A stretch of DNA of 64,000 nt from Tricholoma matsutake (taxonomy: Eukaryota; Basidiomycota; Agaricomycetes; Agaricales; Tricholomataceae), in the NCBI GenBank assembly GCA_026075535.2, contig AP026539.1, forward strand, positions 11,718,001 through 11,782,000, in the 5' to 3' direction. The translations under genes and the position numbers were made by a program. Below, piece by piece: positions 1 through 64,000 of this stretch. Within the stretch, counting starts at the first letter, position 1; every line of letters starts with the position of its first letter. The notes beneath the pieces are model-generated. The model ran no database searches. It saw only the letters and a list, made by a program, of their open reading frames with translations, and had not been told where the DNA came from.

Positions 1-200
1 TGTTCATCGTCATTGTTGTCCTGCATTTGTTGTCATTCTTGTCGTTGTTGTCCGCATCCATCATCATCCCCTGCATTGTCGTCCGTCATCATCCCCTGCA
101 TCATCATCCCCTGTGTCCTCCCCCACATTCATTGTCATCCCCCACATTCATTCTCATCCCCCTGCATTCATTGTCATCCCCTGTGTTCACCATCCTGTTG
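1..200. repeat. C-rich short tandem repeat
   Basis: Irregular reiterations of units resembling CATTGTCATCCCC and CATCATCCCCTGCAT run through the first 200 bases. Both strands give open frames made of low-complexity Cys/His/Pro/Ser protein, which I treat as artefacts of the repeat. It lies inside the partial hAT-like element that ends at 1121. Confidence 0.6.
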
Positions 201-266
201 TTTGTTGCCCCCACCATTGGCCGTTCTGGTCATTTGTGTTCGTGTTGTCATTTGACATCCCCTGTC

Positions 267-470
267 AGCACCTCCATCTCCCCCTATGAGCAGTGGCTTG
301 CAGGCAGGGTGGTGGTGCTTTGTGACATGGCACCCGTTGCCACCCTGCAAGCAGAGGCTCGCAGCGGTGGCATAGGGTAGGTGGAAGGTGGCAGCCATGG
401 TCATTATGATCCAGATTCCAGAAACTGGCCCATTTACACCCTGCAAGCAGCAGCTTGCAGCAGCAGCATA
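267..470. repeat. Cluster of three ~50-base hairpins
   Basis: Three imperfect inverted repeats lie in a row: 267-319 (ends AGCACC / GGTGCT), 329-380 and 437-470. The inner stems differ but stay self-complementary; for example CTGCAAGC pairs with GCTTGCAG at 441-460 across a 4-base loop. Members of the same family recur at 10200-10426, 36371-36895, 52848-53239 and 60102-60152. The function is unknown. Confidence 0.6.
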
Positions 471-520
471 GGACTCGGGAGTGTCGTTGGGTGGGTGGGC
501 AATGTCAATATCAAAAGAAC

Positions 521-634
521 CTAAAATTGAAGAAAAAACATTTCATTAGTTAGTTAGATAGTAAAAGAAAGAAAAAAACTATGAAAAAAAAACATACCTT
601 TGGGCCCAAACGACATTAGGTCGTCGTTTGGGCC
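521..634 (-). other. Hairpin followed by intron-like segment
   Basis: On the minus strand a palindrome (602-634, arms GGCCCAAACGAC and its complement) is followed by GTATGT at 597, a CTAACTAACTAAT branch-like stretch and TTTTAG at 521. This gives a 77-base intron-like unit. The same order, palindrome of the GGGCNCAAAYRA type then a 60-70-base intron, occurs at 9647-9891 (twice) and 36247-36345. No convincing protein is encoded on either side. Confidence 0.5.
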
Positions 635-1123
635 GCCTACTTTGTGTTCATTTGTTTGTGTGGTCATTTTTCGTGGACACGGCGAGGTTGGTGTTGGTCG
701 TGTGGTCGTGGGAAGTTATCTGGCAAGTGGTGCCACTTTTGTTTTTGGGAGCACAAACGTGACCACATGGTCCATGTGCTGCCACAGGGTATATAAACAC
801 CCACCAAACGAGTACTTTCATTGTGTGCCCATCCCACTTCACTAATAATTAGTTATAATTAGTAGTTATATTAGTTCTTTTTCACTGTATATATGTAGCT
901 TTAACTGTATATACTGTACATTTATATACAGCAAAAAGACCGGTCGCAACTGATTGCAACCGGTCTTTGATCAGTTTTTAGATATTTTCTAAGTGAGGCA
1001 ACCAGCAACCCAACCAACTCCCAAACCAAGCAACTGCAACCAACAGTCCGGTTGCAATCAGTTGGGTTCAGTTGGGTTTCGGTTGTTTTTTCGGTCCATC
1101 CAACTGGACCTTCGAACACTAAT

Positions 1124-2283
1124 CATGCATTACAATATGCCAAAGGTAACAATGACTTTTTTGGTGGGATTATTATGATATTTGCTGGTGACTTCTATCA
1201 GTATCCACCTGTTTTTGGTAGTCCTTTGTACTCACATATTAAAGACTATGCCAAAGCTACAGAACAAGAACTAATGAAACACCTAGGTCGTCTGGCTTGG
1301 AAATCAGTTACAGAGGTAATAATATTAGAAGAACAAAAGTGTATGAAGAATGATCCAGAATATGGTGAAGCAGTACTTAGATTATGAAAGTGACAGTGCA
1401 CTGCTGATGATGTTAAGTTATTCAATAGTTGTGTTGTACTGTCACCAGATAATCCACAAGGCATTGGTATGAGTACAGACACAAACAGAAATGCAACGGC
1501 AATAGTTGCAACAAATCTTTTGCGACAAGCTATCAACATGCAAAGAGCAAATGCAAACTGTCCTACTGATGAACTGACTATGTGTGCTGCATTGGATACT
1601 GCAAGTGGTAGTATTATACCACAGCCTTCAAGGTCTGATCTTCTAAATGCTGCTGTATCCAAGTTGGGTAATGAAGGAGCTCTACCTGGATTTATTCTGA
1701 TGTACATTGGAATGCCAGTTATACTGCATAAGAAAAACATTTCAACAGAATTGGGTATAACTAATGGATCTCAAGGTATTCTGAGAAGTTTTTTAACTGC
1801 AGTATGTCCTTCAGGCTTTACATATTGCATAGGTGCTATTGTTGAGTTTCCAAGCAGTAAGGCTGCATTGCAAAAGTTACCACCCAAATTATTTCCACTT
1901 GAACCTATTAAGTGGACATTTTCAGCAAAAATCAAATTGCAAGATGATAACAATAATGTACAGATAGTAAAAGCAAGAATACAATGTAGCCAGATGCCTT
2001 TTGAACCAGGGTTTGCATCAACTGGTCACTCTGCACAAGGCAAAACAATGCAAAATGTTCTGGCTTGGTTACATGAGGGTGGGTTTGCTGCATATGTATC
2101 AGCTTCTTGTCCCAAGTCTCAAAATGACCTTTCCATCATTCAGCCTGTAACCCTTTCAGATCTCAATAAACCATTACCATATGATTTAATACAAGAAACA
2201 AAATGGCATGAAGTCTTGCAGCACAATACTCTAATATGACATAGGTTTAAAACTGGTACTCTACTTGTTGTTCCTGATCCTGA
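1124..2283 (+). pseudogene. PIF1-like helicase (Helitron-type), 5' truncated and decayed
   Basis: One reading frame from about 1124 to 2239 encodes the C-terminal half of a PIF1/RRM3-type helicase of the kind found in fungal Helitrons. Visible motifs are FGGIIMIFAGDFYQYPPV (helicase motif II/III, GDxxQxPPV) near 1165 and GFASTGHSAQGKT (late helicase motif) near 2010-2045. The Walker A part is missing because the hAT-like element ends at 1121, right at the truncation. The frame is broken by TGA codons at 1385 and about 1391, and by another at 2237, after which homology-like sequence (GTLLVVPDPE) continues to about 2283. At least one TGA sits where arginine is expected (RLRK...). No Rep/HUH nuclease is present in the window, so Helitron origin is inferred from family knowledge. 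It cannot make a full helicase. Confidence 0.7.
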
Positions 2284-2289
2284 AGAAGA

Positions 2290-3204
2290 ATGGAACAAAA
2301 AATAATTAAAGGAAAGGTAATTTTCAATGAAATGGGCAATAAAAGAAAGACAGAAAGCAGTAACTGTGATGCTGATAATCCTACTGCCAAAAAGAGAAAA
2401 CAGAATCAGAGCCATGCTTCTGCTGTGAATATTCCTGTGTGTGACTTAATTCCATACTTATGCCAGTGGTCAAGTAGTGACTGGTCTTGTTCATATGACT
2501 CTATATTCACATCCTACTTTTGTCTATACAACCAATTTCATTCAGACATGCAAGTCATTTGGAGCAATAAGTCTCCATGCACAAACCTGATGGCTAATTT
2601 ATTTGATCAGCTGCAAAATATCCAAACATCTAGTATAATGAATGATGCCAGAGACCAGCTCAGAGACTATCTTTTTTCATGTAACAATGATATGTTTCCT
2701 AGGTCTGGGCCCAGGTTGGTGGATATAACTGAAATTATAAAGTTAATTGATCCACATAATTCTGAACAGATGGTAGTTGTATGTTCTTGTGCTACTTGTG
2801 ACTACAATGTACAGATCCCAATTGCTATGAGAATAACTTACATCCCAACTCCTGGTCTCTGGGCATCAAATGCAGTGGATCTTGGTCTATGTGTAAATGC
2901 TACCTATACAACATCAGAAACATGGGTTAAAATACTCCTGAAACATGCTCTGAACAACATAGGAGACAATGAGGCTGCTACTATTGTTCATTATCAGTTA
3001 CATTGTAATCAGGCTATTCAGCAGACTCTTTGTTTTGAAAGTGTGTTACCTCCCTCTTGGGCAATTGAGATCAATCCTGAACTACAACCTCTAACAATTC
3101 CATCACTGAAACTGTACTTGAGGACAGTGCAAGGTGAGCAGTGTTACCATTTGAGAGCAATCATTTATGTAGGAGGACAGCATTTTACAGTTGACTTTTC
3201 ATAG
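2290..3204 (+). CDS. Cysteine-protease-like protein next to PIF1 helicase
   Basis: A 304-codon frame follows the helicase in another phase. It starts with a basic, low-complexity stretch (KKRK near residue 35), then has DWSCSYDSIF with Cys67 and ends with GGQHFTVDFS (His298). A Cys in an S-C-x-Y-D-S-x-F context early and a G-x-H-F near the end is the layout of papain-fold (USP/OTU/ULP-like) peptidases. I recall such a domain fused C-terminal to PIF1 helicases in basidiomycete Helitron-like proteins, so this is probably the tail of the same ancestral protein separated by a frameshift. A CSCATC motif near residue 160 could bind metal. The frame stops at 3202-3204, where coding-like sequence (DDTIWNYDGA) continues in a shifted phase, so the end is probably also damaged. 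The start codon is not meaningful. Confidence 0.5.
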   Translation: MEQKIIKGKVIFNEMGNKRKTESSNCDADNPTAKKRKQNQSHASAVNIPVCDLIPYLCQWSSSDWSCSYDSIFTSYFCLYNQFHSDMQVIWSNKSPCTNLMANLFDQLQNIQTSSIMNDARDQLRDYLFSCNNDMFPRSGPRLVDITEIIKLIDPHNSEQMVVVCSCATCDYNVQIPIAMRITYIPTPGLWASNAVDLGLCVNATYTTSETWVKILLKHALNNIGDNEAATIVHYQLHCNQAIQQTLCFESVLPPSWAIEINPELQPLTIPSLKLYLRTVQGEQCYHLRAIIYVGGQHFTVDFS

Positions 3205-3727
3205 ATGATACAATTTGGAATTATGATGGTGCAAAAAATAATGGTAGACCTTATTTTTATACAAAAATAATGACAAGTGGTGAATGGAATGCAGAGCAGC
3301 TGTTATGATATGATGGAAGAAATATGTATCTGCTAATATATGGATCATAAAGTTTGAGACCAAACAGTGATTTGGAAAATGTAAGTCAGAGTCATTCATC
3401 ATGCACTCGTTTGCCAATAACATCTTCCTCAAGAAGATCGTCAGCGATGACACGATGTTTCCTACTAATCACTTCAGTTTCCATACTGCTTGTGTTTTTC
3501 AACTGTTCACATTGGTCTTTGAACAGCTAAAAGTTCTTTAGTATAAATTGACAGCTTATAATGTTGAACAAACCTGAGCACCAATCCAACTAACTAACAT
3601 AATAGAATCTAGCCTTGTCAGAAACACTTGGCTTGAGCCTACTTTGATAGAGCGAAAACATAATGAGGCCTCAATGAGATGACCATGCCAGAAAATGTTA
3701 GGCATAGCCTCAACTTTGTGCAACTTC
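3205..3727. other. No gene recognised
   Basis: AT-rich sequence after the protease-like ORF. The first 60 bases may still be decayed coding sequence of that protein. I see no repeat, RNA gene or further coding signal. Confidence 0.5.
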
Positions 3728-4413
3728 CTAAAAGTCCAGTATGATGTTATATATAATATGAGACATTGAATTAATCACAGACTCATCATCATCTGGAATA
3801 ATTTCAAAAAAAGAGACTACATTGTCATCCGTAAACTTGAAATGGTTGGTTGCAATGAGATCAGCCAACACATGATCAGGATCAAAGTCATGAGGAACAG
3901 GTGCTTCAGAAAACATATTGTATGCACTTGGTGTAATGAACCTGGTCTGAGCGAGAATGGCATCCAAAGTACCAACAACATTGCCAACATAAGGTCACAT
4001 GACACCTTCTGCAAACGAGTCCTCAAAGAAAACATAAATCTGCTGAAGTGCAGAAATGGCCTTTTTGAATAAGACTTCATCAGGTCCTACGATACTGAGC
4101 TTGTACAAAAGGGACCGGTTGATGTTTGGGTTGAACCTGATGAGTTTTCAGAATGTATAGAATGCATATGTTACTGGACTGACTTTGTTTTCTTCATAAT
4201 GGGAGGTAACAAATAATCGGTGATGTATCCAGTGACATCAAGGACAACTTCCTTGGAAGTATCCTTCCAGACAAGAAAGGTGTAGCTGCCAGGCATAACA
4301 TTGATCTGAAATGTGCATCTTATCTTAGTGTCATCATCGTACTCATAGAGTTGCAGTTTCCCATGAGTTTCCGATTCAACTCGTGTGTTTGCCCACTTTG
4401 TCAGACTATTCAC
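3728..4413 (-). pseudogene. Degenerate hypothetical gene
   Basis: Reading leftwards from 4413 the minus strand encodes VESETHGKLQLYEYDDDTK..., then after a phase change near 4175 ...INRSLLYKLSIVGPDEVLF..., and finally ...DAILAQTRFITPSAYNMFSE... to a stop at 3728. Joining them needs one frame change and tolerates stops near 4150 and 4000; the latter is TGA where CGA would continue the frame. The protein-like composition across three blocks suggests a real but dead gene. I do not recognise the family. A disrupted intron could explain the phase change instead. Confidence 0.35.
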
Positions 4414-5011
4414 TGTTGATCATGATCAGAAGTAAGCGGGAAAGAGTCACATTTGACATATTGCAATTGTCCTCTGATAACATGTGGACTGATAATGCAA
4501 CAGGTATTGAGGAAGCCATGCAGAATGGACAGTGCAAGCAGCAGGAGAAAAGCACCACGATATCTGCTCAGATGAGTGTTTTGAAGGAGATATGGTGTGC
4601 ATGGTCAAAATGATATTGAAATTTTAGCCATACAAACTGAGCACATGTGCAGGTGCACACTGAACCTAGGATTTATAATTTGCAGTGGCTGACATGAATA
4701 AGATTGAGGAACATGCACAAAAGCCTGTTATGACAATTAATGGATGTTGCTATGCATGGAAAAGCACCCGGAATGCATCCTAATGGTACATCTGCACCTA
4801 ATGGTACATCCATCCTGATTAATAGAGGATGGATCAATAAGAAATCACATTAAAACACTAGTTAACAAACATGCACCACACAATTCCCATGGATTCTGCA
4901 AATGAACAGCTGCCCATTAAGACCTCCATCACCCAAAACTCTCGACAGTGAGTACATATAGATATATGTTTTGTTGACACATATACATATCTTGGGACAG
5001 GAAATGTAGCA
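4414..5011. other. No gene recognised
   Basis: Sequence between two degenerate hypothetical genes that are transcribed away from each other. Short frames only. No RNA gene or repeat is apparent. Confidence 0.45.
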
Positions 5012-5649
5012 GTGATAAAAGTTTTGAAGGAGAAGACACTACAGCAATGGCAAATCAGAAGAAACAAAGAGTTAACGAGGATAAGTAAGGCTGCACTCAC
5101 TGATCACACACACTTATTCATTCTGACAAAAACTGGAGCAGTGCGAATAATACTGTATGCAAGTCAACTGAGAAGTCGCCAGATCACAGCAAGCAAGATA
5201 TTACCATGTCGACGAGTAGAAACAAGTGAGTATAGTATGCAAGCATCAAGTCCAGCTGTTGCTTACATACTTACAAGAGATTTGCGCGATGATATCAAAA
5301 CCTTGCCTTGCGTTCAATGGTTCTGCTACAACAACAATAGCAAGATTGTGGTGCCTTCAAAAATCTGCTTCAGTAATCTATTTGAGGACAAAACAGCTGC
5401 TCACCTTAATGCTCTGGATACTATAAACCCCATTTCAGCACTGTTTGTCAACCTGGCAATGGCTGACCCAACATTGATACAGTCACAGGGTTCTTACATT
5501 GTGTCAAGGGCAGACTCACATACAACCCACCTGTTTTTGCTCAGCGTAACAGTATATTCATCACTGTTGTCAGGTTCTACTGCATGATCCCTGTCAGTCG
5601 CATTTTTGGACCATACATTCCTGTGAGCAATTGCAGTTTTGGGAGCAGT
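5012..5649 (+). pseudogene. Hypothetical gene fragment interrupted by element A
   Basis: A 191-codon frame (5012-5587) has plausible protein composition in its second half (DDIKTLPCVQWFCYNNNSK, then FEDKTAAHLNALDTINPIS). A GTGAGT at about 5226 and TTACAAG at about 5278 could delimit an intron. The region stops at the TTTGG target duplication of element A (5650-5654), and the other side of that insertion resumes at 33691 with a spliced coding fragment on the same strand. The two pieces may therefore have been one locus before element A landed, though I cannot show they share a reading frame. The family is not recognised. Confidence 0.35.
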
Positions 5650-5654
5650 TTTGG

Positions 5655-6348
5655 TGTCAAGAACCATTCCTTGCCCGATCGGAACCTGCATCCATCTGAC
5701 CCTTTTCCACACCTTGAACCCAACATTTGTCAACTCCTCCCACTTTTGTTCCCAGCCGCCTTGCACTGCCCACACTGCTGTGCACCAGGCCACCTTGTAC
5801 AGCAACCATGGCTGCCTTCCCAAGGCTGCTGTCCCTTTTGCAAATTTGACTATGGATTCCTGTGTGGCTCCCGCTAGGTAATTTATCTACGCAGTCGAGA
5901 CACTGCTGCAGCCTCTGCTTCCATTCTGCCTTTATTCCAGACTACAGTATTCAAGCTTAGTTAGTTTCGCCTTGTATTCCTCAGTTTGTATATCGACATA
6001 GACTTGACAAAGCCCCGTCTTTAACTTGCCAATCTAAATCTTGTTCTACTCCTACCTCTGTCCTCTAAGAGTCTGAACTTCATTCGACTCAACCTCTAGT
6101 TCTTCCTCCCAAGCTTTGGTCTCATCTCAACTTAACCCAAGTCCCTCCATACTCCTTCCCATATTTACCCGCACTTCCCTGCTCCTACCTCCAAACCTTT
6201 GTCTCAAAATTAGGACACCAGATGAGGTGAAGGGCACAGCTTCTTATAAGTTGAAGCCAAGTCCTTTCTGTTCCCCTTTGCTATAACCCAATAACTTTCC
6301 GTTATCAACATCTGCAGGGTCCGACCGGATTCCGACATGCCTTCTAGA
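5655..6348 (+). repeat. 5' LTR of element A
   Basis: Starts TGTCAAGAACC and matches 32985-33690 nearly throughout. The match fades after CCTTCTAGA at about 6348, where the other LTR continues to GTTCTTAACA. A TATTCAAG TATA-like motif is followed by GCCTTGTATTCCTCAG, the same spacing and initiator-like sequence as in the B-type LTR. Further A-type LTRs are solo copies at 46010-46715 (minus) and 48010-51532. Confidence 0.88.
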
Positions 6349-6583
6349 ATAGTATATACGAACTCACACTTCACTCGTCTCATTCCTCTCTATGACCCCT
6401 ACTGAGACCTGCCAGTGCACAAACAGAAATTCCCAATGCGCTAGTACTATTCCTGGGATCTCTGCAATTCAGCAATCCACCCTTCCCAACCCTCGACCCA
6501 CCACTACTTTCAGAGTATCTTCCAGACCCTCAAACATCTTCTGACAAATTGGCTCGGGAGCCCCCTTAATCAGTGCTAATCTC

Positions 6584-7790
6584 ATGTCCACCCATGCGCC
6601 ACACCCTTCCACCAACCCAGAAGGTTTTCGATCAAGAACTCCCCTTGAGTACATAGGGGGCATCAACCAGCCTGAACACTTTGGGTTGGAAGATCCTGGT
6701 CTAGAGGATGGACCTCCTGGTGGACCTGACAACCCTAGTGGTCCTGATGGCCCTGGGGTGACCCCGATCCCAATGATCCAGATGATCAACCTCCCATGGT
6801 GGAAAACCCTGATCCAGGGGATAGGTTCATAGATGTCCTTTACAACCTCTCGGAGAGTATCTGCACCCTTTGTCAGAACAATGCACCCAAGACTGAATAA
6901 ATCAAAGTTTGCAACCCTGACACTTTCGACGGTACCAACCCAAAGAAACTTAGAGACTTTCTAGTCTCATGTAATCTTCATTTCTGTGACCGCCCGCACA
7001 TATTTTCCTCTGATGAGAAAAAGATCATATTTATCCTTTCTTATCTTAAGGGATCAGCTCTTAGTTGGTTTGAGCCTGGTCTTAATGACCCAACAGATTC
7101 TGCACACTGGATGTGGGACTACAAAGCTTTCCTCGCCAAGCTGGAAAGCAACTTTGTCCTGCACAACCCAGTTGGAGACACGGAAAAAGCTCTCTCTGAC
7201 TTAGCAATGAAGAAAGGTGGTCATATCACAAAATATAATGTTGACTTCTGGGAATTAGCTTCTAGGGTCAACTGGAATGAAGCAGCCCTTTGTGACTGCT
7301 ATTTCCGCAGTCTCCTGCTCTGACTTCACATAGAAGTTCTCCGGGGTGGTAAACCCGATACTCTTGCAGAACTGCGCTTTCAAGCACAGGACAGTGACAA
7401 CATCTACTGGATGCAAGAAGATGAATCCTGCTTTGAAACAAAGAATTCCAGTAACTTCACTAACCCTAGTCAGAAGGACACTTCTAAAAGCCCTTCCCCA
7501 TCTACCAACCAATCCTCTTTGAACTCCGCCCACGGTAACACCTCCAACCAGCAGTCATCCATGACAAAGAACACTCCCCAGGACAAGCCCAAGCTGTCCA
7601 TCTCTGATAAGTTGGGGAAGAATGGCAAGCTTACTGGGGAGGAACGAGAACGTCACATGAGAGAATGACTTTGCCTCTACTGTGGTGAGGAAGGGCACAT
7701 AGCAGAAAACTGCTCAAAATCCAAGGCTGCAAAAGTCTGTGCTTCCGCTGTTATTCCCGACACTGTGGACTCAGAAAAATAGTCTGCAAC
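6584..7790 (+). pseudogene. gag: Gag of element A (broken)
   Basis: The capsid-like part reads FDGTNPKKLRDFLVSCNLHF near 6930 and then IFILSYLKGSALSWFEPGL near 7030, the conserved retrotransposon Gag core. The frame is interrupted near 7320 and 7666. A CCHC zinc knuckle, CLYCGEEGHIAENC, lies at about 7674-7715 and would bind RNA. A proline/glycine/aspartate-rich N-terminal stretch (about 6600-6800) precedes the core. Several stops and at least one phase change are present, so no full Gag can be made. Confidence 0.8.
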
Positions 7791-7839
7791 CCTCAGGAAA
7801 CAGCCATTGGGGCTGGGGGTTGCATTGACCTTACCCATT

Positions 7840-9021
7840 TGGCTGCCTACATTCATCTCAATGTGTCCACTCTTTCCGACCCTGACTCCCTGACCACTCT
7901 TTTAACCATTCCTGACAAATCTGCTCCTGTCTGAACTCTTATTGATTCTGGTTCCTCCCATTGGTTCCTCGATTCCTCCTTTGCATTGGATAACCAAATC
8001 AGCACAAAATCCATTAACCTGATTGGATTACGGCTCTTTGATGGATCTTGCAACTCCACCATAACTCAAGTTGTCCAACTTCCAGTCACTTCCCTACCGG
8101 TGAAATGTTCAATCTGTCATTTTATGTAACCTCAATAGACTCTTCCTGTTCTGCCATACTCAGTCATAACTGGCTGAAGCAATACAATCCATTGATTGAC
8201 TGGTCTTCAAGCCAAATCGCTTTCCGCTCTGCAGATCATAGAGGTCCAGCACTCCAGACGTCACCTTTGTCCCTGAACCGATACCCGTGGTTCACCCGCA
8301 CCTTTAGAACCCCCCATTCCACCTAAGTTTTCTCCTCCTGACATTTCGTTCATCAATGCTGCCATGTATGCGCGCACTAGCAAACTTCCTGGGGCAGTAG
8401 CTTTCCAGATGACCTTTGCTCCAGAAGGATTATCTGCCTGCTCTGCTCAATCTTCACACCTGCCAAATTTATTGGACATTCCCGCTGAGTATCATGAATT
8501 CGCTGATGTCTTTAATAAGACTAAGGCGGACACCCTTCCTCCACATCGCCCTTATGACCTCAAGATAGAGATGGAGGATAATGCTCCCCCTCCTCTGGGT
8601 CGCACATATTCCCTCTCTCCCTCTGAATTAGAAGCCTTATGAGTCTTCATTGATGAAAATGTCCGCTCAGGTTTCATTTGCCCCTCTAAATCCCCACACA
8701 GTGCTCCTATTCTCTTTGTCAAGAAGAAAGAGCCTACAACTTTGTGTTGACTACCAAGGCCTCAACTGTCTCACAGGACCGCTACCCACTTCCACTCATT
8801 TCTGACCTCCTCGACTCCCCCCAAAAAGCCCACTTGTTTACCAAGATAGACTTGCAACATGCCTATCACCTAGTCTGCATTGCGGATGGTGACGGATGGA
8901 AAACTACTTTCCGCACCCGCTATGGATCCTTCAAGTGGTTGGTAGTTCCATTCGGCCTCACTAATGCACCCGCAGCCTTCCAGGGGTTTATGAACAACAT
9001 CTTCAGCAACATGCTGGAGGT
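7840..9021 (+). pseudogene. pol: Pol of element A, part 1: protease and start of RT
   Basis: The aspartic protease is seen as RTLIDSGSSHWFLD near 7930 (catalytic D in DSGSS). After several breaks the RT begins with EYHEFADVFNKTKADTLPPH (8490), then DYQGLN and RYPLPLISDLLDSPQK (8775), IDLQHAYHLV (8850) and PFGLTNAPAAFQGFMN (8950). The coding sequence is cut at 9021 by the TIR element and resumes at 11063. Stops and frameshifts occur throughout. Confidence 0.85.
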
Positions 9022-9338
9022 CTTTACACTCCCCCCTGTATTCCTATAGGAATCCGATGATTCCGATGATTCCAATCAGAGTCCGATCGGAATCCAACCA
9101 TATTCCGATGTCATTTTCACCAGCCAAATTGACATGAAATGGCAGATTCAGTCCTAGTCCAGTCTGATGCAGTCTGATCAGAATCCGATTGGACCATCAG
9201 AATTTCCTAGGAATTTCTGACCATAGGAATCACATAGGAATATTCCGAGGTTATGCAGAGACATTGGACAACATAGGATTCCGATAGGAATGATAGCAGC
9301 ATTGCTTAGTAATAGTAGAAAAAGTAGACACCCATGAC

Positions 9339-9404
9339 AGAATTGAACCCCAGAGCTCTAATATGATTACATAAACTTACAGTAACAACAAGACCACTAC
9401 ACTA
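9339..9404 (-). other. tRNA-like sequence (pol III A and B boxes)
   Basis: On the minus strand TAGTGTAGTGG (9404-9394) fits an A box and GGTTCAATTCTG (9350-9339) a B box, about 45 bases apart, as in tRNA genes and SINE heads. The acceptor and anticodon stems do not fold cleanly by eye, so this is a tRNA relic or SINE head rather than a working tRNA. Confidence 0.45.
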
Positions 9405-9509
9405 AGTGGTCATTGCAGGTACGTGCTTGTACTGCACTACATACCATTCCCGTGGGTGTGATGACAAAGCACAAAGCCGCATCACCACACCTGCCAGCTC
9501 ATCATTCTC

Positions 9510-9588
9510 CCACCACCACCACCACCACCACCACCACCTCAACCACCACCACCACCACCACCTCAACCACCACCACCACCACCATACC
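9510..9588. repeat. (ACC)n microsatellite
   Basis: Three runs of CAC/ACC triplets are separated by CTCAA interruptions. They give long His or Thr runs in translation, which are not real proteins. The repeat lies inside the TIR element. Confidence 0.9.
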
Positions 9589-9646
9589 CACTCCCACTCC
9601 CACTCCCGTGCCGTCAAGAGGGGCCAATGGCCATCAACGGACACAA

Positions 9647-9891
9647 GCAGCCCAAATGATGGAATCGTCATTTGGGCTGCAGTAAGTTTTTTTTTTTTTC
9701 ATTCGTTTCTTGTTTTCTAAACTAACTAACATCTTTCTTTTGTTTTTTAGGTCCTAAACTACAGGGTAACAATGGACAGATGGACGGACTGGCCCAAATG
9801 ATGCAATCTGCGTTGTTTGAGCCCTAGGCAAGTTTTTTTTTTTTCCCTCTGATTTTGAGTTTACACTAACTGTTTTTCTTTTATCTTCTAG
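9647..9891 (+). other. Two hairpin plus intron-like units in tandem
   Basis: Unit 1: palindrome 9647-9680 (GCAGCCCAAATGAT with its partner), then GTAAGT at 9682, ACTAACTAAC and TTTTTTAG ending at 9750 (69 bases). Unit 2: palindrome 9791-9823, then GCAAGT at 9828 (a GC donor if real), CACTAACT and CTTCTAG ending at 9891 (64 bases). Both acceptors are followed by similar sequence, GTCCTAAACT and GTTCTAAGCT. A minus-strand version is at 521-634 and a plus-strand one at 36247-36345. Confidence 0.5.
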
Positions 9892-10199
9892 GTTCTAAGC
9901 TGTTGGTAACAGCGGAGGGATGTGAGACGACCCTGACAATGCCACCAGGGCCCCACCATGAACACCCATGGAGACAAAGAGGGATGGGGAGGGAGACAAG
10001 GAAGTGATGATGACAACAACAATGACAGGGAGGGGGAGATGAGAAGGTGGAGGGGGAGATGAGAGGGTGGAGGGTGGAGGGGGAGACGAGGGGAAGGCAA
10101 TGGGCACCAGCACTGGACAAGATGAGGGTGGCAAGGGACAACGAGGGGGGGATGACGAGGGGGTGGGGACGATGAGACGGCACCCCGAACAACACACCA

Positions 10200-10426
10200 C
10201 TCACCACCAGCCTCGCGAGCAACTGCTCGTGGGGTGGACAGTGGGTGGAATGATGACGAGGAGGGGGAGACGAGGGAGGAGGAGACGAGGGACACACAGG
10301 GGACACCATGCCACTGCCATGAGCATCTGCTTATGGGGTGGATTGTGGGGTCTACGAGAAGGAGACGGCACCCCAACACCCGAACCCCACCGCTGCGAGC
10401 TTTGCTCATAGGGTGGAACGGGTGCT
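10200..10426. repeat. Cluster of three ~50-base hairpins
   Basis: Hairpins at 10200-10247, 10302-10352 and 10374-10426 belong to the same family as 267-470. The inner stems are CGCGAGC/GCTCGTG, CATGAGC/GCTTATG and CTGCGAGC/GCTCATAG. The outer flanks pair CCAC(C) with GGTGG, and AACACCC with GGGTGCT in the third. Stem sequences differ while pairing is largely kept. Confidence 0.6.
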
Positions 10427-10722
10427 AATAGCTGTGTCACCACCTCCACACCAAAACACAACGCACCACCACTCCCTCCCCTCCCACAAAATGGGGGGGT
10501 GGTTTTTTGTTTTTGTAGAATTTTAAATAGTATAATTAATTGTCTCCCCCCTGCGTTTGTGTTGGGGGGTATATTTTTAATCTATATTAGTTATATTAGT
10601 TCCTCACGTCTTCACGAGGGCTAATCAATTTTTTTCAAGCTCTCGTGAGGGAGGTTAAAAATATGTGAACTATCCCTAAGTGCATTAAATGGACTTTGTA
10701 TTACATATTTAATAATTCTCCT

Positions 10723-10792
10723 GTGGCTCAACTGGTTGAGTGCTTGTTTAGTCATCATGTGACTTACATCCCATGGTCCATGGTTCAATCCC
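10723..10792 (+). other. tRNA-like sequence (pol III A and B boxes)
   Basis: TGGCTCAACTGG (10723-10734) fits an A box and GGTTCAATCCC (10782-10792) is a perfect B box. It faces the opposite way to the similar signal at 9339-9404 in the same element. No poly-A tail or flanking duplication was seen, so it may be a SINE head or a tRNA fossil. Confidence 0.5.
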
Positions 10793-11062
10793 TGCTTTAC
10801 CCACTTATTTTGTAAGCACTTGGGGAAAGTTAAGTCTTCAAAAATGCAGTAGTCCGACTTCATGTTGGAATTGCATAAGACTTTACTAGGAATTTCTTGG
10901 AAACAACAGTACATGGTCATCAAGATACATTCCGATTGGATTCCTATCGGACTACTAGGACTAGTGTCAGACTAGTAGGACTCCTATCAGATTCTGATCG
11001 GACTCTTATTGAAAAACTCGGACTCCTAGGACTCTGATAGGAATACGGGGAGGAGTGCAAAG

Positions 11063-11786
11063 TTTACAACATGCTGGATGTTTGTGTCATCGTCTACCTC
11101 AATGACATCCTATCTACTCTGACAACAAATCGCAGCATGGAACTCACCTCAAGGAAGTTCTTTGCAGACTCTGGAAGAATGGACTTTATGCTTCACCTCA
11201 GAAATGTGAGTTCCACAAAGACACTGTGGAATACCTAGGCTTCATCCTTTCACCGGATGGGCTGCGGATGTCTGAAGATAAAGTCAAAACCATGCTCGAC
11301 TGGCCTGAGCCTAGGAAAGTTAAGGATATTCAATCCTTCTTAGGCTTTCGCAATTTTTACCGCCGCTTCATTAACAGCTATTCAGACATTGTCATCCCAC
11401 TCACCCGCTTGACATGGAAATCTGCACCCTGGGACTTCAACAAGAAGTGCCACGACACTTTTGAAAAGCTTAAACAAGAGTTCACCCACACTCCCATCCT
11501 CACTCAATGGGTACCCGACTCTCAAATGGTTCTGGAAACCGATGCTTCTGACTATGCCCTGGCGGCTATCCTCTTGGTTTACACTGCGGATGGAGAAATT
11601 CATCCAGTCACTTTCCATTCCTGCTCCTTTAATCCTGCTGAACTGAATTACAATACACATGACAAGGAACTTCCGGCTATCTTTGAAGCCTTCAAGCATT
11701 GGTGGCAATATTTTGAGGGTTCCACAAACCCAATTGATGTGGTTGGACCACAAAAATCTGGAGTACTTCAGCACTACTAACTCACT
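11063..11786 (+). pseudogene. pol: Pol of element A, part 2: RT end and RNase H
   Basis: Continues the RT after the TIR element: VIVYLNDILS (about 11090), where the first catalytic aspartate of YxDD is Asn, then VEYLGFILSPDGLRMSEDKV (11228) and FLGFRNFYRRF (11340). RNase H follows with VLETDASDYALAAIL (11540) and NTHDKELPAIFEAF (11660). The frame 11226-11780 is open, but sequence before it is shifted. Element B landed at 11792, within the block after the DHKNLEYF-equivalent region, and the sequence resumes at 19178. Confidence 0.85.
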
Positions 11787-12210
11787 CACCCTGTTACAAT
11801 TTTCTGTTATCATAACCCACAACGACCAGACGTACACCGGCAAGACCGGGTACTTTAATTTTCTCATTCGACTCGACTCACTTCTGATGGGAGATGCTTT
11901 GACGCATGGTGACTCCATGCACCTGAACCCACTCCCACACATACTGTGACACGACATCCCTTTGACATGAGGTCCATAACATCGGACACTCACGATCGAC
12001 ATGCTGCACTGCAGCATGTCCTTGACATTGGATCCTTGACGTCGGATCCGTAACATCGGACACCTCATGCTAGGCATGAGGCTATTCTCTTATTGATCCC
12101 TGACATGCTGTGCCACAGCACTCCATAACATTGGACACCTCATGCAAGGCATGAGGCCTGTCTTTTCTATTGTTCTTTCTATTTATACTTGATAATGATC
12201 CTGCATTCCG

Positions 12211-12272
12211 ATTGGACAATAGGTATCTCTGAACCATATATAAGCTGTAGTAATACTGCCTGTATTCCTCAG
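12211..12272 (+). promoter_or_regulatory. LTR core promoter: inverted CCAAT, TATA and initiator-like site
   Basis: ATTGG (inverted CCAAT) at 12211-12215 is followed by TATATAAG at 12237-12244 and, about 20 bases later, TGCCTGTATTCCTCAG. The inverted CCAAT and TATA elements are kept in the B-type LTRs at 18504, 43903 and 61647. The A-type LTR has TATTTAAG followed by GCCTTGTATTCCTCAG at the same spacing. This is the likely RNA polymerase II start of the element transcript; the exact start is inferred. Confidence 0.6.
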
Positions 12273-12319
12273 CTTGACCTAATTCAAATAACGGTCTTAG
12301 ACTCAACCAGAACACTCGA

Positions 12320-12525
12320 CAGCTTAGGAAGCCCCTAGCTGTGATAACTCGAACTCAACAGTTGGAAAGCCTCCAACTGTGATACACAAACCAACAGTCT
12401 ACTCAGAAAGCCTCTGGGTACGGATAGCCATATTGACTTAGGAAGCACCAAGTCCCGAACAGAACCCGATACAGTAAGAAAGCCTCTTACTGCAAGAACC
12501 GATACAGTTGGAAAGCCTCCAACTG
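12320..12525 (+). repeat. Array of six hairpins with constant loop and changing stems
   Basis: Six inverted repeats in about 205 bases: 12320-12341 (CAGCTTAGG ... CCTAGCTG), 12358-12380 (ACAGTTGGA, loop AAGCC), 12400-12420 (TACTCAGA, loop AAGCC), 12435-12454 (GACTTAGG, loop AAGC), 12472-12492 (CAGTAAGA, loop AAGCC), 12505-12525 (CAGTTGGA, loop AAGCC). Each arm is matched by its complement, with few mismatches. The loop is almost fixed while the stems vary. It lies downstream of the predicted start, so it would be in the RNA leader. The same array is in all B-type LTRs. Confidence 0.85.
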
Positions 12526-12586
12526 CAACATACGAGGACCAGGCTGAGTTGAGACCTATAGTCTTAACAAAAGGTCAAGCTGATCT

Positions 12587-13705
12587 ATGAAGTCCACCTA
12601 CCTAGGTGCAGACACAACATCTTTCAGACAAAGCCCAGACAGACCTCCAACCGGAGCATCATCATCAGGAAGAACCCCATGGTATAGATACCAGGGTCGA
12701 CTAGTACAATACTCGGAACCAGCACAGAAGTGGTTCTCAAGGAGAACCAGTGACGAAGAACCTTGATACCTCGACGAAGAGGATTTTAGATCCTTTGATA
12801 AAGAAGAAACCCCAGAACAAGATCCATTCTCCCTATCCAATGACAATGCCAACATGTCTACCGAACCCACTGCATCTACCAAGGAGATTAGAATCTGAAC
12901 CCCCTCTGACTTCACAGGGGACCAAACGAGAACTGCAAAGTTCTTACAAGAAGTAAAACTCTATTTGAGAGTGAACCACGGAATCTATGACACCAATGAG
13001 AAAAAGATCATCTTCGCGCTGTCATTCATGAACAGAGGAACTGCCGCGCCCTGGGCACAGACATGGGCAGAAAAGGAAGACCTAGGGACATGGTCAACCT
13101 TCAAAACGGCGCTCAAAGTAGTGTTCACCCCGATCGATGAAGCTGGCAGAGCCAGAACCAAAATGAAAACACTAAAGCAGGGACAGGACCTGGAGGATTA
13201 CATTGCGCAATTCCAAATCCTGCGAGAGAAGGCGGGGATCAATGACGATACCACCCTGATCAAACTCTTCATGGATGGGTTAAACCCCAAGCTCTTTGAA
13301 AGAGTATTCAACATGGAAACCATCCCTACAACCCTTGAGGGGATGATCAACGCTGCCTCCAAATACGACGGACAATGGAGGAGAGCAAAAGCGATAACTG
13401 GGAAATTACAGGAGAGCTGGGCAAAGAGGCCCGCGAACTCTAAACCAAAAGAAACCCCACTAGAAATCAACCAACTCTCTGACCAGGAGAGGGTCGAACA
13501 CATGAAGAAGGGGCTATGCTTTGTGTGCCACCAACCTGGGCACATAGCAACCAAACACAAGAAAGGAGAAAGGAGAACCGAGAACCAGTCATTCCCAAAG
13601 AAGAAAGGCAAAGAAGCCTACTCGAAGATCTGGGCGATCATGAAAGAACTTGACGAAGAAGGAAAGGAGAAAGCTTTCACCTTAATAGGGGATGAGGGTT
13701 TTTAA
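12587..13705 (+). pseudogene. gag: Gag of element B, two in-frame TGA codons
   Basis: One frame of 372 codons starts at ATG 12587, 18 bases after the LTR, and ends with TAA at 13703-13705. TGA codons interrupt it at 12764-12766 and 12896-12898; both would be CGA arginine with one C-to-T change. The conserved capsid block is at about 12910-13400 (KKIIFALSFMNRGTAAPWAQ, LEDYIAQFQILREKAGI). A zinc-knuckle-like motif, CFVCHQPGHIATKH (about 13519-13560), ends in His instead of Cys, a CCHH variant. The protein would form the particle and bind element RNA. Pol follows in the -1 frame through a GGGTTTT site. Confidence 0.88.
13696..13702 (+). promoter_or_regulatory. Candidate -1 ribosomal frameshift site between gag and pol
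   Basis: The last gag codons read GAG GGT TTT TAA, giving G GGT TTT in the zero frame, a perfect X XXY YYZ slippery heptamer directly before the gag stop. The pol frame is -1 relative to gag and opens just after a TGA at 13693-13695, so slipping here joins the two products. I did not establish a downstream pseudoknot. Confidence 0.6.
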
Positions 13706-13719
13706 AGAGGTGGCCTGCC

Positions 13720-16700
13720 TTGATGCCAGGTACCACCAAACTCTCTGTCTGCTCTGTACTGCCAGCTACTTTGAAGAATCAATCTATGCATTTAGATGTC
13801 AAAGTGCTAGGAGCAGGCAGAGGGAAAGCCGTCGAAACCAAAGCCCTACTCGACTCAGGAGCAGGAGGAATATTCATGAGCCACGAATTCACAAAAAGCG
13901 GCAGATTTGAGTTACACTCCCTGGAGAGGACAATCAGGGTCAAGAACATGGATGGAACCCCGAACAAGAAAGGGGAGATTTCCCACTACGCCAAAGGATT
14001 CCTGACGATCAATGGAAGATCGTTCCCGACAACGTTCACCATTGCAGGACTAGGGAAAGAATCAATCATCCTGGGTCTGCCATGGCTCAGAAGAATCAAT
14101 CCAGTAATCAACTGGAGAATTGGAACCTTCCAATTCCAAATGACCAACAGAACCCACCCAGAATTCTCATTTGGGAAAGGGAAAACCCTCATTGGGAGGG
14201 TACGAATGGAGAAACCCAATGACGAACATCTGGCTTGGCGCTGGAGAACGGTCAAAGAAGAAGGGAGGCCCTTCAAAGAAATGACAAAAGAGGAGAAACA
14301 GGCATGGGCCCAAAGGATGGTTGCCCAAGCAAAAGAAAAGATGGGCCTCAAGACAAAGGCAAAGGAAGAAGAGCAACTTACGTGGCACCACGCAGCCACT
14401 AAAGAACTAGAGAAGCTCGCCCTCAAAAAGAAATTGGCAAGTGAGGAACGACTAGCACAATGCCAAAGAATTGCCGCTAAAGCAAAAGAAATGGGAGAGG
14501 CACTCCGAACTAAATGGGAAGGGGGCAAGACACCCACCAAAACAAGGAGAGCAACAATCGAAGAAGTGGAGGATGAAGAAATTGCAGTCACGACTCTTCA
14601 AGATGCAGAGCCCATTGGGCCACAAGATGAAGAAGACACTGGGAAGGAAAACCCAGCACCGGAAAACCACAAACAGGCAAAGGAACAGGCAAAGGAACAA
14701 CTGGAAGGGACACCCGAACAAAGGATTGCAGATGATGAACTACTAGTCACCTACATCTGAGGAGAACCAGTCATCGGAATATTTGAACCAGCTAAAACAC
14801 CATTGACAGAGGAGTACAACGAACCAAGATACAGGTACTCCCAATCGACGAAGACAATCTCTCAGATCGTAAAGGCAAAGAGATCACCACGATATGCTTA
14901 TGGACAAAATATCTGGATCAGGGCAAAAACATCGGTCTCACAACACCTGACACACAAGAAGGAAGGAGACCCCGAACAAAAGACCCTTGATGAACTACTC
15001 CCCAAACAGTACAGGGAATACCGATGGATATTCGAAAAGGAAGCATCGGAGAGATTCCCAGAATCAAGACCCTGGGATCATGCAATCGAACTGAAAACGG
15101 ACTTTATGGCAAAAGATTGCAGGGTTTACCCATTGTCACCAGCAGAACAAAAGAAACTTGATGAGTTTCTCAACGAAAGCCTACAGAAAGGATACATTCG
15201 ACCATCAAAATTGCCCATGGCATCCCCATTCTTCTTCATTGCGAAGAAGGACTCAGACATGCTACGGCCCTGCCAAGATTACAGGTACTTGAATAATGGA
15301 ACGATCAAGAACACCTACCCACTGCCGCTGGTAGGAGACCTGTTGGACAAACTAAGGGGGGCAAAATGGTTTACAAAATTGGACATCCGATGGGGATATC
15401 ACAACATCAGAATCAAGGACAGAGATCAATGGAAAGCAGCCTTCAAGACAAACCGAGGGCTGTTTGAACCAATGGTGATGTTCTTCAGATTATGCAACTC
15501 ACCAGCAGCCTTCCAGGCAATGATGAACGAGATATTCCATGACATGATCGGAGAAGGATGGCTCGTGATTTATATGGACAACATCCTGATATTCTCCAAG
15601 GATCAGAATGAACACCAGGAAAGGACAAAGAGAGTACTGCAAAGACTGGCAGAAAATGACTTATACCTGAAGCCAGAGAAATGCAAGTTCAACATCCACG
15701 AAGTGGAATTCTTGGGTCTAATCATCCGACCCAATGAAATTGCCATGGACAACACGAAACTGGCAGGTATACAGGATTGGCCTACCCTGACTAATGTAAA
15801 GGCAGTCAGATCCTTCCTGGGATTTGGGAATTTCTACAGGAAATTCATTGGACATTTTGTGGAAACAAGCAGACCACTTAATGAACTGACAAAAAAGGAC
15901 AAGACGTTCAACTGGACAATGGAATGTGAACAAGCCTTTCAAATGCTGAAAAAGAAATTTGCAGAAGCACCGGTACTGCTGATGCCAGACCCAACTAAGC
16001 CATTCACAATCGAATCAGACGCCTCGAAACACACTACAGGAGGAGTGCTGAGACAAAGGGACATGAATGGGGACTGGCACTCATGCGGATACATATTGCA
16101 TGCGCTGACACCAATGGAATGGAACTACGAGATATACGACAGGGAGTTACTAGCGATAATACGATTGCTAGAGACCTGGAGACACTACCTAGTGGGTTCA
16201 GGACACCCGGTGGTAATCCTGTCGGACGACAAAAACTTGACGTACTTCTGAACAGCGCAGAAACTGAACAGATGACAGGCAAGATGGAGCTTATTCCTAT
16301 TGGAATTCGACTTGCAAATCGTCCATGTGCCTGGATCACAGATGGTACAGAGCGATGCGCTATCACAGAGAGCAGATCATGTACCAGAAGAAGACAACAA
16401 TAATGAAGACATCACGATGCTGCCAGAAACAGTATTCGTGAAATTCATTGACACCGAAATGCATGACTTACTCACAGGGAGTATCATGAAAGACGACCTG
16501 GTGAAAAGCACAATCGAGGCGCTAAAGACCAAAGGAACACCGCCGATAAAGTTGGCATTGGAAGACTGGAAGATAGAAGATGGCCTTCTATTCTTCCGAG
16601 ACAGGTGCTATGTCTCCGACAACGGAGAACTGCAGAAGAGGCTGGTGCAAAAGTACCATGAAGGAATAACCAGCAGACACCCTGGACAATGGCAGACTAC

Positions 16701-17898
16701 CAAAATGATCAGAAGGGACTACTGGTGGCCAGGAATGATGACATACATCAAGAACTATGTTGCTGGATGCGCCACATGCCAGCAAATGAAGGTCAACACC
16801 CACCCAATGACACCCCCACTGCAACCGATCAAATCCGAAGCAACGAGACCATTTGCGATGGTGACGACAGATTTTATAACTGACTTGCCAGAGTCCGACA
16901 GTTATGATGCACTCATGGTCGTGGTAGACCATGGGCTTATGAAGGGGGTAATTTTTATCCCTTGCAGGAAAACTGTGGATGCATTGGGAGCGGCCACCCT
17001 CTATCTAGACAATGTCTACAAACGATTCAGCCTCCCAGACAAGATCATCTCTGACAGAGATCCCAGATTTGCCTCGCAGCTGTTCCAAGAGCTAGGAAGG
17101 CTGCTCAGAATCAAGCTGGCAATGAGCACAGCATACCACCCCCAGACCGATGGGGAGACAGAACGGGTGAACCAGGAAGTGGAAGTATACCTATGGATCT
17201 TCTGCTCGAACAACCAGGAGAATTGGAAGCACCTCCTCCCGACCGTGGAGTTCACACACAACCAGAGGACACACTCCGTACAGAAGAACTCCCCGTTCTA
17301 CCTCATGATGGGCTATGAGCCCAAGGCGATCCCACTCCCCTACCTAAAGATGAACATACCGGCCATAGAAAAACGAATAGTTGCACTGCAATGGGCCCAA
17401 GACAAAGCAAAGGCAACTCACGAGTTGGCCAGACAAATGATGGTGGAAAGAATGACAAGGCACTTCACCCCATTCAAAGAAGGAGACAGAGTGTGGCTAG
17501 AAGCGAAGAACCTCAGAACAACGCACCAAACAAAGAAGCTCACACCGAAAAGTGAAGGACCGTTCTCTATCGAGAAGGTCCTGAGCCCACTCTCCTACCG
17601 ACTGAAGCTGCCAGAACAGTGGAAGATACACCCAGTGTTCCACGTGGTGCTCCTTTCCCCATATAAAGAAACCGAGACACATGGACCGAGCTTCCCAGAA
17701 CCGCTGCCCGATCTGATAGAAGGTGAATCGGAATATGAAGTGGAAGCGATCATCAGACATAAGAAGAAAGGAAGGACCATGCACTTCTTAGTGAAGTGGG
17801 TCGGATACCCGACCTCAGAGAACTCATGGGAGCCTGAGGGAAACCTGAAACACGCCAAGACAATCCTAGGGGCATATAAACAGCGACGACAGCTGTAG
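13720..17898 (+). pseudogene. pol: Pol of element B: protease, RT, RNase H, integrase, chromodomain
   Basis: A single frame of 1,393 codons, broken only by TGA at 14758, 16249 and 16273, all at plausible CGA sites. Aspartic protease: LLDSGAGGIFMSHEF (about 13848). RT: FFFIAKKDSD and CQDYRYLNNGTIKNTYPLP (about 15230-15320), WFTKLDIRWGYHNIRI (15370), then VIYMDNILIFSK (15567), where the second catalytic Asp of YxDD is Asn. RNase H: IESDASKHTTGG (16010), YDRELLAIIR, ILSDDKNLTYF. Integrase: H-H-C-C zinc domain with TSRHPGQ and CATCQQMK (16670-16790), catalytic [21 protein letters not shown] and TDGETERVNQ (16866-17180). Chromodomain: YEVEAIIRHKKKGRTMHFLV to about 17860, which targets heterochromatin in this class. 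The mutated RT aspartate and the stops make this copy inactive. Confidence 0.93.
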
Positions 17899-18027
17899 AA
17901 CCCCCAAGACCAAAACATCCACCGAACCAACAAAAGAAACCACAGAATGCTCACTGTCCCATCGACACTACACCTACCATGAACCCCAGCAAGGACTGGG
18001 CGAACAGTCATCGACCAACAACCACTG

Positions 18028-18446
18028 ATGAACATACTCCCTGGCAGACCCTCATGGGTATGCCCACATGGGATTCCCTTCTGGATAACAAGGGATGACT
18101 GGATAAAAGGATGTCCTCGACCTGTCCCAAATGCTGCCTCTTTGCCTGGAGGAACACGAAGGTGGACTACACCTGGGTGAGGACCCAATACAAAGAGTGG
18201 AGTTTTGAGGAAGAGCAAGACGGGGAAGACTACTTCTGCGTCGACAGGACAGGGCTTTGCCCTGGCATGAGGCCACTGGTGGGTGTGAGCAGACCGCTAT
18301 GGATCGACCTCCAGTGGAATGCCCACTACAATGAAGAGAGTGGATATAGCCTGGCAAGAAGGCTCCTGCTTGGAGAGCATGGAGAACTGGGAACCCTACT
18401 GCACTCCAACCGATTCCCTCAGACCCCGACCCACCCCACTTCCTGA
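18028..18446 (+). pseudogene. ORF3 of element B, conserved downstream of pol
   Basis: Begins ATG at 18028 with MNILPGRPSWVCPHGIPFW, continues RDDWIKR, then after a one-base deletion near 18109 in the frame SSTCPKCCLFAWRNTKVDYT (18111 onward) to a TGA stop after PTHPTS. The minus strand at 62358-62793 in element D encodes the same protein with many synonymous and conservative changes (shared DLQWN.HY, GELGTLLHS, CPHG and STCP.CC blocks). About 140 residues; the Cys/His pattern could bind zinc. It sits between pol and the 3' LTR on the same strand. I know no function; the position recalls env or accessory ORFs, but there is no signal peptide or membrane segment. Confidence 0.65.
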
Positions 18447-18503
18447 GTGGAGAAAAGAAGATGGTGATCAAAGTCAGTGACTTTGAAGATAGGGAGAGGG
18501 TGA

Positions 18504-19177
18504 TGTTATGATTTTCTGTTATCATAACCCACGATGACCAGATGTACGCCGGCAAGACCGGGTACTTTAATTTTCTCATTCAACTCAACTCACTTCTGAT
18601 GGGAGACGCTTTGACGCATGGTGACTCCATGCACCTGAACCCACTCCCACACATACTGTGACACGACAGCCCTTTGACATGAGGTCCATAATGTTGGACA
18701 CTCACGATTGACATGCTGCGCTGCAGCACTCTGTAACATCGGATGCCTCATGCAAGGCATGAGGCCTGTCTTTTCTATTGTTCTTTCTATTTATACTTGA
18801 TAACAATCCTGCATTCCGATTGGACAATAGGTATCTCCAAACCATATATAAGCTGTAGTAATACTGCCTGTATTCCTCAGCTTGACCTAATTCAAATAAT
18901 GGTCTTAGACTCAACCAGAACACTCGACAGCTTAGGAAGCCCCTAGCTGTGATAACTCGAACTTGACAGTTGGAAAGCCTCCAACTGTGATACACGAACC
19001 GATGGTCTACTCAGAAAGCCTCTGGGTACGGATAGCTGTATCGACTTAGGAAGCACCAAGTCCCGAACAGAACCCAATACAGTAAGAAAGCCTCTTACTG
19101 CAAGAACCGATACAGTTGGAAAGCCTCCAACTGCAACATACGAGGACCAGGCTGAGTTGAGACCTATAGTCTTAACA
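18504..19177 (+). repeat. 3' LTR of element B
   Basis: Matches 11792-12569 apart from a shorter palindrome/minisatellite block. The hairpin array is conserved at about 18925-19135. It is followed directly by the CACCC target duplication and the continuation of element A pol. Confidence 0.9.
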
Positions 19178-19182
19178 CACCC

Positions 19183-20491
19183 ACTGTCAAGCCAGATGGT
19201 CTGAGTACCTCTCAGAGTTCAATCTCATTATCTGCTTTCGCCCTGGAAACTTAGGGGCCAAGCCAGACATGCTCACAAGATGTTGGGACATCTACCGCAA
19301 AGGGGGAAATAGTGACTTTGCCTCCATAAACCTGACCAACTCTGACCTGTATTCACACAGGAACAACTCACCTCTTCCCTTCGTGCCACCTACCTTGCAA
19401 CACCTATCCTTCGACAAGCAGTAATCATGGATGTTGAGAAACTTCACGACATCCACACCTCCTTACCCCTTGACCCCCTATCATCCACACATCTTCCAGC
19501 ACCTGGTGACCCCAACTGGACCATAGACAAGGCAGGTCTTCTCTGCCACTTTGACCGGATTTATGTTCCGGAAGTTGCAGATCTCTGCCTCAAGGTCCTT
19601 CAGTACAAACACAATCATATCCTCTCTGGCCACTTTGGATAAAACAAAACCCAGCAGCTTGTCCATCAGGAATATGTCTGGCCAACCCTCCACACCTTTG
19701 TCCAGGAATTCTGCAAATCTTGTACCACTTGCAAGCGATCCAAATCGCCTTGTCACAAGCCCTATGGGTTCCTAAAGCAACTTCCAGTTCTGGAATGACC
19801 TTGGAACTCAATCTCCATGGATTTCATTGAGCAACTACCCGACTCTGATGGCCACACTGCTATCCTGGTCATCGTTGACCACCTCACCAAACAAGGCATC
19901 TTCATCCCAACTGTCAATGAAATCACAGCCCAAGAATTAGCGTCCCATTGCACGTCACTTACAACCGTGGATCTGAGTTTGTCTCCCATTTTTTCTGCTC
20001 CCTTGGAAAAGTGCTCGACATGCAGATCCACTTCACTTCCAGTTATCACCCGCAAGGTGATGGTCAGATGGAATGACTTAATCAGACCCTGGAGCAGTAC
20101 CTCTAGATCTTCTGTAACTATCAGCAGGATGACTGGTCTTGCCTCTTACCCTTGGGTGAATTTGCCTACAACAATGCTCCATCCGCCTCTACAGGCATAT
20201 CCCCTTTCTTCGCCAACAAAGGCTACCACCTGAACATTTCCATCTTCCCCAAACACAACTTAGCCTCACAGCGCACCCGCAAGTTTGTAGTCGACTTAGA
20301 CAACCTTCATCAGGAACTTTGGAAACAGCTTGCGGCCACTCAAGAGCATTATCAAGGCCCTGCAGACAAACATCGGGCACCCGCACCCAACTTCAACATT
20401 GGTGATTTTGCCTACGTCACTGCGGAAAATATCCGCACCACCCATCCCTCCAAGAAGCTTTCCGAAAAGAACCATGGTCCCTTTGAAATCA
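19183..20491 (+). pseudogene. pol: Pol of element A, part 3: RNase H end and integrase
   Basis: Continues part 2 across element [21 protein letters not shown] (about 19200), then the integrase zinc domain (HNHILSGHFG, later CKSCTTCKRSK at 19705-19740), the first catalytic block SMDFIEQLPDSDGH (19815), a decayed second block reading YNRGSEFVSHFF where S-D-R is expected (19962), and YHPQGDGQME (20042). The tail FAYNNAPSASTGISPFFANK leads to GPFEIIA at 20480-20495, where element C is inserted. Several TGA/TAG stops and at least two phase changes are present. Confidence 0.82.
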
Positions 20492-20495
20492 TCGC

Positions 20496-21634
20496 TGATG
20501 ATACTTGACCAGGAAACCCAAACAAAACCCACAATAAGGGCTTGAATGGTATAACACTAGTTAGAGGAAGGTTGCAAGGTGGTACTAAATATCACCGCTG
20601 TTACCCAAGGCTATGAAAACAACTCTAGAGGGTGTCCGATGAAGTTTGATAAGGTTCGAGGGTATTCAAAGGGCTACGAGGGTGTTAGAGAGACGTTCAA
20701 TAAAGATCAAGAGTGTACAAAATGTTGTGATGATGTTAGAGGGAAGTTCAATGAAGTCTGGGAGTGTACAAAGTGTTGCAATGGTGTTCAAAGAAAGTTC
20801 AAAGAGGTGCAATGATGTTCAAAGAAGTTTGAAGGGCTTTATAGAAGACAAGGATGCTTTCAATGATGGCTGAGGATAGACTATAGGGATGTAGAAAGGC
20901 GTCGAGAGGGGATAGATGATATGCAATAGTTTTGAGAAGCTAGTACAAGGAGTTCGAGGAAATTTGGCGTAAAACACTGAACTTCAAGACTAAGTTGAGA
21001 TGCTTGGACTCAAGAGAATGGCTCTTAAATCAGATGATTGGTGCGAGAGGACAATCTATTCTGTCTTTCTAAGTAGCTAGTACAAGGCTATATATGTTTG
21101 GGAGAGGTGATACTAAAAAGGAAATAAAACATGAGGAATACATGAGGCAAGATATAAAACAATAGAGAATCTTTGCAAATCATAGAATAAATGAAAGAAG
21201 ATGAGAAGGGAAACATATAGAGTCACAATTTATCACGGGTACCTGTCCCCATGATCCAATATATCATCAAGATGTCAAAGCGCCACAGTCACATCCTAAA
21301 ATCCCGTCGTTGTGTCTCCTCATGTCCGGTGGTGCTCGATATGCAACTCACTAACTCTTACAAGGTGTGCTGCATGTATCCAAAGGGCAGTGCAATAGGT
21401 ATACAGCAGCTGAAGACATTTGAAGTGCTGCGAAGTCGATCAAAGTTGTTCAAAGTGTTGCAAAGTTGTTCAAAGTTGTTCAAAGTTGTTCAAAGTTGTT
21501 CAAAGTTGTTCAAAATAGTCTCGGAGTGGTCTCGCGAGGTTCGTAGGGGTTCGTAGGGGTTGGGAGCATGTGTGTTGATGTGTTGATGCCTTTGGATATG
21601 TTCCCAGAGCTTAGTGCGCATGGTGGACCTATCA
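20496..21634 (-). repeat. 3' LTR of element C (element orientation minus)
   Basis: 1,139 bases matching 30369-31493. Differences are dominated by TTCGAAG-type motifs that read TTCAAAG or TTTGAAG in one copy or the other. It contains a TTGTTCAAAG tandem repeat (21439-21516). Confidence 0.9.
21439..21516. repeat. TTGTTCAAAG tandem repeat in C-type LTR
   Basis: About seven 10-base units, some imperfect. The other LTR has fewer units and reads TTGTTCGAAG (about 31315-31365), showing both unit loss or gain and CpG loss. Confidence 0.85.
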
Positions 21635-21767
21635 TCTGAAATACTGACTGTCCCAGTCAGCTGATCAGAGTCACGTGCGAAATGTGTGATTGTGTTGAAG
21701 CTGTAAACAAAACTCGAAAACTTCTCGTTCTCCTTCCTTAACCTCTAAACCTCCAACTACTTCTACC

Positions 21768-24090
21768 ATGTCCCTCCTTGCCAAACCTAACACCAAAGTC
21801 CTCAAATATGCCAAATCGATGCCAGATCGCAGTGTCGCAGAAGAACTTGACTTTGAAGTGTGGGGGAAAGGGTTTTGTGAGAAGATGGTAAGTTTCCCCT
21901 TCTTATTCGATATTCAAGGATTCTAATATGATACGTTCAGGCGGAATATGATGAACTGGGAGACGACTTGGGCGAGGAATGTGACTCAACTGTGCAACAA
22001 GTTGTCATCGAAGTATTTGAGCTGTTCAAACTGATGGCTCGATGCAAATAGCTTTCGTGGGGGGGGCCTTCTTGTTTGCAGATCTGAGTGAGCAGGTAGA
22101 GTGAGAGCAAAGGGAAGATGAAGTGAGACAGGTTCAGGAGGAGGAGGAGGAGGCTCGCAGGGTGGAGGAAGATGTGAAGAGGGTGAAGATCGAGGCTTGA
22201 AGGGAGGCATTAGGAGATGCTCGAAATGCAGCTCTTGCTGCATTTTGTGCTAAAACTTTGTTGAAGGAGGAACTGCAGCGACAAAATGTGGAGCTCACAG
22301 CAGAAGCATGAGTGATCGAGGGGCTAGATGCTGGAGAGGAGGACAAGGAAGAAGATTTGGGAGGATTGCCAATAATCAGGATTGGGAAGCGGAAGGCAGT
22401 GGAGATTGAGGGAAGTGAGGATGAGGAGGACAAGATCATCGAGGACAAGGTAGAAAGCAAGCAGAGGAGGTTTGCTGAGAGCAGACTTCTCAACTTTGAA
22501 GGCCCAGTAAGTTTTTTGTTTTGTTTGGCTTCAATGTTTTTTCTGATTGCTAACAATGTCGTAGTGCAATCAATGTGCTAGGATGAGATCCCAGCCATTG
22601 TGCATTGTCAAGGAGGGAGCCCCAAAGTGCACGAAGTGCACTCAGGCAGTGCAGGGGTGCTACTGGGAAGGGGTCTCGAGGCGGGGACTTCACAAAGGTG
22701 AAGTGAGAGGATTCAGGGTTGCAAAACCAGATTCGCACCCAAAACCAGGTACAAAACCTATTCGAAATGATTTCGTAGTGTATGCTAACCTGTCCTTCAG
22801 ATCGAAAGTACCTCGAATTTGCATCGTAGGCCCCATTGTTGACATTGATATGCTCGACCTGGAAACCCCAAACAAAACCTACTAAAATGGCCTTGGATGG
22901 TATAACACAAGTTAGAGGAAGGGTGCGAGGTGGTACTAAAAGTCACCAAATCCAACCCGATGGAGGCGTAAGACATCCGAGTGGGTACGAACGGTTTCGA
23001 GAATGTTCGAAGGGGCACAAGACCTCTCAATGTAAGTTCGAGGGAGATCGATAAGGTTCAAGGGTTATAGGAGACATTCGAGGTAATTGGAAATGGTATA
23101 GACAGTTTTACGAAGTGTGTAGAAGGAATATGTGAGTGGGGCGGCAATGATAGTGACGAGGGGCGATAACGATATATGACAGACAAAGGGTTCAAGGGCT
23201 AATACGAAGTTTCGAGGAAGTTCGCGACGATTCGCAGAACTTCGGGCTAGATGAGAGGCTTGGACTCAAGAGCTGAACTCTTAAATCAGACTATAGTGAA
23301 GTAAGACAATCTCTTTCTTCCTTTTTTAAGTGAGTAACTATTACAAGTTTAAATAAGTTCTGAAGAGGTACTACCAAAAAGGGTAAGGAGAACATGAGGC
23401 CTACATGAGGTGAAGTCTAGGATAAAAGATAAACCTCTATCACTGAGTAAAACAATAAAAGATAAGCATTAAATCTCCGGAGTCCTGATATGTGCAAAAT
23501 GTACTTGTCCTATGTCATTACAAACCATCTAAACATTTGAAATTCACCTCATCGTGTCCTTAGTCGCCTCGCGCATGCTCAGTCGGTGGCCGAATAGCTT
23601 GGTCAGCCTTGCTATGACTCGTCGGCGTGTAGTAAGAGTGCCAGAGGCCATGATGACAGCAGCCGAGCATGTCTGAAGTGTTCCTATATTGTTTGAGGGG
23701 GATCGAGGGGGATCGAGGTAGTGCAAGGCCACTCGAAGCCTGTTTGGGAGCATTTTGCGAGGCTCAAAGGTGTTCAAAGGGTTCCAAGTGTCGTGGGAGA
23801 TTGATGCGGAACTGCTGTGAGTGGTTACAGACCTTATAGCGCTAGGTGGACCTATCAACATTGAACTGGTCACAGGATGTTCGAGACCTTCAAAGGAGAA
23901 AAAAAAGTGGTCGAAGGGAAAGGTAAAGGTGAAAGCGAAGGAAAGTGCGGGGATTCAAGGAGGCTGAGGCTGTGGATGAGGAGTGGGTGATGTGTTGCCA
24001 GATCCTCATGAAGAAGTTGGCAGGGATGAAGGTTGAATTGGAGGTCTTGTGTAGGCAGATAGAAGTGGTGGAGGAGAGGTTGGAAGAGTA
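21768..24090 (+). pseudogene. Antisense accessory gene of element C: coiled coil plus Zn2Cys6-like cluster
   Basis: Starts at ATG 21768 (MSLLAKPNTKVLKYAKSMPD), 134 bases inside the LTR and antisense to gag-pol. Exon 1 ends at 21887; intron 21888-21940 (GTAAGT ... CAG) joins AEYDELGDDLGEEC. A Glu/Arg-rich coiled coil follows (about 22095-22300) with frame damage near 22050 and three TGA codons at likely CGA sites. Intron 22507-22564 (GTAAGT ... GTAG) leads straight into C-x2-C-x8-C-x8-C-x2-C-x6-C (22565-22665; CNQC, CTKC). The gene is cut by a solo LTR (22846-23857) and resumes with a second Glu/Lys-rich helix ending in ERLEE and TAG at about 24090. A similar gene lies antisense in element A (31950-32907). 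The Cys spacing resembles fungal Zn2Cys6 DNA-binding domains; function is unknown. Confidence 0.65.
22846..23857 (-). mobile_element. Solo LTR, C-type relative
   Basis: Starts TGATATGCTCGACC and ends GGTGGACCTATCA, resembling the element C LTR ends, with the 4-base duplication ACAT on both sides (22842-22845 and 23858-23861). Internal similarity to the C LTR includes GGTATAACAC(A/T)AGTTAGAGG near 22896. It interrupts the antisense gene of element C. Confidence 0.8.
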
Positions 24091-24348
24091 GAAGATTTTG
24101 TTGTTCTTTCTGTTTTATAATTTTGATTTTTTGTGAGTCTTGAAAGTAATGATAAGAAAAGTAAGAAAGAAAAGAAAGAAGAAAGAAAAAAAAAAAAGGA
24201 ATAAGGGAAAGGCTCAGTAGATCATCATGGCTGAAAAACCCTTTTGGAGTTTGCGTGACCATGCTATAATGCGATATCGCAACTTGTATTGTACACTAAA
24301 AGAAATCGAGGTCATAGGTAAGTGATTGCGAACAAAGAGAAAGGGATA

Positions 24349-27300
24349 ATTATTCATCTTTGAAGTCCGGAAGGTCTTCGGGAATATCTTCGTCAACATT
24401 TGAAGTGTTTCGCAGTTTTTCGAGATGTTCAGAGTCGATATCGAGGAAGTTTGGCGGCAGGGGAATTGATTTTCATGCAAAATAGGGAAGGAGTCAGAAG
24501 GCTGCAACTAGTCGATGAAATACTGATCCATCGAGTTTGCAGATGATGTAGGCTCCTCCATAGTTTTGATCGATGACAATGAGGGGACCTAAATATTGAG
24601 GTTGCATCTTGCAATTGAGGGATTTCTCGATTTGAATGTTGCAAAGTAGGACCAGGTCGCCTTTTTCGAAGTCGTAGTCATGCATTGTTCATTTGTGAAC
24701 AAGTTCGAAACGTTTCACAGCTTCGAGTCGAGCAGTATAGACTTTCAAATAGAGAATTTTGAGGTCGGATGATCGTTTCTGTAGTGCTATTGCTCTTCAA
24801 GCGATGAGATCAGTTGTCGATAAGATAGAATTGGGAGGGGGTTGCAAGTATGTTGCTTCAGAGATGTTGAGTGGGATTAGGGGATGTGATCCTGTAATTG
24901 CAAAGTAAGGAGAGCAACCCATGCATCTACGAACTGTAACTCATTCTGCCCAAAACACTGAGTGTGCTCCAGCTGACCATTTGCTCTGATCTCCATCGAC
25001 TGCTTTGAATAATGATTGTCGAATATCAAAGTGAGCTCATTTGACGATTCCATTCGCATGAGAGTTGTAGCTGCTAATTTGAATGTGGTTAATGTGATAT
25101 CGTTTTGAAAGGTACTCCAATGCTGCGATGAATGCTGATCTGTTATCGCTCACGATTTCGTATAGCAAACCCCATCTACAAATGATATCTTTGAAGATCC
25201 AGTCCCTGAGGGTCATGGCATTTTCTCGTCAAAGGTTTTGCCACTTGGGATAAGTCGTTAGTCAATGTCAACCTTGTATGATATACTTGAATCTGCTTGA
25301 GGGAGGCATTTGCATGGTATCGATGTAGACTTTGCCAAATAAAGGTGCGGGTGTGGCGACTGTAGGTGGGATAAGGAGATTTCGAGTTTGTCATACCTGG
25401 CACAGGTGGCAAGTGCGAATATACCATGCGATGTCTGCTTTCATGTTAGGCCACCAGAATCATAGGGAAATAATGGCTTTCATCGCAAAGACCATTTTGT
25501 GTCTGATATCATTGTGAGCTGCATGAATAACTTAGAGATGATGTTTGGGAATTGCGACGATTTTGTGAGCTCCGTGCGAGTCCTTCCTCCAAAGTTTGCC
25601 GCAATCTAAGAAGAATTCAGTCCAATATCAAACAAAGGTAGCATATTTGGAATCTGATAAATCTGGAGGTCGTACCAAATCCTCTAACCATTTTCGAACC
25701 TGAATTATTCTTTTATCTTCCTTTTTCACATTGTTTGTTTGTGGGACATCATCGTAGGTCAGATCCTCCCCCTTACTGAGATCTGAGGAGAGGGAGAGTG
25801 TCAAAACTCGATAGGAAGTGAAGGGTCGAGTCATAATCGGATTGATTTGGTGTATGAAACCATGAAGATGGTAGATCCAGTCTCCGAAATCATTTTTGTT
25901 ATCAAACTGATCATCTTTGTCTTGTGGAGGACGTCTCGAAAGTCCATCTGGACCATGATGTGTACCTACGACATGAACTAACATGAAGTGAAAAGTGAGG
26001 ATCGAGATGATCCATCGATTGATGCTAGTGCTAGGTGCAATATCAGGGTTCAAGAGCATGCCTTTGCATCAACTTCAACGATAAGGTTTCGGACCCCTAT
26101 TAGGTACAATTGAAGTGCTCTGAGAGCATGATATAGACCATAGAGTTTGAGTTTCACTTGTGAATACCAGGATTTGTGGTCGTTAAGCATGATCGAGCCA
26201 AATCGACTGTAATATTGTTTTCGAGGGTTGTCAGGATTGCATTGTGTGAGAAAGAAACCAATAGTGATGTATGAAGTATCGACTGATAGGATAACTGGGG
26301 CATCGGATGAGTAGTCGATAGCACGAATTGCTGGGGAGCTTGCTTCAGGTCTTCCTGTGCTGCGATTTGTTTTGGTCTGAATTTGAAAGGGACATCTTTT
26401 CGTGTAAGGTGTATTAGAGCTGTAGCACGTTGAGTGAAGTTTCAAATAAAGATACAACAAACTCCAATAGTTCCTAGAAATGCCTTGACTTTGGTAAGAC
26501 TTTGACAAGGTCCCCAATTGCTAACCACTGCGATGCGAGTGGGATCAGCCATACAACCTTCGATATTGCATCGATGACCTAGAATGATTATTTCAGGGAT
26601 GCAAAGGTAAAGTTTTGGACCAGAAAATGTTCCTCCGCAATACTTCATGTGTTGGACTATACGATTTAGATTCTCGAAATGTTCCCAAATGAAGCGTCGA
26701 ATGCCTGGATTATTGGCAATCATTTTGTAAGATCCTCTGATAGTTTGATATTCTGATTTTGGACCCTTAACTGGTGTGTCATCGATGTAAGGGATGGTGA
26801 TATGAGGGATTTTGGGTTGTAGGATGAATGTTACGTCATTGTGCAAGATTGGAACTGAGTTTGTCCAACCCATTGGTAGGGTGACAATTTGAAGCGCTCT
26901 GAAAGGTGTCTGAAACATCATTAGATCTCGAGATGATTCTGTGACTTTCCTTTTGTCGAATGCGACATATAGGTCCAACATTCCACCGCAAGCGCATCTG
27001 CCAAATTGTTCAGCTAGATGCTTGGGGATTGGGACGATGCCAGAGTGCTGAATCATTACTTGATTAAGAGGTTCGAGACTGTGGATGATTCAAAGTGATT
27101 TTGCATCTTTCTTCACAACACAAAACCATCGCAATCGATACGATGAGTTTGATGACTCATAAACTCCTGCTTCTATCTTCTTCTTCAGCATTTTACAGAT
27201 CTGTTTGTACAGACCAGGAGGTATAGGGATATTATGTTTGACCTGTGGAGTGTGAGGAATAACAGGGAATTTGATAGGAGGAAAGAAGTCGGGGCGAAAG

Positions 27301-28462
27301 CTTCCTTGTTCTTGTTTGGTCCATGCAAAACCCATTTTGTGATTTCAAATAAAGTCGTGCATAAGCTTTCGTTCTTCTGGCCATAGGAAATTGCCAGGAT
27401 GGTTTTTGTCAATAATAGCTTTGCATTCGAGTGTATATCGGGGAGAAGGGATGAATGATGGGGGGTGAGGATTGAGTTTTGGCATTTTCTTGAGGGGGTC
27501 ACCAGTGATTGTTCGAATGATGCGAAATCGATCAGGTAGTTCAGTAATAACTGGTCGAACTTTCTGTGCAACTGGTTTGTATTTCTTCTTTGAGGCTGCA
27601 AAGATTGGGTATATAGAGTCGGTTGACAAGATGTGGGGAGGGGAAATGATAGCAGAGTCATGCATAGAGGTGGCCATCGAGGCCAATAAAGACGTTGCAT
27701 ACTGGTGACTAGCCATTAAATATAAGTTTGCAAGAATTGAGGAAAAGGAAAAGGGGTTCGAAGAGTTCAAGGAGTCAATATCAGGAATAATTGCAGTGTA
27801 CTCAATAGTTATAGAGGAATTAGAATGGTCGAAAGAAATAATGAGGGCACACTAGTTATTCTCCAAGATTTGATCCTCTAGTTGCAAAAATCCTTGTGAA
27901 CTACTCTTCTTCGATGATTAGATCAGGGGATAGTTGGAATAGCGCAGGATCATGTCGAGTTTGAATCGAATATTGTTATCGTTTGCACTTCATTTTGATA
28001 ATTCTTCACCATACTCTCTGTGAGAATGTCGAATGGTTGTCTGAGCAAAATGTCATATCCTGGATCACAGATGATGTGTATTTGCATATACAGAGTGATG
28101 CTACCGACTTTGCAAGGTACATTCCATGCTAAACCTAGACTCTGGTCAATACCACTGTTAGCCAATTGTAGAGGGATGTGTATCAAAGGATCATATGCGA
28201 GACCAAGTTTGTGACAGACTTCTTCCGACATTGTGATGATCGATGAACCCAGATTGACTACACTTTCGACTGGATTTCTGCCATTGACGTTCATAATAAC
28301 TGATCTAATAGAGTGTGATTCCTTTGCTGCGATAAAAGGTTTGGGTATTTCTCCATGGCGAAGACTGCTAATATAGGTTTTGTAAGGGTCATCAATTATG
28401 AAAATGTCATCATGAAGGAGATTTGTAGCGTTATTTCCTTCAGGTTGCTGGATGCGATGCAC
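24349..28462 (-). pseudogene. pol: Pol of element C: protease, RT, RNase H, integrase
   Basis: Read leftwards. Protease: VESVVNLGSSIITMSEEVCH (about 28230), where the catalytic D-S/T-G motif reads N-L-G. RT: NIPIPPGLYKQICKMLKKKI (27220), LRWFCVVKKDAKSL, GGMLDLYVAFDKR (26990), RALQIVTLPMGWTNSVPILH (26890), TIPYIDDTPVKGP (26790) with both catalytic Asp kept. RNase H: ILSVDTSYITIGFFL (26300). Integrase: RTCHLCQVWQTRN (25400) with the zinc residues, then VYIDTMQMP, IVSDNRSAFIAAL and NSHANGIVK, where the catalytic Glu codon reads AAA and is followed by TGA. The C-terminus ends near 24349 (DLPDFKDE). No chromodomain was seen. Many stops and phase changes. Confidence 0.82.
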
Positions 28463-28729
28463 AGTGACCTGTTCCTTCCATTTCGTACGAACTTTGGGGT
28501 GATAGCAATAGTAATTCTTCAGGTGTTAGAGTAATAATTGGTGTTTTCATCGATCGAGTGAAGGCATCTTCAGTGATTTTGTCCTTTTGAATGGGGGCTT
28601 GGGTATGGTATGATGGGCCATCTTTTGCTTTTCCTGTTGATGTGAAGTTGTGTTCATGAGGAGGTAGGTACAAATTTTCTTTAGCGCCATTGTAGGGATG
28701 TATTACCGGTTGCGATGGTTTCTTGGAGG

Positions 28730-30201
28730 TCAAAGATGGTGCCGAATTTGAAGTAGGTGGGTTGGTTGCTGTGGACAATATCGATGGTGCAGGTAGTTGT
28801 GGGATGAACCGTTTGACCGTTTGACCGGTGCAGGGATCGAGGGCCATGAGGTAGGAACTGTTACCACATTCGAATCAGTTTGCGCAGAAGGTCTACCACT
28901 TTGCAAAGCATATATCTCTTGTTCAAGTTGTGCGATACGATCTTCGGCCATTGTGGATAGGTCGGTAATTTGGTAGACACCTCTGGATGGCATCAAAGAA
29001 ACTGTCGAAGGTGCGATATTATACATTAGCAAAGGGGTAACGTTAGATGGAGGGTTTCATTGAGTCCATTCGTCAATCCTGTCCTTGATAAAATGACCGG
29101 GGATGCTTCGAGGAGTGAATTGACCATTTGGGAGAACAATTTTGCCTTCAGTGTTCTTCTTACACTTTCCTTTGTTGATATAAGACTGGCAAACCAAGCA
29201 ATCACTAATAAAATGTCCTGTAAGCCCACAAAAGATGCAAACTAAAGTTTCGAGCTGATCCGAACAAAATCCACTGTTAGGTCGAGTAGTGTTCATGGTC
29301 TTCAAACCTGCTAAAACTCTTATGAGAGTGGCTGCAATTTCTCGAGGATTGCCATAAGGTCTTCCGATTTAATTTGGGGCAAAGATGTCAAGGTTGTTGG
29401 GATTGCCGAAGGTGCTGAAGAATGCGAATTGAGTAGCAATGTCGAATCCAAGCCGATAGATCCTGCTAAAACGAATTTTGCTGCTGCATGAATATTGTCA
29501 AGTGGGTAGGGGTCGCTGGGGTAGTGATCGGGGAATTTTAGTTTGAGTCGTCAAGCGATTCTAGCCCATAAGCCTGGCTGGAAACCCTGGATGAAGGCTC
29601 TGCTTTGTTCAGCATTGGAAATCCTGCCTTTAGTAGATAGAAACTTTGTAATGTTATAGAATGATCAAAAGTATAATCCCAAATCACTTGCGTTGTAAAT
29701 ACCTATGCGAAGTTGTTCACCAATGAGTTTGTCCATGTCTGAAATTGACCATTTCCGATTGTCTTTGGAACCAGGGTACAGTTGGTGAATAGCGATGTGA
29801 AAGTTCTGGAACGAAATGCCTGTGTCATATTCTGGAATTGATTCCCAGAGCTTGGAAGTGTTTATATCGAGGTAGCGACAAGCGTGCTTCTTCATATCTT
29901 CCGAGTTCGTGACATTGCACACCAAGAAAAGCAATTCAAGCTTGTTAAAGTATCTGCAAAGTTCTTGTGGCTGGGTAGGGTTGAATTTTGGAGCCGTGGA
30001 ATGACCACAAGCTGGCATCGTTGCTTGTGTAGTCATGAATGCAATGTTTCTAGGGGTAGGGGTTAAGACTTGTGTGAATGATGGTAGAGGAGTCGAAGTT
30101 GTTGGAAGGATGAATAAAGATGTAGATGATGAAGATGAAGAAGTAGAGGATGATGTTGAGGGCAATGAGATTGGTGAAGGGAATAGTTGACGATGAGTCA
30201 A
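28730..30201 (-). pseudogene. gag: Gag of element C
   Basis: Starts around 30201 with a Ser/Thr-rich leader, then FNPTQPQELCRYFNKLELLF (about 29960) and EQLRIGIYNASDLGLYF (29690), a Gag-like capsid. A zinc knuckle, CIFCGLTGHFISDC, follows at about 29240-29200, with a separate Gly/Pro-type segment after it. Frames are broken near 29660 and 29310. It packages the element RNA in intact relatives. Confidence 0.75.
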
Positions 30202-30347
30202 TTCTGCTTCAGAAACAGGGATTAGAATATCTCCCGATTGTTTGAGAGATTTGAAGGCGTGGCGAGTGTCGATTTGTAGGTTTCTAGCTTGTGTTGGCCT
30301 AAGCAGGGATATTCGAGATGGATTAGGTGATGAAATGATTTAGAAAC

Positions 30348-30365
30348 CCCTCGCGGTGGGCTCCA
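30348..30365 (-). promoter_or_regulatory. Candidate tRNA primer-binding site of element C
   Basis: Three bases inside the 5' LTR (minus orientation), the minus strand reads TGGAGCCCACCGCGAGG. It begins with TGG, as a site complementary to a tRNA 3' CCA end should. The tRNA species was not identified. Confidence 0.5.
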
Positions 30366-30368
30366 AAA

Positions 30369-31493
30369 TGATGATACTCGACCAGAAAACCCAAACAAAA
30401 CCCACAATAAGGGCTCGAATGGTATAACACTAGTTAGAGGAAGGTTGCAAGGTGGTACTAAATATCACCGCTGTTACCCAAGGCTATGAAAACAACTCTA
30501 GAGGGTGTCCAATGAAGTTTGATAAGGTTCGAGAGCATTTGAAGCACTACAAGGGTGTTAGAGAGAAGTTCAATAAAGATCGAGAGTGTACAAAATGCTG
30601 CGATGACATTAGAGGGAAGTTCAATGAAGTCCGGGAGTGTACAAAGTGTGGTGATGGTGTTCGAAGAAAGTTTGAAGAGGTGCAATGATGTTTGAAGAAG
30701 TTCGAAGGGCTTTATAGAAGACGAGGACACTTTCAATGATGGCTGAGGATAGACTATAGGGATGTAGGAAGGCATCGAGAGGGGATAGACAATATGCGAT
30801 AGTTTCAAGAAGCTAGTATGAGGAGTTCGAGGAAATTCGGCATAAAACACTGAACTTTGAGACTAAGTCAAGACACTTGGACTCAAGAGAATGGCTCTTA
30901 AATCAGACAATTGGTGTGAGAGGATGATCTATTCTGTCTTTCTAAGTAGCTAGTACAAGGCTATATATGTTTGGGAGAGGTGATACTAAAAAGGAAATAA
31001 AACATGAGGAATACATGAGGCAAGATATAAAACAATAGAGAATCTTTGCAAATCATAGAATAAATGAAAGAAGATGAGAAGGGAAACATATAGAGTCACA
31101 ATTTATCATGGGTACCTGTCCCCATTGATCCAATATATTATCAAGATGTCAAAGCACCACAATTGCATCCTAAAATCCCATCGTTGTGTCTCCTCGTGTC
31201 TGGTGGTGCTCGATATGCGATGCACTAACTCTTACAAGGTGTGTGTATCTGAAGGGCGGTGCAATAGGTATATGGTGGCCAAAGACATTCGAAGTGCTGC
31301 AAAGTCAATCGAAGTTGTTCGAAGTGTTGCAAAGTTGTTCGAAGTTGTTCGAAGTTGTTTGAAATAGTCTTGGAGCGGTCTCACGAGGTTTGTAGGGGTT
31401 TGTAGGGGTTTGTAGGGGTTGGGAGCATGTGTGTTGATGTGTCAATGCCTTTGGATACGTTCCCAGAGCTTAGTGTGCATGGTGGACTTATCA
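30369..31493 (-). repeat. 5' LTR of element C (element orientation minus)
   Basis: 1,125 bases matching 20496-21634; begins TGATGATACTCGACC on the plus strand and ends GGTGGACTTATCA. Followed by the TCGC duplication and the chromodomain part of element A. Confidence 0.9.
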
Positions 31494-31497
31494 TCGC

Positions 31498-31857
31498 CCA
31501 CCCGGGTACTCACTCAGTCACCCTGCGGCCTCTGGACCACATGAGGGCCATCCACCCTGTTTTCCATGTCTCCCAACTAGAAAAACACTTCCCAAACACA
31601 ATTCCAAATTGAGCACAACCTCCACCTCCTCCTATCACTATCAATGACAAGCTCGAGTATGAAATTGCTGAAGTCCTCCACTCCAAGGTTGACAACTGGC
31701 GCTGCTGCAAGATTCTCTACCTCATCCGATGGGAAGGTTACCAGGGAACTGATGAAGAAACCTCCTGGCTACCTGTTATAGAACTTGACCACGCCCAAGA
31801 ACTCCTCGCAGACTTTCACACCTGCTACCTGCAGAAACCCTGTCCATTACCCACTTG
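31498..31857 (+). pseudogene. pol: Pol of element A, part 4: integrase C-terminus and chromodomain
   Basis: Resumes after element C with HPGTHSVTLRPLDHMRAIHP and VFHVSQLEKHFPNTIPN, then after a TGA the chromodomain KLEYEIAEVLHSKVDNWR, ILYLIRWEGYQGTDEETSWL and LDHAQELLADFH. The aromatic residues Y (LEYE), W (RWEGY) and W (SWL) of the methyl-lysine cage are visible. It ends at TGA around 31857. Confidence 0.85.
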
Positions 31858-31949
31858 AAGCCTATTCATGTTACTCATTCACTCAGTCAGAACTCAGAAA
31901 CAAATTTTATTGCAAAATAAAAAGAATCTTTTTGGATCCAACAGGATCC

Positions 31950-32907
31950 CTACACTACCACCTCTGCTTCTCCCTCACCCTCTTTGTTCCCCACACCCTC
32001 TTCATTATCATCACTGTCATCATCTTCTTCCTCCTCCTTCTTGTCATCCACCTGCCTTTTCTCCAGATATCTCTGGAAAGTCACCCAGGCACCCCCAGAC
32101 TGGCGGATCCCACGCCTTTCCCAGCAGGACTCTCGCACTGCCTGCTCCACTTCATCTTCATCCCTCCCCAGTGCTTTTGTCCTCCACCCAATCTGGGTCC
32201 AATGCATCCCAGACCTCCTCCATGGACTCCCATACTGCAGTTGCCACCTCACCAAATCCCTTATTCACCGTCTCCATCAGCTACCCCAGCAGCTCCACAT
32301 TCTCCCTGCTATTCCCTGTCAACCCCATCATTCCTGCTGTTTGGGGGGCAGGGGCCTCCTGCCCCTCCCACACTACCTCTTCGCACTTGTGTTTGAGGTG
32401 CGTGCAGTTATTGCACATGCATCCCCTCATGCCCATCTTGAAACAAGAAAGTTTTTGATATTTGCATCTAGGCCACTTATCAGTAAAAGAAGGCTGAGAA
32501 GTAAAACAAGAGACTCACCTTTTGCAGGGCAAGGTGGCCTGCACCTGCACTGGACCCTCAGACTCCTCTGACCCCACCCTCACCTTCAACTTGGTGACTT
32601 TCTTCTTCTTTGGGGACTTGCTCCCCTTGGCCTCATCCCCCAAACCCACAGCCGCAGCCGCCCGCTTCTTCTCTGCTCGTCTTGCGGCCTCCTTCTGTGC
32701 CTCTGCCTGGCGCACCTCCTCTGCCTTTGCAGCATCCTCTGCTGCTCTTTGTGCCTCCTGCATCCTCCGCTCCTCCTCCCTCATCGCTTCCTCCTCCAGC
32801 TCTCTCATCTCCCATTCCATTTGCTCCTTCATCGCCCACTCCCTCTGTTTGTGTTGGGCCTTCATCGTGGCCAATTTGATGTTCATGGAGACTGCTGGGT
32901 GGGACAT
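31950..32907 (-). pseudogene. Antisense accessory gene of element A: coiled coil plus Zn2Cys6-like cluster
   Basis: Minus strand, starting near 32907 (MSHPAVSMNIKLATM), about 80 bases inside the 3' LTR and antisense to pol. Residues 20-80 form a Glu/Arg/Ala-rich coiled coil, followed by a Lys-rich KSPKKKKVTKLK. Removing intron 32518-32468 (GTGAGT ... CCTAG) joins LPCK to RCKYQKLSC and gives C-x2-C-x6-C-x9-C-x2-C-x6-C (second half CNNCTHLKHKC), the exact Zn2Cys6 spacing. After TAG codons at plausible CAG sites and a phase change the frame ends in an acidic tail (EEEEDDDSDDNEEG) near 31950. Position, orientation, domain order and intron site match the gene in element C. Other possibility: a captured host transcription-factor-like fragment. 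Confidence 0.62.
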
Positions 32908-32984
32908 TCAGAAATTCAACCAACTTCCTTATTCGGACTCAAACACTCACGTGCCTTGTAGGCTTGGCACTAAGGGGGAAATAC

Positions 32985-33690
32985 TGTCAAGAACCATTGC
33001 TCGCCCGATTGGAACCCACATCCATCTGACCCTTTTCTGCACCTCAAATCTGACATTCATCAACTCCTCCCACTTTTGTTCCCAGCCATCTTGCACTGCC
33101 CACACTGCTGTGCACCAGGCCGCCTTGTACAGCAACCATGGCCACCTTCCCAAGGCTGCTGTCCCTTTTGCAAATTTGACTATGGGTTCCTGTGTGGCTC
33201 CCACTAGGTAATTTATCTATGCAGTCGAGACACTGCTGCAGCCTCCGCTTCCATTCTGCCTTTATTCTGGACTACAGTATTTAAGCTTAGTCAGTTTTGC
33301 CTTGTATTCCTCAGTTCATATATCAACATAGACTCGACAAAGCCCCATCTTTAACTTGCCAATCTAAATCTTGTTCTACTCCTACCTCTGTCCTCTAAGA
33401 GTCTGAACTTCATTCAACTCAACCTCTAGTTCTTCCTCCCAAGCTTTGGTCTCATCTCAACTTAACCCAAGTCCCTCCATACTCCTTCCCACATTTACCC
33501 ACCCTACCTCCAAACCTTCGTCTCAAAATTAGGACACCAGACGAGGTGAAGGGCACAGCTTCTTATAAGCTGAAGCTGAGTCCTTTCTGTTCCCCTTCAC
33601 AGGACCCGCTATAACCCGACAACTTTCCATTATCGACATCCACAGGGTCTGACCGGATTCCGATGTGCCTTCTAGGATCAGTTCTTAACA
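32985..33690 (+). repeat. 3' LTR of element A
   Basis: 706 bases, TGTCAAGAACC ... GTTCTTAACA, preceded by the purine tract AAGGGGGAAA and followed by TTTGG. Contains TATTTAAG then GCCTTGTATTCCTCAG. Confidence 0.9.
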
Positions 33691-33728
33691 TTTGGACCAT
33701 AAGAAATCTGTGGTAAATATGTATTAAG

Positions 33729-34310
33729 GTGGTATTAGTTTGTCTTCCTCCAAGAAAACAGGTAAGAAATTTGGTAACTTGCCAAGATATATGGCTGAAC
33801 ACCTCATCACAAGAGAAATCTACAAACTACTCTCCATCCAAATCTAAAGTCCCACCACCTTCCCCAGTTAAGAATATGTCTAGCTCAAAGTCTCTTTGGG
33901 GAGCTCCTGTACGAAGCTGGAATGAGGATGGTATGTAACAACAATACTAGATATTGCTTGACCTCACTTTCCTGAGACTAGTTCCGGTGTATGATGGCAG
34001 GAAGCCATTCAAACTTTCCACATATGGGTCTCTACAGAATTTCCATGACAAACTGGATGCTAACTCCACAGTTATGGTAATCTTCACAATCAGCTCCTAC
34101 AGAGACAGTCAAAGCAGAGAACTGGATGATTTAGTTCTTAGCTTCAACATTCAGGATGTGATCTTGCTGGCTGACTATGATGGTGCTACTGAGCCAAATG
34201 CTGTAATGTTTTCTGATGCAATTGGGGTTGAACCGCAGGAGGTTGCGAAAAATGCAGATCTTCAGGAGGTACTCAAGGTGTCCGAAGAGGTTGATGAGGG
34301 AGAGATTTGA
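33729..34310 (+). pseudogene. Spliced hypothetical gene fragment, 5' end lost to element A
   Basis: Exon 1 ends ...SKSLWGAPVRSWNED; intron 33931-33981 (GTATGT ... CTAG, 51 bases) joins in phase to VPVYDGRKPFKLSTYGSLQN and later LDDLVLSFNIQDVILLADYD, with a TGA at 34308-34310. The N-terminal part has an SPSKSK, PPPSPVK low-complexity stretch. Clean splicing makes this the most host-like gene in the window, but element A sits immediately upstream and no intact start is visible. A VPVYDGR ... SSY ... SFNIQ pattern is common in basidiomycete hypothetical proteins that I cannot name. The acidic C-terminus is VSEEVDEGEI. Confidence 0.55.
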
Positions 34311-35109
34311 GGGTTGTTCATGTGTATTATGTATAGTTTAGAGATGCATATTGAACCTGAATTAAACGAGCTAAGGATTGCAAGCAAGAAAAAAAGGAAA
34401 AGCACCAGAGTTGGGGATCGGCACTTGTGCCACTACACAATTTGTACAAGATGTAGTGTAGATGACCTCTATAGACATTAATTGCAAATCTCCCTTGTAA
34501 GCCTGAGCCTGCTCAAGCCAAGCCCAAGCCATCACTAATTGAAAGTGCCTTACACTCTCTGGCAAACCTCAGAGATGGCATACATCACTCTGCAGTTGGA
34601 AATACTATTCTAGTGTATCTCAGACCTCAGTCGATTCCACATTTACTGCATTGACTGAGGTATGTTCTTTTCCTGATTCTTTGTACTATTATGTACATTG
34701 CAACATTACCTAGTACTCTAGCTCCTATTAGGTACATGACAAACAATAGAGTTGATTCCACATTTACTGTGTCAACTGAGTACTCTGACTTTTATAAATT
34801 ATTATGATATGTGTTGTCCTGCTTGCAATTAAGGAAGGATGGGAAACTTGGGGTTTCAAAAAATAATACATGTGATCATTGTACCTATGGGTGCAGCTGC
34901 CTGAATCTGTCTGGTGTCGACAGCCTGAGGCACTTGACAGGCACCCTTGTTGTATACTACTAGTGCTGTGTGAGGCTGGCACACACAAAATTACCTATAC
35001 AGTATATCATCTTGAGTTCAAATTTAAAAGTGTGTGGCATGAGTATATTTTCTTGCATGATGGTATATACGAACTCCTGCACTTCCACATTCATTGGGAG
35101 ATCATTCAA
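34311..35109. other. No gene recognised
   Basis: AT-rich sequence with GTATGT donors near 34660 and scattered short frames. It may be 3' flank or further exons of the upstream fragment, but nothing can be joined convincingly. Confidence 0.4.
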
Positions 35110-35336
35110 GTAAGATAGACCTCATTCATACTCAACTACATCACGTGAATTTAGCACTTACACACCATCTCATCTGTGAATGGCTTTCAGTGACCGTTTT
35201 TCAAAATTGGGCTCTGAGGAAAGGTTTATAAACTATTTTTAAATTGAACTGGCAAAACAAAATTTGTGCTGAAGAGTGACTGACAGAGGAGTATGACTTT
35301 CAAAGTTGGCAGTTGATCAGAAAGCAGTTGCAATCA

Positions 35337-35595
35337 GGGGCGAGATGGCTCAATGGTTAACTCCATCATCTCATTTCAGGGGGACATACCCTTGCACTCT
35401 TGGTTCGAACCCTGATCCCTCTGAAGAGTTTAGTGGGTATTGCTGAAAGACAGTGGACTCCCACACTACCATTAGTGGTGTGCATAAAAGCATTCTCTTC
35501 AGCCGGTGTCCTCCTAGATGCGCATTTTATGTGTAGTTGGAGTTGACCATGGGCTTTGGGCTCAAACCAGTTACCAAAAAAAAAAAAAGAAAAAA
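35337..35595 (+). mobile_element. SINE with tRNA-like head, A-rich tail and 16-base duplication
   Basis: The head contains TGGCTCAATGG (A box) and GGTTCGAACCC (perfect B box), about 60 bases apart. The body is about 150 bases and ends in an A-rich tail with one G. The flanking repeat AAAGCAGTTGCAATCA is perfect (35321-35336 and 35596-35611). This is a textbook LINE-mobilised retroposon; the partner LINE is not in the window. Confidence 0.9.
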
Positions 35596-36246
35596 AAAGC
35601 AGTTGCAATCAAAATGTTAACTTTCAGGATTAAAACCTATACTCCTCCCACAAAACATGCAGACTCTCCAAGATTTTGATAAGATCTTCATTATGTAAAG
35701 TTAAACCTTTCCTCAGAGCCCAATTTTGAGAAATGGTCACCCAAAACCATTCACAGATGAGTAGTGCTTAAAGGTCTGGTCCCAAGAACCGAGGACCAGA
35801 CCGGACTGAACTGAAATTGTAACCAGTCCTAGAGGACCGTCGGTCCCAGTTCAACCAGTTCCTGAAGCAGTTTGGTCCTCAGTTCTGATTCTTGTGACTA
35901 CTTAATATAATCGTCGTGAACCGGTGTAGACCAGTTCAGGACCGAACTCACGGTCCTTAACTTAGATGGTAACAAAAGTATGCATACATATAATTATTAT
36001 ATTATATATGTGTACAACTTGGGGCATGCCCGAATGAAAAGAGGGAAATGTAAGTTGTTTAAATAGCACTGACCATTTGCATCTGTTTGCATGGTCACAT
36101 GCACTTTCGTTTATGCATTTTTGACGTGTTTACATGTTTCATTTATATGTTTATACTTATTTGTACTGTATTGCCACAAGCCACAATGCATTTTGCAACT
36201 CGGTTTCTCTCCCACCCCCACAACAACAATGACCTTGTCCACAACT

Positions 36247-36345
36247 GGGGCACAAACAACATCTGTCATTGTTTGTGCCCCAGGTAAGTACTCTTTTAAT
36301 CTTTACTTTCATTTGTAATTAACTAATATCTTGTTTCTTTCTTAG
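36247..36345 (+). other. Hairpin followed by intron-like segment
   Basis: Palindrome 36247-36281 (GGGGCACAAACAA with its partner), then GTAAGT at 36284, TAACTAATAT and TTTCTTAG ending 36345 (62 bases). Same arrangement as 521-634 and 9647-9891. Confidence 0.5.
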
Positions 36346-36370
36346 ATTTTATGTATATTCTAACACTGAC

Positions 36371-36895
36371 AACACCCACTTCCAGCCTCATGAGCCACTG
36401 CTCATGGGGTGGATTGTGGGTGCTACTTTGCCAACAACACCAAGTCCAGGTACGTCCCATATCACCCTGATGTTGCCATGTCACTAACGACATGCAGGGA
36501 TTCAGCACCCATGTCCAGCCTCATGAGCACTGCTCATGAGGTGGATCATGGGCGCTAACTGACTAACAACAAATGCAAGACGACAATGACGGGCAACAAA
36601 CTGGTGTCAAATGGCAAATGCACAAGGGACGAGGTACCACGACTGAAGGAGGGGATGACAAAGACAAATGTCAACTGGGGATGATGACAATGACACCTGG
36701 CAGCCACAATGGGGACAACAACGACAATAACAATGACAGCCGCAACGGGGACAATAACAACAATGAGAGCAGCAGCCCCCTTCCTCACTCAAAGTGCAAG
36801 ATGGAGGGGGCCGTTATCTTTCCTTTCTGTATTAACCAGCCTTCCCCAGCACCCACATCCAGCCTCGTGAGCCACTGCTCGCAGGGTGGTTTCTT
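36371..36895. repeat. Cluster of three ~50-base hairpins
   Basis: 36371-36424 (AACACCCAC ... GTGGGTGCT, inner CATGAGC/GCTCATG), 36504-36556 (AGCACCCATG ... CATGGGCGCT, inner CCTCATGAGC/GCTCATGAGG) and 36848-36895 (partner of the outer arm missing). In the second the outer and inner stems together pair about 25 bases per arm. Confidence 0.65.
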
Positions 36896-37198
36896 TTTTT
36901 TTCTTTTTTTTTTCTTGTTTTGTTTTATTAGTTTTTTGTATCAAATGTAATAGTATATAGTCCGTAGACCGGTCAAAACTGGTCTATGAATTGATATGTA
37001 ACTGATATGGACTGGCCCTGTAGGGTCCAGTTTGGTTTTCATAGTTTACATGAAATATAAGAACCGGTCTCGGTCCCAGTTCTCCCTCGAGGAGGGTAAA
37101 AACTGGGACTGGACCGGACTTTTAAGCACTACAGATGAGATAGTGTGTAAGTGCTAAATTCACATGACGTAGTTGAGTATGAATGAGGTCTATCTTAC

Positions 37199-38079
37199 AT
37201 GAGAGTACTTGCTGTAACCTGGAATCATGTGTACCCGGCAGCCTGTGTTTTTATTGTTCCTTCATTGTTCTGGACTCTGTGGTACATTCTTGTGGTATGA
37301 GGTCATATGTCCCCATCTGTTTGCCTCTCAAGCTCACTGAGGTCAAATACAAATTCATTGCTGCACTTCTTAGATTCTTGTGGTTTACACTAGCGTGTGC
37401 ATCGCAATCTGCCAGTGTAGCAAATCTGCAAGTGAAGGTATGTTATTATGTTGATTTGTCCAGAATTCCAGTTGTTCCAAATAATTGTTCCAAGACAAGA
37501 TCATTTTATTTTTTTTATGATCAGATGCAAAATTGTTGCCAATCTATTATTTCTCTCGTATCAGCAAACCCTGATTTCTCCCACAGATGTCAATCAAAAT
37601 CATAGTACAGCATAGATCCCCATATATTCCCATAGAGCGCCACAGACACCACGTGAACTGCATAGCTCTATGCAGCTCTGTACAGATGTCACAGTGGGCT
37701 GTCCAGCTACACACAGAACCAGGCTTTAGCTGTACAATGCCATGTATACTAGGTGCTGTTGCAAGCGCCAGCATAAACCTTGCTTATGGAAATTCAAAAG
37801 AAACTGCCACAAGGAGTACTGAAAACATGGCAACACCAGTGCACTGCTCATTGTCGACCTTGGTTAACTCCTGGCTGTGCAGACTGGATCTGCCCCTAAT
37901 GTACCCAAAATAGGAGAGGTCTGTTTGTGCATGTTGAAAAATGCATGAAACAATCATTGTTGGGTGGAGAGACCTTGCAAGCACAAGGTAATATCTGTAG
38001 ACATGGCTATCATTCAATTCCCATCTGAGTCTAAGACCTCATGAAGATCAATAATGCTATTGTGCTCAACGATCCACAT
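37199..38079. other. Unassigned sequence, possible degenerate gene
   Basis: Just after the fold-back element the plus strand encodes MRVLAVTWNHVYPAACVFIV and a hydrophobic continuation, with GTATGA and GTATGT donor-like sites near 37297 and 37438. No frame can be followed further with confidence. Otherwise nothing recognisable. Confidence 0.3.
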
Positions 38080-39496
38080 TGATAGGTCCACCTTGTCATT
38101 CAAGCTCAGAAAATCACATCTATGATCATCGTCGAAGCTCTACGAACCCATACGAACCTCTATGAACCCATACGAACCCCTCTGAAGCTCTACAAAGCTC
38201 TACAAAGCTCTACAAAGCTCTACAAAGTCACGAGAATGCTTCGAAATCCTTCACAATGCTTCGAAACTCTTTGCGACACCTCGAAATTCTTTGTATGCCT
38301 TTGGCTGCTATAGTACAACTCCTCGACCTTTGGACAGCTTGGGATAGACACTTGGAGCATTGTTGACAAGTTCTGAACCAGTATCGAGCAATATCGCAGT
38401 GATATCAGCCTTTGAACAAGTCCAATATTTCCTCGACCGACTTCAAGCATCGTCGAGCATTGTCAAACATGATCGAGCATCATATTGAACGTGATCAAAC
38501 ATCATCAAACATCGAAAATCGACATCGGACACTATATCACCATCCAAATAATCATCGCATGATATCGGGCCACAAACGAAGTCCGAAGAATCTTCGAAAA
38601 TCTTCGAAAAACATCAAACCTCAAAAAACATCGTTGGACACAGTATTTCCTATTCAAATGATCTTCGGATGCATGCTGGACACATGGGACACTATATCGA
38701 GTATATCGAACACATTTCGACCACATGTGCATGCATACAATCCGCTCGAAGCAGTTTCTGATCTTCTATTCAATTTATAACAAGGACAGTCCGGTTTTAG
38801 CTATTCTTTCTTATTATTTCTTCATCATGTGTTATATTCACCCCTTCTAGGCTCGCTCTATTGTTCTGATATACTTATATTGTCTTTTGCCTCGAGTTTT
38901 CCACATGTTGGCCTCATGTTTTCTAGCCTCTTTAGGTACTTTCTTTATTTTATATAAAAAGATGTACTAGATACAAAGAAAAAGAAGAAAGTCGTTGTCT
39001 TCCTCCCAGATCACAGTAATTTGAGAGTACAGTTTAGTCTTATTCAGTCCGAAGTTTGGTGTTTTATGCTAAACTTCCTTGAAATTCCTTGAAATTCCTT
39101 GCATTATGCTATTTTTGCTCTCGCTTCCCTCGATTAGCCTTTTCGTCACTTCTACTACTTGTCTAGTCCCCCGATCTTGCGTCCGAACATATCTGCGCAC
39201 TCGAAATTCCTCGAAACCTCTTCAAAAAATATCGCAACATCTCAAAAAGCATTGTGACATCTCGAAAATCATCGCAAAGTCTCGCAAATCATTGCAACCC
39301 CTCAAAAATCATTGCAAAGTCTCGAAACACATTCTTTTAGCCTCAAACTGCTTCGACAAGCAGTTGTTTTACGACTATTTGATGGTTGGTCTGACAGGTG
39401 ACATCTAGAGGGCCTCGCAACCTTCCTCTGACTCGTGTTATACCATCTGAAGCCATTTTGTGGGTTTTGTTTGGGTTTCCGGGTTGAGTATCATCA
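38080..39496 (+). mobile_element. Solo C-type LTR in inverse orientation
   Basis: Starts TGATAGGTCCACC and ends GGGTTGAGTATCATCA, the reverse complement of the element C LTR ends, with flanking ACAT (38076-38079) and ACGT (39497-39500), a 4-base duplication with one CpG-type change. It contains many short CATCGAACA/CTCGAAA-like repeats. Longer than the C LTR (1,417 bases), so probably a diverged subfamily. Confidence 0.75.
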
Positions 39497-39500
39497 ACGT

Positions 39501-40018
39501 ATATTAATACACCATTGAAAAAGTCAAGAAAAAGTGACATCCAGACAAGAGGAACAGTAATGAGCCCCTCATCATGAGATTCCATAGCAAGGATCAACCA
39601 GTAAGTGTGTAGAATGGTTCTTTATCAAAATACTTATCCAGTCAGAAGAAGTGCATGCTATACTCCACCGATGATTCCTTTGTGAGCCTAAGATCTGTTT
39701 TTTCTCCAAAAATGGGAGTAGGGTGACTAGAGCTCTGAGCTGACTAAGGGGGATAACATCTCCTATGATGGACGCTCTTCAAAATGAACATTTGTGATGC
39801 TGGATCTGGATAAGGTCCTTGCTGACAAGTGGCTTGGGCCTTTTTTGTATTTTGGAAATCACTGGACGCCATGTGCTCTGATTGCTTAGTGTTGAGAGAA
39901 GACCCATCGACTTTTGAGGTTGTGGATCTATACAAATATATTCAGAGTTTTAGAAAGTTTATTGGAATTGATGTTGCTATTGACTCATTTTTTCAAACAT
40001 TATGCTTTTGAACTTATG
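39501..40018. other. No gene recognised upstream of hAT relic
   Basis: Possible N-terminal remnants of the hAT transposase (ESLLELMLL-like helix near 39930) in mixed frames. No clear element end was found here. Confidence 0.35.
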
Positions 40019-42179
40019 GTATCTACAGATCCTTGCCATGAATGCCAACAATGCAACATCAAACAACACACAAAGCAAAGCTCTCGCAGACATGGGAGCC
40101 TTGAAGTTCAACCATACCTTGCAACTCTCTGCAAAAGCCCTCCTATGTCCTTTCAACACTGGGTTAGGGAAGACAACTGAAGATGGTGACACTAACAATG
40201 TAGATGACCTCCTGGACTTGGAGAGTGGTGACAAAGATGATGATGATGATGATGATGATGATGACTCTCTGGACCAAGATAATATAGACAATGGCATTGA
40301 TGAATTGGACAAGCTGGATGAAGGTGATAACAAAACTTCACCGCCTTGCTTTTGCAATTGTACAGTCAACAACCATTACCCTCCCCACCTGGCATTGCTA
40401 TTGCAAAGAGCTCAAACTCAAGTCACACATCCTCCCTTGCAACATTGTCACTCATTGTCACTCTACATACTATATGCTCCACTTCACAGTCAAGTATCAC
40501 ATGGTTATTGATGCCATGACAGCTGATAAGTCCCTCAAGCTCTGGAAATTTGAACTGAAAATGGAGGAGTGGGCTACTGCTGAGGATCTTGTTGCAGTCC
40601 TCCTCCAATACAAGAATGTGACCCTCTTCTTCTCCCAAGACTCTGCTAGTGTTGCCATCATCATTCCTGTGATGGACTGGATAATGAGCAACCTCCACTA
40701 CTAGTGTTGTTAGGTTCGATTTTTTGACCCTACAATGGGTAGACCATAACCGTAACTGGTCTAGGACTGACCCAGATACTGGGAGGACCTAACCAGACCG
40801 ACTAAGACCGGTTTTTGTCATGAAATTTGTTGTACTATACAACCTATATGTATCTCAACAAATATTACCCGAAACACTTAATTGTTAAACGGAAGAATAG
40901 ACATTGTAATTCCTCAGCGTTTGATCCAATCTTTAAGAGATTCCGTCAAGATTTAACTGAGATTTGGCCAAAACAAAAGTGCAGTGTATTAGTTTGCAGT
41001 TTGCAGTTGCAGTTTGTGGTATGTAGTTACGACTTGTCAGGGCTGTTAAATGAATGAAATATACAGTGTACAGATGTTTATGTGTGTTATTTTGATGTCA
41101 TGGATGATGTCTAACTATACCCCACATTTTGTAGCACAACTTATAAGCAGTACAATCAATGTTATGCTGATCACAAAAATATAATGGTATCAAAATGTAT
41201 TTGGTCATATCTTTCTCAGTTCTTGACCATTTTGGATGAACCAAGGGCCAAATTCAAGGTAATAAGCAGGGCAGTTATATGAAACAGCTCACGTGATCAA
41301 TAACCGGTCTTAACTGGTCTTTTTGCAGTTAACAATGTTTTTCAAATTTGAAAGACCTCAACCTTAACTGCTAAAGACCAGCCCTTAACCATAACTGCTG
41401 GTCCAGTTAATATCTGTCCACTTAGGTTTGGTTAATGGTCTTTTTTTGGTCCTATAGACCAGACCTTTAAACACTATCCACTACCAAACAGGGAAAGCAT
41501 ACCACTCCTCCCTCACAGCAGCCATGGCACTCACATGTAAAAAAATGGATCACTACTACTCACTTATTGATGCTTCTACTATATACTGTATCACCATGGT
41601 CCTACACCCTGGAATAAAACTCAAGTATTCCCACAAGCAGAATTGGCCTGGTGAATGGATTGAAGAAGTGGAACATCTGGTCCAAGAGGAGTATGTTGCA
41701 AAGTATGAGAAGGTGGCTGATGAATCCAACACGACACCCATGAAGAATTCAAAGACCAAGAGTGATAGTGGCTTTGCCTCTTTTGGTGACCTTTCAGTTA
41801 CCACTGCTCCTCGTGTGAGTGAGATCCTTGAATACCTCAAACTCCCTGTCAAGGATGTCAAGGATCCTTTGAAGTGGTGGGGAGACAACTGATATGTCTA
41901 CCCAAACCTTTATTGCATGGCTCTGGACTACTTGAGCATTCCTGGTAAGTGTAGTTAGTATATGACTTGGATTACATGATGATAACTCTGATGCAATGTT
42001 CAGCCACTTCTACCTCTGTTGAATGGGTGTTCTCACAAGGCTGTCATCTTCTCCCATTCACTCACAACAGACTCTCACCATCCTCAATTCAGGCTTTCCT
42101 CTACTTTGGTTCATGGGCTCATTGTGGGCTCATAGTACTTGATGATGTGGTAGCTGCTGTGTCTGCAAGGAGTAGATAG
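40019..42179 (+). pseudogene. hAT-family transposase relic
   Basis: Blocks in order: MNANNATSNNTQSKALADMG and FNHTLQLSAKALLCPFN (40039-40170), an Asp-rich linker encoded by a GAT run (40239-40264), then in another phase LAFAIVQSTTITLPTWHCYC, HFTVKYHMVIDAMTADKSLK and QDSASVAIIIPVMDWIMSNL (40340-40700). After a nested element, KKMDHYYSLIDASTIYCITM and VLHPGIKLKYSHKQNWPGEW (41540-41660), DPLKWWGDN (41863) and, across intron 41945-42003 (GTAAGT ... CAG), ATSTSVEWVFSQG, the hAT C-terminal dimerisation domain. It moves DNA by cut and paste in intact relatives. Here the N-terminal DNA-binding zinc finger is missing, there is a phase change near 40340 and stops such as TGA at 41890. Confidence 0.85.
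40702..41476. mobile_element. hAT-like MITE inside the hAT transposase
   Basis: Ends TAGTGTTGTTAGG (left) and TAGTGTTTAAAGGTCTGG (right, reverse complement), flanked by a perfect 8-base duplication TCCACTAC (40694-40701 and 41477-41484). Removing it rejoins MDWIMSNLHY to YQTGKAYHS of the transposase. GACCGGTT-type repeats are near both ends. No coding capacity. Confidence 0.9.
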
Positions 42180-42239
42180 GACTTATTATAACATTTTGTA
42201 GTACTAACATTTCTTGTGGCTTACATACAAGTTTTGTAT

Positions 42240-42378
42240 TGATACCTGCAATTTTTCTTCTATACCCATGGTTTTTTTCCCTATACCCATGACAATTCAT
42301 GGTGTACCCATGCCCTTAACTGTATGGGTATGGTGTTCACAGGTATGGGTATGGGTATGAGAAAATATACCTGAGGGT
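42240..42378. repeat. Small inverted-repeat element rich in ATGGGTA
   Basis: The left side reads ATACCTGCAATTTTTCTTC then TATACCCATGG; the right side, as reverse complement, reads GGTATATTTTCTCATACCCAT. Several ATGGGTA copies lie between. It could be a MITE or the end of the hAT element to its left. No duplication was found. Confidence 0.45.
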
Positions 42379-42390
42379 TACCCCTATCAT

Positions 42391-42700
42391 TCCTTACTCC
42401 TCAATAGTTCCTCCACAATTTATCATTCTGTCAATATTATACACCATTATAGGTTGCAATAGCTTGAACATCCTAATACCATTTCTGGTAATTAAGGACC
42501 AATTAATAAATAATCCTGTAGCACCGCTATTGACCAATGCTTCCACATCAATCACTGTGTGTGTGTCCATTGTATTCAATCCCACAGTCAAAGTGATTTC
42601 AGGTCCTATTTGCACAAAGTGAATAAAGAATTTAGAGGCTCTCAGAAATAGTGTTTGCAGCCTAGTGTTGCCACTGGCTTGAACATACATCACTGACAAC
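42391..42700 (-). pseudogene. E-type Gypsy fragment: protease region
   Basis: Encodes LVNSGATGLFINWSLITRNG and IMVYNIDRMINCGGTIEE, parallel to LLDSGATGLFINQSLITGNG of element E (57660 region). The catalytic Asp reads Asn. Together with 46925-48004 (gag of the same family, same orientation) it is probably one old E-type copy that the Copia element interrupted. Confidence 0.75.
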
Positions 42701-42721
42701 AGGGAACTAAAGTCACATGAA

Positions 42722-45700
42722 ATGGAAGCTTGGTTGAAGACCTGGGGGACTGATCAACTTTTCACCACACCTCACACCTTGGCGCATATTGGATGGGTTG
42801 AGCACATGCACCGGACACTCATGGCTAAGGCTCACACCATGCACATTTATTCTAGACTACCAGCTTATTTATGGGATGAATTCTATCTGACAGCCTCCCA
42901 TTTACATGCCAAAACCACTACTCATTCACTAAGTGGAAACACACCTTGGGAACTTTGGTATGAACAAAAGCTGGACTACTCTTACCTACAGGAAATTGGG
43001 TGTCGAGTGTTTGTCCTTATCCCCAAGAAAGATAATCCCAAGATTTTCAAATGATCCATTGAATGTGTGTTGGTGGGATATGATCCGAAGTCCAAGTCAT
43101 ATCAATGCTATAATCATGCAACAGGCAAAATCCATAGCTCCTATCAAGTTCCTCAATAGTCATGATGGTCACTCACCATCTCCACCCACTGCCACAGAAG
43201 ATTGGGGAGCTGAGACAGAAAATCCCATATCAAATTTCAATCCCCTTCCCCTGGATGATGAGGATGACAAAGTACCAGCCAGTGGTTACAACACACTCAA
43301 TGAAAATGCTCATGACACTGACAAACAACCAGTTACATCAGCACAGCCCATCCCACATTGTTCCTCGTGCATACCCATCCCTACTGAGAAAAATCCAAAC
43401 AGTGACCCACCCATCACCAGAACTGCCAATGCCATTCAAGAATCCCAGGAGAGTGCTATACAAGTCAAAGAAGTGCAATGGGAGCAATGAGCTGCGACAT
43501 TAGCTGCTTGGACAGCTAATCAGACTGATCACTCACCAGATCCCTTGATTAATCATGATCATGACATCATCAAGGAACTCTGACAGTCATTCAACAACCT
43601 TGATCTCGGTGATCAGGCACATCAACTCCAGGCCCTGATCTCAGAGATGGCAGATCTCGACCCCAAATCACTCCAGTTTGAAGATGACCCCCGGACATGG
43701 GAGGAAGCTAGAAACTCTATTGATGTGGATCATTGGAAAGAGGGATATATAGATGAGCTCCAATAGATGAGCTCCAATCTCTTAAAAATATGGGTGTGTA
43801 CAAGCTGATACCTCACTGTGACGTACCCCAGGGGAAACAGATCCAAAAAAAGAAACCTGTTTTCTGCATTAAGCAAGATGAGACTGGCAGATGGAAGGTT
43901 TATGTTAAGACTATAGGTCTTTAACTCAGCCTTGGCTTTGTATGTCACAGTTGGAGGCTTTCCAACTGTCTCGGTATTGCACTAGGAGGCTTTCCTAGTG
44001 TATCGGGCTTCTGGCCTTCACTTGGGTACTTCCTCAAGTCTTTATGGCTATCCATACTCAGAAGCTTTCTGAGTAGACCATCAGTTCATGTATCACAGTT
44101 GGAGGCTTTCCAACTGTCGAGTTCGAGTTATCACAGCTAGGGGCTTCCTAAGCTGTCGAGTGTTCTGGTTGAGTCTAAGACCGTTGTTTGAATTAGGTCA
44201 AGCTAAGGAATACAGGCAGTATTACTGTAGCTTATATATGGTTCAGAGATGTCTATCGTCCAATCAGAATACAAGATCCTTGTCAAGTAATAATAGAAAG
44301 AACAATAGAACAATAAGCCTCATGCCAAGCATGAGGCATCCAATGTCACGGATCCAATGTCAAGGGTCTAATGTCAAGGACCCAATGTCGAGGGCTGCTG
44401 TGGTGCAGCCTGTCAATCGGTGGGAGTCATATCAGAGGGTCCATCGGGATGAATCATGTCGAGTGTGAAGGAAAAATAAAGTACCTGGCCTTGCCGGCAT
44501 ACATCTGGTTGTCCTGGGTTACAATAACAAAAATTGTAACAGTTCATCTTGTTTTCAAGGGTTTTGAACAGATCTATAGCAAGGACTACACTAAGACTAC
44601 CTCACTGACCATGTGCATGGAGTTGTGGAGAATACTCCTTCACTTAGCGGCATCCCTTGGTTGGGATGCGCAACAAATTGATGTCAAGACAGTGTTCCTT
44701 TATGGGCTACTACCCACCGACAAGGTACAATATATGCAACAACCTACCAGTTTCAAAGAGCCTGGGAAGGAAGACTGGGTTTGGCAGTTACAACGTGGCT
44801 TATATGGTATGAAACAAAGTGGCTGAATCTGGAACCAAACCCTCAATGCCCAAATGATCGAATGGGGTTTCACACAATTATCCTGTGAATCTTGCATATA
44901 CTATCACAAAACTGACTCAGGGATTATCATTGTGGCCATCCATGTCAATGACTACTTATCAATTGCAGATTTGAAGGAGGAGAACGAGTGTTTCAGGGAT
45001 CAGATGCACAAAGTATGGACAATCTCAGAACTAGGTACTGTGTGCTTTGTCATGGGCATCACTATCACTTGGGAGGCTGCTCATACCATCGCATTTCACA
45101 AACTGCACTCATTGATAAAATTGTTGAACAGTTTGGCCAAAAAGGTGCCCACCCCATGTCCGCACCCCTTGAACCTGGTTCTAAACTTCATCGTGCTAAC
45201 CCACAATCATTCTCCTCTCAAGAGCACCTCCAACTCAACAAACTGCCATACAGATCCCTCATTGGATGCCTCCTATACCTGGCAATCTCCACATGTCCTG
45301 ACATCTCTCATGCAGTACAACAACTCTCACAGTATTTGGACTCTTACTCATTCGAACATTGGGGGGCCACTATCCAGCTTGTCCGATACTTGAAAGGAAC
45401 ATGGGACCTTAAGTTACACCTCGGGGGCATCCATCCGATCACACTTTGCACATTCAGTGATTCAGATTGGGCCAACTGCCTTGACACCCAATGCAGTGTC
45501 GGCAGATATGTCTGTTCACTCAGTTCAGGTGCTGTCTCCTGGGCTGTGGGCAAGCAGAAAGTTGTTGCAGCATCAACTTGTGAGGCAGAATACATTGCAG
45601 CTTTTGAAGCCACCAAAGAATGTATTTGGCTGTGCACCCTACTCAACGCTATTGGCTACCACCAAACCCTCCCCACCACTATTTCCTGCAACAATACTGC

Positions 45701-45903
45701 CACTAAAACCCTGTCCAAGGACCCTGTTGCACTCCCATGTCAAATGCATAGATATCAAATACCATTTTCTATGTGAATGCATACAATCCACTGACTTACA
45801 TCTCACCTACATCAATACTCACAAAAATGTCGCTGACATGTTCACAAAGGCCCTAGATGTTAAACAATTCAATTACCTTCAGAACTTCCTTGGCCTATGC
45901 TGA
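42722..45903 (+). pseudogene. pol: Ty1/Copia pol: integrase end, RT, RNase H
   Basis: Integrase C-part: IGWVEHMHRTLMAKAHTM, RLPAYLWDEFYLTASHLHAK, then LVGYDPKSKSYQCYNHATGK in another phase (42790-43140). A Ser/Pro/Asp-rich spacer precedes the RT: KPVFCIKQDETGRWKV (43860), interrupted by a solo LTR, then FKGFEQIYSKDY, QQIDVKTVFLYGLL (44670), GLYGMKQSG, and VAIHVNDYLSIA (44935), where Y-V-D-D reads H-V-N-D. RNase H: SDSDWANCLDTQCSVGRYVC (45460) and CEAEYIAAFEATKECIW, ending NVADMFTKALDVKQFNYLQN with a TGA at 45901-45903. Gag, protease and the 5' LTR are absent. A polypurine AGTGAGGAGGAG leads into the LTR at 45946. Confidence 0.85.
43903..44541 (-). mobile_element. Solo B-type LTR in Copia pol
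   Basis: Reads TGTTAAGACTATAGG ... AAATTGTAACA on the plus strand, the reverse complement of the element B LTR ends, with flanks GTTTA (43898-43902) and GTTCA (44542-44546), a 5-base duplication with one transition. The hairpin array is at about 43950-44160, read with GGCTT loops on this strand. The Copia frame rejoins as RWKVYV and HLVFKGFEQ-like sequence across it. Confidence 0.88.
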
Positions 45904-45945
45904 TACAATTCCATGCAAGGAGGAGTGATCACAGTGAGGAGGAGT

Positions 45946-46922
45946 GTTGAGATTCACACCATGATCATGCAATCAGCATGTTTGATGTGCACTCTATTTT
46001 TAGCACATCTGTTAAGAACTGATCCTAAAGGGTTTGTTGGAATCTGATCGGACACTGTGGGTATTGTTTATGGAGGGTTGTCGGGTTGTTGCAGATTCTG
46101 CGGGAGGGGAAACGGAAAGGACTTGGCTTCAGCTTGTAAGAAGCTGCACCCTTCACCTCGTCTGGTGTCCTAATTTCAAGTTGGAGGTTTGGGGATAGGA
46201 GTGGGAAAGTGCAGGTAAACATGGGAAGGAGTACAGAGGGACTTAGGTTAAGTTCAGATGAGGTTAGAACTTTAGAGGGAGACTGGAGGTCAAGTCGAAT
46301 GGAGTTCAGACTCTTAGAGAACTGAGGTTGGAGTAGAAGGAGGTTTGGATTGGCAGATTAAAGTTGAGTCTATGTCGATATACGAACTGAGGAATACAAG
46401 GTGAAACTAACTAAGCTCAAATACTGTAGTCCAGAATAATGCGGAACAGGAACGAAGACTGTGGCAGTGTCTCAACTGCGTAGATAAATTATCTAGTGGG
46501 AGCTGCACAGGAATCCATAGTTGAATTTGCAATAGAGATGGCAGCCTTGGGAAGGCAGCCATGGATGCTGTACAAGGTGGCCTGGTGCACAGCAGTGTGG
46601 GCAGTGCAAGGTGGCCAGGAACAAAATCGGAAGGAGTAGACAAATGTTGGGTTAGATGTGCAGGAAAGAGTCAGACGGAATGCGGGTTCTGATCGGCGAG
46701 GAACGGTTCTTGACAACATCCCTTTGATGTGCCCATACAAATGACTCATAGATACCTTTTCTCTCATTATCCCTTTGTTTGACTGAACATATATATACAG
46801 GTAGATAGATACCCAATCACCTCAGTCAGTTATACAAGGACTGAGGTGAGTATTAACTCACATTCCAAGTTACAGATTGCTTACTGTACCTTAGTTTACT
46901 CTTGTGTATTCTAGGATTGACT
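45946..46922 (+). repeat. Copia LTR, split by a solo A-type LTR
   Basis: Begins TGTTGAGATTCACACC right after a purine tract and continues, beyond the insertion at 46010-46715, with ATATATATACAGG and a run to about TTCTACA at 46922, where E-type gag sequence starts. Net length about 270 bases. The right boundary is approximate. Confidence 0.6.
46010..46715 (-). mobile_element. Solo A-type LTR (minus)
   Basis: TGTTAAGAACTGATCC ... GGTTCTTGACA, the reverse complement of the element A LTR, 706 bases, perfect 5-base duplication ACATC (46005-46009 and 46716-46720). Confidence 0.9.
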
Positions 46923-46924
46923 TT

Positions 46925-48004
46925 CTACAGTGTCTGGTGCTGCTGGCACCACAACAATATGTGTCACTGCCATGGCCAGTGGCTGTGCCCTCAGAGTTTG
47001 CACTGCCAATTGTGCCTGTGGCACCTTTCCTTTCTCAGACTTTCCCCCTGATGACTTTCCAAATTTACTACTTCCATACATCAACTTCAATTTGGCCTGT
47101 TCCTGCTAATATTGCTGATCAAGGCACATCAAGTCCAACTTCTCTGGCATCGAAGGTAGTCAGTAGATAGACTTGGATAATGAGGGATTTAATCCTGTTT
47201 TCAAAACTTCTACCAATGTGGCTTCTCCCATATCTGTCTGTGAAGCTTCTGCTTTGAACTGCAGAATAGATTCATCCACTGTTAAGGAGCCTTGGCACAT
47301 GGTTTTTGATTTGGCATTAGCTGTCACCTTCAGATTAGTATCCCCAAACTGTGTCTCCAATCTCTCCAAAAATTCCTTGAAAGTTGCAAATGGTTTGTTT
47401 CCCATGGCAATTTGATTAATAGCCTCATTTCTCCATAACTGTGCTTCCCCCCCCCCTGGATGTATGAGAGAGCAAACATTATTCTAGACTCAGTTGTACA
47501 AAACTCTGGCTTCTTCCCATGGATGTACAATACTATAGAGCTGATAAATGATTTTGTATTAGAACCAGGATTAGAAGTTGATGGTTTGGACATAACAGAT
47601 AGATCTGTGATGAATCCCTTCTTCAGCTAATGTGCCTGATTTCAGAGTTATCACTGAATTTGACCTGTAACTTAAATAGTTGTCTGAATAGAGTAATGTA
47701 AATCATAACTAAACCAGATCCGATCAGTTGTCTGGTTGTAGCTGTCCAAATGACGAGTGTTGCCTCTTGATCACTGGCAGTCACAATGTGAGGCCTGGCA
47801 TCAGCCTATCAAAGAAAAGGTAGATTATGTATGCACAGTTACTTTCAGCTCATGCCAAAAGGATGAGTAATCAGATGTGGCACAGTGGAACAATGATGTA
47901 TGCATGAGTAAGAGAAGGTGCACTGATATGGGAAGTTGTGTTTAGGGTGTAGCATGGGTCACACCATGGGTAAAATTTCACACACTGCACCTGCACCTGC
48001 CAAC
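46925..48004 (-). pseudogene. gag: E-type Gypsy fragment: Gag and leader
   Basis: The minus strand encodes a start MSKPSTSNPGSNTKSFISS, then NKPFATFKEFLERLETQFG and ASQTDMGEATLVEVLKTGLN, parallel to Gag of element E. The region 47600-48004 matches the untranslated leader of element E (59040-59510). It lacks the E LTR and is cut by the Copia element on the left and a solo A-type LTR on the right. Confidence 0.8.
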
Positions 48005-48069
48005 ACTGCTGTCAAGAACCATTCCTCGCCCGATCGGAACCCGCATCTGTCCAACCCTTTTCTGCACAT

Positions 48070-48209
48070 TGGACACCCCAGAGGTGCCCTATCGCTGAGG
48101 CAATGGAATGCGATGCTATAGCAATGCCTAATTACAACGATGTGGCTATGCTACTCTACCAACAAGGTCATGTGACTACCTAGAGTAGGTGACCACTCAC
48201 CCTACTCCA
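48070..48209 (-). repeat. 3' LTR of element G
   Basis: 140 bases, differing from 50742-50881 at only a few positions, mostly CpG versus TpG/CpA (for example GATGCTA preceded by GC versus GCA). The small divergence suggests a fairly recent insertion. Confidence 0.82.
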
Positions 48210-48375
48210 TCTGCCCATCTCCAAAATGGCGACGTCCCCGTCGCCTCGAAAAAAGGGAGACAAAAAGAAGGAGAAGATAGGTATATGAAAAAATAAACAA
48301 AATAAAACTGATGCAATAAAATTCTATGTGTGATAAAAAAATAAAGACGACTCAACACGGTGCCCATCCCAAAGC

Positions 48376-50355
48376 TCAGAGCACCCTATTCAAATCTGCC
48401 AGTCGAGGGTCTCTGTCCCAATCAAGTTTCAGGGGGGGCTCTTGAAATACAGGACTCAGAATGGTTGGTTTACCTGGGCCCAGTCCAAAAGGATGTTTGC
48501 AAGTGATGATAGGACCTGCAGTCCACACCAGTTGACCTTGTCGAGTGAATAAATGGATTGGGGGGTTCCTCACTTGATTACGATGGTGGGTTTGCCTTTG
48601 TATAGAGTCGAAAGGTTGGGGGGTATTAGAACGTAGTGCTGAAAGGTCTCGTGGTGGCGGCAACTGAGAGACGATGGGTAACGACTCGGCATCCTCAGCC
48701 CAGTCAAAATGTGCAGTGGGTGGTGGTGATGGCATTCGCGACGGTCATAGTGTGGCCTCTCGTGGCAGTTGCAGGTCATTAACAGGGGACTCAGGATGTG
48801 CTACAGGTAGTGGTAGTTCAAGCATATCATTGTGCAGAAGAGCCAAGCGTGAGCCTTGTAGCTCAGGATCAGGGTCTGTGGGCGGCAATTTTGACAGGCA
48901 TGGTTGTTCATCATTGGGGGGTGCTGTTTGTGGTGTAGCCATTCTCCCTTTGGGGTTGCACATTGTTTGGGTGCTGGTATCAACAATGGTGGGGCTGGTT
49001 GAGGCCGTCTGAGTGCTGGCATCGACAGTGGTGACGACGTTGGTGTTGGTTTGGGTGGTAGAGTCGGTGCGAGCTGCCGGTGTCATGTTCTGTGACTGCA
49101 GGGGGGGTTCAACTCCCTCCATGCTTGATTTTGGAACAGCCGGGCTTCCACTAGTCTGTGGGGTCGTCTCGCTGGTACTGGGCATGGTCTGGGCACTGGA
49201 GTTGATATGGATGGCGGGTGTCAATGACAGGGCCTGGTGGGGGAAACAAGAGGGTCTGGGGGTTGGTCCCATCGTCGCCATGGTGTTTTTTCATAGCCGT
49301 TGGTATTCGTCTGTCATAGGTAGCGAAGCGGCGTGTTTTCAGGCATGCTGGGGCAAGCTGGGTGTCTGGGACAGGGCTCGGGGGTGTTCTGAGGGTTCCA
49401 GTAGTTTGTTTTGTCATTTCTCAGCTGTGGGATGTGGTCCAGAATGTGGTATAGAAGGGGGTTCAGCCATTGTCGATGATGATGTGGCCATTGTGCTGGG
49501 TAGTTCAGGGGTTTCGATGGGGGTCTGGGGCACGAGCAGGGGGGAGCAGGGTGACATGGGGCGGCTCCTGTATCGATTTGTTGAGCAAACAACGTGTTTT
49601 GACAGGCAGGTTTGGTCCTCATTGTACGACTCTGTTTTCTGGATGGTAGAGCATCTCTGTGCGCTGTTTACGGCCTGGTTAGCTGTCTCTAGGGTGGGGG
49701 CAGCCATTTGGGTGCTAGTCATCACCAAAGTTGTTGTTTTTCGGCTGTTTGGTTCGGGTGTTGTTGCTGCTGTTGACAGTGACATGGCAGTGGCAGAAGG
49801 GGGGTTCTGGTGGGTAACAAGAGCTGGGTAGGGTTTGTTCTCCATTTGGCTAGCCATTTTGTTGGTACTGGGTGTGATTTGGGTGCAGATGTCATTGGTA
49901 GCAACCGTTTGGGTGATTTTCGAGGGCTGGGGGTCTTCAAAGGCAGGCAGCTCCATTTGCAGGGCGGTACAGTGACATTCGGGGGGGGGGGGGGCATTGG
50001 GCTGCACAGTCGTTTTGTCAGTCATGGGAGCTGCCTGGGTGCTAGTGTCGGTCCAAGTGGTTGTTTCGGGGTCAGTCTGGACTTGAGCCTCATCCAGGAG
50101 GATGGCACCTCTCCATAACTCATGGGTGTGGGCCTCCTTTGAGATACAAAGCCCTTCCCCATGGCCTGCCAACTTCTCCCCTTCATCAAGACCATCCTTT
50201 CTTCCCAACCTATATCCAGCATTCTTCCCCTTTTCCCACATCTTCTGTCCATTCTCAAGTATTTTCTCCTTCCCCATCTTTAGTCCTTCTTCTACACCTT
50301 CTTCCCATCCATCAAGTTGAGCTTCATCCAAGAGTATTTGGACATCTTCATGCAT
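48376..50355 (-). pseudogene. Large single ORF of element G with repeated STQT motifs
   Basis: One minus-strand frame of 660 codons with four TGA codons (about 49414, 49350, 49300 and 48742), each a plausible decayed CGA. The N-terminus is a charged helix (WEEGVEEGLKMGKEKILENG and RLGRKDGLDEGEKLA). The middle is Thr/Ser/Pro-rich with recurring D-x-S-T-Q-T-type motifs (TDTSTQ, TDSTTQT, DASTQT, DTSTQT); TQT is the core of dynein light chain LC8 ligands, so multiple LC8-type sites are possible. The C-terminus has HFDWAEDAESLP and LDWDRDPRLADLNRVL. I have seen the LDWD.DPRLA.L.R.L ending in basidiomycete hypothetical proteins but know no function. It resembles neither Gag nor Pol, so it may be cargo or a novel particle protein. 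Confidence 0.6.
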
Positions 50356-50717
50356 GTAGGTAAACAGTGGTGGTTGTATTGTTGCATCATCTCATGATGT
50401 GGCAGTGGCTGTGCAGATGCACATCGCATCGTTGGCTGCATTTTTCACATTATCGCGCCATTTCTCCTTCTGGCTTCATTTGCCTTGTCCTGGACCTGGC
50501 ATACTAACAAGTGGAGTGGTGACGAGGTAAATGGATGCTGGGGGCTCAAAACTCAAATAACCAAGCCAAGGTGCTCAAAGATGCGAGATAGTAGACACGA
50601 GATGCAAAATAAAGCTCAAGACACAAGACGAGACGCGAACTAGACCGAAAAAATGAAGCCAAACCTAGCAGAGTGATGTGGCAGTCAAAACACAAGACCA
50701 GGAAGCTTAGAGTGAGC

Positions 50718-50738
50718 CGAATCTCAATCTCATCACCA
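50718..50738 (-). promoter_or_regulatory. Candidate tRNA primer-binding site of element G
   Basis: On the minus strand, three bases after the LTR end, TGGTGATGAGATTGAGATTC would pair with a tRNA 3' end reading ...CTCATCACCA. On the plus strand the site has a T-arm-like CGAATC before it. Confidence 0.5.
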
Positions 50739-50741
50739 AGA

Positions 50742-50881
50742 TGGACACCCCAGAGGTGCCCTATCGCTGAGGCAATGGAATGCAATGCTATAGCAATGCC
50801 TAACTACAACGATGTGGCTATGCTACTCTACCAACAAGGTCACATGACTACCTAGAGTAGGTGACCACTCACCCTACTCCA
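50742..50881 (-). repeat. 5' LTR of element G
   Basis: 140 bases, TGGACACCCC ... CCTACTCCA, matching 48070-48209. Confidence 0.82.
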
Positions 50882-51813
50882 ACGTTGAACCTGACATCTA
50901 TCCACTCCTCCCGCTTTTGTTCCCGGCCACCTTGGACCACCCACACTGCTGTGCACCAGGCCACCTTGTACAGCACCCACAGCTGCCTTCCCAAGGCTGC
51001 CATCCCTTTTACAAATTCAACTATGGATTCCTGTGCGGCTCCCACTAGGTAATCTATCTACGCAGTTGAGACCCTGCTGCAGTCTTCATTTCTGTTCCAC
51101 CTTTATTCTGGACTACAGTATTTAAGCTTAGTTAGTTTTGCCTTGTATTCCTCAGTTTGTATATTGACATAGACTCGACTTTAACCTGCCAATCCAAATC
51201 TCCTTCTACTCCTACCTCAGTTCTCTAAGAGTCTGAACTCCATTTGACTCAACCTCTAGTCTTCCTCTGAAGTTCTAATCTCATCTGAACTTGAACCAAG
51301 TCCCTCCATATTCCTTCCTGCATTTACCCGCACTTCTCCACTTCTACCTCCAAACCTTCATCTTGAAATTAGGACACCAGACAAGGTGAAGGGTGCAGCT
51401 TCTTACAAGCTGAAGCCAAGTCCTTTCCATTTTCCCCTCCGCAGAATCCGCCATGACCTGACAACCTTCCGCTATCATCACCCGCAGGGTCTGATCGGAT
51501 TCCGATGTACCTTCTAGGATCAGTTCTTAACAACTGCACCCATTCTAACACTGCAACCACAGTGACAGGTTTTTACCATGGTCTGTTGTGAACACCGCAG
51601 GTGTGACACCATGAATATACACCATGCTTTTGACTTGATTTGTGCCTTGTTCTACATTATTAAATATACTGCATTTGTATTGTATAATCCTCAACTAACC
51701 TAAGTGCACCCTGTAAACCATACACAATATTTAGGCTACAGACAATAAAGTTCATTTGAATAATCTTGTTGCATTTGTGCAAGGGGGGACAACACAATTT
51801 TTAATTAAGTTAA

Positions 51814-52260
51814 TTAACCTCCCTCACACAAAGCAAGGGAAGGGCCATGAAACTCATTAATAATAGAAACCATCCTCATCATCCCTGGTGCAGTGGTGCC
51901 CCCATCCGTTAGTACTCCCCTCGCAGTAAGATCATTGCCCATATCATCATCAGCACCATTTTGGGACATGAGGACAAGCCCCCAGCATCTCTCACTGATA
52001 TGTTCTATGTGACCGAGGAAGACCCTTATCGCGTGCCAATAATGCTTGTGTGCAAAAAGCTGTGGCTCGATGTATGTGCCACTCAGGAATGCAGCAAAAG
52101 CCTGTTCCACCTGCCAAACTAAGGATTGACAACAATCATCATGGGATGTAGTGGAATCTTACCGCAATGAGAAGTAGGGTGTATAGGCCCTTGGGTGGGT
52201 GCTTCGCATCAAGTGGGGGATAGAGGATGGAGTTCTTCGCATAGGACCAGTGGTGGTGGT
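51814..52260 (-). pseudogene. Hypothetical gene fragment, two exons
   Basis: The minus strand reads AKNSILYPPLDAKHPPKGLY and TLLLIA, then a GTAAGA ... CTTAG intron (about 52163-52118), then WQVEQAFAAFLSGTYIEPQL, FAHKHYWHAIRVFLGHIEHI and SERCWGLVL, ending in a Gly-rich tail at 51814. Joining across the intron is in phase. Upstream coding is lost near 52290 in an acidic stretch (HEDEDGEDNDNN). I do not recognise the family. Its location among transposons suggests an accessory gene of a DNA element or a host gene fragment. Confidence 0.5.
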
Positions 52261-52840
52261 GCCCTGCCCTCCACTCCTGGTTGTTTACTGGTGGTTGTTG
52301 TCATTGTCTTCCCCATCCTCGTCCTCGTGATTGTGATTGTCATCTTCTGTAAGTCTGGTGCCCTCACAGACTTACTACACACACACAACATGCATGCAAA
52401 ACAGCCATACACACCAACACACATAACGCACATAGAATCGGACTGTGAAACAATGCCCACTATGCATTGATCAATGATATCACATTCCCATCAATTCCAC
52501 ATCAATTCCACATCAATCTGCGCCCCCTATTATTCCCATCAAAAATCTCATCAAATTCCCATCACTGCCATCAATCCCCGAGAATGATGTGTTCCCATCA
52601 TTCCAAGTCTTGATGTGGCCCTTCTATATATAGAAAGTCTTGATGCAGCCTTTTTCTCAATATGTACAAGGTGGAAAGCTATATTTAGAATACTATAGGT
52701 AGTAGACTGTTTTCCCCTTTGTTGCCCCATCCCTTACTCTCTGCAACAAAGATAACCTATTCCTGTCTGTCTGTCTGACTACTGAGGTTCCCTAACCAGG
52801 CAACCTTTCATCTTCCCCATCCCCATCCCCATCCTTGTCC
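52261..52840. other. Unassigned repeat-like sequence
   Basis: Contains direct repeats of AATTCCACATC and related CCCATCA motifs (52470-52600), then CTATATATAGAAAGTCTTGATG. It looks like part of an LTR or MITE, but I cannot define ends. Confidence 0.4.
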
Positions 52841-52847
52841 TGTCATT

Positions 52848-53239
52848 GCTCCCCATTTCCATCCCGCGAGCAGTTGCTCATGCCAGTAGTTGGGGGTGCT
52901 GCTGTCATGGGCATATCATGTATGGTCTTGCTACCACCTAACCACCCCACAAGCAGAAGCTTGTGGCAGTGGTGGGTAGGCAATAGCACAGGTACACGTG
53001 GGTGTTGGTTCCTGCACGGGTTTCACCCAGTATATAAATTATTCTATCTAAACTAATAAATATGTAATTACACTAAAAACCACCCCCACCCCACATTTGT
53101 GAGTGAGAGGGGGGGGTGGTTGTCACTTTGGGACCATCATCCCAGTTGTCCTGTCCCCTTCTGTCACCCTTCATCGTCAGCTGCTAGCACCCGTGATCCA
53201 CCCTGCAAGCAGTGGCTTGCAGGGCTGGGGGCGGGTGCT
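52848..53239. repeat. Cluster of three ~50-base hairpins
   Basis: 52848-52900 (inner CGCGAGC/GCTCATG), 52930-52980 (inner CCACAAGC/GCTTGTGG, loop AGAA) and 53186-53239 (AGCACCCG ... CGGGTGCT, inner CCCTGCAAGC/GCTTGCAGGG, loop AGTG). The third is the most complete member of the family in the window. Confidence 0.65.
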
Positions 53240-53604
53240 GGGTTGTATATGCAAAATGTTCATATACAAACGTTGGACTTGACAGAGAGTTGATGGATGA
53301 GCAGACGGCAGAGATACGCTGCCTACAGCTGGAAAACGACTAAACAAAATTTCGCATTTTGAGGCAGTTTTTCATGTACTTGTTATCCTGCAGTATGATG
53401 GCTGAATTATCATCAATCCAGAAGTATTGTATGAGTTGACCCATTTGTAGAAGAAGTCCACTTTGTGGATGGTGTGGTGAGTGTGGCAAAAATTTGAGAT
53501 TGTGGCTAAAAGTGGCTGGGATGGCCCCACACTGCCATACGTTCCAGACACTCCATACACTGCCACACCAATGTAGTTTTCCTGATGTTAGATATGCAGG
53601 ATTA

Positions 53605-53626
53605 GGGGGGGGGGGGGGGGGGGGGG
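53605..53626. repeat. G22 tract
   Basis: Twenty-two consecutive G, just left of the element E LTR. Length may be unreliable in the assembly. A G14 tract also occurs in the ORF of element G (about 49981-49994). Confidence 0.9.
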
Positions 53627-53670
53627 TGTTAAGTACACTACTCCTGCATAAACCCACTACATATATACAC

Positions 53671-54072
53671 AGTTAGGGCGACACCCACTATCTGCTAGCT
53701 AAGACCGTGTGGGTTCTCTCTACAAGAAGGGGGCGGGATCTGTGCTTGTGATGGGGAAATTGATGGTTTTGATGCGAGGGGTTATTAATAGGTGAGTTTG
53801 TTGACAAAGGCCTTTCACACCGAAAGCATAGGTGGAATACCTAAGAGAACACAACTGGGGTCCCCTAGGCATGTATTTAGGGTTTATATACTATGTTACA
53901 TATATTGTACATTGTTGTTACTGACGCATTCATACATGCATGTACATATTGATGCGTGCGAAATAAAATTCTCACGCTATCAAAGTGTAGCATCATTTGG
54001 CGTCATGTAGCGTAATTCGACATAATAAAATAAAAATGAAATTTTATTAGGTAATGGGGTGGTTTCCTAACA
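53671..54072 (-). repeat. 3' LTR of element E (element orientation minus)
   Basis: 402 bases matching 59515-59916, next to the polypurine tract at 54073. Confidence 0.9.
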
Positions 54073-54083
54073 TTACCCCCCTT

Positions 54084-57000
54084 TTATGCCTCGACTTCCA
54101 GGTGAGAAAATATTACGTCTGTCCCCTCTGTGAAATTTTGGTAAGGCCAGAATCTCATCCCCTCATACACCATTCTTGCAATGCGACGCGGAGCATTCGG
54201 ATTACGTTTAAAGAATTGGGCAATCGCGTTACGCGCTCGCTTACAATTCTCTTTGGGTTCCCATGAGTTATTTTTGTTGGTATAGTTTTTCCACTTTATT
54301 AAAAACTCCAATTTGTTCCGTCGAAGACATGAGTCTAGAATTTCTTCAACTATGTATTCTGGAGCACCTTCTACTATTATCGGAGGTTGTGGAGTAGTTT
54401 GTTGGCCAGGAATAGTGGGCGGGCAGTAAGGGCATAGGCGGGATACATTAATCTCGGGATCAATCTTGAATGATCGGGGTAATTTTAGCACTACCACATT
54501 AGGCGAGATTACTTTAGAGATCACATATGGGCCAACTTGTTTTTCTGTAAGTTTCCTCGAAGGTCATGGAATATTCAGGTCCTTGGTACTTAGCCATACC
54601 AAGTCACCAACTTTGTACTCTGGAGCACGTGCTCGAGTACGATCTGTGTGTTGCATCATGTCATCACATGCTTTCTTCAATGCCGCCTCTGCTTCCTCTT
54701 GTACCTTTTGCATCTTAGATACAAAGTCTTCTACCGACTGTACTTTGACTTCCCTTCTGGGTTCTACTCCCATGAGAGGATGATATCCATAATTCACGAA
54801 AAAGGGTGACATACAAGTAGCTGAATGGAATTTGTTATTGTGGGAAAATTCGGCAATTCTCAACCATTCGGGCCAGTTGGTTTGTCAGTAGTTGACAAAC
54901 ATACATAGGTACTGCTCCAACTCCTGATTCATTCTCTCTGTCTGCCCATCAGTCTGCGGGTGATATGCCATAGATAATTTAGTTTGAATTCCCAATATAT
55001 TGTTTAGTTCTCACATAAATGTGGAAGCAAATTGTGGTCCGCAATCAGAGATAATGGTATCGGGTAACCCATGTAACCGCCATACCTGATTTAGATAGAG
55101 GCGCGCCAAGCCCAATGATGAGGTTTCTGTAGTAGTAGGAATAATGTGGACCTCCTTTGTAAAGTGGTCACATACTACAAATATTGCATCGTACCCTTGA
55201 GCCTTGGGTAATCCAGTAATAAAATCCACAGATATATCTCGCCATGGCACTTTAGGTATAGGGTTCAGCATTAATTTTCCTGCAGGTTTCTCTGGAAATT
55301 TCTTCCCCCTCATGCACGTATCACATCCATCCACATACCCCAACACATACTTTGAAATTCCAGGCCACCAATAATTTCTCATTACTAATTCCAACATCTT
55401 CCATCTTCCTGGGTGTCTGGCAATCAGTGTATTGTGATGTAACCAGATGATCTCCCTTCACAAATCCTGATCCTTCGGTACATACACTTTTCCTCAAAAC
55501 AACACCAACCCTTGTTCCTCAGCCCACTCATCTCCTTTGATATTACCTTTCTTCTCTCCCTTCAGAGCTTTCACAGCTTCCACTACTTCATCGTCCATTT
55601 CCAAACATTGTCTAATTTTAGACAACATTTCTGTTTCCGAGCTATCTATTAATAGATGCCCTTGACACATAGCGCAAATGCAAAAGTATTCGGGTTTGAG
55701 TAAGGTAACATTTTTATTGTCCTCCTCCACCCCCCTTTTATGATCAATACGTCTGGATAATGCATCTGCTTTCCTCATTAAGCTTCCCACTTTGTGGACC
55801 AAGTGAAAGTTGAAACATGATAGGAATAGTGCCCAACGTGCTTGCCTGCAATTAAGCTTTTTAGTGGACATGAAGTATTGCAGATTTTGATGATCCGTCC
55901 AGATCTCAATTTGATGCATACATCCCTCCAAATAATGCCTCCACGCCTCCAATGCTCGTATTATCCCTAACATCTCTTTGTCATGCACATCATAATTCCT
56001 CTCCACATCATTCAACCTTTTTGACAAGTATGCACAAGGATGCCATTTGTCATCTTCACACAGCATTGATAATACCGCTCCAGTAGCAAAATCGGATGCA
56101 TCAGATTCCACTTGCAAAGGGCATGTGAAATCTACTGGGGCTAATATTGGTCCCTCCACAAACTTCCTCTTCAACTCCTCAAATGCTGTCTGCTGCTGCT
56201 CTCCCCACCTCCATACTACTCCCTTTCATGTAAGGTTATGTAAGGGTGTGGCAATTTTAGAAAAATTGTGCACAAAGCGACGATAATAATTTGTGAGTCC
56301 CAAGAAGGCTTGAACCTCCTTGACATGGGTGGGCGCAGGCCAATCTGTGATCACCTGTACCTTGATCGGATCCATTTTGATCCCATCAGGGCCAATCAAT
56401 AATCCTATGAACTCAATCTTGCTTGCTGCAAACACACACTTCTCTGGTTTCAAAAATAGATCATTCTCCGCCAACCTCTGTAACACCTCCTGCACTATCG
56501 CCTCATGATTTTCTTCATCCTCCATGAATATCAGAATGTCATCAATAAATATTATTACCATGCCTTTGTCTATTACGTCCTTGAAAATGTCGTTCATCAT
56601 ATTTTGAAAGGTTGGGGGACTATTAGTCATCCCAAAAAACATGACAAGCGGCTTGAAGGATCCTCGATGTGTGGCAAATGCAGCCTTCCACTCATCTCCT
56701 TCCTTTATTCATACATTGTTGTATCCCCATCATAAATCCAATTTTGTAAAGACCTTGGCTTTTCCCACCTTGTCAATTATTTCTGAGATCAACAGCAGGG
56801 GGTACACGTTCTTCACTGTCTACTCATTCAAATACCTATAATTGGTACACATCCTCTTCCTTTGGTCTTTTTTTGGCACAAAGAATATTGGTGACATCTG
56901 CAGTGATTTCAAAGGTTGCATGTATCCTTTGCACAATTGCTCCTTCAGGAACACATCCACTTCCTCTTGTTCCATCAGAGATAATGGATATACCTTCGAC

Positions 57001-57935
57001 TTCTTCAGCACAAACCCTGGCTTCATCTCAATCGCATGATCCCATGCCTTCCACACCGGCATTCGCTCAGACTCCTTCTTCTGGAACACTGACAGATGTT
57101 CATGATACACTTTTGGCACCCATTCCTCCACTGGCTTCTCCACCTTCATGATATTCTTGTCCCATGACTGTCCTCCATGGATTGTTCTAACAGTTTGCTT
57201 CTGCTCTTCTTTCTCAATCATGATCGGAACTTCCCCATTTGGCATTTCCTCATCCTCCACTTCCTCCATTGTAACAGAATACTTTCTCGGACGTTCTTTT
57301 TCTTTCTTTTTCCTTTTTTCCTTCTTCATCTTCCTTCCATACACATTACATTCCTTAGGACAATGAGTCATTTGTACTTTCCCAGTTTTCCAATCAATTT
57401 CGGGATTATGCTTGTGTAACCATGGACATCCTATTATTAGATTGGTTTTCCCAAGATCGCACACTTCGAATATGGCTCGCTCCTGATGCTCCTGATACTT
57501 TAGTACCATAGTCACCTCCTCCTTGATAGTTCCTCCATGATTGACTGTTCCATCAATATTGTACACCATTATAGGTTGTGCCAGCTTGCGTGTGTTAATA
57601 CCGTTTCCAGTAATTAAGGATTGATTAATAAATAATCCTGTAGCACCACTATCAAGCAATGCTTCCACATCAATAGCTGCATGCATATCCACTGTCTTCA
57701 GTCCCACAGTCAAGGTGATTTCGGGTTCTACTTGCACAGAGCGAATAAAGAATTTAGGGGTTTTCAGAAATGATGTGTGAAAATTGTCACATGATTGACA
57801 ACAGTTGTACTCCTTTTCGTCACGTGATTCAGAATGGTTATACTCCTCCTCGATTTCCTTTTCTGATTTGCTCTGGGTTTCCTCGGATACTAATACATTG
57901 TAACAATTTTGGGTCACCAATGGGGAAACCTTCAC
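54084..57935 (-). pseudogene. pol: Pol of element E: protease, RT, RNase H, integrase, chromodomain
   Basis: A single frame of 1,284 codons without frameshift but with about nine stops, most TGA where arginine is expected. Protease: LLDSGATGLFINQS (57655). RT: FFVPKKDQRKRMCTNYRYLN (56830), VFTKLDLWWGYNNV, VMFFGMTNSPPTFQNMMNDI and IIFIDDILIF (56540), catalytic pair intact. RNase H: VESDASDFATGAVL (56100), VHDKEMLGIIRALEAWRHYL, IWTDHQNLQYF. Integrase: CDTCMRGKKFP (55320), SVDFITGLP, IISDCGPQFAS (55040) and [14 protein letters not shown] (54950). Chromodomain: EYIVEEILDSCLRRNKLEFL (54340) and WKNYTNKNNSWEP. Pol is in the -1 frame relative to gag and overlaps its stop, but no canonical slippery heptamer is present. 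Confidence 0.92.
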
Positions 57936-59026
57936 TGGGACTCTTCCACAAAATTCTTCTGCTTGCCTTCCTCTGGCTTCACTTCCTCGATTGTAGCTTC
58001 CCTTATCTTTCTTTTCTGCCTACAATTCCTAGAAATGTGTCCTAACTGCCCACAGTTACATTTAAGTGGGGCTCGTCTTCCTGCTTGATCAACCTCCATT
58101 GCCTCTGCTGGTGCTGCTGACTCCATAACTATAGGTGTCACTGCCATGGCCGGTGGCTGTGCCCTTGGAGCTTGCGCCTGAGGTGCCTTTCCTTTCTCAG
58201 ACTTTCCTCCAGATGACTTTCCAAATTTACTACTTCCGTACATCAACTTTGACTCCACCTGTTCCTGCCGATATTGCCAGTCAAGGCGCATTGCCCAATT
58301 ATACCACTCATCCAACTTCTCTGGCATAGAAGGTAGTTGGTAGATAGACTTGAATAAAGAGGGATTTAATCCTGCTTTCAAAAACTCTACCAATGCAGCT
58401 TCTCCCATGTCCGTTTGCGAAGCTTCTGCTTTGAACTGCAAAATAAATTCATCTGCCATTAGGGAACCTTGGCGCATGGTTTTTAATTTAGCATTGGCTG
58501 TCGCCTTTGGATTAGGGTTTCCAAACTGTGCCTCCAATCTCTCCAGAAATTCCTTGAAGGTTGAAAATGGTTTATTTCCTGTGGCAATTTGATTAATAGC
58601 CTCATTTCTCCAGAACTGTGCTTTCCCCCCCTGAATGTATGAGAGAGCAAACATAATCCTAGACTCAGCTGTACGAAACTCTGGCTTCCTCCCATGGATG
58701 TACAATATTATAGAGCTGATGAAGGATTTTGTATTCTCCATGGTACTGCCAAAGATTTGCAGGGGTGTGTACTTAGGTAAGCACACTTTTCCATTTCCAG
58801 ATTTCTCCACCGTCTCATCCTCCTACGATATCCACTCCACCATCTCCTCCATCTCATCATCTCTTTCTCCTATCATCTCTGGCTGTACTTCCACTTGTCT
58901 GGGCTGTGATGCTGCCAATACTGACACTAATTGTGACATTTGTGCTGTGAGCACATCAATTTTTGCCTCTAGTGCTGGTATGGGAACAGGATTAGGACGG
59001 GGATTAGAAGTTGAAGGTTCAGACAT
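57932..59026 (-). pseudogene. gag: Gag of element E
   Basis: 365 codons from MSEPSTSNPR with one TAG near 58823. An N-terminal helix (ALEAKIDVLTAQMSQLVSVL) precedes the capsid block NTKSFISSIILYIHGRKPEF, IMFALSYIQGGKAQFW and PFSTFKEFLERLEAQFG. The zinc knuckle reads CNCGQLGHISRNC, lacking one residue between the first two cysteines (C-x-C instead of C-x2-C). A Pro/Ala/Lys linker lies before it. The frame overlaps pol at its stop. Confidence 0.9.
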
Positions 59027-59514
59027 AATTGTAGAATCTGTGATGAATCACTTCTTTGACAAATTCAAAATTTTTTCTTCGAGACCTCTCCAAATGTTTA
59101 CGGGTCACGTGATAAGGTTCGTCGATCGTTCATCAATCGTTCGTCGTTCGTCGGGCGCCTATTTTGACACTTTGGATCAATAACCCTTCCAACAGTGCCT
59201 GATCTCGGAGATATCACTGAATTTGGCTTGTAACTAAAATAGTCGTCTGAATAGAGTAATGTAAATCGTAACTAAACCAGATCCAATCGGTTGTCTGGTT
59301 GCAGCTGTCCTAATGACGAGCGCTGCCTCTCGATCACTGGCAGTCGCAATGTAAGGCGAGGCCTGGCATCGGCTTACAAAAGAAAAGGTAGATTATGTAT
59401 ATACAAGTACTTCTGGCTTGTGCCAAAAGAATGAGTAATCGGATGTGGCACAGTGAAACAATGACGTATGCGCAAGTAAGAGAAGGTGCACTGATATGGG
59501 AAGTTGTGTTCTTC

Positions 59515-59916
59515 TGTTAGGGCGACACCCACTATCTGCTAGCTAAGACCATGCGGGTTCTCTCTACAAGAAGGGGGCAGGATCCGCACTCATGATGGGG
59601 AAATTGATGGTTTTGATGCAAGGGGTTATTAATAGGTGAGTTTGTTGACAAAGGCCTTTCACACTGAAAGCATAGGTGGAATACCTAAGAGAACACAACT
59701 GGGGTCCCCTAGGCGTGTATTTAGGGTTTATATACTATGTTACATATATTGTACATTGTTGTTACTGACGCATTCGTACATGCGCATACATATTGATGTG
59801 TGCAAAATAAAATTCTCACACTATCAAAGTATAGCGTCATTTGGCGTCATGTAGCGTAATTTGACATAATAAAATAAAAATGAAATTTTATTAGGTAATG
59901 GGGTGGTTTCCTAACA
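59515..59916 (-). repeat. 5' LTR of element E (element orientation minus)
   Basis: 402 bases, almost identical to 53671-54072; visible differences include CpG/TpG pairs such as GCGTGTA versus GCATGTA. High similarity suggests a young insertion that decayed mainly by C-to-T change. Confidence 0.9.
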
Positions 59917-60502
59917 TATAAGGGGCTGCACTTCTGCCACATCCCCCAGTCAATCAACTCCTGTTATCACAGTCATCTCTCTTTCTGCCTCAAACACAGG
60001 TGCTAACAGCCATGTCACCACAATGATGGGGGCATGTAACCAACAACAAAAGCAAGATGATGATGTGAACAACAACAGCAGGGCCAGACAACAAGAACCC
60101 CAGCACCCCCCACTACTGTGAGTGACTGCTTGCAGGGTGGATAGAGGGTGCTAATGGCCAATGACCATGGGAGGGGGAATGTCAGTGACAATGGTGGAGC
60201 AGGGAGGACAGGGCCAGGCCAGAGTGACCCCCCCCCCTCAAATGCACCAGGGGGAATATTAAATTAGTTTGCAGCCCCTCTCCTTTTGTAATGCAGAGGT
60301 GGGGCCAATATTTAATTATACAGTAGTTTGTCCCCTTCTTGCATTTCTGTGACTTTTCCCATAGCTGCTTCCTGACTGTGCTGTCTGTGCATTAATGCCA
60401 ACTGTTCAACTATGTAATGCAGCATTTTCACCACCAATAGGAGGGGGCAATGCACATGCAAAGTCAACCTGAAAAAACCATGTTGAGCCCTCCAAATGGA
60501 GA
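59917..60502. other. Unassigned sequence with one family hairpin
   Basis: Continuation of the 52261-53670 region beyond element E. Contains the hairpin 60102-60152 (AGCACCC ... GGGTGCT, inner TGTGAGTGACTGCTTGCAG imperfect) and Asn/Gln-rich pseudo-coding triplets. No gene. Confidence 0.45.
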
Positions 60503-61256
60503 TGTTAAGGGCAAAGCCTCAACCACTCGATCTAGTCAATGTCATTCGATGAGGTGCTTCCTCGACAAGTCATTCGGCACTAGTCTTACTCGGAGCATCC
60601 GACGTAAGATAGGTAGTGCACTCTAGCAGGGCTTCTGTGTAGAGTTGTTCAGGTTCACGCACTAAGGGGCTTCCTTAGTGGTTTCGAGTAAGTTTGTGAG
60701 TTGCAAGTTAAGGCTGTTAATTGCCTAGATCTAAACTAAGGACATCCCTACTATGAGTTGCAGTACTTATACTACGAGGGAGGTCCTTATCGTCCAATCA
60801 GAAAGATAGATGTGTATCAGGTAAGAATAGAAACAATAGGCCTCATGCCTTGCATGAGGCATCCGATGTCATGGAGTGCTGTGGTGCAGCATGTCAGGAA
60901 ACAATAAGAGATAAGCCTCATGCCTAGCATGAGGCATCCAATGTCACGGATCCAATGTCAAGGACATGCTGTGGCGCAGCATGTCGATCGTGAGAGTCCA
61001 ACGTCACAGACCTCATGTCAAGAGGCTGTTGTATCACAGCATGTGTGGGAGTGGGTTCAGGTGCATGGAGTCACCATGCATCAAGGGTGCCTTCCACGGG
61101 AAGGGGATCAGATGCATGCAGTCGGCATGCGTCGTGCATGTGTCTGGTGTCAAGGACATGCCCTAGGCATGAATCATGGAGTGCCTCCTGTCTGGAGGGG
61201 ATCGTCGGGTTGGTCGGGTTGGTCGGGTTCCATGAGTTACAAGAAAAATTGTAACA
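60503..61256 (-). repeat. 3' LTR of element D
   Basis: TGTTAAGGGCAAAGCC ... AAAAATTGTAACA on the plus strand; B-type ends in reverse. Immediately right of it the minus strand has the purine tract GCGGGGGGGTAA. Its hairpin array (60520-60690) uses different stems: CACTAAGG with its complement around GGCTT at about 60658-60678, and TAGCAG/CTG(T)GTA around GGCTT. Confidence 0.8.
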
Positions 61257-61646
61257 TTACCCCCCCGCTATGGTCGAAAGTTCCACACTTCAACCTAAAT
61301 CTTCATCTCTCCTTCGTGGTCTGATCGGGTGTGGTCTGGTTATGTGGGTAGGTCGGGGTCAAGGGGTACAATGGAGGAATCATTCATGTCCAAGCTTGGA
61401 CCGTGATCGGGTTCTTTTCGTTTTATACTGCCTTTAGCAGTGGTGTCAAAGAGTCAGTGGTGTCATCGGAAGGGGGAGGGGTGTGTAGGGTTTGCGCAGT
61501 ATCAAGGGTAATCACTGTAGTTTTACATCTTTGCAGATGATCGCTAGTTTAACATCTTTGCGGACAATCGGTAGTTTAATGTCTTTGCAGATGATCGGTA
61601 GTTTAACGTCTTTGCAGACAATCAGTTCGCACCTAGTTGTGCTCAG

Positions 61647-62357
61647 TGTTATGATTTGTTATCTGGACCCACATGACTGGGCACTTCATTTTTCCTTTCT
61701 GACATGACACAACTCACTTCCGATGGAGACACCCCCTGACCTGACTCCTGTCGATCGACATGCTGCACCGCAGCATTCCGTGATGTCGGACTCCGTGACA
61801 TTGGACTCCTTGACATCGGACCCTTGATATTGGATCCGTGACATCGGATGCCTCATGCTTGGCATGAGGGTTATTTGCTATTGTTCTTCAACATGCTGCA
61901 CCGCAGCACTCCATGACATCAGACTCCTCATGCTAGGCATGAGGCTTACTGTTCTATTGTTCCTTCTATATTTACTTGACAAGGATCTCGTATTCCGATT
62001 GGACGATAGACATTCTCTGAACCGTATATAAGCTACAGTAATACTGCCTGTATTCCTTAGCTTGACCTAATTCAAATAACGGTCTTAGACTCAACCAGAA
62101 CACTCAACAGCTTAGGAAGCCCCTAGCTGTGATAACTCAAACTCGACAGTTGGAAGGCCTCCAACTGTGATACATGAACCGATGGTCTACTCAGAAAGCC
62201 TCTGAGTACAGATAGCCATATCGACTTAGGAAGCACCAAGTCCTGAACAGAACCCAATACAGTAAGAAAGCCTCTTACTGCAAGAACCAATACAGTTGGA
62301 AAGCCTCCAACTGCAACATACGAAGACTAGGCTGAGTTGAGACCTATAGTCTTAACA
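61647..62357 (+). mobile_element. Solo B-type LTR in element D
   Basis: TGTTATGATTTG ... TCTTAACA, 711 bases, perfect 5-base duplication CTCAG (61642-61646 and 62358-62362). Contains an expanded (TCCGTGACATCGGA)-type minisatellite at about 61775-61850, TATATAAG at about 62024 and the hairpin array at about 62105-62320. It cuts the end of ORF3. Confidence 0.92.
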
Positions 62358-62793
62358 CTCAGTGGTCTGGGGTGTCGGTGTATGGGTGTGTTGGCTGGAA
62401 TGCAGCAATGTCCCCAGTTCTCCATGTCGTCCAAATAAGAGCTGCCTTGCCAGCTCAAATCTGCTTTCTTTGTCATAGTGGGTGTTCCACTGAAGGTCAT
62501 TCCACAGTAGTGGGCCAATCCCCGCTAGTGGTCTCCTGCCTGGGGTCAGACCATTGCAGTCAACAACAAATTGTTCGGGGAGATAGTCTCCACCGTCTAA
62601 CTCTTCTTTGAAGCACCACTCCTCAGATTGTGCTTTTACCCAGGTCAAATCCATTTTCATGCTCCTTCGCACATAGAGGCAGCATGTTGGGCAAGTCGAG
62701 GATATTCTCTTTATCCAGTCATCTCTGTTTATCCAGAATGTGATTCCATGCGGGCATTCCCAAGAGAGTTGCCCCGGCAGTCTGTTTGTTCAT
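62358..62793 (-). pseudogene. ORF3 of element D
   Basis: The minus strand encodes RLPGQLSWECPHGITFW, NRDDWIKRISSTCPTCCLYV, KMDLTWVKAQSEEWCFKEEL, LLWNDLQWNTHYDKESRFEL and HGELGTLLHSSQ. It is the homologue of ORF3 in element B, which has a one-base deletion that this copy lacks; conversely the start here is shifted relative to ATG (near 62793). It is truncated by the solo LTR at 62357. Conservation at protein level between diverged copies suggests it was once under selection. Confidence 0.65.
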
Positions 62794-62983
62794 GGTGACT
62801 GGTCAATGACTCGTCGTCCAGTCGCCATGTTCTTCTCATATTCATTCTTTATTGAAAGGGGGTGGGGGTGGGAGTGAACGTGAAGGGCATCAACGTTCAG
62901 TGGGTCAATTGTTGTTTGGGGGGTATCAGGGGTGTTGTTTGGCTGGGGTTCAGTTCAGATAGTGGGGGTTTCTTGGGTTCTCG

Positions 62984-64000
62984 TTAGAGGTGGTACCTCT
63001 TCTTATATGCTGTCAGGATCTTGGGGGCATTCTTCAGGTTTGATTTGGGTTCCCATGTGTTTTCGGATGTCGGGTAGTCAACTCATTTCACGAGGTAACG
63101 GCGTGTCTTGCCATGCTTCTTGTGTGTGATGATCGCTTCCACCTCGTATTCGTTTTCTCCTTCCACGAGGTCAGGTGGTGGAGTCAGGAAGTTTTGCCCA
63201 TGAGTGTCATTCTCATGGTATTGCATGAGTAAAGCCACATGGAATACTGGGTGGATCTTCCATCTCGGCGGCAGTTTCAATCGGTATGTCGTTCTCGACA
63301 AGGCATCTTCAATCATGAAGGGCCCCCCTTCTCGTTTTGGCGCCAGTTTTCTCGTTGGGTAGCCAATCTTCAGGTTCTTGGAGTCAAGCCATACTTGTTC
63401 TCCAACCTTGAACGGTTCATATCGCCCTTTCGTTCGGGCAGCCATAGCCTGTCTGGCTAGTTTGTGTGCAGCAAGAGCTTCCCTTCTTGCAGAGAGAAGT
63501 TCTTGGATTCTCTGTTCGGCGGCCGATATGTTCGTCTTTTCATATGGGGTGGGGATAGCGCGTGGCTGATATCCCATCATCAAGTAAAATGGCGAATGTT
63601 TTACTGTGGAGTGCGTCTTCTGATTATGCGCAAATTCTGCTGTTGGGAGATAATGCTCCCAATCTTCTGGTTTGTTCGAACAGAACATGCGGAGGTAAAC
63701 CTCTAGTTCTTGGTTTACTCACTCCGTTTCTCTGTCAGTCTGGGGGTGATAGGTGGTGCTCATGGATAGCTTGATTCTGAGCAGTCATCCGAGTTCTCAG
63801 AAGAGTTTGGATGCAAATCGAGGGTCTCTGTCTGAGATGATTCTTCCAGGGAGTCCAAATCTTGTGTACACATGGTGCAGGTAGAGGTCTGCAGCGCCAA
63901 GTGCGTCGATCGTCTTCGCGCAAGGGATAAAAATTACCCCCTTCGTAAGACCATGGTCTACCACGACCATGATTGAGTCAAATCCGTTTATTACGGGCAG
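62984..64000 (-). pseudogene. pol: Pol of element D: integrase and chromodomain
   Basis: From the right edge: [38 protein letters not shown] (63850), TYHPQTDRETE then TGA and VNQELEVYLRMF (63740), AEFAHNQKTHSTVKHSPFYL (63630), YRLKLPPRWKIHPVFHVALL (63270) and the chromodomain YEVEAIITHKKHGKTRRYLV, a TGA at the W position, then PTSENTWEP, stop at 62984. The catalytic Glu region reads TDRETE, with Gly changed to Arg. The N-terminal pol is outside the window. Confidence 0.88.

What the first reader, a model, noticed from the sequence alone, without database searches (positions are those of the whole stretch)
21768..32907. Two Gypsy lineages carry an antisense, spliced coiled-coil/Zn2Cys6-like gene just inside the 3' LTR
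In element C (plus strand, 21768-24090) and element A (minus strand, 31950-32907) a gene opposite to gag-pol starts 80-134 bases inside the 3' LTR and runs towards pol. Both have the same order: N-terminal segment, Glu/Arg coiled coil, intron of about 50 bases at or inside the first C-x2-C, then a cysteine cluster. In A, splicing 32518-32468 creates C-x2-C-x6-C-x9-C-x2-C-x6-C exactly; in C the spacing is C-x2-C-x8-C-x8-C-x2-C-x6-C. A and C differ in LTR, target-duplication length and presence of a chromodomain. Antisense extra ORFs are known from some plant LTR elements; I know of no named fungal family. Homology of the two genes is inferred from architecture and intron position. A regulatory or silencing-escape role is only a guess.
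Basis: partly seen in the sequence, partly recalled or inferred. Interest (0 to 1): 0.88.

Follow-up and report, generated by a model that had tools for sequence, protein, structure and literature searches.

The report
Antisense spliced genes in mushroom retrotransposons
Two very different families of jumping genes in what is almost certainly the matsutake mushroom genome each carry an extra protein gene written backwards at their tail end, kept intact by natural selection and probably used to control the element, although what the protein does is not yet known.

Summary
The window is almost certainly Tricholoma matsutake chromosome 2. Gene A (minus strand from 32907) and gene C (plus strand from 21768) lie opposite to gag-pol, between pol and the 3' LTR. 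Both copies here are broken, but the genome holds hundreds of related places. In the capped match lists, gene and pol end within 2.5 kb are on opposite strands in 83 of 83 C and 44 of 44 A pairs. Sixteen pol ends left unpaired in those lists were fetched: all carry the gene. Selection acts on the antisense frame across the introns (dN/dS 0.30-0.36 for A, 0.09-0.36 for C exons), the lowest of six frames each time. A has one intron, C three. A third lineage exists. Most copies keep CACGTG or a CpG decay form about 100 bases before the ATG. Not shown: common ancestry of A and C, zinc binding, expression, function. Antisense accessory genes are known from plant elements and Botrytis Boty (brtn): a new variant of a known kind. 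Likely role, inferred: an HBZ-like nuclear regulator of the element.

The parts
32519..32907 (-). Gene A exon 1: N-terminus, Glu/Arg/Ala-rich predicted coiled coil, basic KSPKKKK stretch, ends inside the first C-x2-C
   Evidence: dN/dS 0.31 in this frame over 30 copies, codons 1-125
32468..32518 (-). Gene A intron, 51 nt, GTGAGT...CTGATAA...CCTAG, phase 2
   Evidence: the donor/acceptor pattern was found in 28 of 30 copies (one of these, L022, with a mutated acceptor); same site in the 7 pol-first copies aligned; third lineage by eye from ORF ends
32281..32467 (-). Gene A exon 2, Cys6 cluster, ends at a premature TAG in this copy
   Evidence: Cys region dN/dS 0.15, 0.18 in pol-first copies
31950..32280 (-). 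Remnant of gene A C-terminus (acidic), frameshifted in this copy
   Evidence: open in other copies
32948..32953 (-). CACGTG box upstream of gene A (at -46 here, at about -105 in most copies)
32985..33690 (+). 3' LTR of element A (partner at 5655-6353, 90% identical); the sense sequence AAGGGGGAAATAC just before it looks like a polypurine tract
31613..31858 (+). Element A chromodomain, C-terminal end of pol, opposite strand to gene A
   Evidence: Pfam PF00385 E=1.7e-4, 21.9 bits, below the curated cut-off of 25.1
20496..21636 (-). 3' LTR of element C (partner at 30369-31495, 90% identical)
21672..21677 (+). CACGTG box upstream of gene C, at -96
21768..21887 (+). Gene C exon 1 (40 aa)
   Evidence: dN/dS 0.21; pol-first 0.19
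21888..21940 (+). Gene C intron 1, 53 nt here, 51 in most copies
   Evidence: GTAAGT...TTCAG in 21 of 21 aligned copies
21941..22506 (+). Gene C exon 2, Glu/Arg-rich predicted coiled coil; broken by stops in this copy
   Evidence: dN/dS 0.20 and 0.31; pol-first 0.09 and 0.23
22507..22564 (+). Gene C intron 2, 58 nt, phase 0, just before the first Cys
   Evidence: GT...TAG in 21 of 21 aligned copies
22565..22748 (+). Gene C exon 3, Cys6 cluster and basic tail
   Evidence: dN/dS 0.33; pol-first 0.29
22749..22808 (+). Gene C intron 3 (GTACAA...TGCTAAC...GAAAG); the acceptor is inferred from reading frame and varies or is lost in some copies
22809..24091 (+). Gene C exon 4 (basic, acidic, C-terminal coiled coil), interrupted at about 22846-23857 by a degraded solo LTR
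   Evidence: dN/dS 0.36; pol-first 0.27
24494..24688 (-). C-terminal end of the element C integrase, downstream of gene C on the opposite strand; no Pfam match on its own

Best explanation
Each of these Gypsy lineages carries its own accessory gene on the strand opposite to gag-pol, between pol and the 3' LTR. SHOWN from sequence: constant position and strand; presence in every sampled pol end of both lineages; short introns kept with splice and branch motifs; purifying selection on the antisense protein comparable to that on the sense chromodomain; a conserved CACGTG box about 100 nt before the ATG. INFERRED: an antisense promoter at the 3' LTR boundary (the CACGTG box may be a host bHLH site) drives a spliced mRNA; its product is a nuclear, coiled-coil (dimeric) protein whose Cys6 cluster binds metal and probably nucleic acid or chromatin; it acts in trans on element copies, tuning LTR transcription or countering silencing, as HBZ/APH proteins of HTLVs do from an equivalent position.
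For: Antisense placement (window copies included): chromodomain on the opposite strand in 28 of 30 A loci; pol in 26 of 30 C loci; 83 of 83 and 44 of 44 nearby pairs opposite with pol downstream; 16 of 16 pol ends that were unpaired in the lists carry the gene. Coding: dN/dS 0.30 for A in the antisense frame, other frames 0.82-1.08 except the third-position mirror frame 0.45; C exons 0.20-0.36, lowest of six frames each time; controls fetched by pol, A 0.36 and C 0.09-0.29, again the lowest frames; sense chromodomain 0.24. Splicing: reading frame kept across introns in open copies of both families; relative P0002 reads CKRC straight across A's junction without intron residues. Promoter: CACGTG family box at -112 to -85 in 24 of 30 A and 24 of 25 C copies; of 23 CpG palindromes only this one is so placed in both. 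Basic stretches such as KSPKKKK (A) and KEKKRSSKGKGKAKAK (C) fit a nuclear protein (sequence, inference).
Against: No RNA data, so transcription, splicing and translation are not shown. No Pfam or PDB family is matched at an accepted score, and the fold model has low confidence in the Cys region, so DNA or zinc binding is unproven. P0002 is a single record of unnamed source and could come from a gene without the intron. Splice acceptors of C intron 3 vary among copies. One A gene lies on the same strand as a nearby RT (1 of 41 pairs), and 2 of 5 third-lineage genes with an RT within 9 kb are on its strand; nested elements could explain this but were not examined. The CACGTG box was noticed before it was counted.
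Confidence: 0.55

Rival explanations
1. The antisense protein acts inside the replication cycle rather than in regulation: the Cys cluster and coiled coil serve as a nucleocapsid-like, packaging, nuclear-import or integration cofactor.
For: Cys clusters and coiled coils are also typical of gag-associated proteins (general knowledge); constraint is similar to that on the chromodomain.
Against: Such proteins are usually made from the genomic (sense) RNA (general knowledge); an antisense, intron-bearing gene would need its own transcript. Both genes have basic stretches and acidic or Lys-rich tails more like nuclear regulators (sequence, inference).
Confidence: 0.2
2. The functional product is the antisense RNA (dsRNA or interference control of the element); the protein is secondary.
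For: Antisense transcripts of LTR elements can act as RNA (reviewed in PMC7264820 and PMC10186651, passages seen).
Against: Low dN/dS in the protein frame, continued across introns, in copies fetched by pol and not by the gene; an RNA role does not predict this.
Confidence: 0.1
3. A former host gene (or another element's gene) was captured once, carried along, and has no role for the element.
For: Multi-exon structure is unusual for a retroelement gene (general knowledge); a DNA-level origin or antisense insertion could explain introns.
Against: Presence in 16 of 16 sampled pol ends, several diverged lineages and constraint across subfamilies argue for a role; no host family member was identified in the searches made, though the genome itself could not be searched exhaustively.
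Confidence: 0.1
4. The antisense ORFs are chance mirror frames of sense sequence, and the introns and cysteines are over-reading.
For: Long open frames also lie on the sense strand here, as Glu/Lys-rich coding often makes the complement open.
Against: In every segment tested the sense-strand frames score above the antisense frame (whole A gene: two near 1 and the mirror frame 0.45; C segments 0.24-1.68); splice sites are conserved.
Confidence: 0.02

Closest known systems
brtn, antisense gene of Boty-like Gypsy elements (Botrytis, Sclerotinia; Zhao et al. 2011, known here only through PMC7264820, PMC8365987 and PMC4227169 passages)
   Same: Fungal Gypsy element with an extra gene antisense between pol and 3' LTR; the Botrytis element also has a chromodomain.
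   Different: Ascomycete host. Sequence not at hand, so homology, introns and Cys cluster were not compared.
Plant antisense aORF-3R: maize Grande gene23, rice RIRE2, Retand TRP28 (PF04195) ORFs (PMC7264820, PMC11963269, passages seen)
   Same: Same position and strand, kept in most copies, suspected nuclear regulatory role.
   Different: No PF04195 match in our proteins; ours have short introns and a Cys6 cluster; fungal.
HTLV-1 HBZ and HTLV-2/3/4 APH proteins; antisense transcripts AS1/AS2 (of BLV, name recalled) (PMC10186651, passages seen)
   Same: Antisense gene at the 3' LTR, spliced, nuclear regulator; the AS1/AS2 antisense promoter uses an E-box. A functional analogy.
   Different: No bZIP match, Cys6 cluster instead, retrotransposon without a known env, no sequence relation looked for.
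Fungal Zn(2)-Cys(6) binuclear cluster (PF00172)
   Same: A's spacing C-x2-C-x6-C-x9-C-x2-C-x6-C fits the canonical pattern (pattern recalled).
   Different: No accepted Pfam match; only P0002 at E=4.2 over 14 positions. C's x8 second loop departs from it.
marY1, known matsutake Gypsy element (6047 bp, LTR 426 bp; PMC10211490 and PMC10627285, passages seen)
   Same: Same host, same superfamily.
   Different: LTRs of A (about 700 bp) and C (about 1140 bp) are much longer; marY1 sequence not compared.

Membership tests
Antisense accessory ORF between pol and 3' LTR (aORF-3R) | Gene lies between pol and 3' LTR | tested here: met
Antisense accessory ORF between pol and 3' LTR (aORF-3R) | Opposite strand to gag-pol | tested here: met
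   83 of 83 C pairs, 44 of 44 A pairs with the pol end; with the RT list, A genes 40 opposite and 1 same, third-lineage genes 3 opposite and 2 same within 9 kb
Antisense accessory ORF between pol and 3' LTR (aORF-3R) | Present in most copies and conserved like other element proteins | tested here: met
   16 of 16 sampled pol ends (one, L086, lacks a Cys-exon match); dN/dS similar to chromodomain
Antisense accessory ORF between pol and 3' LTR (aORF-3R) | Own antisense transcript | not testable with these tools
   no RNA data; conserved CACGTG box is indirect
brtn of Boty | Sequence homology to BRTN | not tested
   sequence not at hand
Retand TRP28 (PF04195) | Match to PF04195 | tested here: not met
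   no match in Pfam scans at E up to 1 and 10
HTLV HBZ | bZIP domain | tested here: not met
   no bZIP in Pfam scans; works-like comparison only
Fungal Zn2Cys6 (PF00172) | Six-Cys spacing C-x2-C-x6-C-x5-12-C-x2-C-x6-8-C (recalled) | tested here: inconclusive
   A fits, C does not (x8)
Fungal Zn2Cys6 (PF00172) | Score over the curated Pfam cut-off | tested here: not met
   best 8 bits against 21
Fungal Zn2Cys6 (PF00172) | Binds two zinc ions and DNA | not testable with these tools
   fold model below pLDDT 50 over most of the Cys region
Genes A and C as one family | Profile similarity beyond Cys spacing | tested here: inconclusive
   hhalign P=0.023; 1 of 60 full shuffles but 15 of 60 Cys-preserving shuffles score as high; an earlier run gave E=0.18
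Genes A and C as one family | Same intron site | tested here: not met
   phase 2 inside C-x2-C (A) against phase 0 before it (C)

The most novel reading that the evidence does not exclude
A regulatory cassette (CACGTG promoter box, coiled coil and Cys6 gene with introns) is shared by Gypsy clades that split long ago, either kept from a common ancestor or swapped between clades, making a fungal counterpart of HBZ: an antisense, spliced, LTR-boundary transcription factor gene that controls its own element or disarms host silencing.
Probability: 0.2. Interest if true: 0.82.

Novelty: new variant of a known kind. Interest (0 to 1): 0.62.

Why it matters
Antisense accessory genes of LTR elements have been described mostly in plants and deltaretroviruses, and the reviews seen here call the function of the plant ones unknown. 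Here are at least two lineages, RTs only 17-23% identical, with hundreds of related places in one chromosome-level genome and clear protein-level selection across introns. That makes the open question of what such antisense genes do directly testable: open copies exist, the promoter box is predicted, and Cys mutants of the protein are easy to make. It also matters for annotation, since such genes may be masked with repeats or left as hypothetical proteins (one partial matsutake protein of this family is in the protein database as L208DRAFT_694466).

Tried and rejected
Chance or mirror ORF: contradicted by frame-wise dN/dS. Selection bias from choosing copies by protein similarity: tested with copies fetched by pol; the result stands.

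A-C homology: hhalign with few rows E=0.18; with more diverse rows P=0.023, but Cys-preserving shuffles reach it in 15 of 60. Left open.

External relatives: (A, single protein, 307 candidates) found none; (A profile) found 2 among 7994 scored, a matsutake fragment and unnamed P0002; (C, single protein) found none among the 7999 candidates scored. Pfam gave nothing over a cut-off. PDB: best A hit a designed coiled coil, E=0.024, all others 0.38 or worse. Fold model of P0002: mean pLDDT 61, most of the Cys region under 50, so no fold search was run. No collection of other fungal genomes was searched, so spread among species is untested.

Literature. The search joining Zn2Cys6, LTR retrotransposon and antisense found 0 papers, as did antisense ORF, Gypsy and basidiomycet; the library lacks most subscription papers. 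Papers were seen as listings or passages only.

Rows dropped before counts: C dN/dS alignment used 21 of 25 copies with a matched exon 1 (L031, L032, L049, L055 left out by me); 5 more of the 30 loci had no exon-1 match. One search used 147 places of the list (second-exon rows left out) and the first 103 rows of the list. Pol-first dN/dS used 7 of 8 A loci (L077 left out) and 7 of 8 C loci (L086 left out). The chromodomain comparison used 18 of the 28 A loci with a match.
Full report
WHERE IT IS. The window is G000:C2:11718001-11782000 of a 161,040,721-base, 13-contig genome. Total size and the length of contig 11 (10,203,996) equal those printed for Tricholoma matsutake Tma1.0 (PMC10211490, passages seen), so the host is taken to be matsutake, an ectomycorrhizal mushroom. 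Element C (LTRs 20496-21636 and 30369-31495) sits on the minus strand inside element A (LTRs 5655-6353 and 32985-33690, plus strand); each LTR pair is about 90% identical, so both are old insertions.

THE TWO GENES. Gene A starts at 32907 on the minus strand and has one intron (32518-32468). Gene C starts at 21768 on the plus strand and has introns at 21888-21940, 22507-22564 and, by reading frame, 22749-22808. Both window copies are broken: A by a stop and a frameshift, C by stops and by a degraded solo LTR at about 22846-23857 inside its last exon. In other copies the spliced A frame is open for 270 aa or more in 8 of 30, and the C frame is open through all four exons in one of 21 aligned copies.

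ALWAYS IN THE SAME PLACE. Searching the genome with A gave 202 matches with 150 of 1284 candidates scored; with the C Cys region, 219 with 150 of 718 scored; a copy can match exon by exon, so these are not copy counts. In the 30 A loci fetched (the window copy included), an LTR-A match lies upstream in 30 (one only 57 nt) and a chromodomain on the opposite strand downstream in 28. In the 30 C loci (window copy included), pol lies on the opposite strand in 26 and an LTR-C match in 27, two of them only about 85 nt. Separate searches with the pol ends gave coordinate lists; within 2.5 kb, 83 of 83 C pairs and 44 of 44 A pairs are on opposite strands with pol downstream of the gene. With RT matches within 9 kb the count is 40 opposite and 1 same strand for A, and 3 opposite and 2 same for the third lineage. 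Only part of each list pairs up (83 of 150 C genes, 44 of 147 A genes, 2 of 103 third-lineage genes); the lists hold only best matches. So 16 pol ends that had NOT paired (checked) were fetched: all 8 A and all 8 C carry the gene, on the opposite strand (L086 lacks a Cys-exon match). In the same window element B (plus strand, chromodomain present, RT 46% identical to the third lineage's RT and 34% to A's RT end) has 606 nt between pol stop and LTR and no match to either gene: a negative control.

IT IS A PROTEIN GENE. Pairwise Nei-Gojobori over 30 A copies gives dN/dS 0.30 in the predicted antisense frame (Cys region 0.15). The other five frames give 0.95, 0.82, 1.02, 1.08 and 0.45; the last is the frame sharing third positions, expected to mirror the signal. 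In C (21 copies) the predicted frame of each exon segment gives 0.21, 0.20, 0.31, 0.33 and 0.36, the lowest of the six frames each time; the runner-up frames are 0.33, 0.31, 0.43, 0.42 and 0.41. Because those copies were found by protein similarity, the test was repeated on copies found by pol: A 0.36 (Cys 0.18, n=7), C 0.19, 0.09, 0.23, 0.29 and 0.27 (n=7), again lowest (runner-up 0.60 for A; 0.24, 0.27, 0.46, 0.36 and 0.35 for C). The sense chromodomain of A gives 0.24 (n=18). Selection continues in the spliced frame on both sides of the introns, which supports the splice sites. P0002, a 218-aa database relative (44% identity over 48% of the first query sequence; 970-nt contig, source label 'lgn', not explained by the tool), reads CKRC straight through A's junction: what a spliced transcript or an intron-less relative would show.

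MORE THAN TWO LINEAGES. P0002 finds a further diverged set in this genome. The five loci fetched (L067-L071) all have the gene opposite a chromodomain; read by eye from the ORF ends, the intron lies at A's site. Diverged C copies (exon identities down to about 44-50% in L061-L066) keep the same order where the locus is complete. The RT of the A side (a third-lineage RT in L069, 80% identical to A's RT end; and A's RT end itself) is 17-23% identical to that of C, both to the decayed window copy, which has no Pfam RT match, and to better-kept C copies. A and C are thus very distant Gypsy clades.

A SHARED PROMOTER BOX. About 100 nt before the ATG, CACGTG or a one-step CpG decay form lies at -112 to -85 in 24 of 30 A and 24 of 25 C copies; within 160 nt it is present in 4 of 4 third-lineage and 5 of 5 further C copies. 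The undecayed CACGTG itself is present in 7 of 30, 6 of 25, 2 of 4 and 1 of 5. Of 23 CpG-containing palindromes tested the same way, only this one is so placed in both families (next best 0.33 in A). The surrounding sequences look otherwise different. In the window copy of A it is at -46. This was noticed after looking at the sequences, so it is a lead, not a planned test. E-boxes also control antisense transcripts AS1/AS2 (of BLV, name recalled; PMC10186651, passage seen).

ARE A AND C RELATED? Not shown. Profile comparison aligns the Cys clusters and a W-E-G motif after the last Cys (P=0.023), but 15 of 60 shuffles that keep the Cys columns score as well, and the intron sites differ by 8 nt and in phase. 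The shared place, order and promoter box favour either common origin or strong convergence; the evidence does not choose.

MECHANISM. Shown: position, strand, introns by sequence signature, protein-level constraint, presence in all sampled pol ends. Inferred: antisense transcription from the LTR boundary, nuclear location, dimerisation through the coiled coil, metal and nucleic-acid binding by the Cys6 cluster, and a regulatory role on the element. The HBZ/APH proteins are the best functional analogy (PMC10186651, passages); a replication cofactor is the main rival.

KNOWN OR NEW. [quoted passage not shown] passages seen; Zhao et al. 2011 itself not read). In the listings and passages seen from ten literature searches I met no basidiomycete case and none with introns and a Cys6 cluster; the library is open-access only. 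Hence 'new variant of a known kind'.

CHANGES AFTER CHECKING.

Noticed in passing
   Followed up: yes
window 11792-19177: Element B, a chromodomain Gypsy element on the plus strand (LTR pieces 93-95% identical), has only 606 nt between pol stop and 3' LTR and no antisense gene.
   Followed up: partly
L067-L071: A third chromodomain lineage with a diverged A-like antisense gene; its LTR-A match in L067-L070 is only about 70-82 nt long.
   Followed up: partly
window 21644-21660 and C copies upstream of exon 1: Element C copies shown keep a palindrome CTGACTGTCCCAGTCAG (one has a base change) between the LTR edge and gene C; role unknown.
   Followed up: no
gene C exon 2, G-run at window 22059-22066: A G-run of varying length shifts the exon 2 frame in some copies; replication slippage is likely, programmed slippage not excluded.
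   Followed up: no
window 21423-21514 and 31282-31363: A 10-base tandem repeat (TCAAAGTTGT, TCGAAGTTGT in the partner) inside the C LTRs.
   Followed up: no
window: CpG depletion (observed/expected 0.43 in the window, 0.31 in A's tail, 0.67 in element C) and TGA stops where CGA would fit suggest C-to-T decay at CpG.
   Followed up: no
L066: A C-type element appears to be inserted in the antisense gene region of an A-like element, as C is inserted in A in this window.
   Followed up: no
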